Shown here: positions 1 through 42,350 of the stretch, piece after piece | Numbering within the stretch: the stretch's first letter is position 1 | Layout: each line of letters begins with the position of its first letter | Source of the DNA: a bacterium | GTDB taxonomy: Bacteria; JAHJDO01 | Length of the DNA: 42,350 nt | Direction of reading: 5' to 3' | NCBI GenBank assembly: GCA_018812485.1 | Contig: JAHJDO010000017.1 | Coordinates: forward strand, 1-42,350 | Position numbers and translations under genes: made by a program | The notes under the pieces: generated by a model | Database searches by the model: none | Seen by the model: the letters and a program-made list of their open reading frames with translations, nothing else | Told to the model about the DNA's origin: nothing

Positions 1-187
1 AAATCTATCATTCCCGCTTGTCTCAAAAACCGACAGCGATCACGCCTGACCACTCTCGAAATCATGGAAACTCAATGTGATCCAATACTCGAAATTGAGA
101 AACCCATAATCAGAAAATGCATCGCTTAACTTAACACGTAGGGGGGGGGGGGGGGATATTCCCGAGAGCATATATAACCTCTTTTTA
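1..187. other. Window edge without a clear gene
   Basis: No convincing gene was found here. On the plus strand the frame starting at base 1 is open for 42 codons and ends in TAA at 127-129, so it could be the tail of a gene that starts outside the window, but 42 open codons can occur by chance and I do not recognise the peptide. Base composition looks somewhat richer in G and C than the genes that follow. No hairpin that would end the minus-strand operon could be seen between 130 and 187. Confidence 0.2.
141..155. repeat. G15 homopolymer
   Basis: Fifteen consecutive G residues, which is exceptional in such AT-rich DNA. It lies 33 bases past the end of the TudS-like gene. It could be a phase-variable tract, but no reading frame crosses it convincingly. 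A sequencing or assembly artefact near a contig end is at least as likely. Confidence 0.9.
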
Positions 188-688
188 TCAGCGAATTCTG
201 TGCGAGTAAGATGCAGGCAAATATCTATTCAGTTTCTCTACTGAATCTACAAAATTCTTATAATCAATTTCAAGGAATTTTATGTTCTTCCCTATCCTTT
301 TTTTTATTTCTTCAATAAAAATTCCATTTTCATTAACTAGTTTCTCGCCGCGATAGACCTTACTTAACGAACATGAAGGAGAACGCGCTATGCCAATTAT
401 TATTTTATGATCTATCCCCTTAAAATCTTCTAGTGTTTTTACTACACTTTGGGCTAATCCTGCGCAATGTTCTCTAAAACCAGTTATCTTTTCATACTCA
501 TCCTTTGGCATTTTAGCCCGCTTCCCAAGAAAAGAGAATTCAGGACATGGCAGTTGTTCTAATAAAACATCATGTCCAGATATTAATTTACCAACAGCCT
601 TTACTGTATTTACGTCAGGTTTAGAAATCCCGTCTGCTCTAACTTCAGGATTTAATAGACAATGTGATACAAACAGAATAGTTTTCAT
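188..688 (-). CDS. TudS-like (DUF523-related) putative desulfidase
   Basis: A 166-aa protein resembling the TudS/DUF523 group, iron-sulfur proteins of which one studied member removes sulfur from thiouracil. The start SHCLLNP (Cys10), the PCPE segment (Cys48) and ARSPSCSLSKVYRG (Cys106) supply the three spaced cysteines expected to hold a 4Fe-4S cluster. The Ser-Pro-Ser-Cys motif is the clearest family mark. The protein is close to the normal length of the domain alone. The start codon overlaps the stop of the upstream HhH gene by four bases (ATGA), so the two are translationally coupled at the end of the accD operon. The substrate is unknown; sulfur salvage from modified bases is an inference from the family. 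Confidence 0.7.
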   Translation of the reverse strand: MKTILFVSHCLLNPEVRADGISKPDVNTVKAVGKLISGHDVLLEQLPCPEFSFLGKRAKMPKDEYEKITGFREHCAGLAQSVVKTLEDFKGIDHKIIIGIARSPSCSLSKVYRGEKLVNENGIFIEEIKKRIGKNIKFLEIDYKNFVDSVEKLNRYLPASYSHRIR

Positions 689-1359
689 GGCTCTGTTTTC
701 TTAGTAGTATAACTTTTGCATTTTTTGCTCAACGGACAATTTTTGCACACTGGTTTTGTCTTGCAGTAATTCTTGCCTAACCCAACTATGAGAGCATGAA
801 ACTCCTTATAAACTTCTACATCTTCTGGAATACTGCGTTCAAAAAATTTCTTTAATGATTCATAGTCCAACTCATGCGTTAACTGCAGCCTTTCACAAAT
901 GCGTTTTGTATAAGCATCTATTACAAAAGAAGGTTTTTCTGCAGCATAAAGAATTATTGAATCAGCAGTTTCCGGACCAATGCCCTTAAGTGACAGTAAT
1001 TCAGCTCTTAAAGAACAAGTTTCTTTATTGAATAGTCTCTTTAAGCTGCCATTATATTCTTTAAAAATGTAGGTGCATACATCCTTTAGTCTTCTGGCCT
1101 TCTGCCTGTAGAAACCTGTTGGCTTTACATAAACCTCTAATTTTCCGAGAGAAAGATTAGATATTTTACATGGATCCAGAACATGGCTACTCTTTAAATT
1201 CCCAATAGCTTTTTCTACATTTTTCCAGGCTACCTGCTGGGTAAGGATTGTACCGACAACTACTTCAAAAGGAGTCTCTGCTGGCCACCAATGCTGTGGA
1301 CCGAAATGGAAAAGAAGAAATTCATAGAGCTCATACGGACTAATAAGAGACTGAGACAT
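685..1359 (-). CDS. Endonuclease III-related HhH-GPD protein (COG2231 type)
   Basis: A 224-aa helix-hairpin-helix GPD protein related to base-excision DNA glycosylases. The hairpin is at about residues 124-134 (LKGIGPETAD) and the conserved aspartate of VIDAYTKR is Asp148. Four cysteines, Cys199, Cys205, Cys208 and Cys214, form the C-terminal iron-sulfur loop. Glu130 sits where endonuclease III (Nth) has its catalytic lysine, so a beta-lyase activity like Nth is not expected; this fits the separate COG2231 group rather than true nth. It probably binds or repairs damaged bases, but the lesion is unknown. No strong ribosome binding site precedes the ATG, which lies 6 bases after the coiled-coil gene. 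Confidence 0.75.
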   Translation of the reverse strand: MSQSLISPYELYEFLLFHFGPQHWWPAETPFEVVVGTILTQQVAWKNVEKAIGNLKSSHVLDPCKISNLSLGKLEVYVKPTGFYRQKARRLKDVCTYIFKEYNGSLKRLFNKETCSLRAELLSLKGIGPETADSIILYAAEKPSFVIDAYTKRICERLQLTHELDYESLKKFFERSIPEDVEVYKEFHALIVGLGKNYCKTKPVCKNCPLSKKCKSYTTKKTEP

Positions 1360-1365
1360 GCTTTA

Positions 1366-1758
1366 TTAAGGGTTTTTTTCCTCAGGCTTGTTCTCTACAG
1401 CCTCTTCAACTTCTGCCTTCGCCTCTTTCTGGGATTCATTCTCTGCTGGCTTACTTTCTTCCAATTTCTGAACTTCTTTAGGAGCTTCTTCCTCCGGCTT
1501 GCTCTCTATTGCTTCCTCAACTTTTGCAGGAGTTTCTTTAGGAGCTTTCTTCTCCGGTTCTGCTTTTTTCTTCTTTGATTCTTCTTCTTTCTGTTCTTTT
1601 CGCAGAATTTCGTTTACTAGTCTTTGCTTTCTTTTTATTCTTTTCTTCAAAAGCCTTATTTCTTTATTTCCTGCTACTTTTTCTGCTTTCTCTATTTTCT
1701 CAGCAAGCTTTTTCTTTAGTGTCTCTATCTTTCGCTTTAAATCTTCAACTATTTTCAT
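1366..1758 (-). CDS. Lys/Glu-rich coiled-coil hypothetical protein
   Basis: A 130-aa protein with no family that I recognise. Residues 1-70 are a charged helix (repeated K, E, R and L in heptad-like spacing) likely to form a coiled coil. Residues 65-130 are low-complexity, rich in Glu, Lys, Pro and Ala, with recurring E-x-KPEEE and ESKPAE units that suggest internal duplication and disorder. There is no signal peptide or membrane segment. An AGGAG sequence 8 bases before the ATG supports the start. The low-complexity DNA opens long shadow frames on the opposite strand, but the sequence repeats and RBS favour this strand. Role unknown. Confidence 0.55.
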   Translation of the reverse strand: MKIVEDLKRKIETLKKKLAEKIEKAEKVAGNKEIRLLKKRIKRKQRLVNEILRKEQKEEESKKKKAEPEKKAPKETPAKVEEAIESKPEEEAPKEVQKLEESKPAENESQKEAKAEVEEAVENKPEEKNP

Positions 1759-1843
1759 ACGTTTACTCCTAATGGTTTTAAGTTTACTATCAGTTCGCTA
1801 CATTATCATATTTCTAATTAATTGAAAAGCTTATTTTACCTGT

Positions 1844-2971
1844 CTAAAAAATGCTACTTACATGCCGACCTATTGCTAGACAAGAGGTTAATGCAGGGGA
1901 GTCCATGCCAATAAGATTAATCAAGCATGGAAAGCCTTTTTCCTGCTCATGGGTAATAATAAAATCCCTTCCTGATCCTTGAAGACGTGGACTTATTCCA
2001 GCCATATCAGGAGACAAATCTTCCAATTTTAAACAGGGAAGAAACTGTTTGCAATCTTCAAAAACCTCTTGTTTGTAAGAAGAATCAACACTATAGTCAA
2101 TTTTCTTCTCTATTTCATAATTTTTTGGTCCTAATTTTACCTGTCCTGTAAGATCAATTACTGTGTGAACTCCTACACCACTTTTGCGAGCACGGTAAAT
2201 CAGCGTATTTAGAGGTAGAGTTTTTTTGTTTTTGACCCTGAAATACTTGCCCTTTGAATAGTATAAGGAGTATCCAGCTTCTTTGGTATTTATCCCAACC
2301 ATCGCAGCTATTGTATCAGAATGCAGGCCAGCACAGTTTATCACAAATTCAGAGATAAGGCGTGTTTTTTCACCATTTGCGTCTATAACGTTTAAAACAT
2401 AGCCATCCCGATGCTTATCTAGACCTGTCACCTTCGTATTATAGGAGATAATGACGTCTTTCTGAGTAGCCCTGAATTCGAGGTATTTCATTAAAGAATG
2501 ACTATCAAGGATGCCTGTTGAAGGTGAATAAAGTGCTTGAATACAGTGTAATGTAGGACAATAGCTTGCTATCTCCTCTTTAGAACAGAAACGAAGATCT
2601 TCCACTCCATTCCCTTTACCTTGTTTCAAAAGATTTTCCAGTATCTCAATTTCATATTCATTGGTTGCAACTATCAGCTTCCCCACACGGTTATGAGGAA
2701 TACCAGCTTCTGTACATAGTTGATAGAGTAGCCTTTTCCCTTCCACACACAGTCTTGCTCTTAAGGAATCTCTTGCGTAGTAGAGTCCAGCGTGAATGAC
2801 CTCACTATTTCGGCTGGAGGTGTCCTGTCCGAAGGAAGAATGTTGTTCCAAAACTATAACATCACGTTTTCGTTTGCTGATCTCAGCAGCCACAGCCAAG
2901 CCCACTACTCCAGCACCAATAATTACTACATCAGTCTTCATCATTAATTCATTGGGTGACAAATCATTCAT
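1844..2971 (-). CDS. FAD-dependent oxidoreductase, L-2-hydroxyglutarate oxidase (LhgO)-like
   Basis: A 375-aa member of the DAO/GlpD-like FAD family. The dinucleotide-binding GAGVVG is at residues 19-24, followed by VLEQHSSFGQDTSSRNSEVIHAGLYY, the conserved block of L-2-hydroxyglutarate dehydrogenases and oxidases that places a histidine near the flavin. The C-terminal SPRLQGSGRDFII and NLIGMDSPALTS blocks also fit. The expected reaction is oxidation of L-2-hydroxyglutarate to 2-oxoglutarate (metabolite repair), with possible transfer of electrons to the quinone pool. The start could be residue 1, 10 or 11, since none has a strong ribosome binding site. The gene lies 18 bases downstream of the yjbQ-like gene. 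Confidence 0.75.
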   Translation of the reverse strand: MNDLSPNELMMKTDVVIIGAGVVGLAVAAEISKRKRDVIVLEQHSSFGQDTSSRNSEVIHAGLYYARDSLRARLCVEGKRLLYQLCTEAGIPHNRVGKLIVATNEYEIEILENLLKQGKGNGVEDLRFCSKEEIASYCPTLHCIQALYSPSTGILDSHSLMKYLEFRATQKDVIISYNTKVTGLDKHRDGYVLNVIDANGEKTRLISEFVINCAGLHSDTIAAMVGINTKEAGYSLYYSKGKYFRVKNKKTLPLNTLIYRARKSGVGVHTVIDLTGQVKLGPKNYEIEKKIDYSVDSSYKQEVFEDCKQFLPCLKLEDLSPDMAGISPRLQGSGRDFIITHEQEKGFPCLINLIGMDSPALTSCLAIGRHVSSIF

Positions 2972-2989
2972 ATCTAAATAATTTTGGAC

Positions 2990-3406
2990 CTATTCCCCTA
3001 TGATCTTTACTAAAACTCGCTTCCTTCGTTTGCCGTCAAATTCCCCATAGAATATCTGTTCCCATGGACCAAAATCAAGCTTCCCATGTGTTACTGCAAC
3101 CACAACCTCACGCCCCATTACCTGACGCTTCATGTGAGCATCTGCGTTATCCTCAAAACCGTTATGCTCGTATTGAGAAACCGGTTCATGCGGTGCAAGC
3201 TTCTCAAGCCATTTATCATAATCACGAATCAACCCCTGTTCATTATCATTAATATATACACTGGCTGTTATATGCATGGCGTTAACAAGACATAAGCCAT
3301 CCTTTATTCCGCTTTCCTTGAGCGCTTTTTCCACTTCAGGTGTAATGTTTATATAATCTCGCCTGTGTGGTGTCTGAAAAACCAGCTCTTTTCTATATGA
3401 TTTCAT
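2990..3406 (-). CDS. YjbQ/UPF0047 family protein
   Basis: A 138-aa protein matching the whole UPF0047 (YjbQ) fold. It has the [15 protein letters not shown] segment at about residues 42-56, then [18 protein letters not shown] and the C-terminal [21 protein letters not shown] block, the usual family signature. Some members complement thiamine-phosphate synthase mutants, hence the database name secondary thiamine-phosphate synthase, but the native role is unsettled. A GGAGG lies 9 bases before the ATG, and the gene start overlaps the 3' end of folC by 14 bases, supporting translational coupling in the accD operon. Confidence 0.85.
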
Positions 3407-4727
3407 TTCTAATCACCTCCAATAATTCTCCAACAAGATATAATGAGCCAGTAACACAAACCAAGTCATTTCTATTTGCTTTCTGGAATGCATATTTTAA
3501 TGATAAAGATATGTCTTTTTTTACAATAATACTACTGGTGAACTTTTGTGCCTCTTGAGCTAGAATCTCAGGCCTCAATGCACGATCAGTACTTGTAATA
3601 TTAGTAAAAATCGCGATTGAATCCTTTGAAAGAAGTATTCTCAAAATATCTCTGTAATTTTTCTCTTTCAATATTCCAATTATGAATATTAATCTATCAT
3701 ATTCTATTTCAGAAATAGTCTGCTTCAGAACCCTTGCACTGCTGGGATTATGCGCTCCATCACAAATCAGCAAAGGATTTTTTCTTAATACCTGAAATCT
3801 ACCCTGCCAGATTGTGCTACTAAGACCTGTTTTGATAGCATCTTCAGGAACTTTAAAATCAAATAATCGAAGCTTCTCTGCTACTGCAACAGCTGTAACA
3901 GCATTAGTTACTTGATGCTCTCCGAGTAGACTGATTTCTAAATCACTATATAAATAATTATTCCCCTTAATCCAGAACCTTTGTCTGTTAATATTAGAAC
4001 TTGTTCTTCCCCATTTGTACTCAGAGTTTATGTCAACTAATCCTGCTTTTTTCTCTTTTACCATGTTGCTAATTATATCTAGAACCTTCCGTTTTCTGCT
4101 GCCGCTTATTACCACATTGTTTTTTTTTATTATGCACGCTTTTTCATAAGCTATATCTGTAATTCTCTTACCAAGCACATCTGTGTGTTCAAGCCCAACG
4201 TTAGTTATTACTGATATAATCGAATTACACACATTTGTCGCGTCCAATCTCCCGCCCATGCCCGCCTCACATATCAAAACATCTATGTTCTCATCAGCAA
4301 AATATTTAAAGGCTAAAGCGGTAATAATCTCAAAATAAGTTGGATGATTTATGCCAAGAGTATTCCTCATATGCCTGACAGCTTTTTTAATATCGGAAAC
4401 AATCGATACTATTTTTGCTTTCGGAATAAACTTTTCTATGATTTCAGATTCTTGCCTGATTGACTGCGTTTTTATAGTTATTCTTTCTCTAAAATCAGCA
4501 AGGTGTGGCGATGTATAAACTCCAACCTTATATCCTGATAAGGCGATTATAGAACCTGTGAATGCAGCAACTGAACCCTTGCCATTGGTTCCTGCAATAT
4601 GAACGGCTTTGAATTTGTCATGCGGGTTTCCAAGTAGTTTAAGTAGAACTTTTATATTATTTAATCCAAACTTTATACCAAAGTATTGAAGGCTATTCAG
4701 GTAGTCTAATGCCTCAAGATAGGTCAT
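3393..4727 (-). CDS. folC: Bifunctional folylpolyglutamate synthase/dihydrofolate synthase
   Basis: A 444-aa Mur-ligase-type enzyme that joins glutamate to dihydropteroate or folates using ATP, in the cytoplasm. The ATP loop GTNGKGS is at residues 46-52, followed by the folate-site block [13 protein letters not shown] (about 71-83), [12 protein letters not shown], and the C-terminal DGAHNPSS. The length is normal for FolC. The ATG directly abuts the accD stop codon (no gap), a pairing of accD and folC that is common in bacteria. The 3' end overlaps the yjbQ-like gene. The family match is strong; whether it has both activities cannot be read from sequence alone. Confidence 0.92.
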
Positions 4728-5582
4728 TTACTTCTTGCGAGCATCAAAATGCTTAATAAGATCTATAAGTTTCTTCTTTAACTCCCTACGATCAACAATC
4801 ATATCAATCATACCATGGGCAAGAAGGAACTCTGCTCTTTGAAAACCTTCTGGAAGCTTTTGATGAATTGTCTGTTCTATTACTCTAGGACCAGCAAATG
4901 TTATTAAAGCACCCGGTTCAGCAATTATCACATCTGCCTGAAATGCAAAACTTGCTGAAACTCCTCCTCCTGTGGGATCAGTTAATACTGAGATGAATGG
5001 AATTTTTTTATCACTTAAGCGAGATACAGCTGCACTTGTCTTTGCCATCTGCATAAGAGAAAATATTCCTTCATACATTCTTGCGCCGCCTCCCGAGCTT
5101 GATATACTTATAAAGGGGATTTTTTTGTCCATTGCAAGTTCAACAGCTCTTGTAACCTTTTCTCCAACAACAGAACCCATACTTCCCATAATAAATCTAT
5201 AATCTGTAAGCGCAATGGATATATGAAAATCCCCAATATCTCCTTCCCCGTACACAGCTGCTTCTTTTAGACCTGTTTTCTTCTGCTCCTGCACTATTTT
5301 ATCTTTATAACTTTTGTAAGCTTTAAAATTTAATGGATCAAGCGATTGCATGTTTTTATCGTATTCAACAAAAGTATTTCTATCTATTAACTGGGTAATT
5401 CTTTCTTGTACTGATACTCTATTATGAAACCCGCATTTTGGACATACACTGAGATTTTTATTCAGATTCTTATTATAGATAATTTCCCCGCATCCGGGAC
5501 ATTTTGTCCACAGACCGTCAGGAATATCTCTCTTCTTCGTAGCAGGAAGTACAGTATATTTTCGCTTACCAAACCAGGCCAT
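4728..5582 (-). CDS. accD: Acetyl-CoA carboxylase carboxyltransferase subunit beta
   Basis: A 284-aa carboxyltransferase beta subunit, which with AccA transfers CO2 from biotin to acetyl-CoA to make malonyl-CoA for fatty acid synthesis. The zinc ribbon cysteines are Cys28, Cys31, Cys47 and Cys50. The crotonase-like core shows GSMGSVVGEK, ISISSSGGGARMYEG and LTDPTGGGVSASFA, the oxyanion and CoA-binding segments of AccD. The length is typical. GGAGG lies 5 bases before the ATG. A sigma70 promoter sits just upstream, so this is the first gene of the seven-gene minus-strand operon. accA is not in the window. Confidence 0.95.
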   Translation of the reverse strand: MAWFGKRKYTVLPATKKRDIPDGLWTKCPGCGEIIYNKNLNKNLSVCPKCGFHNRVSVQERITQLIDRNTFVEYDKNMQSLDPLNFKAYKSYKDKIVQEQKKTGLKEAAVYGEGDIGDFHISIALTDYRFIMGSMGSVVGEKVTRAVELAMDKKIPFISISSSGGGARMYEGIFSLMQMAKTSAAVSRLSDKKIPFISVLTDPTGGGVSASFAFQADVIIAEPGALITFAGPRVIEQTIHQKLPEGFQRAEFLLAHGMIDMIVDRRELKKKLIDLIKHFDARKK

Positions 5583-5607
5583 TCATGCCTCCACATTCGT
5601 TGGCTTA

Positions 5608-5636
5608 ATTCTACATGAGGAGGTATTTGTTGTCAA
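5608..5636 (-). promoter_or_regulatory. Sigma70 promoter of the accD operon
   Basis: Read on the minus strand, TTGACA (5636-5631) is separated by exactly 17 bases from TAGAAT (5613-5608). Transcription would begin near 5601, giving a leader of about 20 bases before the accD ATG. This is an almost consensus promoter correctly placed in front of the first gene of the operon. Confidence 0.75.
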
Positions 5637-5834
5637 GTTAACGACCTGCAGCTATACAGTCTTGCTATGATCCCTAATTATTTGATAAAATTACTAAATC
5701 CAAAAGATGTAGTTATTAAGGATTTTAAAAAACAAAATAAAGATAGAGTTTGGACTGTTTTACTTAAAGAATAAATATTTATCTGTTGCATTAAGAACTT
5801 TTATAAATTTTATAAAGAATAATTGGGATGAGAA
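5637..5834. other. Intergenic region with a 35-codon frame
   Basis: Between the accD promoter and the rhamnulokinase stop codon there is only a short plus-strand frame (5667-5774), encoding a peptide beginning MIPNYLIKLLNPKDV and ending in TAA. It has no ribosome binding site. Part of it (around 5669-5700) closely resembles the DNA at 31676-31706 in front of xylulokinase, and both copies can be read as NYLIKLLN in frame, so this may be a remnant of a lost repeated gene. Around 5795-5820 there is an A/T-only inverted repeat that does not look like a normal terminator. Confidence 0.3.
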
Positions 5835-7304
5835 TTAATGATATGACCTTAGCTCTTTAAAAAAACTGTATTTCTCCTCAATTATTTGAATTTTTTTCGA
5901 TTCATAAGTCTTCATCTCTATAGAATTTTCCAAAATACTGCGAATATCGTCTTGAGTTCCGAGTTCTTTTGTTGCTACCAATTGCAGGAGAATATTTCCA
6001 ATAGCCGTTGCTTCCGCAGGACCTGTAATTACCGACAACCCTGTAACATCAGCAATTAATTGACAGAATAATTTATTCTTGCAGCCCCCTCCTACTATAT
6101 GAAGATGCTTAAAATTTTTCTTTGTGAAATACTCAATTTTTTCCAATGTCCATTTAACATCAAAAGCCAGGCTTTCAAAAATTGTTCTACTGATTTCTCC
6201 AGGAGTAGTTGGTGATGATTGCTTTGTTCTTACACAAAATAATTGAATAGCTTTTATCATATCATCTGGAGACAGAAATTTGGGATTATCTGGATTAATC
6301 AAAGATTTAAATGGAGTACTCTTCTCTGCAAGTAAGACTATATCACTATAGTTAAATAATAAACCCTTCTTTTCCCAAATTTTCCGGCATTGTTGAATAA
6401 GCCAGAATCCCATTATTCCTCTAATAAAACCCCAATTGGAATCAGCCAGCCTAAAATTGCCAAATAGCTCTTCTGCTGCATCTAATTCTCCAATAGGTTC
6501 ATTTACTTCACATCCCACCATACACCAGGTGCCTGAGCTAAGAAACGCAGTGTTATTATCTTTCGCTATAGCAGCAATAGCTGAGGTTGTATCATGAGAG
6601 GCAGTGATAATCACTGGTATTTGTTTGGTCGAGATCTCCTTTTTTAAAATACCTATGATTGAAGCAGGTTTTACAATATCTGGCAAGATATCTGAAGGCA
6701 CTTTCAACTTCTTCAATATCTCCCTATCCCATGTTAAAGACTTTACATTCATCATTTGAGAAGCACTTGCCATTGTAATATCAGTAACAGCGGTCTCAGA
6801 TAATGCATGATGTATCAGGTCTGAAATAAATAGAAGTTTATGTTCTCTTTCTAACCTCTTTGTATTAGACTCTACTATGGAACGCAGCTGACAGAGAGTT
6901 GTAATGGACTCTAACGCTGTACCTGTTCTTAAGAAAAGCTCGCCTTCTGAAATTATTTCATTAAATCTCTGTGGCATTCTATCTGTTCTATGGTCTCTGT
7001 ATGAAACTGGATTGCTTAATAATTTTTTCTGAGAATCCAATAGCCCAAAATCAACTGCCCAACTATTACAGGATATTCCGCTGATATTTCCATTTGTTTT
7101 CTCTATACCAATTTTTATTCCTGAGATAACTTCTTGAAGAATGTGATCCCAGTCCCAATAGAGAGTTCCTGATTTAAATATAGGTTTGTGTGTAAACCTG
7201 TGCAATTCAGCTATGCAGAGTTTTTTCCCATCAAACTTACCCCGAATAATACGTCCGCTCTCCGCGCCTAAATCACAGGCAAGAAAGCTCTTGAATTTAC
7301 TCAT
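5835..7304 (-). CDS. rhaB: Rhamnulokinase (FGGY family)
   Basis: A 489-aa FGGY sugar kinase predicted to phosphorylate L-rhamnulose at C1 in the cytoplasm. The N-terminal ATP-site block DLGAESGRI (residues 11-19) is the RhaB form of the motif; SWAVDFGLL, PVSYRDHRTDRMP and TLCQLRSI follow in the RhaB order, and the C-terminal VGGGCKNKLFCQL block binds the nucleotide. The length matches RhaB. It is the last gene of the large minus-strand operon, 58 bases after the GH106-like gene. The ribosome binding site is weak. Rhamnosidases and RhaI-like isomerases in the same operon support rhamnulose as substrate, although other FGGY substrates cannot be fully excluded. Confidence 0.85.
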   Translation of the reverse strand: MSKFKSFLACDLGAESGRIIRGKFDGKKLCIAELHRFTHKPIFKSGTLYWDWDHILQEVISGIKIGIEKTNGNISGISCNSWAVDFGLLDSQKKLLSNPVSYRDHRTDRMPQRFNEIISEGELFLRTGTALESITTLCQLRSIVESNTKRLEREHKLLFISDLIHHALSETAVTDITMASASQMMNVKSLTWDREILKKLKVPSDILPDIVKPASIIGILKKEISTKQIPVIITASHDTTSAIAAIAKDNNTAFLSSGTWCMVGCEVNEPIGELDAAEELFGNFRLADSNWGFIRGIMGFWLIQQCRKIWEKKGLLFNYSDIVLLAEKSTPFKSLINPDNPKFLSPDDMIKAIQLFCVRTKQSSPTTPGEISRTIFESLAFDVKWTLEKIEYFTKKNFKHLHIVGGGCKNKLFCQLIADVTGLSVITGPAEATAIGNILLQLVATKELGTQDDIRSILENSIEMKTYESKKIQIIEEKYSFFKELRSYH

Positions 7305-7311
7305 TTTAATC

Positions 7312-7347
7312 TTACTTGTAGGTACGTCTTAAACGAGTAATACCTGT
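7312..7347 (-). pseudogene. Remnant matching the 3' end of a GH78 gene
   Basis: This gap between the GH106-like gene and rhamnulokinase holds 21 bases (7327-7347) identical to 15490-15510, the last codons of the GH78 rhamnosidase. Both copies read TGITRLR in frame on the minus strand, and here the frame runs on to RTYK and a TAA at 7312. There is no start codon or upstream open frame, so it is not a gene. It may be the tail of a deleted second rhamnosidase, or a scar of recombination. Confidence 0.4.
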
Positions 7348-7362
7348 CTAAAGTCAATACCC

Positions 7363-10300
7363 TTAATTCCCCTGAATTAACGATACCTTCCCAAGAATAC
7401 CACTCATAGACTTTTCACCAAGTTTTCCACAATAATATCTTCGAAGAATGTTTCCCAAGCCATTGGTTACCTTTAAAACAATCTCGTTGTCTCCTTTTTG
7501 TAAGGCTTTACTTATGTTAAACACATACGGTCGCCAGGGACGTATTCCTACTTTCTGTCCGTTTACTTCTGCTTCTACAACTGTGAAAGCATCTTCTACC
7601 ACCAGTTTAACTATTTTGGGCAGAGATGTGATCTTCACCTTTTGCCGATAAATACCAGTGCCAGCAAAATTTGGATATCCCTGATTTGTCCATGAACCAG
7701 ACCTAATATTACTCTGGACTTTCCCTAATATCTTCTTCTTTCCGATATCAATTACCTGAAACATTCCTCCAATCACAACAGGATCTGTAAAGTGAGTATC
7801 AAAGATCATTCCCCTAGATTGAGAATACCACGGAGAGGTACTCACACGAATAGTGAAATAATTCTCTCCAACATGAGAAAGTTTAGCAATGGAAAACTTT
7901 CTATTACTCTGATCCCAAAGACTGTAAGGACTGCTTTTATTTAGCACCTTTCCATTTATATATACAGTTCTATAAGAATCATTGTCCACAATGAGACAAA
8001 GGTCTTCCTTAATTGTCTTTAAACTATACGTGCCCCAAAGCCAGTAATAAGGGGACTCTTCCTGAGAGAAAGCCATTGAATATTTCTCATCTGTTACTGG
8101 CATCCACTCTCTGTTTTCACTAGGAGAATTTTTCTCTTGAAACCATTTCTCTTTCCGTCCTTTTCCCCTTGGGTCTAAACGAATCCAGAGTCTTGGCAAA
8201 AAATGGTTCATCGGCTCTACAGAAAAATCCCATGTTTTATCAAGAACAGCTATTTCTTTATATCCCTGTATCCATGTATTTAATCCATTGACAGGTCTGG
8301 CTCTTTCTGATTTTTTCGCATGCAAGAGGATAATATATGATTGTTCCTCTCCAAGGCAAAAATCAAAAACAGTATCTCTGCTTTTTCTTCGGACAGGAGC
8401 AGTAAAAATCCTACCAGTTTCTACATCCATAATCTCCGTAATTTCTCTAAACGAATGATGAAAGGTTAAATGTTTTTCTTCCTGCGTTTGGTTGGCCACA
8501 AGAAGCATTCTTTTATCTCCATCCTTACGCATACAAGTTACTATGTCCCTATGACCTTTACCCTCAAGACGCCATAGCCGAACTATCGTATCTATCAATC
8601 TCTTACTAAAGGCAGCTCTATCTTCTTTATTTTTATATCCAATAAATCTAAATCTGCCCTTATCTTTAAAATGCTGGGCATTGCCATTACGGCTATTCGG
8701 AGAAATTATCCATTCTGGACCACTATCCACACTTATAACTATTCCTCCACTATCTGCAAATTCCGAAAGCTTTTCATATACCTTTTCATCCATCACATGC
8801 ATTTTTGGCAAAATTACTACTTTAAACTCTGCATGTGGGACCTTCAATTTTCCATTTTTTATGACTGCACCTGAGACAATTTCTTCAAAAAGAAACTCAA
8901 AATCAATATGTTCCCTAACCAAAGATTCACTGACAGCATTCATTACTTCAACTAATTTACCTTCTTTAGGAATATCCTTTCTATTATCCATCGGGGTCAT
9001 AATAATATTTGTAGCTGTCGGGAATAGAACTGCCACTTCTGTATCAATATATCCTGTCGAAGCAAAGAGTGATATCCTGGCACAATATTCTGAATAAGCG
9101 CGATAATACTTCCACCATGGCTGTGTAAAATGCTTACCGCTTATAGCCCTTTTTCTGAAGTCTGAGATGGTATAAACAAGTGAGTTATCATTAATAAGGT
9201 TAATGCCCATGGCTGCCAGCCAATCATTAATTATCTTCTGCTCTGCCATTGTGGCATTCCAACTTCTTACCCCAAAAGCTTCACACATAACACGTCTTGC
9301 TCCGGAGTACCGGGCTGTACTGGAAGCCCGCTTGGCTGTTAGAATTAAAGACTGCAGTCCTGAAATATCCTGCCCATCTGTCCACTTACGAAAAGAAGTC
9401 TGTCTTCTCAATAAATCTATTCCTGGTACCTGCATCCACTTTAAAATCTGATAAATATCGCCGTTACAGGCAACCTGCCGTTGTTGGGATTGCTGTTCTT
9501 CATTGACACAGTGACCGGTACTTAACACCTTCTTTTCCTTACACCAATCGCTAATTTGTTTGCTAAAATTAAGCCCAAAATATTCAGCGATTAAACGCCA
9601 ATAATCATATCTAACCCGCATAAATCCCGGGTCATCAAAAAATAGCTTTCCCAGATGTGCGCAAAGATTGTAACCGTACCGCTTTTTAAAATCTTCAAAA
9701 AGCTTTGGGGTCCATGGTGCAGAATGACCATTACTAGGATGAGCATATGGTTCATCAAAGAAAAAACCTTTTAATGTTGAATCAAAATAAGTTGAAAATT
9801 TTCTCCAGTATTCTTTATGGATATAGTTCATCCACTCTTGAACTGCTGAGCGGCTTAATAAGTCACAGTATCCCCTTTGTCCCCAAGCCCAGACAGTGCC
9901 AATACAGTTTAGCAAAACTTTCTCAAATGGGACACGCTCGATAAATATCAAATCGCCATTTGTACCAGTAGTATTAGTCCATATCTGCCCGTCACTTAAC
10001 TCTACTGGATGCCTCTGGCCATTGTCCCCTCTAAATTCGTTAAAAACCGGTATTTTTGAGCTATCACATTTATAGCTCTCCCCAGACCTTATCTTGGTTA
10101 TTTGACAGTCCAGTATCCAGGCACGACATTCCGGATGATCGCGTAGCAACCAACCACCAGCGCTCCCACTAGGCCAATTGAGATCATCATATATCCAAAC
10201 CTTCATTCCTAGTTTCCGACAGGTCTTTAAGGTAAACTCCACCATCTCCCACCAGCTTTTTTTAAGAAAAATCGGGTATTCCAACCCATAAATGGCAAAA

Positions 10301-10437
10301 ATAAAAAATTCATAAATACCCTTATCCTTCATATCTATAAGCTGCCGATACATCTCGTCTTTACGCATATTGCCGGTCCATGCCCACCAGGGGACAGGAT
10401 AATATTCTTTAGGAGGTTTCTCAAAATCTTTTATCAT
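7363..10437 (-). CDS. GH106-like glycoside hydrolase (putative alpha-L-rhamnosidase)
   Basis: A protein of about 1024 aa without a signal peptide. The start has the VPWWAWTG segment, then FFIFAIYGLEYP and KVWIYDDLNWPSGSAGG, which recall the N-terminal barrel of the GH106 alpha-L-rhamnosidase group. A GATase-like middle region (about 540-640) is followed by C-terminal beta-sandwich domains of the GH2 sugar-binding type (TYSLKTI, IYRQKVKI, VNGQKVGIRPWRPYVFNI). The open frame begins 18 bases earlier with TTG (10455), but the ATG at 10437 has GGAAGTGG at good spacing and is preferred. The cytoplasmic location implies that its substrates are imported oligosaccharides. Rhamnulokinase follows directly. 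The family call rests on recall of motifs, not an alignment; the exact bond cut is unknown. Confidence 0.65.
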   Translation of the reverse strand: MIKDFEKPPKEYYPVPWWAWTGNMRKDEMYRQLIDMKDKGIYEFFIFAIYGLEYPIFLKKSWWEMVEFTLKTCRKLGMKVWIYDDLNWPSGSAGGWLLRDHPECRAWILDCQITKIRSGESYKCDSSKIPVFNEFRGDNGQRHPVELSDGQIWTNTTGTNGDLIFIERVPFEKVLLNCIGTVWAWGQRGYCDLLSRSAVQEWMNYIHKEYWRKFSTYFDSTLKGFFFDEPYAHPSNGHSAPWTPKLFEDFKKRYGYNLCAHLGKLFFDDPGFMRVRYDYWRLIAEYFGLNFSKQISDWCKEKKVLSTGHCVNEEQQSQQRQVACNGDIYQILKWMQVPGIDLLRRQTSFRKWTDGQDISGLQSLILTAKRASSTARYSGARRVMCEAFGVRSWNATMAEQKIINDWLAAMGINLINDNSLVYTISDFRKRAISGKHFTQPWWKYYRAYSEYCARISLFASTGYIDTEVAVLFPTATNIIMTPMDNRKDIPKEGKLVEVMNAVSESLVREHIDFEFLFEEIVSGAVIKNGKLKVPHAEFKVVILPKMHVMDEKVYEKLSEFADSGGIVISVDSGPEWIISPNSRNGNAQHFKDKGRFRFIGYKNKEDRAAFSKRLIDTIVRLWRLEGKGHRDIVTCMRKDGDKRMLLVANQTQEEKHLTFHHSFREITEIMDVETGRIFTAPVRRKSRDTVFDFCLGEEQSYIILLHAKKSERARPVNGLNTWIQGYKEIAVLDKTWDFSVEPMNHFLPRLWIRLDPRGKGRKEKWFQEKNSPSENREWMPVTDEKYSMAFSQEESPYYWLWGTYSLKTIKEDLCLIVDNDSYRTVYINGKVLNKSSPYSLWDQSNRKFSIAKLSHVGENYFTIRVSTSPWYSQSRGMIFDTHFTDPVVIGGMFQVIDIGKKKILGKVQSNIRSGSWTNQGYPNFAGTGIYRQKVKITSLPKIVKLVVEDAFTVVEAEVNGQKVGIRPWRPYVFNISKALQKGDNEIVLKVTNGLGNILRRYYCGKLGEKSMSGILGKVSLIQGN

Positions 10438-10487
10438 CTTTTTATCCACTTCCAACCAGCCTTTATTTTGATATTAACTTTAACCAT

Positions 10488-11462
10488 TCACCTCAAAATT
10501 TTTCGCCTAAGAAAATCTATTATTTTCAATAAATCGCCTTTTTGTTGAAGAGTATCTATGTCTGACTTTTCAAGCTCTTCAGCTATTTCAGCCATTTTCT
10601 TTATATACTTTACTGTTTGCGTAAGTGCTTTTGTCCCATCTTCCCTGTATGGATAGATATCTATTCCATACCACCCATTAAAGTTCATTTTCTCAAGCCA
10701 ATAGAAAAGTTCCAGCGTCTCCCAGAGATTAACTGTCCCCGGAAGCATATCGTGGTCCCAATCCCGGTAATTATCATTCAGATGAAGATGGAAAAGTCGT
10801 CCTGAATTTAAAGCCAAAACAGCCGATTCAGCCGGATTCTCAAGCGCCATGAGTGAATGACCAACATCAAGAGTAATTCCGACATGAGAAAGTCCTATCC
10901 TTTCGCAGATAAGGAGTGCTTTGCCAATGGTTGAGATAAAGATTCTATTACGGGGTTCTTTTATCTTATATTCAATAACAATCTTTATATCTTTCCTGTA
11001 ATTTGCAATTTCAGTGATAGACTCAATGAGATAATTCCACGCTTTGCTATAGTCAGCTTGAAAAGGGTAATCATAACCATCCTGGCCCAGCCACAACTGA
11101 ACATCTGCTCCCTCAGCCTCTACAGCTGCATCCATCCCTCTTTTAACAAGAGATACAGCTTCCTTTCTGATTTTCTTATCCAGGGCTGAAAGTGAGCCAA
11201 ACTTCCAATGTCTATCGCTATACATATCAATTTCCGTCATTCCTAATTGAAGTCCTACCTTTTTTAATAGTTTCTTCAGTTTTACTGGGTCTCTATACTG
11301 GGTAGGGTAATCAAGGGCTACGCCTGTAATTCCTTCAACTTTAGCAAGCATCTCAAGTTGTCTTTCAAAGCTTATTTGCTCTCGATAACCTTTTTTAACA
11401 AAACGATCACTACAGGAAGAAAAAGCAGTAGTCCCCGTATCTATCTTTAACTTATTTCCCAT
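10488..11462 (-). CDS. Xylose isomerase-like TIM barrel, probable L-rhamnose isomerase (RhaI-like), copy 1
   Basis: A 324-aa sugar isomerase-fold protein. From the preferred ATG at 11462 (GGGAG 8 bases upstream; a further ATG at 11477 is less likely because that GGGAG lies inside it), putative metal ligands are Glu164, Asp199, His202, His225 or His227, Asp236, Asp238 and Asp268. The spacing Glu-34-Asp-2-His and the HLNDNYRDWDHD segment recall RhaI-type L-rhamnose isomerases (Pseudomonas stutzeri type) more than tagatose epimerases, where the last ligand is Glu. It is shorter than those roughly 430-aa enzymes. A paralogue at 27586-28575 aligns without gaps across this region. Position beside the rhamnosidase and rhamnulokinase genes suggests rhamnose to rhamnulose, but another sugar or sugar acid is possible. 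Confidence 0.6.
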   Translation of the reverse strand: MGNKLKIDTGTTAFSSCSDRFVKKGYREQISFERQLEMLAKVEGITGVALDYPTQYRDPVKLKKLLKKVGLQLGMTEIDMYSDRHWKFGSLSALDKKIRKEAVSLVKRGMDAAVEAEGADVQLWLGQDGYDYPFQADYSKAWNYLIESITEIANYRKDIKIVIEYKIKEPRNRIFISTIGKALLICERIGLSHVGITLDVGHSLMALENPAESAVLALNSGRLFHLHLNDNYRDWDHDMLPGTVNLWETLELFYWLEKMNFNGWYGIDIYPYREDGTKALTQTVKYIKKMAEIAEELEKSDIDTLQQKGDLLKIIDFLRRKILR

Positions 11463-11483
11463 CTTAATATCTCCCATAATTTT

Positions 11484-13418
11484 TCACTCAATATCTATCC
11501 AAACAGGAGAAGACCATCCCCTCTCCCAATCTGCTTGAATTACCCTTACGTAATAATAAACAAAGGAATGATCTTTTGCATTAATTGCAATAGAGTTAAG
11601 ATTGCTGTTATCCTCAAATTCAAACTCACATACATATTCATCTTTTTTAGGAACAAATGTTTTGAAATCTTCTCCATTTCTGACCAGAATTATTCTTTCT
11701 ATTCTGTTTGTTCCCGCAGTAAATATCTTAATATTCCTGACTTCTTTTTCTTTAAGATTAAATTCTTCACCCATTTTATGTCCATTTATAGAAAAATCTA
11801 TTATCATCCTCACACCTGTTGTGGCATAGCACCGTCTTGCCTGCAGTGCCTGAAAAACAGATCCTCTGGTAAGCTCTTCCGCATATACACACGCAAGACC
11901 ACTGTTGGCATAGCAAAGCTGTGGGGGCTGTTCCTGAATAATACTTCCCGGCATGCCGAAATGTGTATCGCTTGATCCTATAAATCCTGTACGAAAACCC
12001 AACCTTAAGGCATCCTGGACAAAATGTCCTTTGCTATAATCTGCAATTGCTCGAAAATTACCTTCATATTCTGAAACTCCCCATTTTGAACATATTTCTA
12101 CTAATCTTATATCATCTGTAGGAATTTTCTCCCAGTTTGTATATGCGCCAGTATATGCAGGGGCGCTTGAATGATGAGGAATAACTAAAACATCTTTATT
12201 TTTTAACGATGAGAGGAGACGCTCAGGTGAACAAGTTTTAGGATTTGAGGGTCTTAACAAAGGCGCCTTGTCTGCCGAATAATAACTATTTAAATCCCCA
12301 AAAGATTCAGATTTGAGTTCATTGCAATTTGGACAACCAACTTTACATTCTTCTCTTCTTCTTTGCCATTCTTGTCCCAAAAAGGTAATAAACTCATTTG
12401 GTTTATTATAATAATTAGTTTTCTCTTGAATTATCTGCCAATCTTCATCGGTGAGAGGGTTTTTATCTCGATAGGAAGGAGGTTCTGGTTTTGAAGAATA
12501 TCCGGTAACAGGCCAATTTATCATACAAGCTGTAGCGCAAAAATCTAATTTTGATACATCCTTACCATAACGAAAATACTCATCAATACCCAACACTCCA
12601 TGGGAAAAACGAACTTTTCCATGAATATCTCCAAAATATAAATAGTATTTATTATTATCAATATAAACAGGATTACTGGTAGCTTTAAAATTTCTTTTTT
12701 TATCTTCCGCTTTAAAATAATGAACTCCCTTTTTATTTATGGGTAACTTTATTTCTTTTTTACCTTTATCAGAAAGAGTAAATTTTAATTTGTGATTATA
12801 ACCAAAATCACTCTTTAATTCTATTTCCCACAAATATTCAGATGCTATGTTGTTCCATCGGTCAAGAGCTTGTATACTTAAATTTATTGGTTTATTTAGA
12901 TCTTGCTTTGAAGTCGCTATTATCTTGAGTTTTTCAGGATGTCCTGAAATTATATTTATAGAGGCGCCGGCATCCAGATATTCTATCTTCCCATCGATTT
13001 TAAACCTAACAAAAAAATTTATCCTTATAGGAAAAGGCAATGTGCTCATATGAAAAGGCGCCCAGGTTTCAGGCTTATGAATTACCAGTAAAACAACATC
13101 TCCTTTTTCTAACTTCCCTTCTATTACTGTAATGGCAATACCATGAGTTTGACTATGTAAATACTGGCTATAGTTTTCCCAGCAGGGTTCAACTTTAATC
13201 TTAGCAGAAGCATTGGTGGAAGATTCTATAAAACCAGGTAGTTCACTATCTTTTGTTTGAGTCTTTATGAACCTATTTTCGCGCCATTCTATAATAAACG
13301 TCTCAGAGGAAAGAATGCTTTGCTCGCCAACTTTATATTGCAGTTTTATATCAAACGTTTCACCCACCTGAACATTTCTTTCAGGCCATACTTTCAATGT
13401 TCCTAATGTTTTATCCAT
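11484..13418 (-). CDS. DUF3604 family protein with PHP-like fold
   Basis: A 644-aa protein. Residues 1-250 form beta-rich domains and the rest matches DUF3604, a metal-dependent, PHP-related domain. Putative metal-site motifs are GDIHGK (Asp264, His266), VIPHHSS (His415, His416) and GSSDTHFG (Asp484, His486). Four cysteines in the CKVGCPNCNEL segment (about 357-367) may add a metal site. No signal peptide was seen. The reaction is unknown for the family; members often sit in sugar or sulfated-compound degradation clusters. GGAGAG before the ATG supports the start. It lies 6 bases from the isomerase ORF boundary and 19 bases after the truncated GNAT. Confidence 0.75.
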   Translation of the reverse strand: MDKTLGTLKVWPERNVQVGETFDIKLQYKVGEQSILSSETFIIEWRENRFIKTQTKDSELPGFIESSTNASAKIKVEPCWENYSQYLHSQTHGIAITVIEGKLEKGDVVLLVIHKPETWAPFHMSTLPFPIRINFFVRFKIDGKIEYLDAGASINIISGHPEKLKIIATSKQDLNKPINLSIQALDRWNNIASEYLWEIELKSDFGYNHKLKFTLSDKGKKEIKLPINKKGVHYFKAEDKKRNFKATSNPVYIDNNKYYLYFGDIHGKVRFSHGVLGIDEYFRYGKDVSKLDFCATACMINWPVTGYSSKPEPPSYRDKNPLTDEDWQIIQEKTNYYNKPNEFITFLGQEWQRRREECKVGCPNCNELKSESFGDLNSYYSADKAPLLRPSNPKTCSPERLLSSLKNKDVLVIPHHSSAPAYTGAYTNWEKIPTDDIRLVEICSKWGVSEYEGNFRAIADYSKGHFVQDALRLGFRTGFIGSSDTHFGMPGSIIQEQPPQLCYANSGLACVYAEELTRGSVFQALQARRCYATTGVRMIIDFSINGHKMGEEFNLKEKEVRNIKIFTAGTNRIERIILVRNGEDFKTFVPKKDEYVCEFEFEDNSNLNSIAINAKDHSFVYYYVRVIQADWERGWSSPVWIDIE

Positions 13419-13437
13419 TTTTTCTCTCCGTTATATT

Positions 13438-13773
13438 TTATCTATATAGCGGTTTAATATGAGATGATTCTTCATTACAAGTTGTATAATCATGCGTGTA
13501 ACTGCCTTCAGATTTTGCGCTGTGACCATAACCACAAAGCATATCATCAACAATGACAAATATAGTAATCTTCCGTTTGTCTTTGACATCAGATAACGCT
13601 TTGATTAAATCTTCACGTCCCTTTTCTTCATTATAATTAAATCGTCCACACATTACTTTCTCTTCTGAAAGTATCTTATGCATTTTAATGAAATCCGACA
13701 GATCATCCAACCTGGGATAACGAAAAACAACCTGCTTGCCCTTTGCTTCAAATCCCTTCAAAATCTGACACAT
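13438..13773 (-). pseudogene. Truncated GNAT acetyltransferase fragment
   Basis: A frame of 111 aa whose first 85 residues resemble the N-terminal half of a GNAT N-acetyltransferase: VVFRYPRLDDLSDFIKMH, a helical stretch, then ITIFVIVDDMLCGYGH, the strand where GNATs have their VAEDGxxVG segment. The acetyl-CoA loop (Q/R-x-x-G-x-G/A) that should follow is absent, and the last 25 residues look unrelated. The DUF3604 gene begins only 19 bases downstream, so the rest has been deleted. The ATG at 13773, preceded by AAGGAG, overlaps the amidohydrolase 3' end by 26 bases; an ATG at 13806 is possible but has no ribosome site. It could be a small protein with another role, but a decayed gene is more likely. 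Confidence 0.5.
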
Positions 13774-14545
13774 CCTTCTTCTCTCCTTTCCATAGATTGA
13801 CAGCATTTAGCCCTAAAATCTTTTCTTTATCCTTATCGGTTATTTTGGCTTGAAAAATACGACCCAAGTTTGCTCTCGGATCAATCCAGGTAAGGTCTGA
13901 GCCAAAGAGTATCTTTTTACTTCCAACCTCTTTTACCAAGTGTTCAATTAATCCAAAAGAGAAACTGTCTCCGGCCAAATCGAGATAAACATTCTTGTAT
14001 TTCTTAGCCAATGTTATCGCCTGAAGATGACCGTGATAGCGACCACCGCTATGCGCTAAAATAAGCCTTAATTTTGGATATTTATCTAAAACCTGACTAA
14101 AGAGATGAGGCTGGGAAAAAGATTGTCTGGGATTATTTACATCTCTTTCCCAGCTATGAGTTAAAACCGGTAGAGAAAAATTTTCTGCATACTTCCAGAG
14201 AGGGACATATTCATCTACATGGGGAAAAGATTGATGAAATGCTGGATGTATCTTAATCCCTATAAATCTTTTATCATCCCTGTGCTTTTTCATCCAGTAC
14301 AGGCTTTCTTTAATCAGATTGGGATTATAAACAAAATATCCGTATATCCGTTTTTTCCCTTCGTCGAACGCCTTAAGCGTCTCTTTGTAGCCGTAACCAA
14401 ATTCTCCTCCCAGACAGGCCAGATGGCTTGAACAAATTTTATCAATGCCGAGCTTATCCATAATATAAAGTATTTTTTTTATACTTACATCTGGATAATA
14501 AAAATTGGCATCTTTACCTAGATGAGTATGGACATCTATAATCAT
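13748..14545 (-). CDS. Amidohydrolase (COG2159-like) with complete metal site
   Basis: A 265-aa amidohydrolase-fold protein. Metal and catalytic residues visible are the N-terminal H-x-H (His6, His8 in DVHTHLG), His100 in KIHP, His130, His165 in LAHSGG and Asp217 in FGSDLTW. Relatives are decarboxylases, hydrolases and lactonases. The ATG overlaps the stop of the previous gene as TAATG. That gene encodes a related fold lacking H-x-H, and the pair corresponds in order to the two halves of the fused protein at 17866-19482. The substrate could be a sugar lactone or an acyl or aromatic decoration of a glycoside; this is inference. Confidence 0.75.
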   Translation of the reverse strand: MIIDVHTHLGKDANFYYPDVSIKKILYIMDKLGIDKICSSHLACLGGEFGYGYKETLKAFDEGKKRIYGYFVYNPNLIKESLYWMKKHRDDKRFIGIKIHPAFHQSFPHVDEYVPLWKYAENFSLPVLTHSWERDVNNPRQSFSQPHLFSQVLDKYPKLRLILAHSGGRYHGHLQAITLAKKYKNVYLDLAGDSFSFGLIEHLVKEVGSKKILFGSDLTWIDPRANLGRIFQAKITDKDKEKILGLNAVNLWKGEKKDVSDFEGI

Positions 14546-15342
14546 TATCTTTTAATCCCGTTAATAAGGCTCTCTAAATTTACATGTGCTATCTTTTTTT
14601 TATCTTCCCATGAAAACTCACCTTCAGCTACCATCATCATGGATATATCTGGATCATTTAAGGGGAAATTAGTCCCAAAAATTAGTCGCTCAGCCCCAAA
14701 ACGTTTTACAACGTCATCAAGACCGAGATAAGAAATAAGATTGTGAGTTCCAAGATGCAAATTTTTAAATTTAGCTAAGAGGGGAAAATAATTGCGCGCT
14801 TCAAGAAACTCATGATGCCCAATTCCCTCAGCTATGATAGGTAATTCTGAATATCTGTGACATGTCTCATAAATTCCTTGCCAGCCGACCTGTCCTATCC
14901 ATAAAAAGAGAGGAATTCGCCTTGCCTCTAATTCTTTAAGGATTGGGGCAAGCAACCAATCTTTAAAAAGATAACGGTTTGATTTTGGAAGAAGTCTGAC
15001 GCTTACCATCCCCTTAGATAAAGCCTTATCTAAATAGTCTTTTTTTATCTCCCCACAACCAGGTGGAGGCAAAATAAAACTCGCCTGAAGAGATTTTTGT
15101 CCTTTAAGTTTCTTAAGAAGGATTTCGTTGCCTATTATAGGATTATAAGTAGTAGTCATAATATGACTAACGATACCTTTTTTGATACCATAATAGTCCA
15201 TCTCTTTAACTAGTTCCGCTATTCTATCTACGCGTTGGAAACGCCCTTCAGGAGAAGTCCCTAACCAAAGACTACTATCATAGAATTGGAGCTTCTTAAT
15301 CTTTTCTCGATATTTTTTTACTAATCCCTTGATATTTGCCAT
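14545..15342 (-). CDS. Amidohydrolase-like protein lacking metal ligands (pseudo-enzyme subunit)
   Basis: About 265 aa from the ATG at 15342. It has the overall pattern of the amidohydrolase fold (AELVKEMDYYGIKKGIVSH, SVRLLPKSNRYLF, and the last barrel block FGAERLIFGTNFPL), but the N-terminal H-x-H is replaced by FYDSSLWLG and the final catalytic Asp by Asn in GTNFP. It is therefore predicted to be inactive or to use a different chemistry. The protein matches the N-terminal half of the 538-aa fusion, which has lost the same residues. A longer reading from a TTG at 15381 is possible; the GGAG is 15 bases from the ATG, so the start is uncertain. The 3' end overlaps the active amidohydrolase. 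Confidence 0.65.
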   Translation of the reverse strand: MANIKGLVKKYREKIKKLQFYDSSLWLGTSPEGRFQRVDRIAELVKEMDYYGIKKGIVSHIMTTTYNPIIGNEILLKKLKGQKSLQASFILPPPGCGEIKKDYLDKALSKGMVSVRLLPKSNRYLFKDWLLAPILKELEARRIPLFLWIGQVGWQGIYETCHRYSELPIIAEGIGHHEFLEARNYFPLLAKFKNLHLGTHNLISYLGLDDVVKRFGAERLIFGTNFPLNDPDISMMMVAEGEFSWEDKKKIAHVNLESLINGIKR

Positions 15343-15361
15343 AGTGGCTGATTTATCTCCT

Positions 15362-15430
15362 CTAAGTCCTGAACTCACCAAACAATTTAAGACGAGCGTC
15401 CTTCGAAGATTTTAAAATTACACTTTTCAT
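15362..15430 (-). other. Possible 22-codon leader ORF
   Basis: In the only sizeable gap inside the large operon (15343-15480) a minus-strand ATG at 15430, with GGGAGAG 11 bases upstream, opens a frame of 22 codons (MKSVILKSSKDARLKLFGEF and two more) ending in TAG at 15362. It resembles the first residues of a zinc alcohol dehydrogenase only vaguely. It may be a gene remnant, a leader or chance. No promoter or hairpin terminator was evident in this gap. Confidence 0.2.
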
Positions 15431-15480
15431 AACTATTAAAACTCTCCCTCGTGCCTGAAAATATTTAAGAGTTGGAATGT

Positions 15481-17850
15481 TTAATTGCATCTTAAACGAG
15501 TAATACCTGTTCCTGCTATTTTCTTTGGACAACCCTTAATATCAATTTCTGCTTTCAGTCCTTTTGGGACGGTAAGTTTAATATCTATATACTTATTCTT
15601 TCTTTTCCACTCTACCTCAATGAGACCTGAAGGGGTAGGAACTTTCCCTTTTACATAATTAAGATTTAAGAACTTCGGAGAAAATTGGAATTTCCTCCAA
15701 CCAGCTGATATGGGATGTACTCCGAGAACATGTTTTGATAAAAAATATGTTGGATGTGCTGACCATCCATGACAGCATGACCAGAGAACATCATTCCCTG
15801 CATTCCAGTTTTCCCACCATGTTGTTGCGTCTTTCCTTAACATATCTCCCCATTTTCCCTTAATACAATCCACAACCTCTCTTTCTCTGCCGATTTTCAT
15901 AAGCGCCCAGATAATATAGAAATAAAAATATGGAGATGCTGTCATTATTTGTGTTTTAGGATTATAAATACCTTCCAAAATCGCTTTTTTAACTTCCTCT
16001 GTATACTTTAATCCGCTAAGAACAGCCAATGAATTTGAGTGCTGGCTGATTTGGTCTATTTGTTTGTTACTATCAGAATCAAACGCTTCTATCCAGAGAT
16101 TTTTATCCTTTGACCAGAAGTGCTTTTCTATCGCTTTTTTAAGCTTAAGGTACTGCTGAGAAAGGTTTTTAGAATCTTTCCCTATTATCTTGAATATTTT
16201 TATAGCTGTTTCCAATGCTAACAGATAAAGCATATTAAAGGTTGCAGATAAATGTTTCTTATCCAGTTTTGCCCAGTCTAAGAATAGCCAGTACCTTGGA
16301 GTAGGACCTAGTAAATATTTTTTGCCAGCATGTTTCTGAAAAAAATCGAGGATTCTAAGCATAACAGGATAGCACTCTTTCAATAATGATTTATCCCCTG
16401 TAAATAAATAGTAATTATGAATGCTGATAAACCAGATAAGATTATAATCAGGATTAATACAGCGGTACCTATCCGAAGGTGCTATTCCAAATAATAGTCC
16501 TTCAAAAGTTTGAGATTGAGCAAACTGTTTTAGCCCTCTTCTAATTAGATATGGATCCCCGAAAGTATAATAATTAACAAGACTCTGTATCATCATATCG
16601 CTCAGCCATTGAGTTTGTTCACGCCATGGACAATCAACATAAGCATCAGACATGCATTTTCTAACTGTATATTTCCCCACATCCCATATCTTATTAAGCA
16701 GTTTATCAGAACATTCAAAATCACCAATTTCTGAAACCGGATATTCAATAGAATTCAAGCCGATATATTCAATCTCTACAGGTCTTCTAACACATCTTGC
16801 TACTAATAATAGATACCTTAATCCTCTGAACGAGAAAGTTTCAAACTCCTGTATACCCTTTTTTGTAATATATCTATCCATAAAAGCTACCTTACTGCCC
16901 TTGTTTGGAGGATGTATTAAGGGCTTACTATCCTCTATCTTCTCTGCATATACAAAATCAAATATTTCGCCACCATCTGCCTTATTTATTTTTAATTGCA
17001 GGCATCCTGACACTTCCTTTCCAAAATCTATTAACATACTGCTAAACTTATTCTCCTCATTTGGCAATATTGTTGTTACAGTTTTATTCGGTTTAAGAAC
17101 ATTCTCCTGATTTTTAAATAATATCTTCTGCGTTTTGTGCAGCTTCTCTTCATACAGCACATCAGAAAGTTTAGAGCTGTCTAGATAATCCTTATGATTT
17201 TTCCCAATATATTGAGCTACAATTTGTTTTGCATTTACTGTGCATTCCCTAAGCATGGGAATCCCTCTTTCCTCCATTGATTCCCATGGCAGAGTATAAA
17301 TAGGACCAACAATTGTTGCATTTTCCCAGTTGTCATCATTAAAATTTGCTTTATTCCAGCTTATCTCTTCCAGTCTTGAGTCAAAAACTTCCTGAAAGCC
17401 TGTTTGAACTGAGGTTCTCTTGGTATTTCTCTTATATGCATTAACATCTTTAACCTTCCAGCTGGAATCAGTGTCAATATTGATGCAACTTCCATTTTTA
17501 AGTAAAATATCCCCATCCACTATAAAACCAGCTCTCCATCTATGAATATAGCTAAATGTAGATTCTCCATATTGATGAACCATAATAGCCATAACATTCT
17601 TGCCGATTTTCAAATATGGCAGGATATTCACAGTATCAAATGACTGTTTCCATGGATAGCATCTGGCAGGACCTCTCGATACATATCTGCCATTGATCCA
17701 CAGCTTATACCTTGAATCCGCTGATACTCTAATAACAATTTTTTCTACATTAGTTGGAATATTGAACTGCTTACGGCCATATAAATACTTATTTCTAATA
17801 TCATAAGCTTCATTAGCCCATACCCATTTTGCAGACCATTCCTTTTGCAT
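15481..17850 (-). CDS. GH78 alpha-L-rhamnosidase
   Basis: A 789-aa inverting alpha-L-rhamnosidase of family GH78, with no signal peptide and so cytoplasmic. N-terminal beta-sandwich domains (YKLWINGRYVSRGPARCYPW) precede the (alpha/alpha)6 barrel. The barrel shows DCPWREQTQWLSD: Asp406, Glu411 (general acid region), Trp415 and Asp418, the conserved GH78 substrate cluster. TTWWENWNAG gives Glu680, the likely general base, followed by HGWSAHPTYFLSKHVLGV, the usual C-terminal block. It removes terminal rhamnose from glycosides or oligosaccharides. It follows the double amidohydrolase by 15 bases. The final codons are duplicated at 7327-7347. Confidence 0.9.
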   Translation of the reverse strand: MQKEWSAKWVWANEAYDIRNKYLYGRKQFNIPTNVEKIVIRVSADSRYKLWINGRYVSRGPARCYPWKQSFDTVNILPYLKIGKNVMAIMVHQYGESTFSYIHRWRAGFIVDGDILLKNGSCINIDTDSSWKVKDVNAYKRNTKRTSVQTGFQEVFDSRLEEISWNKANFNDDNWENATIVGPIYTLPWESMEERGIPMLRECTVNAKQIVAQYIGKNHKDYLDSSKLSDVLYEEKLHKTQKILFKNQENVLKPNKTVTTILPNEENKFSSMLIDFGKEVSGCLQLKINKADGGEIFDFVYAEKIEDSKPLIHPPNKGSKVAFMDRYITKKGIQEFETFSFRGLRYLLLVARCVRRPVEIEYIGLNSIEYPVSEIGDFECSDKLLNKIWDVGKYTVRKCMSDAYVDCPWREQTQWLSDMMIQSLVNYYTFGDPYLIRRGLKQFAQSQTFEGLLFGIAPSDRYRCINPDYNLIWFISIHNYYLFTGDKSLLKECYPVMLRILDFFQKHAGKKYLLGPTPRYWLFLDWAKLDKKHLSATFNMLYLLALETAIKIFKIIGKDSKNLSQQYLKLKKAIEKHFWSKDKNLWIEAFDSDSNKQIDQISQHSNSLAVLSGLKYTEEVKKAILEGIYNPKTQIMTASPYFYFYIIWALMKIGREREVVDCIKGKWGDMLRKDATTWWENWNAGNDVLWSCCHGWSAHPTYFLSKHVLGVHPISAGWRKFQFSPKFLNLNYVKGKVPTPSGLIEVEWKRKNKYIDIKLTVPKGLKAEIDIKGCPKKIAGTGITRLRCN

Positions 17851-17865
17851 AATGTATTCTTTTAC

Positions 17866-19482
17866 CTAAATTTTAAATAGTTTAGCGGCATTTAAGCCCA
17901 GGATTTTTCTTTTATCTTCGTTACTAATTTTTGAATAGACTATAACACCTAAAGCTAAATTAAAGTCAATGAATGTACAATCTGATCCAAAAAGTATTCG
18001 ATCTGGCCCAATTTGATCCACAGCATATTCCAACAGATTTTCATTCTTAAACCCCAAACCTGAAGTATCTAAATATATATTTTTTCTTTTTTTGGCAATT
18101 GGGATACTTTTTTTTACTCCTTCAACATTATTACCAGAATGCCCCAGGATAATCGGAACATTAGGATATTTCCCCGCTATATCATCAAATTGCTCCGGGT
18201 CACTATAAGGTTCACCAAGTGTTGTATGGGAAAGGATTACTGTCCGTCTTTTGTCAGCTATTTCCCACATTGGTTTCAATCTAGCATCATATGCATAAAA
18301 TTTATCTACCCTGGGATGTATTTTTATCCCTTTCATCTTTAAAACCTCGATATAATAATGTAAAACTTCAACAATATTTCCTGCAAAATTAGGATCTATT
18401 CTACAAAAACCAATAATTTTATCTGGATATTTTTTTACAAGATCAGCAATTATATTATTCCCTTTTCTATAATCTCCTCCCCTGAAAAAATTAATACATA
18501 ATCTACTAATTCCAACAGTATCTATTAATTCAAACACACTTTTTACATCCGATTTTGGAGCATAATGAGTTCCGTATTCACCTAAATGAAAGTGACAGTC
18601 AATAATCAAACTATTTGATAGAGATTCATTAAAACGTTTTTTAATTGATGTAACTTTTTTGCCTTTTATATGACTACTTGAAAACTTAATTTTTACATTA
18701 TTTATTATTCGTTTTAAATTATTACCAGCTATTAATGCTTTTTCTCTTAAAGTAATATTTGCATTGTTTATAATCATTATTGATGCAGGGTGTATGCTGG
18801 AAACATTCAATCCATGCTGCATTGTGCCAAACAAAAGACGCTCCGCTCCAAAATACTCACACATTTCTTCTACTGCGTTTTGAGTTCCTTCATTCCCAAT
18901 AGCAACATAGATATTTTTGAATTTGGAAAGCAAATTGTATATATCCCTTAAATAACCAAATGGAGGCATTAGAATAAATGGTGTATTTTTAAACTTTTTA
19001 CAGATTTGGGGTAATTCCTGGTGCTCAGGAAGTATTACAGGGATATTATATTTATCAAGTATGGAAAAGGTTTCATAGCATGAAGATAACTGAAACTTCT
19101 GTAAATGAGGAAATAATCTTACTGCTCTAATATTATTATTTTTTATTTCTCTTATTAATTCTTCTGGATGTGGCACTTCACATGTTTCATGCGGCAGGAG
19201 AACCCAGCATCCAAATAATCTATCAGGATATTTTTTTATTTCTTCACAAAGTTCTTTATTCCCTTTTGAAGGAGAGTAAAAGATTGCATCACGATGATAT
19301 ACAAGAGCTTTGTCTATACCATAAGAATCCATTTCCTTAATCAGCTCTGAAGTATTTTTACAATGATGTAGCTCGCCTGTTTCTGGTGACAGTACAGGGA
19401 TTCCAATTATGCCGTTAATATCAAAGAAACTTATTGATTCTTGTATCTTGCTGTTATCTTTACTTATTTTGTAGTTACTCAT
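17866..19482 (-). CDS. Fused double amidohydrolase: inactive N half, active C half
   Basis: A 538-aa protein made of two amidohydrolase folds joined by a lysine-rich linker at about 265-290. The N half (20-262) starts FFDINGIIG in place of D-x-H-x-H and ends FGAERLLFGTMQHG, so it lacks both the first metal ligands and the final Asp. The C half keeps His297, His299, His389 (KIHP), His419, His448 (LGHSG) and Asp501 (FGSDCTF). Its halves correspond, in order, to the adjacent genes 14545-15342 and 13748-14545. AAGG precedes the ATG by 9 bases. The substrate is unknown; decarboxylase or lactonase chemistry is known in the family. Confidence 0.75.
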   Translation of the reverse strand: MSNYKISKDNSKIQESISFFDINGIIGIPVLSPETGELHHCKNTSELIKEMDSYGIDKALVYHRDAIFYSPSKGNKELCEEIKKYPDRLFGCWVLLPHETCEVPHPEELIREIKNNNIRAVRLFPHLQKFQLSSCYETFSILDKYNIPVILPEHQELPQICKKFKNTPFILMPPFGYLRDIYNLLSKFKNIYVAIGNEGTQNAVEEMCEYFGAERLLFGTMQHGLNVSSIHPASIMIINNANITLREKALIAGNNLKRIINNVKIKFSSSHIKGKKVTSIKKRFNESLSNSLIIDCHFHLGEYGTHYAPKSDVKSVFELIDTVGISRLCINFFRGGDYRKGNNIIADLVKKYPDKIIGFCRIDPNFAGNIVEVLHYYIEVLKMKGIKIHPRVDKFYAYDARLKPMWEIADKRRTVILSHTTLGEPYSDPEQFDDIAGKYPNVPIILGHSGNNVEGVKKSIPIAKKRKNIYLDTSGLGFKNENLLEYAVDQIGPDRILFGSDCTFIDFNLALGVIVYSKISNEDKRKILGLNAAKLFKI

Positions 19483-19488
19483 TATTCT

Positions 19489-21105
19489 TTACCTTGGAAT
19501 TACAGGCAGTAAAATATGAGAAGGGTGCTTTTTATCATGATAAACTTTTTGCAGTGCTCTAGTAAAATGTACACCCAGCTCATTGTTTTCACCTGTATTG
19601 AGATTTCTGTCAAAACGGGGAAAATTACTGCTAGAGATATCCATGTTGATCCGATGTTCCTTCTTAAATAAATAGCTTGTAGCCCAAAGATCAATCTCAA
19701 ACTTGTAAATCTTTCCCGGCTTCAGGAGACTTTCTTTCTCAAACGATTCTCTAAATTTTGCTCTAACAATTCCATCCTGTATGATAATAGATCGGCCATC
19801 GGGATATACATCAGTCAATTTTGCAGTAAAATCTGTATCCCTGACACTGGATGAAGCATAGAGAACAACTTTTATGTAACCTGTAATCTCTATCTCCTTC
19901 TTAAGAGCTTCTGTCTTGTATACAAGCACATCCTCTCTCTTTTCGAGCTGACTCTGGTCAAATGGCCCTCTGGAAATGCCTGCAAGAGGACTGGGTCCGG
20001 AGTTGCATCCTCCTATTGTAGGCACTGGATTAGAGGGATTATATGCAAAATTATCAAATGGTTCATCTTCTGGAATAGTTGTGGATAGATAACCTTTGCT
20101 GTGAAGATAGAACGGTGTATATTCTGTTCTTGATAGAGGCCACTCTTTTTCTTCTCTCCAGACGTTTTCTCCCATAATGAAAATTCTAACAGGATCTTCT
20201 TCCAAACTTCCATTTTTTAACCAGCGATTCATCCATCTTATGACTTCTACATTCTCCACTTCATAGACAGTTTCAACTTGTGGAACAAGATTTTTATCTC
20301 CTTCTAATCCTGTACTACTATGATCCCAAGGACCTATAATTAATCTATGCTGCAGCTTTTTTTGCTTTGAAATCCATGAGTAATAATCCAGAACATCAGG
20401 TGTTATATGATCATACCATCCGGTTATACAAAGATTAGCTGCTTTTATATTTTTTGATTTGATTATATTCAAGAAATCCATCCGTTTGCATAGATAGTTA
20501 TTAATACAATCTTTATAAAAAGTTGTATCTATTCCGGTTTTATCTAAGATAGAAATTACAGGAAGCTTCTTTAACAATTTATTCCAATCAAACTCTCTAA
20601 GAGGATTGAGTTTTATTCCAGCTGTATATGTTGCCCACAAAACAACCTGCAAGAACTGGAGTGTTCCTCCTGTGTGATTAGTAGAAGGTATGAGAGGATA
20701 TGGAGCTGCATCCGGACACATAGCTAGAAGATGAGGATTTCCTGTAAGACCACAGGCAATTTGAGTATATCCTGGATATGATCTCCCAAATGTACCAACC
20801 TTTCCATTAGACCAGGGCTGTTTTATAATCCAGTTTATCGTATCTTCACCATCTCTTATTTCGTTATCATATGGTTTCCATGTCCCTTCTGAACCAAATT
20901 TTCCCCTTGAATTCTGATAAATAACAGCATATTCATGCTCTGCAAAATATGTACACTGTTCTTTATTATTAAACCCTGAAGAACCATAAGGAGTACGGCA
21001 AAGAAGTGCAGGAAATTTCTGATTGGTTTCAGGACGATATATAATAGTTTTCAGTTGTACTCCATCTCTCATTGGGATCATTGTTTCAAATGTATTTATA
21101 TTCAT
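19489..21105 (-). CDS. CocE/NonD family hydrolase (esterase or acyl-peptidase)
   Basis: A 538-aa alpha/beta hydrolase with an X-Pro-dipeptidyl-peptidase-type C-terminal jelly roll. The nucleophile is Ser109 in GRSYPGY; likely Asp and His partners are Asp232 in GWYDH and His262 in GPWDHS. Family members cut esters (cocaine esterase, glutaryl-7-ACA acylase) or X-Pro peptides. No signal peptide is seen, so it acts inside the cell. In this operon it could remove acyl groups from imported glycosides, which is inference. It starts 29 bases after the GH42 gene with no clear ribosome binding site and ends 6 bases before the double amidohydrolase. Confidence 0.8.
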   Translation of the reverse strand: MNINTFETMIPMRDGVQLKTIIYRPETNQKFPALLCRTPYGSSGFNNKEQCTYFAEHEYAVIYQNSRGKFGSEGTWKPYDNEIRDGEDTINWIIKQPWSNGKVGTFGRSYPGYTQIACGLTGNPHLLAMCPDAAPYPLIPSTNHTGGTLQFLQVVLWATYTAGIKLNPLREFDWNKLLKKLPVISILDKTGIDTTFYKDCINNYLCKRMDFLNIIKSKNIKAANLCITGWYDHITPDVLDYYSWISKQKKLQHRLIIGPWDHSSTGLEGDKNLVPQVETVYEVENVEVIRWMNRWLKNGSLEEDPVRIFIMGENVWREEKEWPLSRTEYTPFYLHSKGYLSTTIPEDEPFDNFAYNPSNPVPTIGGCNSGPSPLAGISRGPFDQSQLEKREDVLVYKTEALKKEIEITGYIKVVLYASSSVRDTDFTAKLTDVYPDGRSIIIQDGIVRAKFRESFEKESLLKPGKIYKFEIDLWATSYLFKKEHRINMDISSSNFPRFDRNLNTGENNELGVHFTRALQKVYHDKKHPSHILLPVIPR

Positions 21106-21134
21106 AACTAATTTTTGTTACTTAAATTACATTT

Positions 21135-23282
21135 TTATTTATAAAGTTTGAATATCTTTGTCTCATAACCATTAAGCTTTACAGATTTATTTATCCAGTT
21201 TTTCCTATCATTGGATAACGTGTCCCATGCAGTTTTGTAAGAATTTTTCTGCTCTAACGAGACACAAATCTTTCGTGAAGTGTTATTAAATAAGAAGAGT
21301 ATGTCCTCTTTTTTCTGCCCTCTTAGCATTCTAAAACATACTCCATCAGGTACATTTAATAAAGGTTTTGAAATATTCGTAATATCTAATATTCTGTTAA
21401 AAACTTTGTGGATAAGATCCTTTTCCAAACCTGAAGATAAACTTCCTTCTTCATCGTCTGCCAACCTCACAGCTGGAGAATATGATAATCCAAGATTAAT
21501 TCCACACATTATGGCTTTGCCTTTGCCATGTTTATTAATTGTTATGGCAGGAGATTTATCATCAAATGAGGCTATGATTTTACATCCAGAATGATTATAT
21601 TTTTCAACAAAATGACTGTTCCCAATTTGGTATTTTTTACCATTCATAATAACAGATACCTTTCTTTCAGGACTTAACCTAAATACATCTTTATTACTCA
21701 CTCCGAATATTTCATCAAATCCTCTCCCAGGAATATTTTTCTCATCCAGCCAGAAGTTTTGATCAAATGCACAGAGGAATGGATCAGAAAAGACAGTGCC
21801 GCCTTTATAAATATAATCTTTCAGGACTTCTACTATTTTATTGTCCAGAGCAACAGGAAATGGAAGAACTATTAGTTTGTATTTATATAGATCTTCTTTG
21901 TTACAATGTAATTCATGGATAATATCGCATGGAACATTCATCTCCCAGAATAAGTTGTAATACCCTAATAGGCATTGATAAGGAATTGTTGTCGTATTAT
22001 TATTTTTACACCAATAGACTGCGTATGAGCGTGGACTGAACAGGATTGCAACCTCAGACTCAGGAACTTTACAGTTTAGAAACAAATCTTCATTTTCTTT
22101 TAAGATTTTAGCGATTTTCATAAATTCTCTGCCGCTTTCGTTTGGCTTTGAACCGTCAATAGATACCATCCCAAGGGAATTGGCTTCAGTACCATGTCTT
22201 TCTTTCCTGTACTGCCAGTAAAGCACTCCTTTTGCCCCATGTGCAATACTGAGCCATGTCCACATAGCGAATTGCTTCTCGGATATTTCCCCTCTGGGAT
22301 TTATTCCTGTACCTAGTTGACCACAACCCAGTTCAGACTGCCAGACTTCTTTGTTTCTTCCAGCATTTCTCGTAGCATCCACTGCTAATGAAACTCCCAC
22401 TGTATCTGAATATTGACTTGGGAATCCACTGCATCCCCATTTATCCATAATATGCGCATTATCCCAGTCATCAAAAGCCATTGCTGGAAGAACATTATTC
22501 TGCACCTGGCTCCCGCCATATGAGTGTCCAATTACGGGTTTATTACTCAGTTTCTTTATAGTATTTATTCGCCTTTTAAGCTCAGCAATCAAATTATCTT
22601 TTGTAAAGGTTCTCCAATCAATCCAGTCTGTATAGCTCATCTTCCATGTTGGTGGAAATACCTGGTCAAAACCGATGAATCGCCTTCCCCATGTCTTATT
22701 TAGAACTGATATAGAGGTATACTTCTCTTTCAGCCATTTTCTGAATGCGTTTTTTGTCGCTTCACAATAGCAGTATTCTTCATTATTTAAATGGTCAAAA
22801 AAAACATGGGGTTCATTCATTGGCTCCCAGAAAGAAAGTGATTCTCTATCCTTAACGTGCGAGACAACTCTCTTTATAAAATTCAAAGTTATATCCTGAA
22901 CCTCTTTATTATCATAACAAAGTCCAGGCCATCCACCTGACGGAGTATTATTTCTGGGAGAAGGTAAAAATGAAATTCCTTTTGCATTAACATAATAATA
23001 CTGGGGATATTTACAAATTGCCCATTCAGGAGCGGCATGAAGGTGAAATAGACATCCTATTTTAATATCATACCTATCTCCCAAATCAAATATCTTATCG
23101 AGATAATCATAGTCAATAACACCTTCTCTAATTTCCAGTCTGTTCCAGAGCAGCCATACACGAATGGTATTCACTCCCATTTTCTTCATATTCTTGAAAT
23201 CTTTCTCCCATTGGTCCATTCTGGGAGTTTCACCTCTTAGATACTGTACGCCATATACGAACATACAATTATTCTCCTTCAT
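21135..23282 (-). CDS. GH42-like beta-galactosidase
   Basis: A 715-aa retaining glycosidase of the GH42 (clan A) type. The TIM barrel begins MGVNTIRVWLLWNRLE, and the acid/base is Glu157 in FWEPMNEP and the nucleophile Glu317 in WQSELG. A GATase-like trimerisation domain follows at about 400-620 (SEVAILFSPRSYAVYW, LIVLPFPVALDNKI), then a C-terminal beta domain. The usual Cys-rich zinc site is not evident. No signal peptide was seen. The ATG overlaps the stop of the 1233-aa gene (TAATG) and has only a weak ribosome site, so coupled translation is likely. The precise glycoside is unknown: GH42 also includes arabinosidases and other activities. Confidence 0.8.
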   Translation of the reverse strand: MKENNCMFVYGVQYLRGETPRMDQWEKDFKNMKKMGVNTIRVWLLWNRLEIREGVIDYDYLDKIFDLGDRYDIKIGCLFHLHAAPEWAICKYPQYYYVNAKGISFLPSPRNNTPSGGWPGLCYDNKEVQDITLNFIKRVVSHVKDRESLSFWEPMNEPHVFFDHLNNEEYCYCEATKNAFRKWLKEKYTSISVLNKTWGRRFIGFDQVFPPTWKMSYTDWIDWRTFTKDNLIAELKRRINTIKKLSNKPVIGHSYGGSQVQNNVLPAMAFDDWDNAHIMDKWGCSGFPSQYSDTVGVSLAVDATRNAGRNKEVWQSELGCGQLGTGINPRGEISEKQFAMWTWLSIAHGAKGVLYWQYRKERHGTEANSLGMVSIDGSKPNESGREFMKIAKILKENEDLFLNCKVPESEVAILFSPRSYAVYWCKNNNTTTIPYQCLLGYYNLFWEMNVPCDIIHELHCNKEDLYKYKLIVLPFPVALDNKIVEVLKDYIYKGGTVFSDPFLCAFDQNFWLDEKNIPGRGFDEIFGVSNKDVFRLSPERKVSVIMNGKKYQIGNSHFVEKYNHSGCKIIASFDDKSPAITINKHGKGKAIMCGINLGLSYSPAVRLADDEEGSLSSGLEKDLIHKVFNRILDITNISKPLLNVPDGVCFRMLRGQKKEDILFLFNNTSRKICVSLEQKNSYKTAWDTLSNDRKNWINKSVKLNGYETKIFKLYK

Positions 23283-26200
23283 TATTTTTCTCTAATCCAG
23301 AATATTTTCCATTCATAAGAAGGAATATCCAGAACGATTTTATTTTTGTTAATAGAAATATTATCCGAGCTTAACGAATCATTGGCTGCTACAACAGCTT
23401 TTGTCAATCCCAGCTTATGCAAATCAAATACTAATTCAACCTTGGACTTCGTCTGGGTTAAGTTGGATACTATCACAAGAACGCCATTGTTGGGATGCTG
23501 ATAAAGACTTGCATAGCAGCTTGAAGGAGTCACCTTTACAAAATCTTGGTTTTTCCAGTATGGTAAGAATTTTGCTTTATTACAGCCAAAAGCGTCTCTT
23601 ATTTTCCAGATTCCAGACAAAATTTCTAAATCCTTCTCTTTTTCAGGGCGAACCGGTACATCGTGAAGCAACGTCACGGCCAGTGATGCATTATAGTTCT
23701 TAAGACAGTAGTAAAGAAAGTCTGCCGGCACTCCAAGGTTATGCCCCATAAATTGTGTTCGGAATGTATCTAGAGGTATGCTATCAAGAAAGTTTTCTTT
23801 AGGACGAAGCTGTTCGCCTTCCCAATAAGTTGTGGAAAAGGCGATTGCAGAACTATTCATGCAATTTCCCGAATGCGCATCCACAATGCCGTCGGGTTTA
23901 CGTTCCTTAACGATAGTATACAAACGTTTCATCAATTGCCGCGTCGCAAATATAGGATAAGTAGATTTATATGTCCCATCTGGTTTTCTATAGCCGCATC
24001 CATGAAGCGCATTGTTACATTTTATAGGCAAGATTGTGCCGTCCAAATAAATGCCGTCAACATCATATTTGTCTATTAAACGGCTGACACTATAAACAAC
24101 AAAGTCCTGCCACGCGCTCTGCCTGCACGCATAATAGGTCATCTGTTTTTGCAAACCGGGAAGGGTGCTTATATAAAACGGTCTGGTAGGCCGAATTAAC
24201 ATATCATATTTGAAATTATTAAATTCTGGTGCAACTTCTGACAAAAGAAATCCCACAGCATAAGGAACAACTTTAAGATTATATTTATGGCACTCATTTA
24301 CAAGTTTAGGAAACTTATTTTCGTGCCCTAAAGGAAGTACATAAGAGAACGCATCCCACCATCGCCATACTAAAAGGGCTTTTGCCCCCTTATCAGAATA
24401 AAATTTCAATGCAGGTTCACCTTGAATCTTTTTATTTATCCACGCATATTCATTTGCATAGGGAGGCTGCCTTACAATGCGGTCGTCCCAGGCACTTCTC
24501 TCCATAGGCCGAACAGGCGTTGCCTGCAATGCAAAAACATAGGTTAGCTTTTTCTTCTTTTCAAGGTGTATTGGTTTATCAATAAGTGTTATTCTAAGAA
24601 GGACTTCTTTATCACTTTTAAGGATTTGAATAGCTTTTTGCTCATCTTTAAGGAACCAATTTTTATCTGATTCAGCAAACCATGAAAGCCCTCTCTCCTC
24701 ATCGCCGATCCAGATAATAGGTTTGAATGAAAAAGCAAAATTATCATTCAGACTGCCGGAATAAAAGCTAACATCATAGACCTTACTGACACCCGGCCAG
24801 GCGTAGAAATATTTAGCGTGATTTTTCTGAATAGGAAATTCTAATATCAACTCATCTATATTCACATCATCTATAGCTTCAATTTCCCAATCAATTTTCG
24901 TAAAACCATCATATTCTATATCTGTATTGATGTTAATATTCATCCCTCTTCCAATAAGGTTACGAGCAAAAATCGCTTTATTTGGTTTGCTTGAGAGCAA
25001 TTCAAGCATATTGGAACGTAATGTTATTTCCTCCCCGTTCACTTTGCCGGTTAAGCGGACCGGACCTGTCAAAAGATCAGCTTGCGCACTTTTAATATTG
25101 TCCAGGAAAGGAGATGCTCCTATTGTGTATTGGCGCCCCCAGGGATGGATATCATATTCATCCTCTCGTTTTTCCACTTCTAAAGGCGTGTAGGGGGGCA
25201 TTACTTTGTCCGTTATACCTATTTTATTATTAAACCAGCTGGGTTTTTCTATATAAGGAACTTTCTCAAAAACTGTTAAAATACAGTTCTTAGCACGGTC
25301 AAAAAAGTTAACCTCAAATCGATAATCACCGGGCTTTAACTGGCTGGCCTCCACCAAATCTGTTATCAACCATCGTTTTGAACCAGGCCTGGTTTCCCTG
25401 GTTAAAATAACTTTTTTATTAGCAACAACTTTTTTGTCATCACAGTTTATGACTTTAATTTGTATATCAGCGTCTTTTTCTATGTTCTCACAAAACATTT
25501 CGGCAAAAAATGCGTTTTTATGATAACTGAAACCTGTCTCTAATTTACATTTAGGCTGGACGGCTAGATCCTCTTTACCTGCGTGTTTCAAGATTTCCTG
25601 TGTCGAAAGGGCCTTATTATAAAGAAGAATTTCATCAATGTCGCCTTTGAAATACCCGTGTCCCCATCCGCCAATTTGAAATGGACCGCCGGATGTTTTT
25701 GTAATCAAAAAATCAATTTGTCTGTGTTCAATCAGTTTCCCATCTACGTATAAATAATATTTATTTGGAGATTCTATAACAACAGCAACATGCTTCCACG
25801 TTCCATCAAAATCTACCGATTCCGTGTCTTTAAAACATTGCCATGCGTCCCCATTTCCCCATTCAAAGTACAACAAATTGTTGTTACTAATTCTTAGATT
25901 ATAATTTCTATGGATTACAAAGCCCTCCAAACTATCGCCGAAAATAAGCCAATGATGGGACTGCTTCTTATTTCGGATATCAGTTTTTATCCAGGCTTCA
26001 ATAGTCAACTCCCCGTTAAGATTCAATGACGGAGGGGATCCTAAATCTACACAATCATCTGCTCCGTCAAATCGAAGAGCATAACCTCGCGGTGAATTAA
26101 CGTATGCAGCACCATAAATCTTGCCACTATTCCCATTTCCGCTCACGTCTTTAAGAACAGTACCCCTTCCCTCATTAAATGTATAATGGGCTATCAGCCC

Positions 26201-26983
26201 TTTTTCTCCTTTCGCTGTTTTAACCTGCACTAGATTTTCTGTATTTACCGGGCTTGATTCTATAAGAGGCACTTCTGTTTTTTTTTTAGCTTTCACCAAC
26301 GAAGGCATCTGATAATTCGGGACTAATCTTATGTTGTCTATGTAAAAATCTCCTTGAAAAGTACTTATAGTCGCAAATCTAATTGTAGCTATAAAATCTA
26401 TTGTATTTATAAACTCAGCATTCTCAATAGAAGCTACGGTATTTTCCTTTTCATCAACTACCCACAACGAGTAATTACTATTCGTTATATCGCCATTTAA
26501 TTTAACCGTGTACCATTTATTGGCATCAAATTTACCTATTTTTACTTGGCGTTGCTCGCCTTTACCTGTCACGCAGACAAAACCGTTGTAAAACATTATT
26601 CCTAATGCTTGTTCCTTATCTTCCATAAGATGACAATATAAATAATTGCCGCTTGCTTTTCCAATCGGGTAGATTTGATATTCCAAATAAAATTTATCCC
26701 TAATGGGTTGATCCAGCTTTCTAGTAATACCTGCAGCGTATTGCTTACTGGTATCCTTCAAACGAATACTCTTATCAGATGAATTTCTGAATTCTTCTAT
26801 TGATGCACATGCATCTTCTCCCATTTGGTTTGCCTTCCATGAAGGTATTTCCAGCGCCGGGCCTGTCGGTATCTGGTCAAAGGATTCCTCGATCTTTTCC
26901 GCAAAAATCGGTCCACACACTAAACATACATACAAAAGCCCGCAAAAAAATACTTTTAGTCCTCCTTTTTGATAATTATTCAT
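23282..26983 (-). CDS. Secreted LamG-containing putative glycoside hydrolase
   Basis: A 1233-aa exported protein. Residues 1-28 form a signal peptide (charged start, hydrophobic core, cleavage after IFA). Residues 30-222 are a beta-jelly-roll of the concanavalin type; LamG follows at about 262-460 (AHYTFNEGRGTVLKDVSGNGNSG). Residues 480-560 are an Ig-like sandwich. The C-terminal half, about 565-1233, resembles the DUF6067-type glycosidase-like region, including a barrel with VWRWWDAFSYV and DVDGIYLDGT, where Asp residues could be catalytic. No catalytic assignment can be proved. It is the only clear signal-peptide enzyme of the operon and lies beside a prepilin-like gene. AAGGAGG before the ATG fits. 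It may cut or bind polysaccharide at the surface. Confidence 0.65.
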   Translation of the reverse strand: MNNYQKGGLKVFFCGLLYVCLVCGPIFAEKIEESFDQIPTGPALEIPSWKANQMGEDACASIEEFRNSSDKSIRLKDTSKQYAAGITRKLDQPIRDKFYLEYQIYPIGKASGNYLYCHLMEDKEQALGIMFYNGFVCVTGKGEQRQVKIGKFDANKWYTVKLNGDITNSNYSLWVVDEKENTVASIENAEFINTIDFIATIRFATISTFQGDFYIDNIRLVPNYQMPSLVKAKKKTEVPLIESSPVNTENLVQVKTAKGEKGLIAHYTFNEGRGTVLKDVSGNGNSGKIYGAAYVNSPRGYALRFDGADDCVDLGSPPSLNLNGELTIEAWIKTDIRNKKQSHHWLIFGDSLEGFVIHRNYNLRISNNNLLYFEWGNGDAWQCFKDTESVDFDGTWKHVAVVIESPNKYYLYVDGKLIEHRQIDFLITKTSGGPFQIGGWGHGYFKGDIDEILLYNKALSTQEILKHAGKEDLAVQPKCKLETGFSYHKNAFFAEMFCENIEKDADIQIKVINCDDKKVVANKKVILTRETRPGSKRWLITDLVEASQLKPGDYRFEVNFFDRAKNCILTVFEKVPYIEKPSWFNNKIGITDKVMPPYTPLEVEKREDEYDIHPWGRQYTIGASPFLDNIKSAQADLLTGPVRLTGKVNGEEITLRSNMLELLSSKPNKAIFARNLIGRGMNININTDIEYDGFTKIDWEIEAIDDVNIDELILEFPIQKNHAKYFYAWPGVSKVYDVSFYSGSLNDNFAFSFKPIIWIGDEERGLSWFAESDKNWFLKDEQKAIQILKSDKEVLLRITLIDKPIHLEKKKKLTYVFALQATPVRPMERSAWDDRIVRQPPYANEYAWINKKIQGEPALKFYSDKGAKALLVWRWWDAFSYVLPLGHENKFPKLVNECHKYNLKVVPYAVGFLLSEVAPEFNNFKYDMLIRPTRPFYISTLPGLQKQMTYYACRQSAWQDFVVYSVSRLIDKYDVDGIYLDGTILPIKCNNALHGCGYRKPDGTYKSTYPIFATRQLMKRLYTIVKERKPDGIVDAHSGNCMNSSAIAFSTTYWEGEQLRPKENFLDSIPLDTFRTQFMGHNLGVPADFLYYCLKNYNASLAVTLLHDVPVRPEKEKDLEILSGIWKIRDAFGCNKAKFLPYWKNQDFVKVTPSSCYASLYQHPNNGVLVIVSNLTQTKSKVELVFDLHKLGLTKAVVAANDSLSSDNISINKNKIVLDIPSYEWKIFWIREK

Positions 26984-27008
26984 TGGCTAATCCTCCTTTC
27001 TTTTTTTG

Positions 27009-27578
27009 TTAATAATTTGAGCCATAGATATCATTACATACCTTAGCCCACGAAACATGTCCGTCCAGCCACAAAATATTTCCTCCGTCGTTATGTATAG
27101 TTCTAAGTCTATTTGCATTAGGCCATGTTTGAATAACTGTAGAATCAAGCATATACATCGTTTCTGATGGATTTGCCTTTCCATAAGATTTTATATTTTT
27201 CCCATTATTATTGAGTGTCATCCCATAAATATAAACATCGTCTCCACCAACTGGGCAGAAATAGGGTGAACTAGTATCATTCCAATCGTCAAGGGCTACT
27301 CCAATGTATTGCTGATTCAGTTGGTGACGCCAGTCTATTACACCATTATTCTGCACAGGAAAAAAACCATCATGGTTGTCAAAGTAGATCATACTGGCTA
27401 TCCCAAGTTGCCTGAGGTGGCTGATGCAGACTGTTCTTTTTGCTAATGCCCTTGCTTCCTGTAATCCTGGTAGCAGCATAGATGCAAGCAGAGCAATGAT
27501 GGCTATTACAACAAGAAGTTCTATTAACGTGAAAGAGCTCCTGCTTCCCCAAATCCTTCTTATTTTATCTATTAACAT
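27009..27578 (-). CDS. Type II-style prepilin with C-terminal H-x9-DG motif
   Basis: A 189-aa pseudopilin-like protein. [28 protein letters not shown] at 15-42 is the prepilin peptidase recognition site and transmembrane helix, with Phe16 as first mature residue and Glu20 at position +5; residue -1 is Ser rather than the usual Gly. The C-terminal part ends with His162, nine residues, then Asp172-Gly173, the H-x9-DG motif of proteins numerous in Lentisphaerota and Planctomycetota. A strong AAGGGGGTG precedes the ATG. It sits between a RhaI-like isomerase and the secreted LamG protein, which suggests help in display or secretion at the cell surface, although no partner machinery is nearby. Confidence 0.85.
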
Positions 27579-27585
27579 ATTTTTT

Positions 27586-28575
27586 TCACCCCCTTTCGCT
27601 CTTCTTTAACATTTTCTCACGGAGGTATCTTATCATATCTGTGGAGTTATTTTTAGCCTGTATTTTACTTATTTTACTCTCATCAAGCTCATCAACCATA
27701 TTCATCAACAATTTCAGGTTTTCTATGCTCTCTTTTATTGCTGAGATTCCATCTTCTCTGTATGGGAAAATATCCAGACTGTACCAACCATTGTAATTAA
27801 TTTTTTTAAGCCAATATAATAGTTCTAATGTCTCCCAGAAATGCACGCTACCAACAATCAGGTCATCATCCCAGTAACGAAAATTATCATTGAAATGAAT
27901 ATGAAACAATCTGTTTTGCCTTGCTAATATAACTGCTGATTCTGCAGGATTTTCATAAGCCATTAATGCATGACCTACATCAATCATAACCCCAACATTT
28001 TCCAGATTAACTTCATTAACTATTGCAAGTGCCTTTCCAACTGTTCCTATTTGAATATGAGTTCTTGGTTCTTTCAATTTGTATTCAATAGCTATTTTAA
28101 CTTCCTTGTTGTACTCAGCTATTTCCTTTATTGCCTCTATTGTATTATCCCAGTGTTTCTTATAATCTGTTTGCATGACATAGTCAAAACCATCCTGACC
28201 AGGCCAGAGACTTATTTGACTACATCCCAGAGTTACTGCTGCGTCCATGCCTTCTTTTGAGATACGGATAGCTTCTTCTCTTATTTCCTTATTAATTGAA
28301 CATAATGCCCCATATTTCCATTTCTCAGCTGCAAAAAATTCGATTTCAATATTTGATGTCTGTAATCCAACTTTATCCAGAATATTTTTCATCTTGTTTG
28401 CGTCTACAAAATCAGCAGGATAATCCAGCTCAACAGCCTTAACATCCGGAATTTCTTTTACTTTTTCTAATTTCTGCTCAAGACTTAGATTATCTATTCT
28501 GTAACCTTCAGGAACAAACCTATCTCCACATGGAAAAAATGGAACCAGTCCAACAGAAAAACCATCTTTTTTCAT
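27586..28575 (-). CDS. Xylose isomerase-like TIM barrel, probable L-rhamnose isomerase (RhaI-like), copy 2
   Basis: A 329-aa paralogue of the protein at 10488-11462. Putative metal ligands are Glu164, Asp199, His202, His225 or His227, Asp236, Asp238 and Asp268, at the same positions as in copy 1. [17 protein letters not shown] strongly recalls the metal loop of RhaI-type L-rhamnose isomerases as I remember it. GGAGG lies 8 bases before the ATG. It lies between the SDR gene (17 bases upstream) and the prepilin-like gene. Two copies in one operon suggest that they act on two related sugars or sugar derivatives. The isomerase fold is clear; the substrate is inferred. Confidence 0.6.
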
Positions 28576-28592
28576 GACCTATCCTCCATACA

Positions 28593-29366
28593 TTATTTAC
28601 AGAATGTTCTTCCGCCATCTACAAAGAAAGATTGCCCGCAAATATAATCAGCCATATCTGATGCTAAAAAAGCAGTCAAATATGCTATGTCTTCCGGTTT
28701 TGCAAGCCTGCCTGTAGGGACTGTTTTTGCTTTTTCTTTTCTCTCTTCTTCGTCAGGATAGCGGGAACGAAAAAGATCCGTATCAACAAGCGAAGGATGA
28801 ATGAGATTCGTTCTTATACCTTTAGAAGCAAGTTCTTTAGTCAAAGCTCTATTCAATCCTTCAAGAGCAGCCTTTGAGCTTGCATAGTGCGCACCACCTC
28901 CACCACCTGCAACTATTGCAGCAGAGCCTATCATAATAATCCTGCCTTTTTCTTTCTCTATCATATGCGGGATAACATTCTTGATATAATAAAATGTTCC
29001 ATTGAGATTAATATCTATGATTCTCTTCCATTCATCCATCTTCATGCTTTCTATAGGTGCCACTGTAGTTGTTCCTGCACAAGTTATCAAAATGTCGATT
29101 TTCCCCATCTTCTCAATAATATGTTGCGTTATTTTCATGGATTGTTCTTCATCAGATACATCGGCATAAAAATGTTCTGACCAGACTGACATTTCTTTAA
29201 TTTTATCAGCCAATTTATCAGCTGTTTTTATGTTTTTACCTTCTTCTATATGTGTAAAGAAAATATTTGCACCAGCCATTGCCAATATTTCACAAATAGA
29301 TGCCCCAATTCCCCTGGATCCTCCTGTAATAAGCGCAACTTTCTCGGATAAATCCAAATTTAACAT
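28593..29366 (-). CDS. SDR family dehydrogenase, possible sugar dehydrogenase
   Basis: A 257-aa classical short-chain dehydrogenase. The nucleotide loop TGGSRGIG is at 14-21; Asn120, Ser148, Tyr161 and Lys165 form the catalytic set, and PEDIAYLTAFLAS...FFVDGG is the normal C-terminal pattern. Family members oxidise or reduce sugars and other alcohols with NAD(P). The cluster would fit an L-rhamnose 1-dehydrogenase or an alcohol dehydrogenase acting on a released aglycone, but FabG-like enzymes cannot be told apart from this alone. GGAGG lies upstream of the ATG; spacing to the DeoR gene is 3 bases. Confidence 0.75.
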   Translation of the reverse strand: MLNLDLSEKVALITGGSRGIGASICEILAMAGANIFFTHIEEGKNIKTADKLADKIKEMSVWSEHFYADVSDEEQSMKITQHIIEKMGKIDILITCAGTTTVAPIESMKMDEWKRIIDINLNGTFYYIKNVIPHMIEKEKGRIIMIGSAAIVAGGGGGAHYASSKAALEGLNRALTKELASKGIRTNLIHPSLVDTDLFRSRYPDEEERKEKAKTVPTGRLAKPEDIAYLTAFLASDMADYICGQSFFVDGGRTFCK

Positions 29367-29369
29367 CCT

Positions 29370-30146
29370 TTATACCTCCGTTATTTTAACTTTAGATTTC
29401 CGGTATTTTTTAATCACATCTTTAGGGAGATTCCTATCAGTAATTATTTCATCAAACACAGTAACAGGCGCAATTCTAACAAATGATGTTTTTTCAAATT
29501 TAGAAGAATCTATTAAACCAATTTTTACTCTTGCACACGAGAGAACTGCCTTAGTAATTTCTGCCTCCAATAGATTTCCTCCTGAAATACCATACTTGAG
29601 ATCAATTGCAGTAACTGTTAAAAATGCTTTATCTACCCTTACAGAATCGAATATTGACTTTGCATAAGGACCTACTAGAAAATTAGTCCGTGGCTGAAGG
29701 ATGCCTCCACAGGAAATAATTTCAAGACCTAAATTGTAATTCAGGGATATATTACCCAATTCTGTTGCGATATTTGGTGAAGCTGTTATCACTTTCAAAC
29801 CGCGTTTTCCTGAAAGCTGTCTTACCAATTCAAGGCATGTTGTCCCTGACTCTATGATAATAAAATCCCCATCATTAATTCTTTTGATGGCTTCTTTAGC
29901 AATTGCTCTCTTGGCGTCAATATTGACAGTTTTCTGTGACAGGTGTAAAGGTGAATCTACAATTGTTTCAATAGACATAGCTCCACCATGTACTTTTTTG
30001 AGAAGTCCAAGTTGAGTCAATCTATCTAAATCCCTTCTAACTGTTATAACAGATATATTGAATTTCTTCCCAATTTCTTCAACAGTCACATTTTCTCTAT
30101 TATTTACAAGCTCTAAAATCTTATTCCTTCTTTCTTCAGGTATCAT
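29370..30146 (-). CDS. DeoR/GlpR-type transcriptional regulator
   Basis: A repressor-like protein of 258 aa. The winged helix-turn-helix is at about residues 20-57 (VTVEEIGKKFNISVITVRRDLDRLTQLGLLKKVHGGA) and the DeoR C-terminal sugar-phosphate sensor follows (FIIESGTTCLELV, VTASPNIATEL). The open frame begins with GTG at 30155, overlapping the aminotransferase stop, but the ATG at 30146 has GAGG at 9-base spacing and is preferred. Effectors of the family are usually phosphorylated sugars, so rhamnulose phosphate is a fair guess. It lies second in the operon that starts at the divergent promoter and probably controls that promoter (repeats at 31526-31581). Confidence 0.85.
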   Translation of the reverse strand: MIPEERRNKILELVNNRENVTVEEIGKKFNISVITVRRDLDRLTQLGLLKKVHGGAMSIETIVDSPLHLSQKTVNIDAKRAIAKEAIKRINDGDFIIIESGTTCLELVRQLSGKRGLKVITASPNIATELGNISLNYNLGLEIISCGGILQPRTNFLVGPYAKSIFDSVRVDKAFLTVTAIDLKYGISGGNLLEAEITKAVLSCARVKIGLIDSSKFEKTSFVRIAPVTVFDEIITDRNLPKDVIKKYRKSKVKITEV

Positions 30147-30151
30147 ATCTA

Positions 30152-31489
30152 TCACCCTCGCAATACTGTTTTTATTGAATCATAAAATATACTTATAACC
30201 TCATCTGCCTCTTCTTTGTCAATTATCAAAGGAGGTTTTATTTTTAAAACATTTTTTCTTACTCCACCCAGCCCAAAAATCACTCCTCTCTTTAAACCTT
30301 CTTTTCTTATATTTATAGTTTTTTCTTCAATTGGCACTTTAGAGACAGGGTCTTTCACAAATTCAATTCCAATATGTAACCCTGTTCCCCTTATGTCTCC
30401 AATTTCCGGGAATTCTTTCTGTATCTCTGAGACTCTTGAACATATGTAATTACCCATTTTATTTGTATTTTCTAAAATATGATTTTTCTGGATAATTTCT
30501 ATTTGTTTCAAGGCTGCTACCTGCCCAATAGTTGTATTTGCAAAAGTATGGAGTTCTTCAGCTTTTGGTCCAAAGCTTTTTAAATCCTCACTAACTATAA
30601 TAGCTGCTATTGGAAATCCTGATCCCAATCCTTTGCCTAAAGCAATAATATCAGGTGTAATACCATAGTAATCTGCTGCAAAAAACCTCCCTATTCTGCA
30701 GTATGTTTGAACCTCATCAAATATTAAAGGAACTTCAAATTCATCGCATATTTTTCTGATTTCTGCTAAGTATTTTCTAGGGCATGGTATTTGTCCAGCG
30801 CTTGCTTGAATTGGTTCTACAATCACCCCTGCTGCCGGTCCATTAATTCCCCGTTCTAAGGTTATTTTTAACATTTTTGCACACATCAAATTACATTTCT
30901 CCGGTTTTTGGTCAAAATAGCACCTGTAACAATAAGGATTGGGAACTCTTATAAAAGCATTTGTTAGGTTTAGGTAATTTGCACCTCCAGCAAAATCTCC
31001 TGAAGCTTTTGTCGAAATCCATGATGAACCCATTGTGCCTAATGTTGTGCCATGATATGCATCATAAAGACATATAAAATACCTTGATGCAGGTCTATTT
31101 GTATGAGCAATTTTCATCGCTGCTTCAATTGCTGGGCCTCCACCAACAGTAAATGAAACCTTGTTTAATTTACCAGGTGCAAGTTCCGAAAGTTTTTTTG
31201 CAAGAGCAAGTCTTGGCAAAGTACCAAAACCTTGATGAATGTGTGTTAAATAGTTATGTGCATGTTCCGAAACTGCATCTATTATCTCCTTATTGGAATA
31301 CCCGAGATATAATGCCCAGCTTTGGGAAGTACAGTCTATGTAAGATTTACCATCAACATCTTCAACCCTTACACCTTTCCCCTTTAAAAGCACAGGGCCT
31401 GGAGTTCCTCCTCCTAACATGAGATGCTTTTGATAATCTTCTATCCCTCTTTTTTGTATTTCTAGATATTCACTTATTACTGAATCCAT
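30152..31489 (-). CDS. Class III aminotransferase (aspartate aminotransferase family)
   Basis: A 445-aa PLP enzyme. The PLP lysine is Lys286 in IIALGKGLGSGFP; Asp258 in IFDEVQ holds the PLP ring nitrogen; VGGGPAIEAAMK and LYDAYHGTT complete the fold type I site. Residues 187-203 carry a C-x2-C-x8-C-x3-C cluster, seen in a subgroup of class III enzymes. The substrate may be an amino sugar precursor or omega-amino acid and cannot be read from the sequence. GGAG precedes the ATG; transcription should start near 31513. It is the first gene of the large minus-strand operon, an unusual leading gene for a glycoside cluster. Confidence 0.8.
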   Translation of the reverse strand: MDSVISEYLEIQKRGIEDYQKHLMLGGGTPGPVLLKGKGVRVEDVDGKSYIDCTSQSWALYLGYSNKEIIDAVSEHAHNYLTHIHQGFGTLPRLALAKKLSELAPGKLNKVSFTVGGGPAIEAAMKIAHTNRPASRYFICLYDAYHGTTLGTMGSSWISTKASGDFAGGANYLNLTNAFIRVPNPYCYRCYFDQKPEKCNLMCAKMLKITLERGINGPAAGVIVEPIQASAGQIPCPRKYLAEIRKICDEFEVPLIFDEVQTYCRIGRFFAADYYGITPDIIALGKGLGSGFPIAAIIVSEDLKSFGPKAEELHTFANTTIGQVAALKQIEIIQKNHILENTNKMGNYICSRVSEIQKEFPEIGDIRGTGLHIGIEFVKDPVSKVPIEEKTINIRKEGLKRGVIFGLGGVRKNVLKIKPPLIIDKEEADEVISIFYDSIKTVLRG

Positions 31490-31519
31490 AATTACTCCTC
31501 ATTTGCGATTTCTAAGTAA

Positions 31520-31548
31520 ACTATAGAACTTTTTTGAACGCTTGTCAA
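31520..31548 (-). promoter_or_regulatory. Sigma70 promoter for the large minus-strand operon
   Basis: On the minus strand TTGACA (31548-31543) is followed after exactly 17 bases by TATAGT (31525-31520), an excellent sigma70 promoter. Transcription would begin close to 31513, about 25 bases before the aminotransferase ATG. The next gene on the other side is divergent xylulokinase, so this gap is the control centre for both. Confidence 0.8.
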
Positions 31549-31581
31549 GAGCTTTTTTGAATTATTATGAATTTTTTTGAT
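31526..31581. promoter_or_regulatory. Candidate operator: three T-rich direct repeats
   Basis: Three 13-base near-identical units of the form gaacTTTTTTgaa begin at 31526, 31549 and 31569 (spaced 23 and 20 bases, about two helical turns). The first two differ at one base; the third is less exact. The first lies in the spacer of the operon promoter and the second abuts its -35 box, so a bound DeoR-type repressor would block it. No xylB promoter is certain: TTGAAT and ATAAAT 17 bases apart at about 31558-31586 are possible. Confidence 0.45.
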
Positions 31582-31731
31582 AAATACCAGCTTTTTTTAT
31601 CTGCATTTGGAGAAGTATTGCCAATAACCAGTAATTCTACCTATTTTCACAAAAAGTATATAGGTGTTGCCTTAATCCTTAATTATTTGATAAAATTACT
31701 CAATTTGGAAAAACAAGTAAAGGAGACAAAT

Positions 31732-33231
31732 ATGGAATATACTATTGGAATTGATATAGGCACGACAGGCGTAAAAACTCTTTTATGCAGTAATAAAGGA
31801 GAAATAATATCAAGTTCCCTTGCAGAATATTCTCTTTCTCATCCAAAGCCGGGCTGGGCAGAACAGGATCCTTGCGACTGGTGGAAGGCCACAGTAGAAT
31901 CTATTAAATCTGTCATAAATGAGGCAGATATCAGCAAAGAAGATGTTAAATCAATAGGATTAACAGGGCAGATGCACGGTGCTGTTTTTCTGGACAGCGG
32001 CAACAATGTGTTAAGACCTGCGATACTCTGGTGTGACCAAAGAACAGCTGCTGAATGTGATGACATAAACAGAATTATTGGAAAAGAAAACCTGATAAAT
32101 CTTGTCTCTAATCCTGCTCTCACCGGATTTACCGCCCCCAAGATCCTGTGGGTGAAAAAAAATGAGCCGCAGATTTACGAGAAAACAAAAAAAATTCTAC
32201 TTCCAAAGGATTATATAAGATTCAGGCTAACCGGAGAATTTGCAGGTGATGTCTCAGATGCATCAGGAACCCTGCTTTTCGATGTAACGAACAGAATCTG
32301 GTCAACGACGATGCTGGAAAAACTGGATATCGATAAAAATTTTATGCCGCAGGTTGTTGAATCATCAGAAGTAACAGGCAGAATAACAAAAGATGTTTCT
32401 GAATTAACGGGCTTATTCAGCGAGACGATTGTTGTCGGTGGAGCAGGTGACCAGGCCGCAGGCGCAGTTGGATGCGGAATCGTAGAAGAAGGCATCATAT
32501 CCTCAACCATAGGAACATCAGGTGTTGTTTTTGCGTACGCAGATAAAGTGAAGAACGACCCTTTGGGGAGACTTCATACATTTTGCCATGCAGTCCCGGG
32601 AAAATGGCATGTAATGGGAGTAATGCTTGCTGCGGGAGGTTCCTTTAAATGGCTCAGAGATACACTTGGTGAAAATTCATATCAGGTAATGACCGAACAA
32701 GCTTTAAAAGCTCCTGTTGGAAGCGAAGGGCTGATTTTTCTTCCTTATCTTATGGGAGAGAGAACACCTCATGCTGACCCGGATGCCAAGGCAGTGTTTT
32801 TTGGAATTTCCCCCAGACATACAAGGTCCCATATCATTCGTTCAGTAATGGAGGGAGTAAGTTTTGGATTAAGAGATTCCATGGAAATTATAAATGAACT
32901 GGGGATTCCTGTATCTGAAATCCGAGCTTCTGGAGGAGGAGCAAAAAGCAAGCTATGGAGACAGATCCAGGCAGACGTTAACAAAGAAGCTATTTATACA
33001 ATAAATGTAGATGAAGGCCCGGCATTTGGTGCTGCTTTACTTGCTATGGTAGGTGCAAAAATTTATGCCTCTGTACCCGAAGCCTGCAGGCAGACCATAA
33101 AAACAATAGAAAAAACCGAACCCATAGTAGAAAATACGAAAATCTATGATGAATACTACAGACTCTACAAAAACCTATATAAGTCTCTGAAAGATAATTT
33201 TAAACAGTGCTCTAAATTAGTAATTCATTAA
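31732..33231 (+). CDS. xylB: Xylulokinase
   Basis: A 499-aa FGGY kinase that phosphorylates D-xylulose to xylulose 5-phosphate. The ATP site TIGIDIGTTGVKT (residues 4-16, Asp8), GLTGQMHGAVFLD, ILWCDQRT, and the C-terminal RASGGGAKSKLWRQIQAD are the xylulokinase pattern. An open frame continues upstream to 31567, but AAGGAG 6 bases before this ATG and the family N-terminus mark the true start. The upstream part contains a DNA segment resembling 5669-5700. The kinase leads the plus-strand operon. Substrate choice among FGGY members is by motif and length, so another ketopentose is possible. Confidence 0.85.
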   Translation: MEYTIGIDIGTTGVKTLLCSNKGEIISSSLAEYSLSHPKPGWAEQDPCDWWKATVESIKSVINEADISKEDVKSIGLTGQMHGAVFLDSGNNVLRPAILWCDQRTAAECDDINRIIGKENLINLVSNPALTGFTAPKILWVKKNEPQIYEKTKKILLPKDYIRFRLTGEFAGDVSDASGTLLFDVTNRIWSTTMLEKLDIDKNFMPQVVESSEVTGRITKDVSELTGLFSETIVVGGAGDQAAGAVGCGIVEEGIISSTIGTSGVVFAYADKVKNDPLGRLHTFCHAVPGKWHVMGVMLAAGGSFKWLRDTLGENSYQVMTEQALKAPVGSEGLIFLPYLMGERTPHADPDAKAVFFGISPRHTRSHIIRSVMEGVSFGLRDSMEIINELGIPVSEIRASGGGAKSKLWRQIQADVNKEAIYTINVDEGPAFGAALLAMVGAKIYASVPEACRQTIKTIEKTEPIVENTKIYDEYYRLYKNLYKSLKDNFKQCSKLVIH

Positions 33232-33250
33232 AAATTAGAAATTAATAATC

Positions 33251-34237
33251 ATGGACCCTCAATCAATAGAAGCCATTTTAAGTAAAAAACTCCTATTAGA
33301 ACTCCGAAGGTTGTTTTATAAAGCAACAGGTATGACGATATCCTTTATAATCGGCAAACGTGGAGGAGATGTGGATTTTTTCCCGAAATCAGAAAGAAGC
33401 CGGTTCTGTAAGATCATACATTCCACACAGAAAGGTAGAGCGCGGTGCGTCCTCTCAGATGCAGCAGCTATTAACACTGCCTTTCGGAGACGAAAACCTC
33501 ATATCTATCAGTGCCACGCAGGGCTTACTGATATTGTTGTCCCCATAATAGTGAAAAACAAACTCATAGGAGCCCTTGCCTCAGGCCAGATGCTTATCAA
33601 TAAGCCAACAGATAAAGATTTCCTTTTAATAAAAAAGAAAACTCTGGATTTAAAAATTGATCACAACAAACTTGAAGATGCGTATAAAAAGGTCGAATTT
33701 GTTTCACGCGGTAAACTGGACATAGTGGTAAACCTCATGTTTTTCATGGCTAATTTTATTGTAGAGAGGGAATCTGTAATTGCGCTTCAGGAAAAACTTA
33801 TCAAACAGCAGAAAAAAATAGTAGAGGCAAATAAACAAAAAGAACAGTGGAAAAAAGAGCTTAGAAAGGCCATGCCTTTTATTGAAATAGAAAATGTCCC
33901 ATCCCGGGAACATTCACGACATGAAAAGATTATCATAGAAGCCAAAAGATTTATTGAAACCAATTTTACAAAAAGCCTGAATCTCAAAGATGTCGCTGAA
34001 GCAGTTTATCTGAGTCCTAATTACTTCAGCAATCTATTCAAACACTATACAAACTATACCTTCCATGAATATCTGATGAAGATCCGTATTGAAAATGCGG
34101 AAAAGCTTCTCAGCAGATTAGACCTTAATGTATCACAGGTCTCAAATCTTGTAGGATATGATGACCCGAATCACTTCAGCAGAGTATTTGCAAAAATAAC
34201 AGGCCATTCTCCCCAAAAATATCGTCAGAACTTCTGA
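33251..34237 (+). CDS. AraC-family regulator with PocR-type sensory domain
   Basis: A 328-aa transcription factor. Residues 10-180 are a PocR ligand-binding domain (KATGMTISFI, RARCVLSDAAAI, IYQCHAGLTDIVVPI), and 225-328 carry the two AraC helix-turn-helix motifs (LKDVAEAVYLSPNYFSNLFKHYT and VSQVSNLVGYDDPNHFSRVFAKITGHSPQKYR). A charged coiled-coil-like linker lies at 183-220. PocR is the propanediol sensor of the pdu system; rhamnose breakdown gives lactaldehyde and 1,2-propanediol, so such a ligand is plausible here. It starts 20 bases after xylulokinase with a weak ribosome site and probably activates this operon. Confidence 0.85.
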   Translation: MDPQSIEAILSKKLLLELRRLFYKATGMTISFIIGKRGGDVDFFPKSERSRFCKIIHSTQKGRARCVLSDAAAINTAFRRRKPHIYQCHAGLTDIVVPIIVKNKLIGALASGQMLINKPTDKDFLLIKKKTLDLKIDHNKLEDAYKKVEFVSRGKLDIVVNLMFFMANFIVERESVIALQEKLIKQQKKIVEANKQKEQWKKELRKAMPFIEIENVPSREHSRHEKIIIEAKRFIETNFTKSLNLKDVAEAVYLSPNYFSNLFKHYTNYTFHEYLMKIRIENAEKLLSRLDLNVSQVSNLVGYDDPNHFSRVFAKITGHSPQKYRQNF

Positions 34238-34391
34238 AACCGTAAAATAATAAGAATCTCCAGAAAAAAGTAAGATAATCCATAGACAAAACTATGATCG
34301 TATTGCTAATATGTCACTAGATTGAAAAACTGAGAGAAATTAAATACATGAAAACAATGATTCAAACAGCAAAGAAATTTGGAGAGTATTA

Positions 34392-36137
34392 ATGGCAGAC
34401 TCAAATAAGTGCAAAGGGAACCTTGCAGTCTTAACAGTAATAGACAGTAGCAAGAAGGAATTTAGGTATGTTGAGCAAGGATTCTTTCTTGCTTTTCGGC
34501 ATTTAGGAATACCTTACAGAATAATAGATTTATCAAAAGAAAATTTAACCCCGGGGGAAATCGCTGACTGCCGAGCTGTTGTTATTGCTCAGGAAGGAAT
34601 AGGAGAAAAGTTTTCTTCGGCTGATGGAGACAGCATTAAAAAGTCCATAGAAGAGTCTGGTATAGGATTGATTAATTTTGATCATCGCCTGAATTCTTAT
34701 CCTTCTGTCCTACGTAATGTACTTATCGGCACAGATAAAAACATTAAATTTACTACCTCAAAAGGACTAAGAATAAAAGATACCCATCACTTTATTACTG
34801 AAACATACGAAGAAAATCAGAAGGCAAAATTCTTCCAAAATATTGAAATGGCAATTCTGCCATCGTCTTTTGAGAAAGATAATCTTATTAGCTCATTAGA
34901 AAATTATCCTGTTCTAAATTTATCGCGTCTTGGCAAAGGAAGAGTTATCCAGTTTTTCATCTCTCCCAGGATGTGGCACTGTGAATATTTCGGACATTTG
35001 CACGGTTTTGATGGGCTTTTTTATAAGTCAATTATCTGGACTGCAAAGAAACCTTTTCTTGCAATGACAATGCCTCCGTTTGTTACAGCAAGAATAGATG
35101 ACTGTTCCGGCTCAGGAAGTCATTACATAACAAATGGAAAAAGCGCAGCAGTGAATTTCAGATACATTGATGTTTTAAATAAATATGGCTATATTCCTAA
35201 TATCGGTTTGTTTCTTGATGACATTACAGATAGTGACGGGAATATCATAAGGAAAAAACATGATAATAAACTTGCTGAATTTTCTCCACATGCATTTGGA
35301 GAGAGTAAGGATAGAAAAATTAAGAGTATGATATATATGAAACATAGCGGAGATGAATATACTAAAGAAGAACTCAAAAAGATTTTTAAAAAAGTAGATA
35401 GAAAATTTTCCTCGTGGGGAATAAGACCGTCAAAAGTGCTTAATGCTCATTACTGTGAAACGGGAATTAACTCCATTCCCTTCCTGAAGAAAAGGGAACA
35501 AAACTTTTTAATGGGAATTTCTGTTTTGTTTGGAAAACCATACAACGCTCCTCCTCCAGAAAATTGGAAACCCTATGAAATAAGAAGAAGCGACGGGAAA
35601 TATGCTTTTATTGCTGACTATATGCCTGATTATCCGGAATTTTTCAACCTATCAAATACATTCCCTTATGAGGAGCGCATTGATTTTCTTCACGAGAATA
35701 CAAAATTCGAAGGTGAAAACAAAAAGAATGATATAGACGAAGCAATAACAAAAGGGGTTGAAATAATAACAATAGGCTTAGACAGTTTGTTTTTTGGCTG
35801 TCTCCTGACACATGAACAGAGAATATCTGCTATGAGCATTGAAGAATGGGAACAAGTTCTGAAGGGTATAGACAAATTGACTTCAAAATATAAAAAGATA
35901 TTTAAAGGATATGACTATATTGCTGAATACGCAAAGAGTAGATACGACACAAAAATAACAGAGGCAAATTATAATTCCACAACAGAGCAGATAATATTAA
36001 AACTAAAAGGTAAGTCTGCCCTGCCGTTAAAGGTTTCTGTTTATAATGATGAAAGCTATCAACATAAATTTAAAGAAATACCGGTATTTAGTGGAGAAGC
36101 ACAGATTAAATTCGAAGCACGAAGCACGAAATACTAA
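34392..36137 (+). CDS. Unrecognised 581-aa protein, possibly GATase-like plus deacetylase-like
   Basis: I do not recognise a defined family. Residues 10-220 have alternating strands and helices like a class I glutamine amidotransferase (AVLTVIDS, AVVIAQEGIGEKF, YPVLNLSRLGKGRVIQFF). Residues 230-500 resemble a carbohydrate-deacetylase-like barrel: RIDDCSG (Asp236, Asp237), FSPHAFG (His300) and NAHYCETG (His353) could form a metal site. There is no signal peptide. GGAG lies 8 bases before the ATG, with the TAA of a 23-codon upstream frame overlapping it. The last eight codons lie in the intergenic repeat beginning at 36111, so the natural C-terminus may have been replaced. Confidence 0.5.
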   Translation: MADSNKCKGNLAVLTVIDSSKKEFRYVEQGFFLAFRHLGIPYRIIDLSKENLTPGEIADCRAVVIAQEGIGEKFSSADGDSIKKSIEESGIGLINFDHRLNSYPSVLRNVLIGTDKNIKFTTSKGLRIKDTHHFITETYEENQKAKFFQNIEMAILPSSFEKDNLISSLENYPVLNLSRLGKGRVIQFFISPRMWHCEYFGHLHGFDGLFYKSIIWTAKKPFLAMTMPPFVTARIDDCSGSGSHYITNGKSAAVNFRYIDVLNKYGYIPNIGLFLDDITDSDGNIIRKKHDNKLAEFSPHAFGESKDRKIKSMIYMKHSGDEYTKEELKKIFKKVDRKFSSWGIRPSKVLNAHYCETGINSIPFLKKREQNFLMGISVLFGKPYNAPPPENWKPYEIRRSDGKYAFIADYMPDYPEFFNLSNTFPYEERIDFLHENTKFEGENKKNDIDEAITKGVEIITIGLDSLFFGCLLTHEQRISAMSIEEWEQVLKGIDKLTSKYKKIFKGYDYIAEYAKSRYDTKITEANYNSTTEQIILKLKGKSALPLKVSVYNDESYQHKFKEIPVFSGEAQIKFEARSTKY

Positions 36138-36249
36138 ACAATATCAAATGACTAAAATACAAATGTTTAAAACAATGTTTTTGAATTTTGAAAATTTGAA
36201 TTTAAAATTTGTTTCGAGTTTTGGATTTAGAATTTTGGATTTTATTTAA
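36111..36249. repeat. AT-rich intergenic repeat with palindromic core
   Basis: The unit starts with two tandem gaagcac heptamers (36114-36127) plus a third imperfect copy, runs through an AT-rich stretch made of tttgaattttgaaa-like words and their reverse complements, and ends near tttggattttattt. Sequences with this layout recur between genes in many environmental bacterial genomes as I remember them, but no second copy was found in this window. It forms the end of the 581-aa gene and produces the spurious plus-strand frame 36046-36249. Confidence 0.45.
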
Positions 36250-36299
36250 GAAGACTGTGATGTAATACCTGAATTTAAAAGATGAAAGGAGAACAAAGA

Positions 36300-37604
36300 A
36301 TGCTAGACAAAAAAGCCCATGAGGCTACTGGAAGCAAACCGACAAGTGATAAGCCGGATGACGGCGTTACACTAAGAGTTCCCTACTCTTATTTTGGCGC
36401 AATGTATGATGAAGAAGAGGAAAAAGCAGTTCTTGTGGCAATGAAGCAGGACAGGCAGACAAAAGGACCTCATCTGGAAAAATTTCAGAAAGAGTTTGCA
36501 GTTATGTGCGGAGTAAAACATGCTCTTGCAGTCTCAAATTGTACTACTGCGATGCATGCAGCAACTCAGGCTTTTGGTATTAAAGAAGGAGATGAAGTAA
36601 TTATTACACCGAATACTTTTATTGCTACTTCTCTTGTGCTTTTAAAAGAAGGAGCAAAACCTGTATATTCAGATATTGATCCTAAAACATATAACATTGA
36701 CCCAAAACAGATAGAAGATAAGATAACTCCTAAAACAAAAGCGATTTACGTCGTTCATTATGGCGGGCAGATGTGTGATATGGATCCCATTATGGAGATA
36801 GCAAAAAAACATAATCTCTATGTTCTTGAAGACTGCGCTCATACACCCGGAGCAGAATACAAAGGAAGAAAAGCAGGAAATATCGGAGATATTGGATGTT
36901 TCAGTTTTCATTCTTTAAAAAACATGACTACACTAGGTGAGGGAGGCATGGTTACAACTAATAATGATGAAATAGCTGCAAGAGTAGCAAGGCTTCGCGC
37001 AATGAATACAGCAACATGGGACTTCCCTGAAGGGCAAAGTACATTCAGTTTTGCAGGATACACATTGACAAAAACAGGTATATCCGATTACTGGATTCCC
37101 TCGCATCATGATGTGATAGATGACAATGGAAAGTGGGGAAATAACTACAGAATGAATGAAACCCAGGCTGCAGTCGGGATATGTCAGCTCAAAAAGTTAA
37201 AAAAGATGAATGAAAAACGGAGGGAATTCGGGCGTTATATTAATGAAGCAATAAAAGATATTGAAGGCATAACTCCAGTATATGAAGACCCAAACTGTTA
37301 CCATGTTTATCATCTCTATACTCTTTGTGTTGAAGAAGAAATGGGCATAGAAAGAGATGCTTTTATACGTGTTCTTTACAGAGAGTATGGGATTCAACCA
37401 ATATTGCACTATCAGCCAACATATCACTATACCGGATTGAAAAAGCTGGGTTATCCTGATAAACTCTGTCCAATTGCAGAAAAATTCTTTTACAAAAGAG
37501 AACTAAATCTTCCCATACATCCGAGATTAACAAAGGAAGACTGTGATATAATGATTGAAGGAATTAAGAAAGCAGCAGAAAAAGCGCGAAGATGCAAGCG
37601 CTAG
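36300..37604 (+). CDS. DegT/DnrJ/EryC1/StrS aminotransferase
   Basis: A 434-aa PLP-dependent sugar aminotransferase. GSALAVSNCTTAMHAA-like, ITPNTFIATS, VLEDCAHTPGAEYKG and FSFHSLKNMTTLGEGG (Lys207 forms the internal aldimine) are diagnostic of the family. It transfers an amino group, usually from glutamate, to a keto-sugar; the family also includes dehydrating members. The frame opens at 36282, but AAAGGAG lies between that ATG and the one at 36300, which is therefore the start. Its TAG stop overlaps the stop of the convergent aldolase gene at CTAG (37601-37604). The substrate is unknown. Confidence 0.85.
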   Translation: MLDKKAHEATGSKPTSDKPDDGVTLRVPYSYFGAMYDEEEEKAVLVAMKQDRQTKGPHLEKFQKEFAVMCGVKHALAVSNCTTAMHAATQAFGIKEGDEVIITPNTFIATSLVLLKEGAKPVYSDIDPKTYNIDPKQIEDKITPKTKAIYVVHYGGQMCDMDPIMEIAKKHNLYVLEDCAHTPGAEYKGRKAGNIGDIGCFSFHSLKNMTTLGEGGMVTTNNDEIAARVARLRAMNTATWDFPEGQSTFSFAGYTLTKTGISDYWIPSHHDVIDDNGKWGNNYRMNETQAAVGICQLKKLKKMNEKRREFGRYINEAIKDIEGITPVYEDPNCYHVYHLYTLCVEEEMGIERDAFIRVLYREYGIQPILHYQPTYHYTGLKKLGYPDKLCPIAEKFFYKRELNLPIHPRLTKEDCDIMIEGIKKAAEKARRCKR

Positions 37605-38386
37605 CGAAGCAATTTCGAGACAGAATCAAATTCTCTTTTTATCCCACTAAATCCCTTAGCCAGTAAAATAACAGCTGCGCCCCAGCAGAGAAATCTAGCC
37701 CCTTTCTCCAGAAACTTCTCAGCAGATTCAGCATTATCAATAGTAATTCCCCAGTGTTTGCCATGCCTTTTTGCCGCATCAGCAACCTTGTCTATAACCT
37801 GCTGAAGCTCAGGATTATCAAAATCCAGAGGTCTGCCAAGACTCTGGGAAAGATCTGCAGGACCTACAAGTAATATATCTATCCCATTTACAGAGGCTAT
37901 ATCGTCAATTTTTTCTACTGCCTCTTTATCCTCTATTTGAACAACAATAAAAGTTTCTTCATTGGACTGCGTCATAAATTCCTTCATTGGCTGTAATGAA
38001 TGGTCAGTATGCGCTTCTATCCCATCCATTCCTCTGAGTCCTATTGGCGCAAATTTTGTATTTCGTACTGCCCATTCTGCTTCTTCTCTACTCATACAAT
38101 GCGGAACCATAATCCCGTTTGCACCGGATTCAATAGCTCGAAAATAGCTGAAGTATCCCGCTTTTCTGATTCTTACCATTGCATCAATATCTGTGGCACG
38201 ACAGGCAAGACTCATATTCCAAATATCGCTATCATTGAAGTCCTGATGTTCATGGTCAATCCAGATACAGTCATACCCAACTTTACCTATCAGCTCACAG
38301 ATTTTTGCTGATGGATATGGTGTTGGGCTGCCAACTAAAACTGGTTTATTCTGCCGAAGTTTTTTTAATACTCTACTTTGTCTCAT
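37601..38386 (-). CDS. HpcH/HpaI family aldolase, possibly 2-keto-3-deoxy-L-rhamnonate aldolase
   Basis: A 261-aa class II (divalent metal) aldolase that splits 2-keto-3-deoxy acids to pyruvate and an aldehyde. The IDHEHQ motif gives the base His47, Arg73 binds pyruvate, and the metal ligands are Glu152 (QIEDKEAV) and Asp178 (VGPADLSQSLG). E. coli RhmA/YfaU works on keto-deoxy-rhamnonate, which would fit the nearby rhamnose locus, but other keto-deoxy acids are possible. AAGGAG lies 5 bases before the ATG. It is the last gene of the second minus-strand operon, 25 bases after the aldo/keto reductase. Confidence 0.8.
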   Translation of the reverse strand: MRQSRVLKKLRQNKPVLVGSPTPYPSAKICELIGKVGYDCIWIDHEHQDFNDSDIWNMSLACRATDIDAMVRIRKAGYFSYFRAIESGANGIMVPHCMSREEAEWAVRNTKFAPIGLRGMDGIEAHTDHSLQPMKEFMTQSNEETFIVVQIEDKEAVEKIDDIASVNGIDILLVGPADLSQSLGRPLDFDNPELQQVIDKVADAAKRHGKHWGITIDNAESAEKFLEKGARFLCWGAAVILLAKGFSGIKREFDSVSKLLR

Positions 38387-38411
38387 ATTCGCTCCTTAAG
38401 TTTTTATAAAA

Positions 38412-39359
38412 TTATAACCATCCGTTATTTGTCCATTTCTTCATATCAATAAATGATTGGTCTGGATATTTTAATTTTTTTAATCTGTTCATAGTTTCTG
38501 AGCTTAGAGGTTCTGTATCTGCATTTTTAACTGCCTGATCAATATATTCCTTTTTATCCATTCCCAGAATGGTTGATGTTACTCCACTATTTGATAATAC
38601 AAACTTTATAGCCAAATCAGAGAGCGATTCAATTTTCCCATTTATGAAAGAATTATATTTCTCTATGTGCTTTACAATTGGATTTAATTCTGATGAAATT
38701 TGAAATCTTTTATCAGTAAGAATACCTTTCATAAGCGCTGACCTTACAATTATGCCTACACCCTGCCTTTTTGCCATAAAAATAACATTTTCTGTCTGTT
38801 GCTCAATTAGATTGTATGCTACCTGCAGAGCATCAAATACTTCTTTTTCCAGAGCTTCTTTTGGCATATCAATACCATAAGTGGATGCACCAATTAATTT
38901 TACCTTCCCCTGCTTTTTAAACTTATATAAAGCATTTAAAACATCGCTACAATAGAGTTTTTTATCAGCTTCATGTATTTGCAATATATCAATATAATCT
39001 GTTTTTAATAACTTCAGGCTTTTATTGATACTATTATTAATTTTCTTTTCAATTACTGATTTTGAAGGAAGCATACCATTTTCTAGAATCAACGCTAATT
39101 TTGTTCCAATTATTACACTGTGCCTTTTACCTTTTAATGCCTTACCTAGGATTTCTTCACTCCTGCCATATGCAGGGGCTGTATCAAAGAAATTTATTCC
39201 CTTATTTATAGCATAATCTACAAGTCCGGATGTTTCTTTCTCCAACAATATACATGACTTACCATTAATTTTTATCCCATATTCACACCCAATAGAGGCA
39301 CATCCAAATCCTATCCTAGATATTTTAATTCCCGTATTCCCAATCTCTTTTAATTGCAT
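38412..39359 (-). CDS. Aldo/keto reductase
   Basis: A 315-aa NADPH-dependent aldo/keto reductase. The catalytic tetrad is visible: Asp59 and Tyr64 (FFDTAPAYGRSEE), Lys87 (IGTKL) and His129 (DILQIHEAD). The start GCASIG and the TIM-barrel pattern are normal; the length is standard. Family members reduce aldehydes and sugars; here it might act on lactaldehyde, a sugar or a keto-glycoside. It sits between the UroD-like gene (10 bases) and the aldolase; the ribosome site is weak. Confidence 0.85.
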   Translation of the reverse strand: MQLKEIGNTGIKISRIGFGCASIGCEYGIKINGKSCILLEKETSGLVDYAINKGINFFDTAPAYGRSEEILGKALKGKRHSVIIGTKLALILENGMLPSKSVIEKKINNSINKSLKLLKTDYIDILQIHEADKKLYCSDVLNALYKFKKQGKVKLIGASTYGIDMPKEALEKEVFDALQVAYNLIEQQTENVIFMAKRQGVGIIVRSALMKGILTDKRFQISSELNPIVKHIEKYNSFINGKIESLSDLAIKFVLSNSGVTSTILGMDKKEYIDQAVKNADTEPLSSETMNRLKKLKYPDQSFIDMKKWTNNGWL

Positions 39360-39369
39360 ATTTTATACG

Positions 39370-40431
39370 TTACATTGACAAAGCAGTTTCATAAATTGCC
39401 ATGATATTTTCTACCGGAGTGTCAGGCTGAATTGCATGCGCAGGACAAACAATATATCCACCATCCTTACCAATAACCTTGATGACACGTTTAACCTCTT
39501 TCCGAACCATTGATGCAGTGCCTTGAGGAAGCAATTCTTGTTCGTCAATACCTCCATGAAAACACAATCTATTACCAAAGCGAGATTCTAGATTTTTTGC
39601 ATCCATTCCTGCTGCCTTAGGCTGAATCGGGTCTAAGATATCAAGACCCATTTCAATAAAATCTTCAATTACAGGGACAATACTCCCACATGAATGGTAA
39701 TAGGTTATTAATCCCATATCCTTAAACGGTCTGATAAGTTGTTTGCTATAAGGCTTGATATGTTTACGCCACAATTCGGGAGAAAGCATCATGCCTTTCT
39801 GCGTGCCGATATCGCCGCCACTTCCAATAATATCAATCTGACCATTAGAGGATTCAATAACCCGCATAGCCCGCTCTCTGTAAAATTCCATAGCATGACG
39901 AGAGATCGCTTCAGCAATGTCCGGACATTCGATTAAATCCATCAGAAACCTTTCCATACCTCGCATATACCACGGTGTTTCAAATGCCCCGCCGGCAAAA
40001 TACATTATTGCATAACGATTATCTTTATTTATCCGCGCGATTTCGTCCTTTAAATGAGAAAAGTCAAACCAGTCTACCTTTGGCCATGGATAATCCTCAA
40101 TTTCTTTTACAGTCGTTGCTTTGGCTAAAGGATGAAAAGCAATTTCATTATAGGTGCCAAATTCATTCTTAACCGGTTTCCAGACAATGCCCAGGAAATC
40201 CTTTCCTTGAGCACCTACCCCGGCTGCTCCGGTCATATCTTTCGGTCCAATAAAAGGTACTGCTACCCGACGGATATCAACTCCCAGTTTTCTGAGAAGT
40301 AGTTCATCATCTTCAATACCAAGGTGCTTCTTAACCATTGCATTTGTCTCAGGTGTAGCAATATAATCAATTGCCGGCCTGTCAGGACGTTGATGATTAA
40401 TAGCTTTTAAAATGCGCTCATATGGTTCCAT
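39370..40431 (-). CDS. UroD/MtaA-like methyltransferase family protein
   Basis: A 353-aa protein of the uroporphyrinogen decarboxylase superfamily, but of the branch resembling corrinoid methyltransferases MtaA/MtbA. His246 and Cys248 (YYHSCGS) with Cys329 (IVCPAH) are placed like the zinc ligands H-x-C-xn-C of that group. The open frame begins at GTG 40434, but GGAGG is best placed 7 bases before the ATG at 40431. The 3' end of the Gfo/Idh gene overlaps. Such proteins are frequent in sugar and aromatic clusters and have no settled reaction there. No corrinoid protein was found nearby. Confidence 0.7.
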   Translation of the reverse strand: MEPYERILKAINHQRPDRPAIDYIATPETNAMVKKHLGIEDDELLLRKLGVDIRRVAVPFIGPKDMTGAAGVGAQGKDFLGIVWKPVKNEFGTYNEIAFHPLAKATTVKEIEDYPWPKVDWFDFSHLKDEIARINKDNRYAIMYFAGGAFETPWYMRGMERFLMDLIECPDIAEAISRHAMEFYRERAMRVIESSNGQIDIIGSGGDIGTQKGMMLSPELWRKHIKPYSKQLIRPFKDMGLITYYHSCGSIVPVIEDFIEMGLDILDPIQPKAAGMDAKNLESRFGNRLCFHGGIDEQELLPQGTASMVRKEVKRVIKVIGKDGGYIVCPAHAIQPDTPVENIMAIYETALSM

Positions 40432-40433
40432 CA

Positions 40434-41363
40434 CTAAACCTCCAATAAGTTAACAACTCTGCCTTTCTCCTTCAGCGACAGCCTGCCAGCAATAACAATC
40501 TTTGCTATCTTCACTGTTTCATGCCAGTCAAAAGACGGCTTTCTGCTATCCAGCATTTTTATAAAAGCAGACAGCATATTTTTAAAAGATGAAAAAAAAT
40601 CAATACTATCAACTATTTCACTGTCTTTTTCCCCATAAAAGGCAAAATGAATATCAGACTTAATCTCCTTAAAAGTTTGTAATACAACATGTTTCCCATC
40701 TATATAGCATAGATGAACTATCTCCTTCCCCTCCTCTCCAATATTCTGCACTGATTTTATTCCGCCGCCCATAACTGCATAAATACCTTCAATAAGATGA
40801 ATGCCATATGTTCGCCAGTATTTAGGGGTGACTGCATTGGCAGTAAGAATTCTTCCAAGTTTTCCTTTCAATTTAAGGATAGAATTATCATAGCGTGTAC
40901 TTGAGCATGACATAATTAATTTCCCTTTTTCATAATATTGTATAAATTCCTTCAGATCTTCTGCATTATCAGTAAGGGGTTTATCAATTAATATAGGGAT
41001 ATCCTTTTCAATAAAGGGCTTTGCCATAGAGAGATGATTTTCTCCGTCATCACGTGCAAGTATCACTGCATCCACTTTACCAATCATATCAGTCATATTC
41101 TCTACTATATTTGGTATGAGGGAAGATTCTGCTACTTGCTGAGAAATCTTTCTGTCTTGGGTCCAGATGTGAGTTATCTGCGCATCTTTAATACACATTG
41201 TCTTTGGGTCCTGTTTACCAAGATACTCAGGTATAACAGGAAATGGACATTTAGCCATCTTTTTTTTATTATAGCCATTGAAGATAGCTGACCAGGAATA
41301 AGGATGTCCATTACCTGGACTCATTCCAATTATTCCGAGATTGTATGTTTGTTTCATTTGCAT
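40434..41363 (-). CDS. Gfo/Idh/MocA-like oxidoreductase
   Basis: A 309-aa NAD(P)-dependent oxidoreductase. The Rossmann start LGIIGMSPGNGHP (residues 9-21) departs from the usual GxGxxG spacing, and the mid-protein motif ILIDKPL (Asp127, Lys128, Pro129) supplies the catalytic lysine. The ending fits the C-terminal alpha/beta domain. Family enzymes oxidise or reduce cyclic polyols and sugars, or make keto-intermediates for glycosidases. The gene overlaps the SDR 3' end by ten bases and is followed by the UroD-like gene. The unusual start loop may mean altered cofactor binding. Confidence 0.7.
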   Translation of the reverse strand: MQMKQTYNLGIIGMSPGNGHPYSWSAIFNGYNKKKMAKCPFPVIPEYLGKQDPKTMCIKDAQITHIWTQDRKISQQVAESSLIPNIVENMTDMIGKVDAVILARDDGENHLSMAKPFIEKDIPILIDKPLTDNAEDLKEFIQYYEKGKLIMSCSSTRYDNSILKLKGKLGRILTANAVTPKYWRTYGIHLIEGIYAVMGGGIKSVQNIGEEGKEIVHLCYIDGKHVVLQTFKEIKSDIHFAFYGEKDSEIVDSIDFFSSFKNMLSAFIKMLDSRKPSFDWHETVKIAKIVIAGRLSLKEKGRVVNLLEV

Positions 41364-42139
41364 GTATATCCGCCATCTACTGGGATATTCGTTCCTGTAA
41401 TATATTGCGAGGCATCAGACGCAAGAAAGGCAATAATTCCCTTTAGATCCGTATCATTAGCCAAACGTCCCAAAAAGGTTCTATCGCTATACTGTTTAAC
41501 AAAAGCTTTCGGCATCTTGTCAGTTAAAAATCCGCCGGGAGCTATGCAATTGCATCTAACACTCTTACTGCCGTAATAACTGGCAATAAATCTTGTAAAA
41601 TTAATCATTCCTCCTTTATGAAAAAAATAGTCAGGATACCATCCGCTCATGTTTGTATTTTTATATATAGCTGCATCCGGGCCAATCATGCCCTGAATCG
41701 AGCCAATATTAATAATAGATCCTCCCTGCTGTTCTCCCATGACATCGCCGATTGCCCGCGTTATAATGAATAAACCTGTTGCATTTACCTTCATACTCTC
41801 GGCAAATAATGAGGCATCATCATGATAGCCTTTTTTCATTGGACGAAGGACTGCGTTATTAACTAAAATATCTATCCTCTTATTTTGTTTTAAGATTTTA
41901 TCTCTCAGGCTTAGAATAGATTTCTCATCGGATAAATCCAACTTCAAAGCAGCTACATCATAGCCATCTGCTCTATGTTCAGAGACCACTTTTTCTAAAG
42001 CTTCTAAATTTCGCGATGCCATATATACTTTTGCTTTTGCCTCAGCCAGAGCGGCCACAATCTGCCTGCCATATAATCCTGCCCCGCCTGTAACTACTGC
42101 AACTTTGCCTGTTAGATCAAAAAGTTCTTTGATACGCAT
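41354..42139 (-). CDS. SDR family oxidoreductase
   Basis: A 261-aa short-chain dehydrogenase. TGGAGLYG is the nucleotide loop at 17-24; Ser147, Tyr171 and Lys175 (Tyr-x3-Lys in YFFHK) are the catalytic residues, and the ending ASDASQYITGTNIPVDGG is standard. The long insertion before Tyr171 (AIYKNTNMSGWYPD) is less usual and may shape the substrate pocket. It could oxidise a sugar or sugar acid; the substrate is unknown. AAAGGAG lies before the ATG. It follows the partial aminotransferase by 12 bases. Confidence 0.8.
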   Translation of the reverse strand: MRIKELFDLTGKVAVVTGGAGLYGRQIVAALAEAKAKVYMASRNLEALEKVVSEHRADGYDVAALKLDLSDEKSILSLRDKILKQNKRIDILVNNAVLRPMKKGYHDDASLFAESMKVNATGLFIITRAIGDVMGEQQGGSIINIGSIQGMIGPDAAIYKNTNMSGWYPDYFFHKGGMINFTRFIASYYGSKSVRCNCIAPGGFLTDKMPKAFVKQYSDRTFLGRLANDTDLKGIIAFLASDASQYITGTNIPVDGGYTCK

Positions 42140-42151
42140 ATCTGTCTCCTT

Positions 42152-42350
42152 TTAGGTTAATCTTTTAAATCCAGTATGAGCAACTGGTCCTTTAAGTAAA
42201 TTGCAAGCATTATTCTTTTTAATGACTTTCTTTATTATCCCGAACACTTCATCTACACTATCTAGGTATTTTTTGATATGCTTTTCTTTATGACTGTAAG
42301 AGACATAAACAGCTTTGGAAGCTAGAAACCCCCGCTTTAGCATCTCTTGA
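42152..42350 (-). CDS. Partial class III aminotransferase (glutamate-1-semialdehyde aminomutase-like), C-terminus
   Basis: The last 65 codons of a gene that continues past the window edge. The reading frame is open to base 42350 (QEMLKRGFLASKAV), and the pattern EMLKRG, SHKEKHIKKYLDSVDEVFGIIKKV is the usual C-terminal end of GSA-type class III aminotransferases. No catalytic residue is visible. It is the most upstream known gene of the second minus-strand operon. Confidence 0.6.
   Translation of the reverse strand, partial: QEMLKRGFLASKAVYVSYSHKEKHIKKYLDSVDEVFGIIKKVIKKNNACNLLKGPVAHTGFKRLT

Follow-up and report, generated by a model that had tools for sequence, protein, structure and literature searches.

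Paired amidohydrolase barrels of the PF04909 type, one with a full metal site and the other without it, are encoded in many bacteria and in at least one archaeon, and the barrel that has lost its metal ligands appears to be a required partner of the working barrel, because it is always encoded adjacent or fused to it. Each of these loci probably codes for a two-barrel, ACMSD-like PF04909 metallo-hydrolase or lyase, in which the dead barrel would be an obligate partner and which would be the asymmetric descendant of an ACMSD-like dimer.

The window (the whole stretch of 42,350 nucleotides analyzed) contains two loci of this kind, composed of the following elements:

14545 to 15342, minus strand: dead (pseudo) amidohydrolase barrel of the split pair (P0002), 265 aa, PF04909 E 7e-7.
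14543 to 14547, minus strand: TAATG junction, read from the sequence, in which the P0002 stop and the P0003 start overlap by 1 base.
13748 to 14545, minus strand: active amidohydrolase barrel of the split pair (P0003), 265 aa, PF04909 E 1e-29.
17866 to 19482, minus strand: fused gene P0001, pseudo barrel followed by active barrel, 538 aa, PF04909 in two stretches.
18691 to 19431, minus strand: pseudo half of P0001, residues about 18-264, 0/5 ligands.
18610 to 18690, minus strand: linker of P0001, residues about 265-291, partly of lower confidence (AF2 pLDDT 53-79 around residues 261-290).
17869 to 18609, minus strand: active half of P0001, residues 292-538, ligands H297, H299, H419, H448 and D501.

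These three genes had been described in the initial annotation and all were found where it had placed them, the split genes being adjacent as well as overlapping; an alternative TTG start is possible for P0002 at 15381. Every half in the window exceeds the curated Pfam cut-off of PF04909 (Amidohydro_2). At both loci the ligand-less barrel lies directly upstream of the ligand-complete one (split, 15342 to 13748; fused, 19482 to 17866). In BLASTP comparisons, the first half of P0001 matches P0002 (28% identity, E 2e-22) and its second half matches P0003 (33% identity, E 1e-43), so that the order and the identity of the halves agree between the fused and the split locus, as had been proposed. The genome (172 contigs) contains two further pairs, a fused gene coding for 522 aa (contig C101) and a split pair whose genes overlap by 8 bases (contig C127), which makes a total of four.

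In the multiple alignment the active halves present the ligand set D-x-H-x-H, a His in beta-5, a His in beta-6 and a final Asp (H6, H8, H130, H165 and D217 in P0003), and the five ligands of P0001 given above are invariant or nearly so among 48 fused proteins. At these five columns the dead halves read S-W-W-G-N (split P0002) and N-I-P-P-M (fused P0001), with none of the five ligands in either case; the absence of the H-x-H and the final Asp from the first halves, already noted from the sequence, is therefore real, and both other His residues are gone as well. None of the five ligands is kept in 104 of the 119 dead domains scored and one is kept in the other 15, so that dead halves do not have the ligand set of a competent amidohydrolase; the complete set is found in 112 of 120 active domains, and the beta-6 column is His in 100% of active halves. 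PF04909 is matched at E 1e-3 or better by 58 of 62 dead halves, and no NCBIfam model matches any of these 62 halves, nor P0001 or P0003. In active halves from two genomes of the genus (L003:538-2106 and L044:4220-5800), FESD replaces the usual FGSD before the final ligand Asp.

Profile searches were carried out over about 500 genomes, most of them metagenome-assembled, and about 100 hit regions were fetched and scored. A first profile, made of four dead halves, identified pairs in five other genomes of 59 (G003, which belongs to the same genus, G019, G042, G049 and G050), and a second, wider profile of 12 members gave matches in 32 of 82 genomes of one phylum (E <= 1e-15) and in 39 of 289 genomes of another (E <= 1e-25), as well as in smaller groups. 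All 118 ligand-less domains of the census have an active partner (55 fused to it, dead half first, 63 adjacent to it and 0 alone), a count in which L194, whose frame is broken, enters twice and which comes from profiles seeded with paired members, so that remote lone members could be missed. The dead gene comes first in 56 of the 63 adjacent pairs and the active gene in the other 7. Within this census, pairing of the dead barrel with an active one is obligate. The initial annotation had suspected that an inactive and an active barrel were joined in a conserved obligate partnership; it had suggested looking for neighbouring pairs in other genomes and had named independent occurrence of the halves as an argument against the idea. 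Many pairs were found, lone ligand-less halves are absent among the 118, and chance is a very poor account of this layout, which is present four times in the window genome itself.

The active clade, too, seems bound to the dead partner, although caution is needed because solo amidohydrolases are common among more distant sequences. Of the matches to the active profile in 81 genomes of one phylum, nearly all those above about 140 bits lie at loci with a known dead partner, two matches near 140 bits that were not previously known as pairs (L265 and L266) turned out to be pairs on fetching, and solo relatives score clearly lower, at about 107 bits or less; two high-scoring matches at contig ends (L267 and L268) were left out of the pairing judgement.

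Six named loci were obtained by a pattern search derived from the fused alignment, with carriers that include Candidatus Desantisbacteria, a Lentisphaeria bacterium and a Hydrogenedentes bacterium; other named carriers are Subdoligranulum variabile, Nonomuraea gerenzanensis and the archaeon Halomontanus rarus. The latter has two fused proteins of the dead-active order and a third one, adjoining one of them, of the active-dead order (WP_276256064.1); this reversed gene is located on a plasmid (L286:7676-9364), with a normal-order fused gene beside it. At another locus (L232:4116-5948) a fused dead-active protein carries an apparent twin-arginine (Tat) signal, SRRNFMKRLGTGSLALTLA, suggesting that at least this member of the pair family may be exported.

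The dead halves have a single origin and have evolved jointly with the active halves. A single branch (SH-aLRT 97) separates all dead halves from the rest in a tree built on 54 dead domains, 54 active ones and 19 others. When the ligand columns were removed and a mixture model was used, two members strayed in a quick search, and the tree with the dead halves in one clade was 22 log-likelihood units better (AU p 0.82). A mirror-tree comparison of 52 dead and 52 active halves gave r = 0.67, with 0 of 999 permutations as high and 23 of 49 splits shared. The dN/dS of the dead half, about 0.04-0.22 in close pairs with measurable dS, is similar to that of the active half, and purifying selection acts on dead and active halves with about equal strength. 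Fusion is polyphyletic and found in both orders, with at least six changes of fusion state on either tree. The fused copy of the window is placed with the fused C101 copy of its own genome, apart from the split copy, which makes the two window copies old paralogues and rules out a recent local duplication in the operon; the earlier view that the pair was apparently duplicated there and then fused or split finds no support. Genome G063 contains a tandem pair with all ligands in both barrels (L276:2118-3598) and a related pair whose first barrel reads FGSG, without the final Asp, and has also lost the Lys of G-x-K-x-HP (L277:244-1834); this looks like a pseudo-enzyme still in the making, possibly a separate and younger case outside the main dead clade.

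AF2, supplied with 48 fused relatives, models P0001 (538 aa) as one confident body (pLDDT 89.9, pTM 0.89, the pTM being a single global value), and the split dead protein P0002 is predicted with a pLDDT of 95.2 and is an amidohydrolase barrel by Foldseek. Two outcomes that had been named beforehand as arguments against a partnership, namely inactive halves that align with unrelated parts of the fold and predicted complexes with no interface, were not seen: alignment, AF2 and Foldseek all give the same fold for the halves, and P0001 is predicted with confidence as one body. Foldseek matches are single amidohydrolase_2 barrels only, with no PDB chain covering both barrels (best TM by query length 0.39), and the dead half searched by itself matches these families too, among them ACMSD (entry 4ifk). 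We infer that the split proteins form a physical complex and that the two barrels are disposed in a dimer-like arrangement.

ACMSD and the gamma-resorcylate and 5-carboxyvanillate decarboxylases share with the active half the PF04909 fold and the metal-ligand pattern (by profile and Foldseek), although their homodimers are built of identical active chains, each about 330 aa long, whereas the barrels of the pairs are of about 250 aa, one of them dead, and often lie in a single chain. The structural-genomics amidohydrolases CAC3332 (3cjp) and BB4693 (3irs) come nearest in size and rank with the best profile matches to both halves, but they are single-barrel chains without assigned function and at most candidates for membership of the pair family. 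In open-licence papers, the literature on paired PF04909 barrels is limited to AibH1H2, the alpha-aminoisobutyrate monooxygenase of Rhodococcus wratislaviensis, a stable heterotetramer with a large interface (PMC7782822, PMC10401708). The initial annotation knew of no described system with this layout; AibH1H2 is one, since its PF04909-type barrels are encoded by neighbouring genes, with AibH2 catalytic and AibH1 regarded as non-catalytic but essential (PMC7782822). It is unlike the pairs, however, in its metal site, in its redox partners and in the condition of the non-catalytic partner's site. AibH1 keeps a mononuclear metal, whereas the dead half of the pairs is devoid of the ligand set. 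The site of AibH2 is dinuclear (Asp, His, His, Glu, Asp, His; PMC7782822), with Glu at the beta-6 position, where the active half, of pattern H-x-H..H..H..D, has His. AibH2 needs a Rieske ferredoxin, whereas the window genome has no match to Rieske PF00355, and no Rieske ferredoxin or reductase family is found among the recurrent neighbours of the pairs. Fusions, in addition, are common in the pair family. An AibH-type (ARO) monooxygenase is ruled out by the metal ligands and the lack of Rieske domains in the genome; AibH chains are also absent from the PDB matches of both half profiles.

In the arrangement that we favour, an obligate two-barrel enzyme, one barrel would bind the metal and catalyze the reaction, and the other, free of ligands, would be kept as its partner, either as a separate subunit encoded by an overlapping gene or as a fused domain. 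The most likely origin would be an ancestral homodimer that was duplicated and then became asymmetric, one copy keeping the metal and the other keeping only the partner role, that is, stabilizing the fold and probably supplying residues that enter or gate the site of its neighbour. In ACMSD, Arg239 from the neighbouring subunit is essential and the monomer is inactive (PMC11650718, PMC9021598). An Arg in the helix after beta-6 (Arg179 of P0001), likened to Arg239 by its position after the beta-6 strand and not by structural superposition, is found in 64% of dead halves by weight versus 14% of active halves, without being invariant, and it is preceded four residues before by W or Y in 72% of dead halves. 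This bias is suggestive, being the pattern expected if only the dead half must lend a residue in an asymmetric dimer, and the dead barrel may perhaps complete the active site in trans.

The dead barrel could instead be a pure scaffold that stabilizes or oligomerizes the active one and gives nothing to its active site, a reading to which we assign a minor but appreciable probability. It is no less compatible with obligate pairing, two fusion orders and purifying selection, the Arg proposed to act in trans is kept by no more than 64% of dead halves, and the authors of the AibH1H2 work count stabilization among the possible roles of AibH1 (PMC7782822). It accounts less well for the conservation of dead halves outside the core (the W/Y and R of the helix after beta-6 and an R in 'VRAVRLFP') and for the active-site residues that cross the interface in known relatives. 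Rather unlikely, but not by as much as the readings that follow, is a regulatory or substrate-binding partner, whose old pocket would bind a sugar-like ligand and allosterically control or feed the active barrel. The beta-1 Asp is retained in 91% of dead halves and Arg/Lys are the commonest residues at the former Lys of 'GIKIHP', as such a pocket might have it, and activation by a dead paralogue is established for the trypanosome AdoMetDC prozyme (PMC5201418); this is an analogue in the way it works, an active partner that needs its dead paralogue, of unrelated fold, eukaryotic and unfused. However, the residues at the lost metal-ligand positions differ widely from clade to clade of dead halves, which gives no sign of a ligand pocket shared among them.

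That the dead barrel is a second enzyme, metal-free or with another residue set, the pair performing two successive steps, is improbable. Metal-independent PF04909 enzymes exist (PMC10811679), but no conserved catalytic residue set is common to the dead halves, whose most conserved positions are structural (D22, G28, N72, P93, P119, G223 and N255). A chance neighbourhood of a decaying paralogue would agree with the loss of all ligands, but pseudogene decay of the dead half is ruled out by the dN/dS, and the pairing of 118 out of 118 domains, in one old clade that spans many phyla and an archaeon, leaves this explanation a negligible probability.

Among the neighbours of the pairs in the window are GH78 and GH106 rhamnosidases, GH42, DUF3604, an FGGY kinase, an HpcH/HpaI aldolase and a URO-D protein; DegT and class III aminotransferases, recognized from the translations, lie at a greater distance (36282-37604 and 30152-31489). 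These two PLP aminotransferase families also recur beside the pairs of other genomes (around L163-L262), DegT at 24 of the 63 loci in one set and class III at 13 of the 34 in the other. The genomes in which DegT genes were counted contain about 1-9 each, and the flanking looks like a strong enrichment against this baseline, which comes from a different phylum and is not a matched control. Because of these neighbouring genes, the pair is suggested to act in the catabolism of sugar derivatives or amino sugars; a rhamnonolactonase function, taken from the window operon, is just a guess because the neighbours differ elsewhere. The DUF3604 protein of the window (11484-13418) adjoins the split pair, and DUF3604 is also found with a fused pair of Halomontanus rarus (L285:1-1691). 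Within the glycoside operon, 27009-27578 codes for a short protein with a type IV pilin-like N-terminus. With somewhat less than even confidence, we propose that the pairs constitute a widespread, unnamed family of bacteria and archaea in which the dead barrel would be specialized in donating substrate-binding residues, fusion would have taken place repeatedly and independently, and the reaction would be a new one in the degradation of sugar or amino-sugar derivatives.

Pseudoenzyme partners are usually recognised singly. The pairs offer a natural series for asking why a dead enzyme copy is kept, with split and fused forms, each in two orders, and an intact tandem (L276) beside one that lacks the Asp (L277). 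The present annotation of the pair proteins, if any, is only 'amidohydrolase family protein', so that a dead half will probably be taken for an enzyme, and an active half produced without its partner may seem inactive.

Follow-up and report, generated by a model that had tools for sequence, protein, structure and literature searches.

The window analysed here is the whole 42,350-nucleotide stretch of the bacterial contig JAHJDO010000017.1. On its minus strand, an open frame at 23282-26983 starts with ATG and encodes 1233 amino acids. At 38% GC, an open frame of 1233 codons has a probability of about 2e-37 when only base composition is modelled, which is not chance; the gene put forward in an earlier note on this DNA is genuine. 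Its setting is as follows.

5706..31656, no strand: block of about 26 kb holding all the genes below, missing from the syntenic site of congener G003 (ends accurate to about 50 bases)
5835..7304, minus: FGGY kinase, best match rhamnulokinase (395.8 bits, under the curated 528)
7363..10455, minus: GH106-like alpha-L-rhamnosidase (63.2 bits, cut-off 29)
15481..17850, minus: GH78-type alpha-L-rhamnosidase, no signal peptide (profile and hydropathy)
19489..21105, minus: CocE/NonD-type hydrolase (profile)
21135..23282, minus: next gene, GH42-like beta-galactosidase-type protein, no signal peptide (profile and hydropathy)
23282..26983, minus: 1233-aa secreted multidomain protein (ORF and domain searches)
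27009..27578, minus: prepilin-type (N_methyl) protein, directly upstream of the 1233-aa gene (profile; DUF1559 match under cut-off)

As judged from these genes, the block is a rhamnoside-catabolism block. A Mur-ligase-type (folC-like) flank gene shows 81-93% identity in all four congeners, and contamination of the contig is therefore unlikely as the cause of the lone copy.

The 1233-aa protein carries the signal peptide that had been claimed for it, ending in MNNYQKGGLKVFFCGLLYVCLVCGPIFA ahead of E, the cleavage site being our own reading by eye. Hydropathy was screened for 33 of the 42 ORFs of at least 100 aa in the window, the other 9 overlapping larger ORFs on the opposite strand. A strongly hydrophobic N-terminus was detected in three: the 1233-aa protein, the prepilin-like protein, and a FAD protein at 1844-2971 whose hydrophobic stretch we read as its nucleotide-binding fold. 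On this screen, the 1233-aa protein is indeed the sole clearly exported enzyme of the cluster. None of the 33 screened ORFs looks like a multi-pass membrane protein, and therefore none looks like an importer. Besides, a prepilin-type gene adjoins 21 of the 79 testable genes of the family, a count based on mechanical frames at loci chosen for holding a family gene; separate tallies count differently and, L111 and L162 seeming to be one contig, one of them may include at least one duplicate. A prepilin neighbour may also occur beside other secreted genes.

The protein is built from the following parts, all on the minus strand.

26900..26983, minus: signal peptide, residues 1-28 (own sequence reading and hydropathy)
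26219..26899, minus: N-terminal beta-rich region, residues 29-255, jelly-roll/CBM nature unproven (sub-threshold match, low-confidence model)
25592..26068, minus: LamG (Laminin_G_3), residues 306-464 (profile match, 92.3 bits)
25253..25552, minus: Ig-like beta domain, residues 478-577 (predicted strands)
24518..25180, minus: predicted beta-supersandwich, residues 602-822, within the PF19543 match (profile and model)
23588..24478, minus: predicted (beta/alpha)8 barrel, residues 836-1132, GH36/GH66-like (model and fold matches)
23288..23539, minus: predicted C-terminal beta domain, residues 1149-1232 (model)

The LamG and Ig-like domains of the earlier description stand, the strands of the latter (about 478-577) lying in a block of pLDDT 84-94. 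The N-terminal jelly-roll could not be upheld: the match over residues 29-225, PF22585, reaches 17.7 bits against a cut-off of 27, and the model of residues 24-256 is unusable (pLDDT below 50). An NCBIfam scan of the whole protein returned only TafC over the LamG region, far under its cut-off (33.7 vs 410 bits).

Structure prediction, which had been proposed as a check, gave a confident AlphaFold2 model of residues 565-1233 (pLDDT 89.5, pTM 0.92) with a three-part GH36/GH66-like architecture, in which a beta-supersandwich is followed by the anticipated (beta/alpha)8 barrel and a C-terminal beta domain; the acidic motif VDGIYLDGT corresponds to residues 975-983. The best fold match is the alpha-galactosaminidase 9ayu, which we take to be a GH36 member (E 2.6e-22; Z 19.3, 547 residues, rmsd 7.3), and the GH66 glucanotransferase 3wnl is also matched (Z 18.8, 366 residues, rmsd 4.3). 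The catalytic half most likely belongs to a family of the alpha-galactosidase-like superfamily. No solved homolog of the protein was returned by phmmer up to E 1, and no plasmid relative by tblastn.

Four residues of the barrel are of particular concern.

24041..24043, minus: D981, predicted nucleophile, end of beta4 (YLDGT; conservation, alignments, model)
23939..23941, minus: R1015 (kept in 106/106)
23873..23875, minus: H1037, end of beta5 (kept in 102/106)
23813..23815, minus: E1057, predicted general acid/base after beta6 (kept in 106/106)

These counts refer to 106 aligned sequences, the 1233-aa protein included, cut from 143 profile-matching frames by leaving out those with fewer than 450 profile positions, a span above 1000 aa or containment in another frame; near-identical rows may persist among them. 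D981 is kept in 105 of the 106, as is Y908, and the sole exception for D981, L019 (...IFDGG), resembles an alignment slip. A profile of the protein and 36 relatives (A1, n=37; 21 to 50% identity to the 1233-aa protein) places D981 on D328 of neopullulanase (E 2e-4 for the whole sequence, 0.0053 for the stretch alone) and on the DGWQGDT Asp of dextranase 3vmn (E 0.0014, stretch 0.0021). In profile-profile comparison, D981 falls weakly on the KWD Asp of GH36 (E 0.015, probability 2.9%), and the GH66 comparison was negative (probability 0.1%, E 0.72) with only two template sequences, a third genome place having been left out as split over two frames. The Asp aligned with D981 in GH13, GH66 and GH36 is presumably the nucleophile of each family; in GH36, an Asp nucleophile on beta4 is paired with an Asp acid/base on beta6. 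The distance between nucleophile and acid is about 70 residues in GH36 and GH66 and 29 in GH13, so the 76 residues separating D981 from E1057 come nearer to the former. Taken together, D981 and E1057 are the predicted catalytic pair, their geometry being judged from the strand ends of the model only, and the earlier proposal that the barrel is of hydrolase type, uses acidic residues for catalysis and falls in no family of applicable known activity is supported.

In the light of the domain make-up, predicted fold, conservation and genomic setting established here, the most likely identity of the protein is that of a retaining glycoside hydrolase, secreted and from a family for which the literature searched yielded no assayed activity. 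Taken as a whole, it is fairly probable that an exported retaining enzyme with the pair D981/E1057, distinct from GH123, shortens a rhamnose-containing polysaccharide. The signal peptide would export the protein, LamG and the other beta domains would probably hold the glycan, and the C-terminal unit of supersandwich, barrel and terminal beta domain would cut glycosidic bonds; we infer that the cut proceeds in two steps with retention, D981 acting as nucleophile and E1057 as acid/base, while R1015 and H1037 would lie within the active site or close to it. In this genome, a rhamnose-containing polysaccharide would most likely be shortened outside the cytoplasm, its pieces then being finished by the GH78, GH106 and GH42 enzymes, which lack signal peptides. 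The suggestion that the 1233-aa enzyme makes the imported oligosaccharides is plausible, because it is the sole exported enzyme beside glycosidases devoid of signal peptides, but the ORF screen offers no candidate importer.

The substrate is where this reading meets its most serious competitor, as the same type of barrel could act on a target unrelated to rhamnose, such as an alpha-galactoside, an alpha-glucan or a sulfated glycan, which we regard as a real possibility somewhat short of even. Among the substrates of the enzymes with the most similar folds are alpha-galactosides, alpha-galactosaminides and alpha-1,6-glucans. The nearest named relative, L070 (49%), has no homolog of the window's GH78 that could be found around it; three of its scanned neighbours are a sulfatase, an MTTB methyltransferase and a protein resembling esterases. 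Such a GH78 homolog was found at only 3 of 69 named relative loci (L076, L087 and L093), many of which are short, so the family as a whole is not tied to rhamnose and support for the substrate is weak. Nevertheless, the gene lies within a compact rhamnose block in this genome, and one more member of the family, C108, lies some 4 kb from a GH78 homolog.

It is improbable that the protein cuts peptidoglycan or another MurNAc/GlcNAc glycan in the manner of the GHL10 protein Cwp19, a lytic transglycosylase according to the title of PMC6016235. The Cwp19 barrel 5oq2 is matched (Z 18.4, rmsd 3.5, 265 residues; profile E 0.033) and GHL10 is weakly matched (18.5 bits, under its cut-off of 27.9), but Cwp19 fits the barrel only, whereas the supersandwich and the C-terminal beta domain find their counterparts in GH36-type enzymes, and the neighbourhood is one of rhamnoside catabolism. 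That the barrel is dead and the protein only binds glycans, to which LamG and the other binding-type beta domains might point, is more improbable still, as both acids are kept in at least 105 of the 106 sequences and A1 identities go down to 21%.

Finally, the GH123 label of the catalytic half has to be considered. The earlier statement that residues 565-1233 have no assigned family holds only in part: Pfam gives PF19543, "GH123_N" (128 bits against a curated cut-off of 22), and DUF6259, PF19773 (30.3 against 28.7 bits, residues 856-995), but neither comes with a fitting activity. DUF6067 is an earlier name of PF19543. PF19543 is matched by all 37 A1 members, DUF6259 by 6 and GHL6 by 6. No literature on DUF6259 or DUF6067 was found, nor any assayed activity for the PF19543-part family in the literature searched. 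In the 1233-aa protein, the PF19543 match is incomplete, covering profile positions 325-604 and 751-934 of 969, collinearly. GH123_cat (PF13320/DUF4091) is matched neither by this protein nor by any of the 37 A1 members. The consecutive DE dyad, a GH123 criterion in the accessible text of PMC11087588, is absent, D981 being followed by G982 and E occupying position 982 in 2 of the 106 sequences. Conversely, PF19543 is unmatched in 6 of 8 scanned GH123_cat proteins (from 26 places found; at least 3 of the 8 are cut by locus ends), and the other two match only profile 183-310 and 196-301, a part missing here. L027, a full-length PF19543 protein, resembles the GH123-type enzyme 8k2j over a short stretch (E 0.0022), but this stretch, L027 residues 299-363, lies ahead of the region shared with the 1233-aa protein (from about 367). 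GH123 structures are absent from the 50 fold-search matches listed and from 29 profile-matched chains, an absence that is no evidence. A GH123 beta-N-acetylgalactosaminidase with substrate-assisted catalysis, for which the PF19543 score and the L027 match would speak, is thus already contradicted and hardly credible, membership being ruled out by domain, motif and profile position. The sole numbered GH name that Pfam and NCBIfam gave for the catalytic half thereby fails, and in these libraries no GH family with known activity, which would have spoken against the earlier proposal, was matched.

By sequence, the family corresponds to the last two thirds of the PF19543 profile, masked by the name "GH123_N", a label that points to the wrong chemistry. 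As far as the accessible text of PMC13355591 goes, IPR045711 appears there, and an annotation tool of 2026 uses PF19543 for its GH123 domain; metagenome GH123 counts made so may therefore partly count a different enzyme. More tentatively, these proteins would make up a founding GH family of bacteria and some archaea, multiplied in some small genomes and overlooked because, in Pfam, it shares a single entry with an N-terminal domain of GH123 type, with secreted retaining members often just behind a prepilin-type gene that maybe aids export or display, and with the 1233-aa member opening a rhamnose-rich polysaccharide. The family is widespread, its predicted catalytic pair is clear, and the literature searched gave no activity for it, so that two point mutants could test the proposal.

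Compared with known systems, the 1233-aa protein passes the PF19543 cut-off but lacks the GH123-like N-terminal sandwich part (profile 1-324), and DUF6259, for which Pfam describes no function, GHL6 and GHL10 each span part of the barrel only. GH66 (dextranase, cycloisomaltooligosaccharide glucanotransferase) is alike in barrel and C-terminal domain (3wnl), with an aligned DG..D motif, but the aligned range excludes the N-terminal supersandwich, and a profile scan of the protein found no match to Glyco_hydro_66 (PF13199). GH36 (alpha-galactosidase, alpha-galactosaminidase) shares the three-domain layout and the best fold match and, by a weak alignment, may share the nucleophile position on beta4, yet identity is about 9-10%, Melibiase (PF02065) was unmatched in the same scan, and its second acid is Asp where the 1233-aa protein has Glu1057. 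According to the accessible text of Sumida et al. 2024 (PMC11087588), DSSM_1 was likewise assigned to GH123 by domain search, has neither DE motif nor DUF4091, and was put aside as a non-candidate, with no assay reported there; its barrel resembles a GH66 glucanotransferase, as does that of the 1233-aa protein, so that, by description rather than by sequence, DSSM_1 looks like a relative.

The window protein is encoded by an open reading frame so long that a chance origin is ruled out, and it is made up as follows.

23282-26983, minus strand: open reading frame of the window protein, 1233 aa
N-terminus: signal-peptide-like stretch (hydropathy)
residues 29-255: beta-rich region, fold not settled
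residues 306-464: LamG (Pfam profile match)
residues about 478-577: Ig-like domain (predicted structure)
residues about 582-1233: predicted catalytic unit

The earlier note had described a secreted protein joining signal peptide, jelly-roll, LamG, Ig-like and barrel regions, and this is real overall (minus-strand frame, signal-peptide-like start, LamG, Ig-like domain, barrel), except for the jelly-roll, which is unproven. The structure prediction that it proposed for residues 565-1233 gave, on an alignment of the protein and 36 relatives (A1), a confident model (pLDDT 89.5, pTM 0.92). The top Foldseek match of this model is the alpha-galactosaminidase 9ayu (E 2.6e-22), which we take to be a GH36 enzyme, followed by GH36, GH101, GH13-type, GH97 and GH31 enzymes. 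VIA-align, in which rows differing by at most 1 Z count as ties, returned 9ayu (Z 19.3, 547 residues, rmsd 7.3) and a beta-galactosidase, 9m0e, whose 218 aligned residues fall in the supersandwich (Z 19.2). It also returned the GH66 structure 3wnl at Z 18.8, with rmsd 4.3 across 366 residues, and the Cwp19 structure 5oq2 at Z 18.4 across 265 residues. Conservation was counted over 106 aligned sequences, window protein included, cut from 143 frames: E1057 and R1015 are each kept in 106/106, D981 and Y908 in 105/106, and H1037 in 102/106. With strands numbered from DSSP of the model, D981 lies at the end of beta4, H1037 at the end of beta5 and E1057 after beta6. Besides, the family profile places D981 on D328 of neopullulanase, on the matching Asp of GH66 dextranase and, in a weak match, on the KWD Asp of GH36, all three presumably nucleophiles; against GH66 frames from genomes, the D981 site was not aligned. 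Taken together, residues 565-1233 most likely form a retaining glycoside hydrolase of the GH36/GH66-like superfamily, in a family for which no assay was found.

The earlier claim that this half has no assigned family stands only in part, since Pfam gives PF19543, named GH123_N (E 4.1e-37, 128 bits vs a cut-off of 22), and DUF6259 (residues 856-995, barely above cut-off), but the GH123 label itself does not apply. The best PF19543 stretch puts residues 582-840 on positions 325-604 of the 969 of the profile, and a genome profile search adds a second (profile 751-934, residues 1015-1198); a single-sequence search of Protein Data Bank chains found none matching up to E 1. GH123 enzymes, according to PMC11087588, carry GH123_cat (DUF4091) and a consecutive Asp-Glu dyad. 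GH123_cat was found by profile scan in 0/37 members of A1, and the residue following D981 is Gly in the window protein and Glu in only 2/106 aligned sequences. Among 12 genomes searched, GH123_cat occurs at 26 places in 6 genomes and is absent from the window genome. When 8 of these proteins, some shortened by locus ends, were scanned against PF19543, 6/8 had no match and 2/8 matched solely profile 183-310 or 196-301. In the full-length PF19543 protein of locus L027, only residues 299-363 match the GH123-type enzyme 8k2j (E 0.0022), ahead of the part common to the window protein (from about residue 367). Judged from these sequence matches, PF19543 therefore fuses a GH123-like N-terminal sandwich with a different enzyme; of the two, only the latter is present in the window protein. 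A GH123 identity is rejected in view of the missing GH123_cat and dyad and the other profile region matched, and 'GH123' should not be used as its label.

The predicted enzyme sits in a rhamnose-related setting.

5706-31656: rhamnoside-catabolism block, about 26 kb, missing at the syntenic site of congener G003
window 39370-40434; L151 3084-4178; L153 15197-16882; L070 3647-5227: URO-D-family or MTTB-type methyltransferase places

Around it are encoded a GH42-like protein, rhamnosidases of GH78-type and GH106-like kind, a CocE/NonD hydrolase and amidohydrolases. An FGGY kinase resembling rhamnulokinase, which scores under the curated cut-off, and two xylose/rhamnose-isomerase-like proteins, likewise under cut-off, complete the neighbourhood; hydropathy detects a signal peptide in none of these neighbours. 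In G003, the counterparts of window 216-5705 (91.7% nt) and 31657-34312 (79% nt) directly adjoin each other, with some 50 bases of overlap. There the alignments to accD and to the xylulokinase end 133 bases from one another, and the intervening ~26 kb is missing. Since, in addition, the GH78 protein and the family enzyme are each found in 0/4 congeners and the flanking Mur-ligase-type gene (3393-4727) in 4/4 (81-93% identity), the block is accessory; further GH78 paralogs exist within the window genome, and no tRNA was found within the window. The link of the enzyme to rhamnose is inferred at genome level only. Several family genes have URO-D-family proteins in their vicinity, and L070, the closest named relative, has an MTTB-type methyltransferase close by, which might point to demethylation of methylated sugars. 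The xylulokinase-type frame (31567-33231) has about 57 extra N-terminal residues; its true start probably lies further downstream, given a XylB match that sets in at residue 60 and a block boundary at 31657. A second block difference between the genomes lies at 34312-34348, where G003 carries about 5.6 kb missing from the window (L191 17284 to L192 3872). Upstream of the DegT gene, 36105-36247 holds a dispersed intergenic repeat of about 140 bases, with two copies in the congener stretch (L191 208-347 and 3977-4118, 89-94%).

A prepilin-type (N_methyl) gene (27009-27578) lies 25 bases upstream of the window-protein gene. Among 98 distinct family genes, counting those with enough sequence, a same-strand prepilin frame lies within 1.5 kb upstream in 21/79 vs downstream in 4/87; separately, one was found upstream of 22/77 family genes vs 11/376 other large frames of the same loci (Fisher p 3e-11). 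The two counts were made by different rules and rely on mechanical frames and on loci chosen for holding a family gene; genes of other secreted proteins may have such a neighbour too, and in the second count at least one place may figure twice, as L111 and L162 seem to be one contig. The prepilin-type protein is a possible partner for export or display of the enzyme.

The window genome holds four family members (contigs C17, C46, C42 and C108), leaving out a weak fifth match on C2 (E 0.003). Queried with the window protein, 1/5 genomes of its phylum (its own; the remaining four include one of 62% completeness), 2/59 'relatives' genomes (own included), 3/3 in the phylum of G019 and 17/35 in that of G266 contain relatives. 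G266 (2.7 Mb) and G290 (2.4 Mb) show a striking expansion (e.g. loci L041, L045, L059, L069, L166-L170), with 25 matches each, some frames yielding two and several matches sharing one contig. The PF19543 profile matches 7/289 genomes and 0/14 controls. The named-genome scan gave 104 stretches, 71 of which encode relatives over 69 loci, according to the record titles from Planctomycetes, Lentisphaerae, Kiritimatiellae, Verrucomicrobia, Armatimonadetes/Zipacnadia, Gemmatimonadetes, Omnitrophota, Elusimicrobia and Clostridia and from the archaeal Bathyarchaeota, Brockarchaeota and Methanothrix. In a quick tree, the rows nearest the window protein are Zipacnadia L070, the C46 paralog and Lentisphaerae L071.

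Finally, a 2026 tool uses PF19543 as its GH123 domain (PMC13355591). In PMC11087588, a protein called DSSM_1, which a domain search had assigned to GH123, lacks both the dyad and DUF4091, has a barrel like that of GH66, and was set aside in that study. By this description, DSSM_1 shows the same pattern as the window protein and may be a relative.
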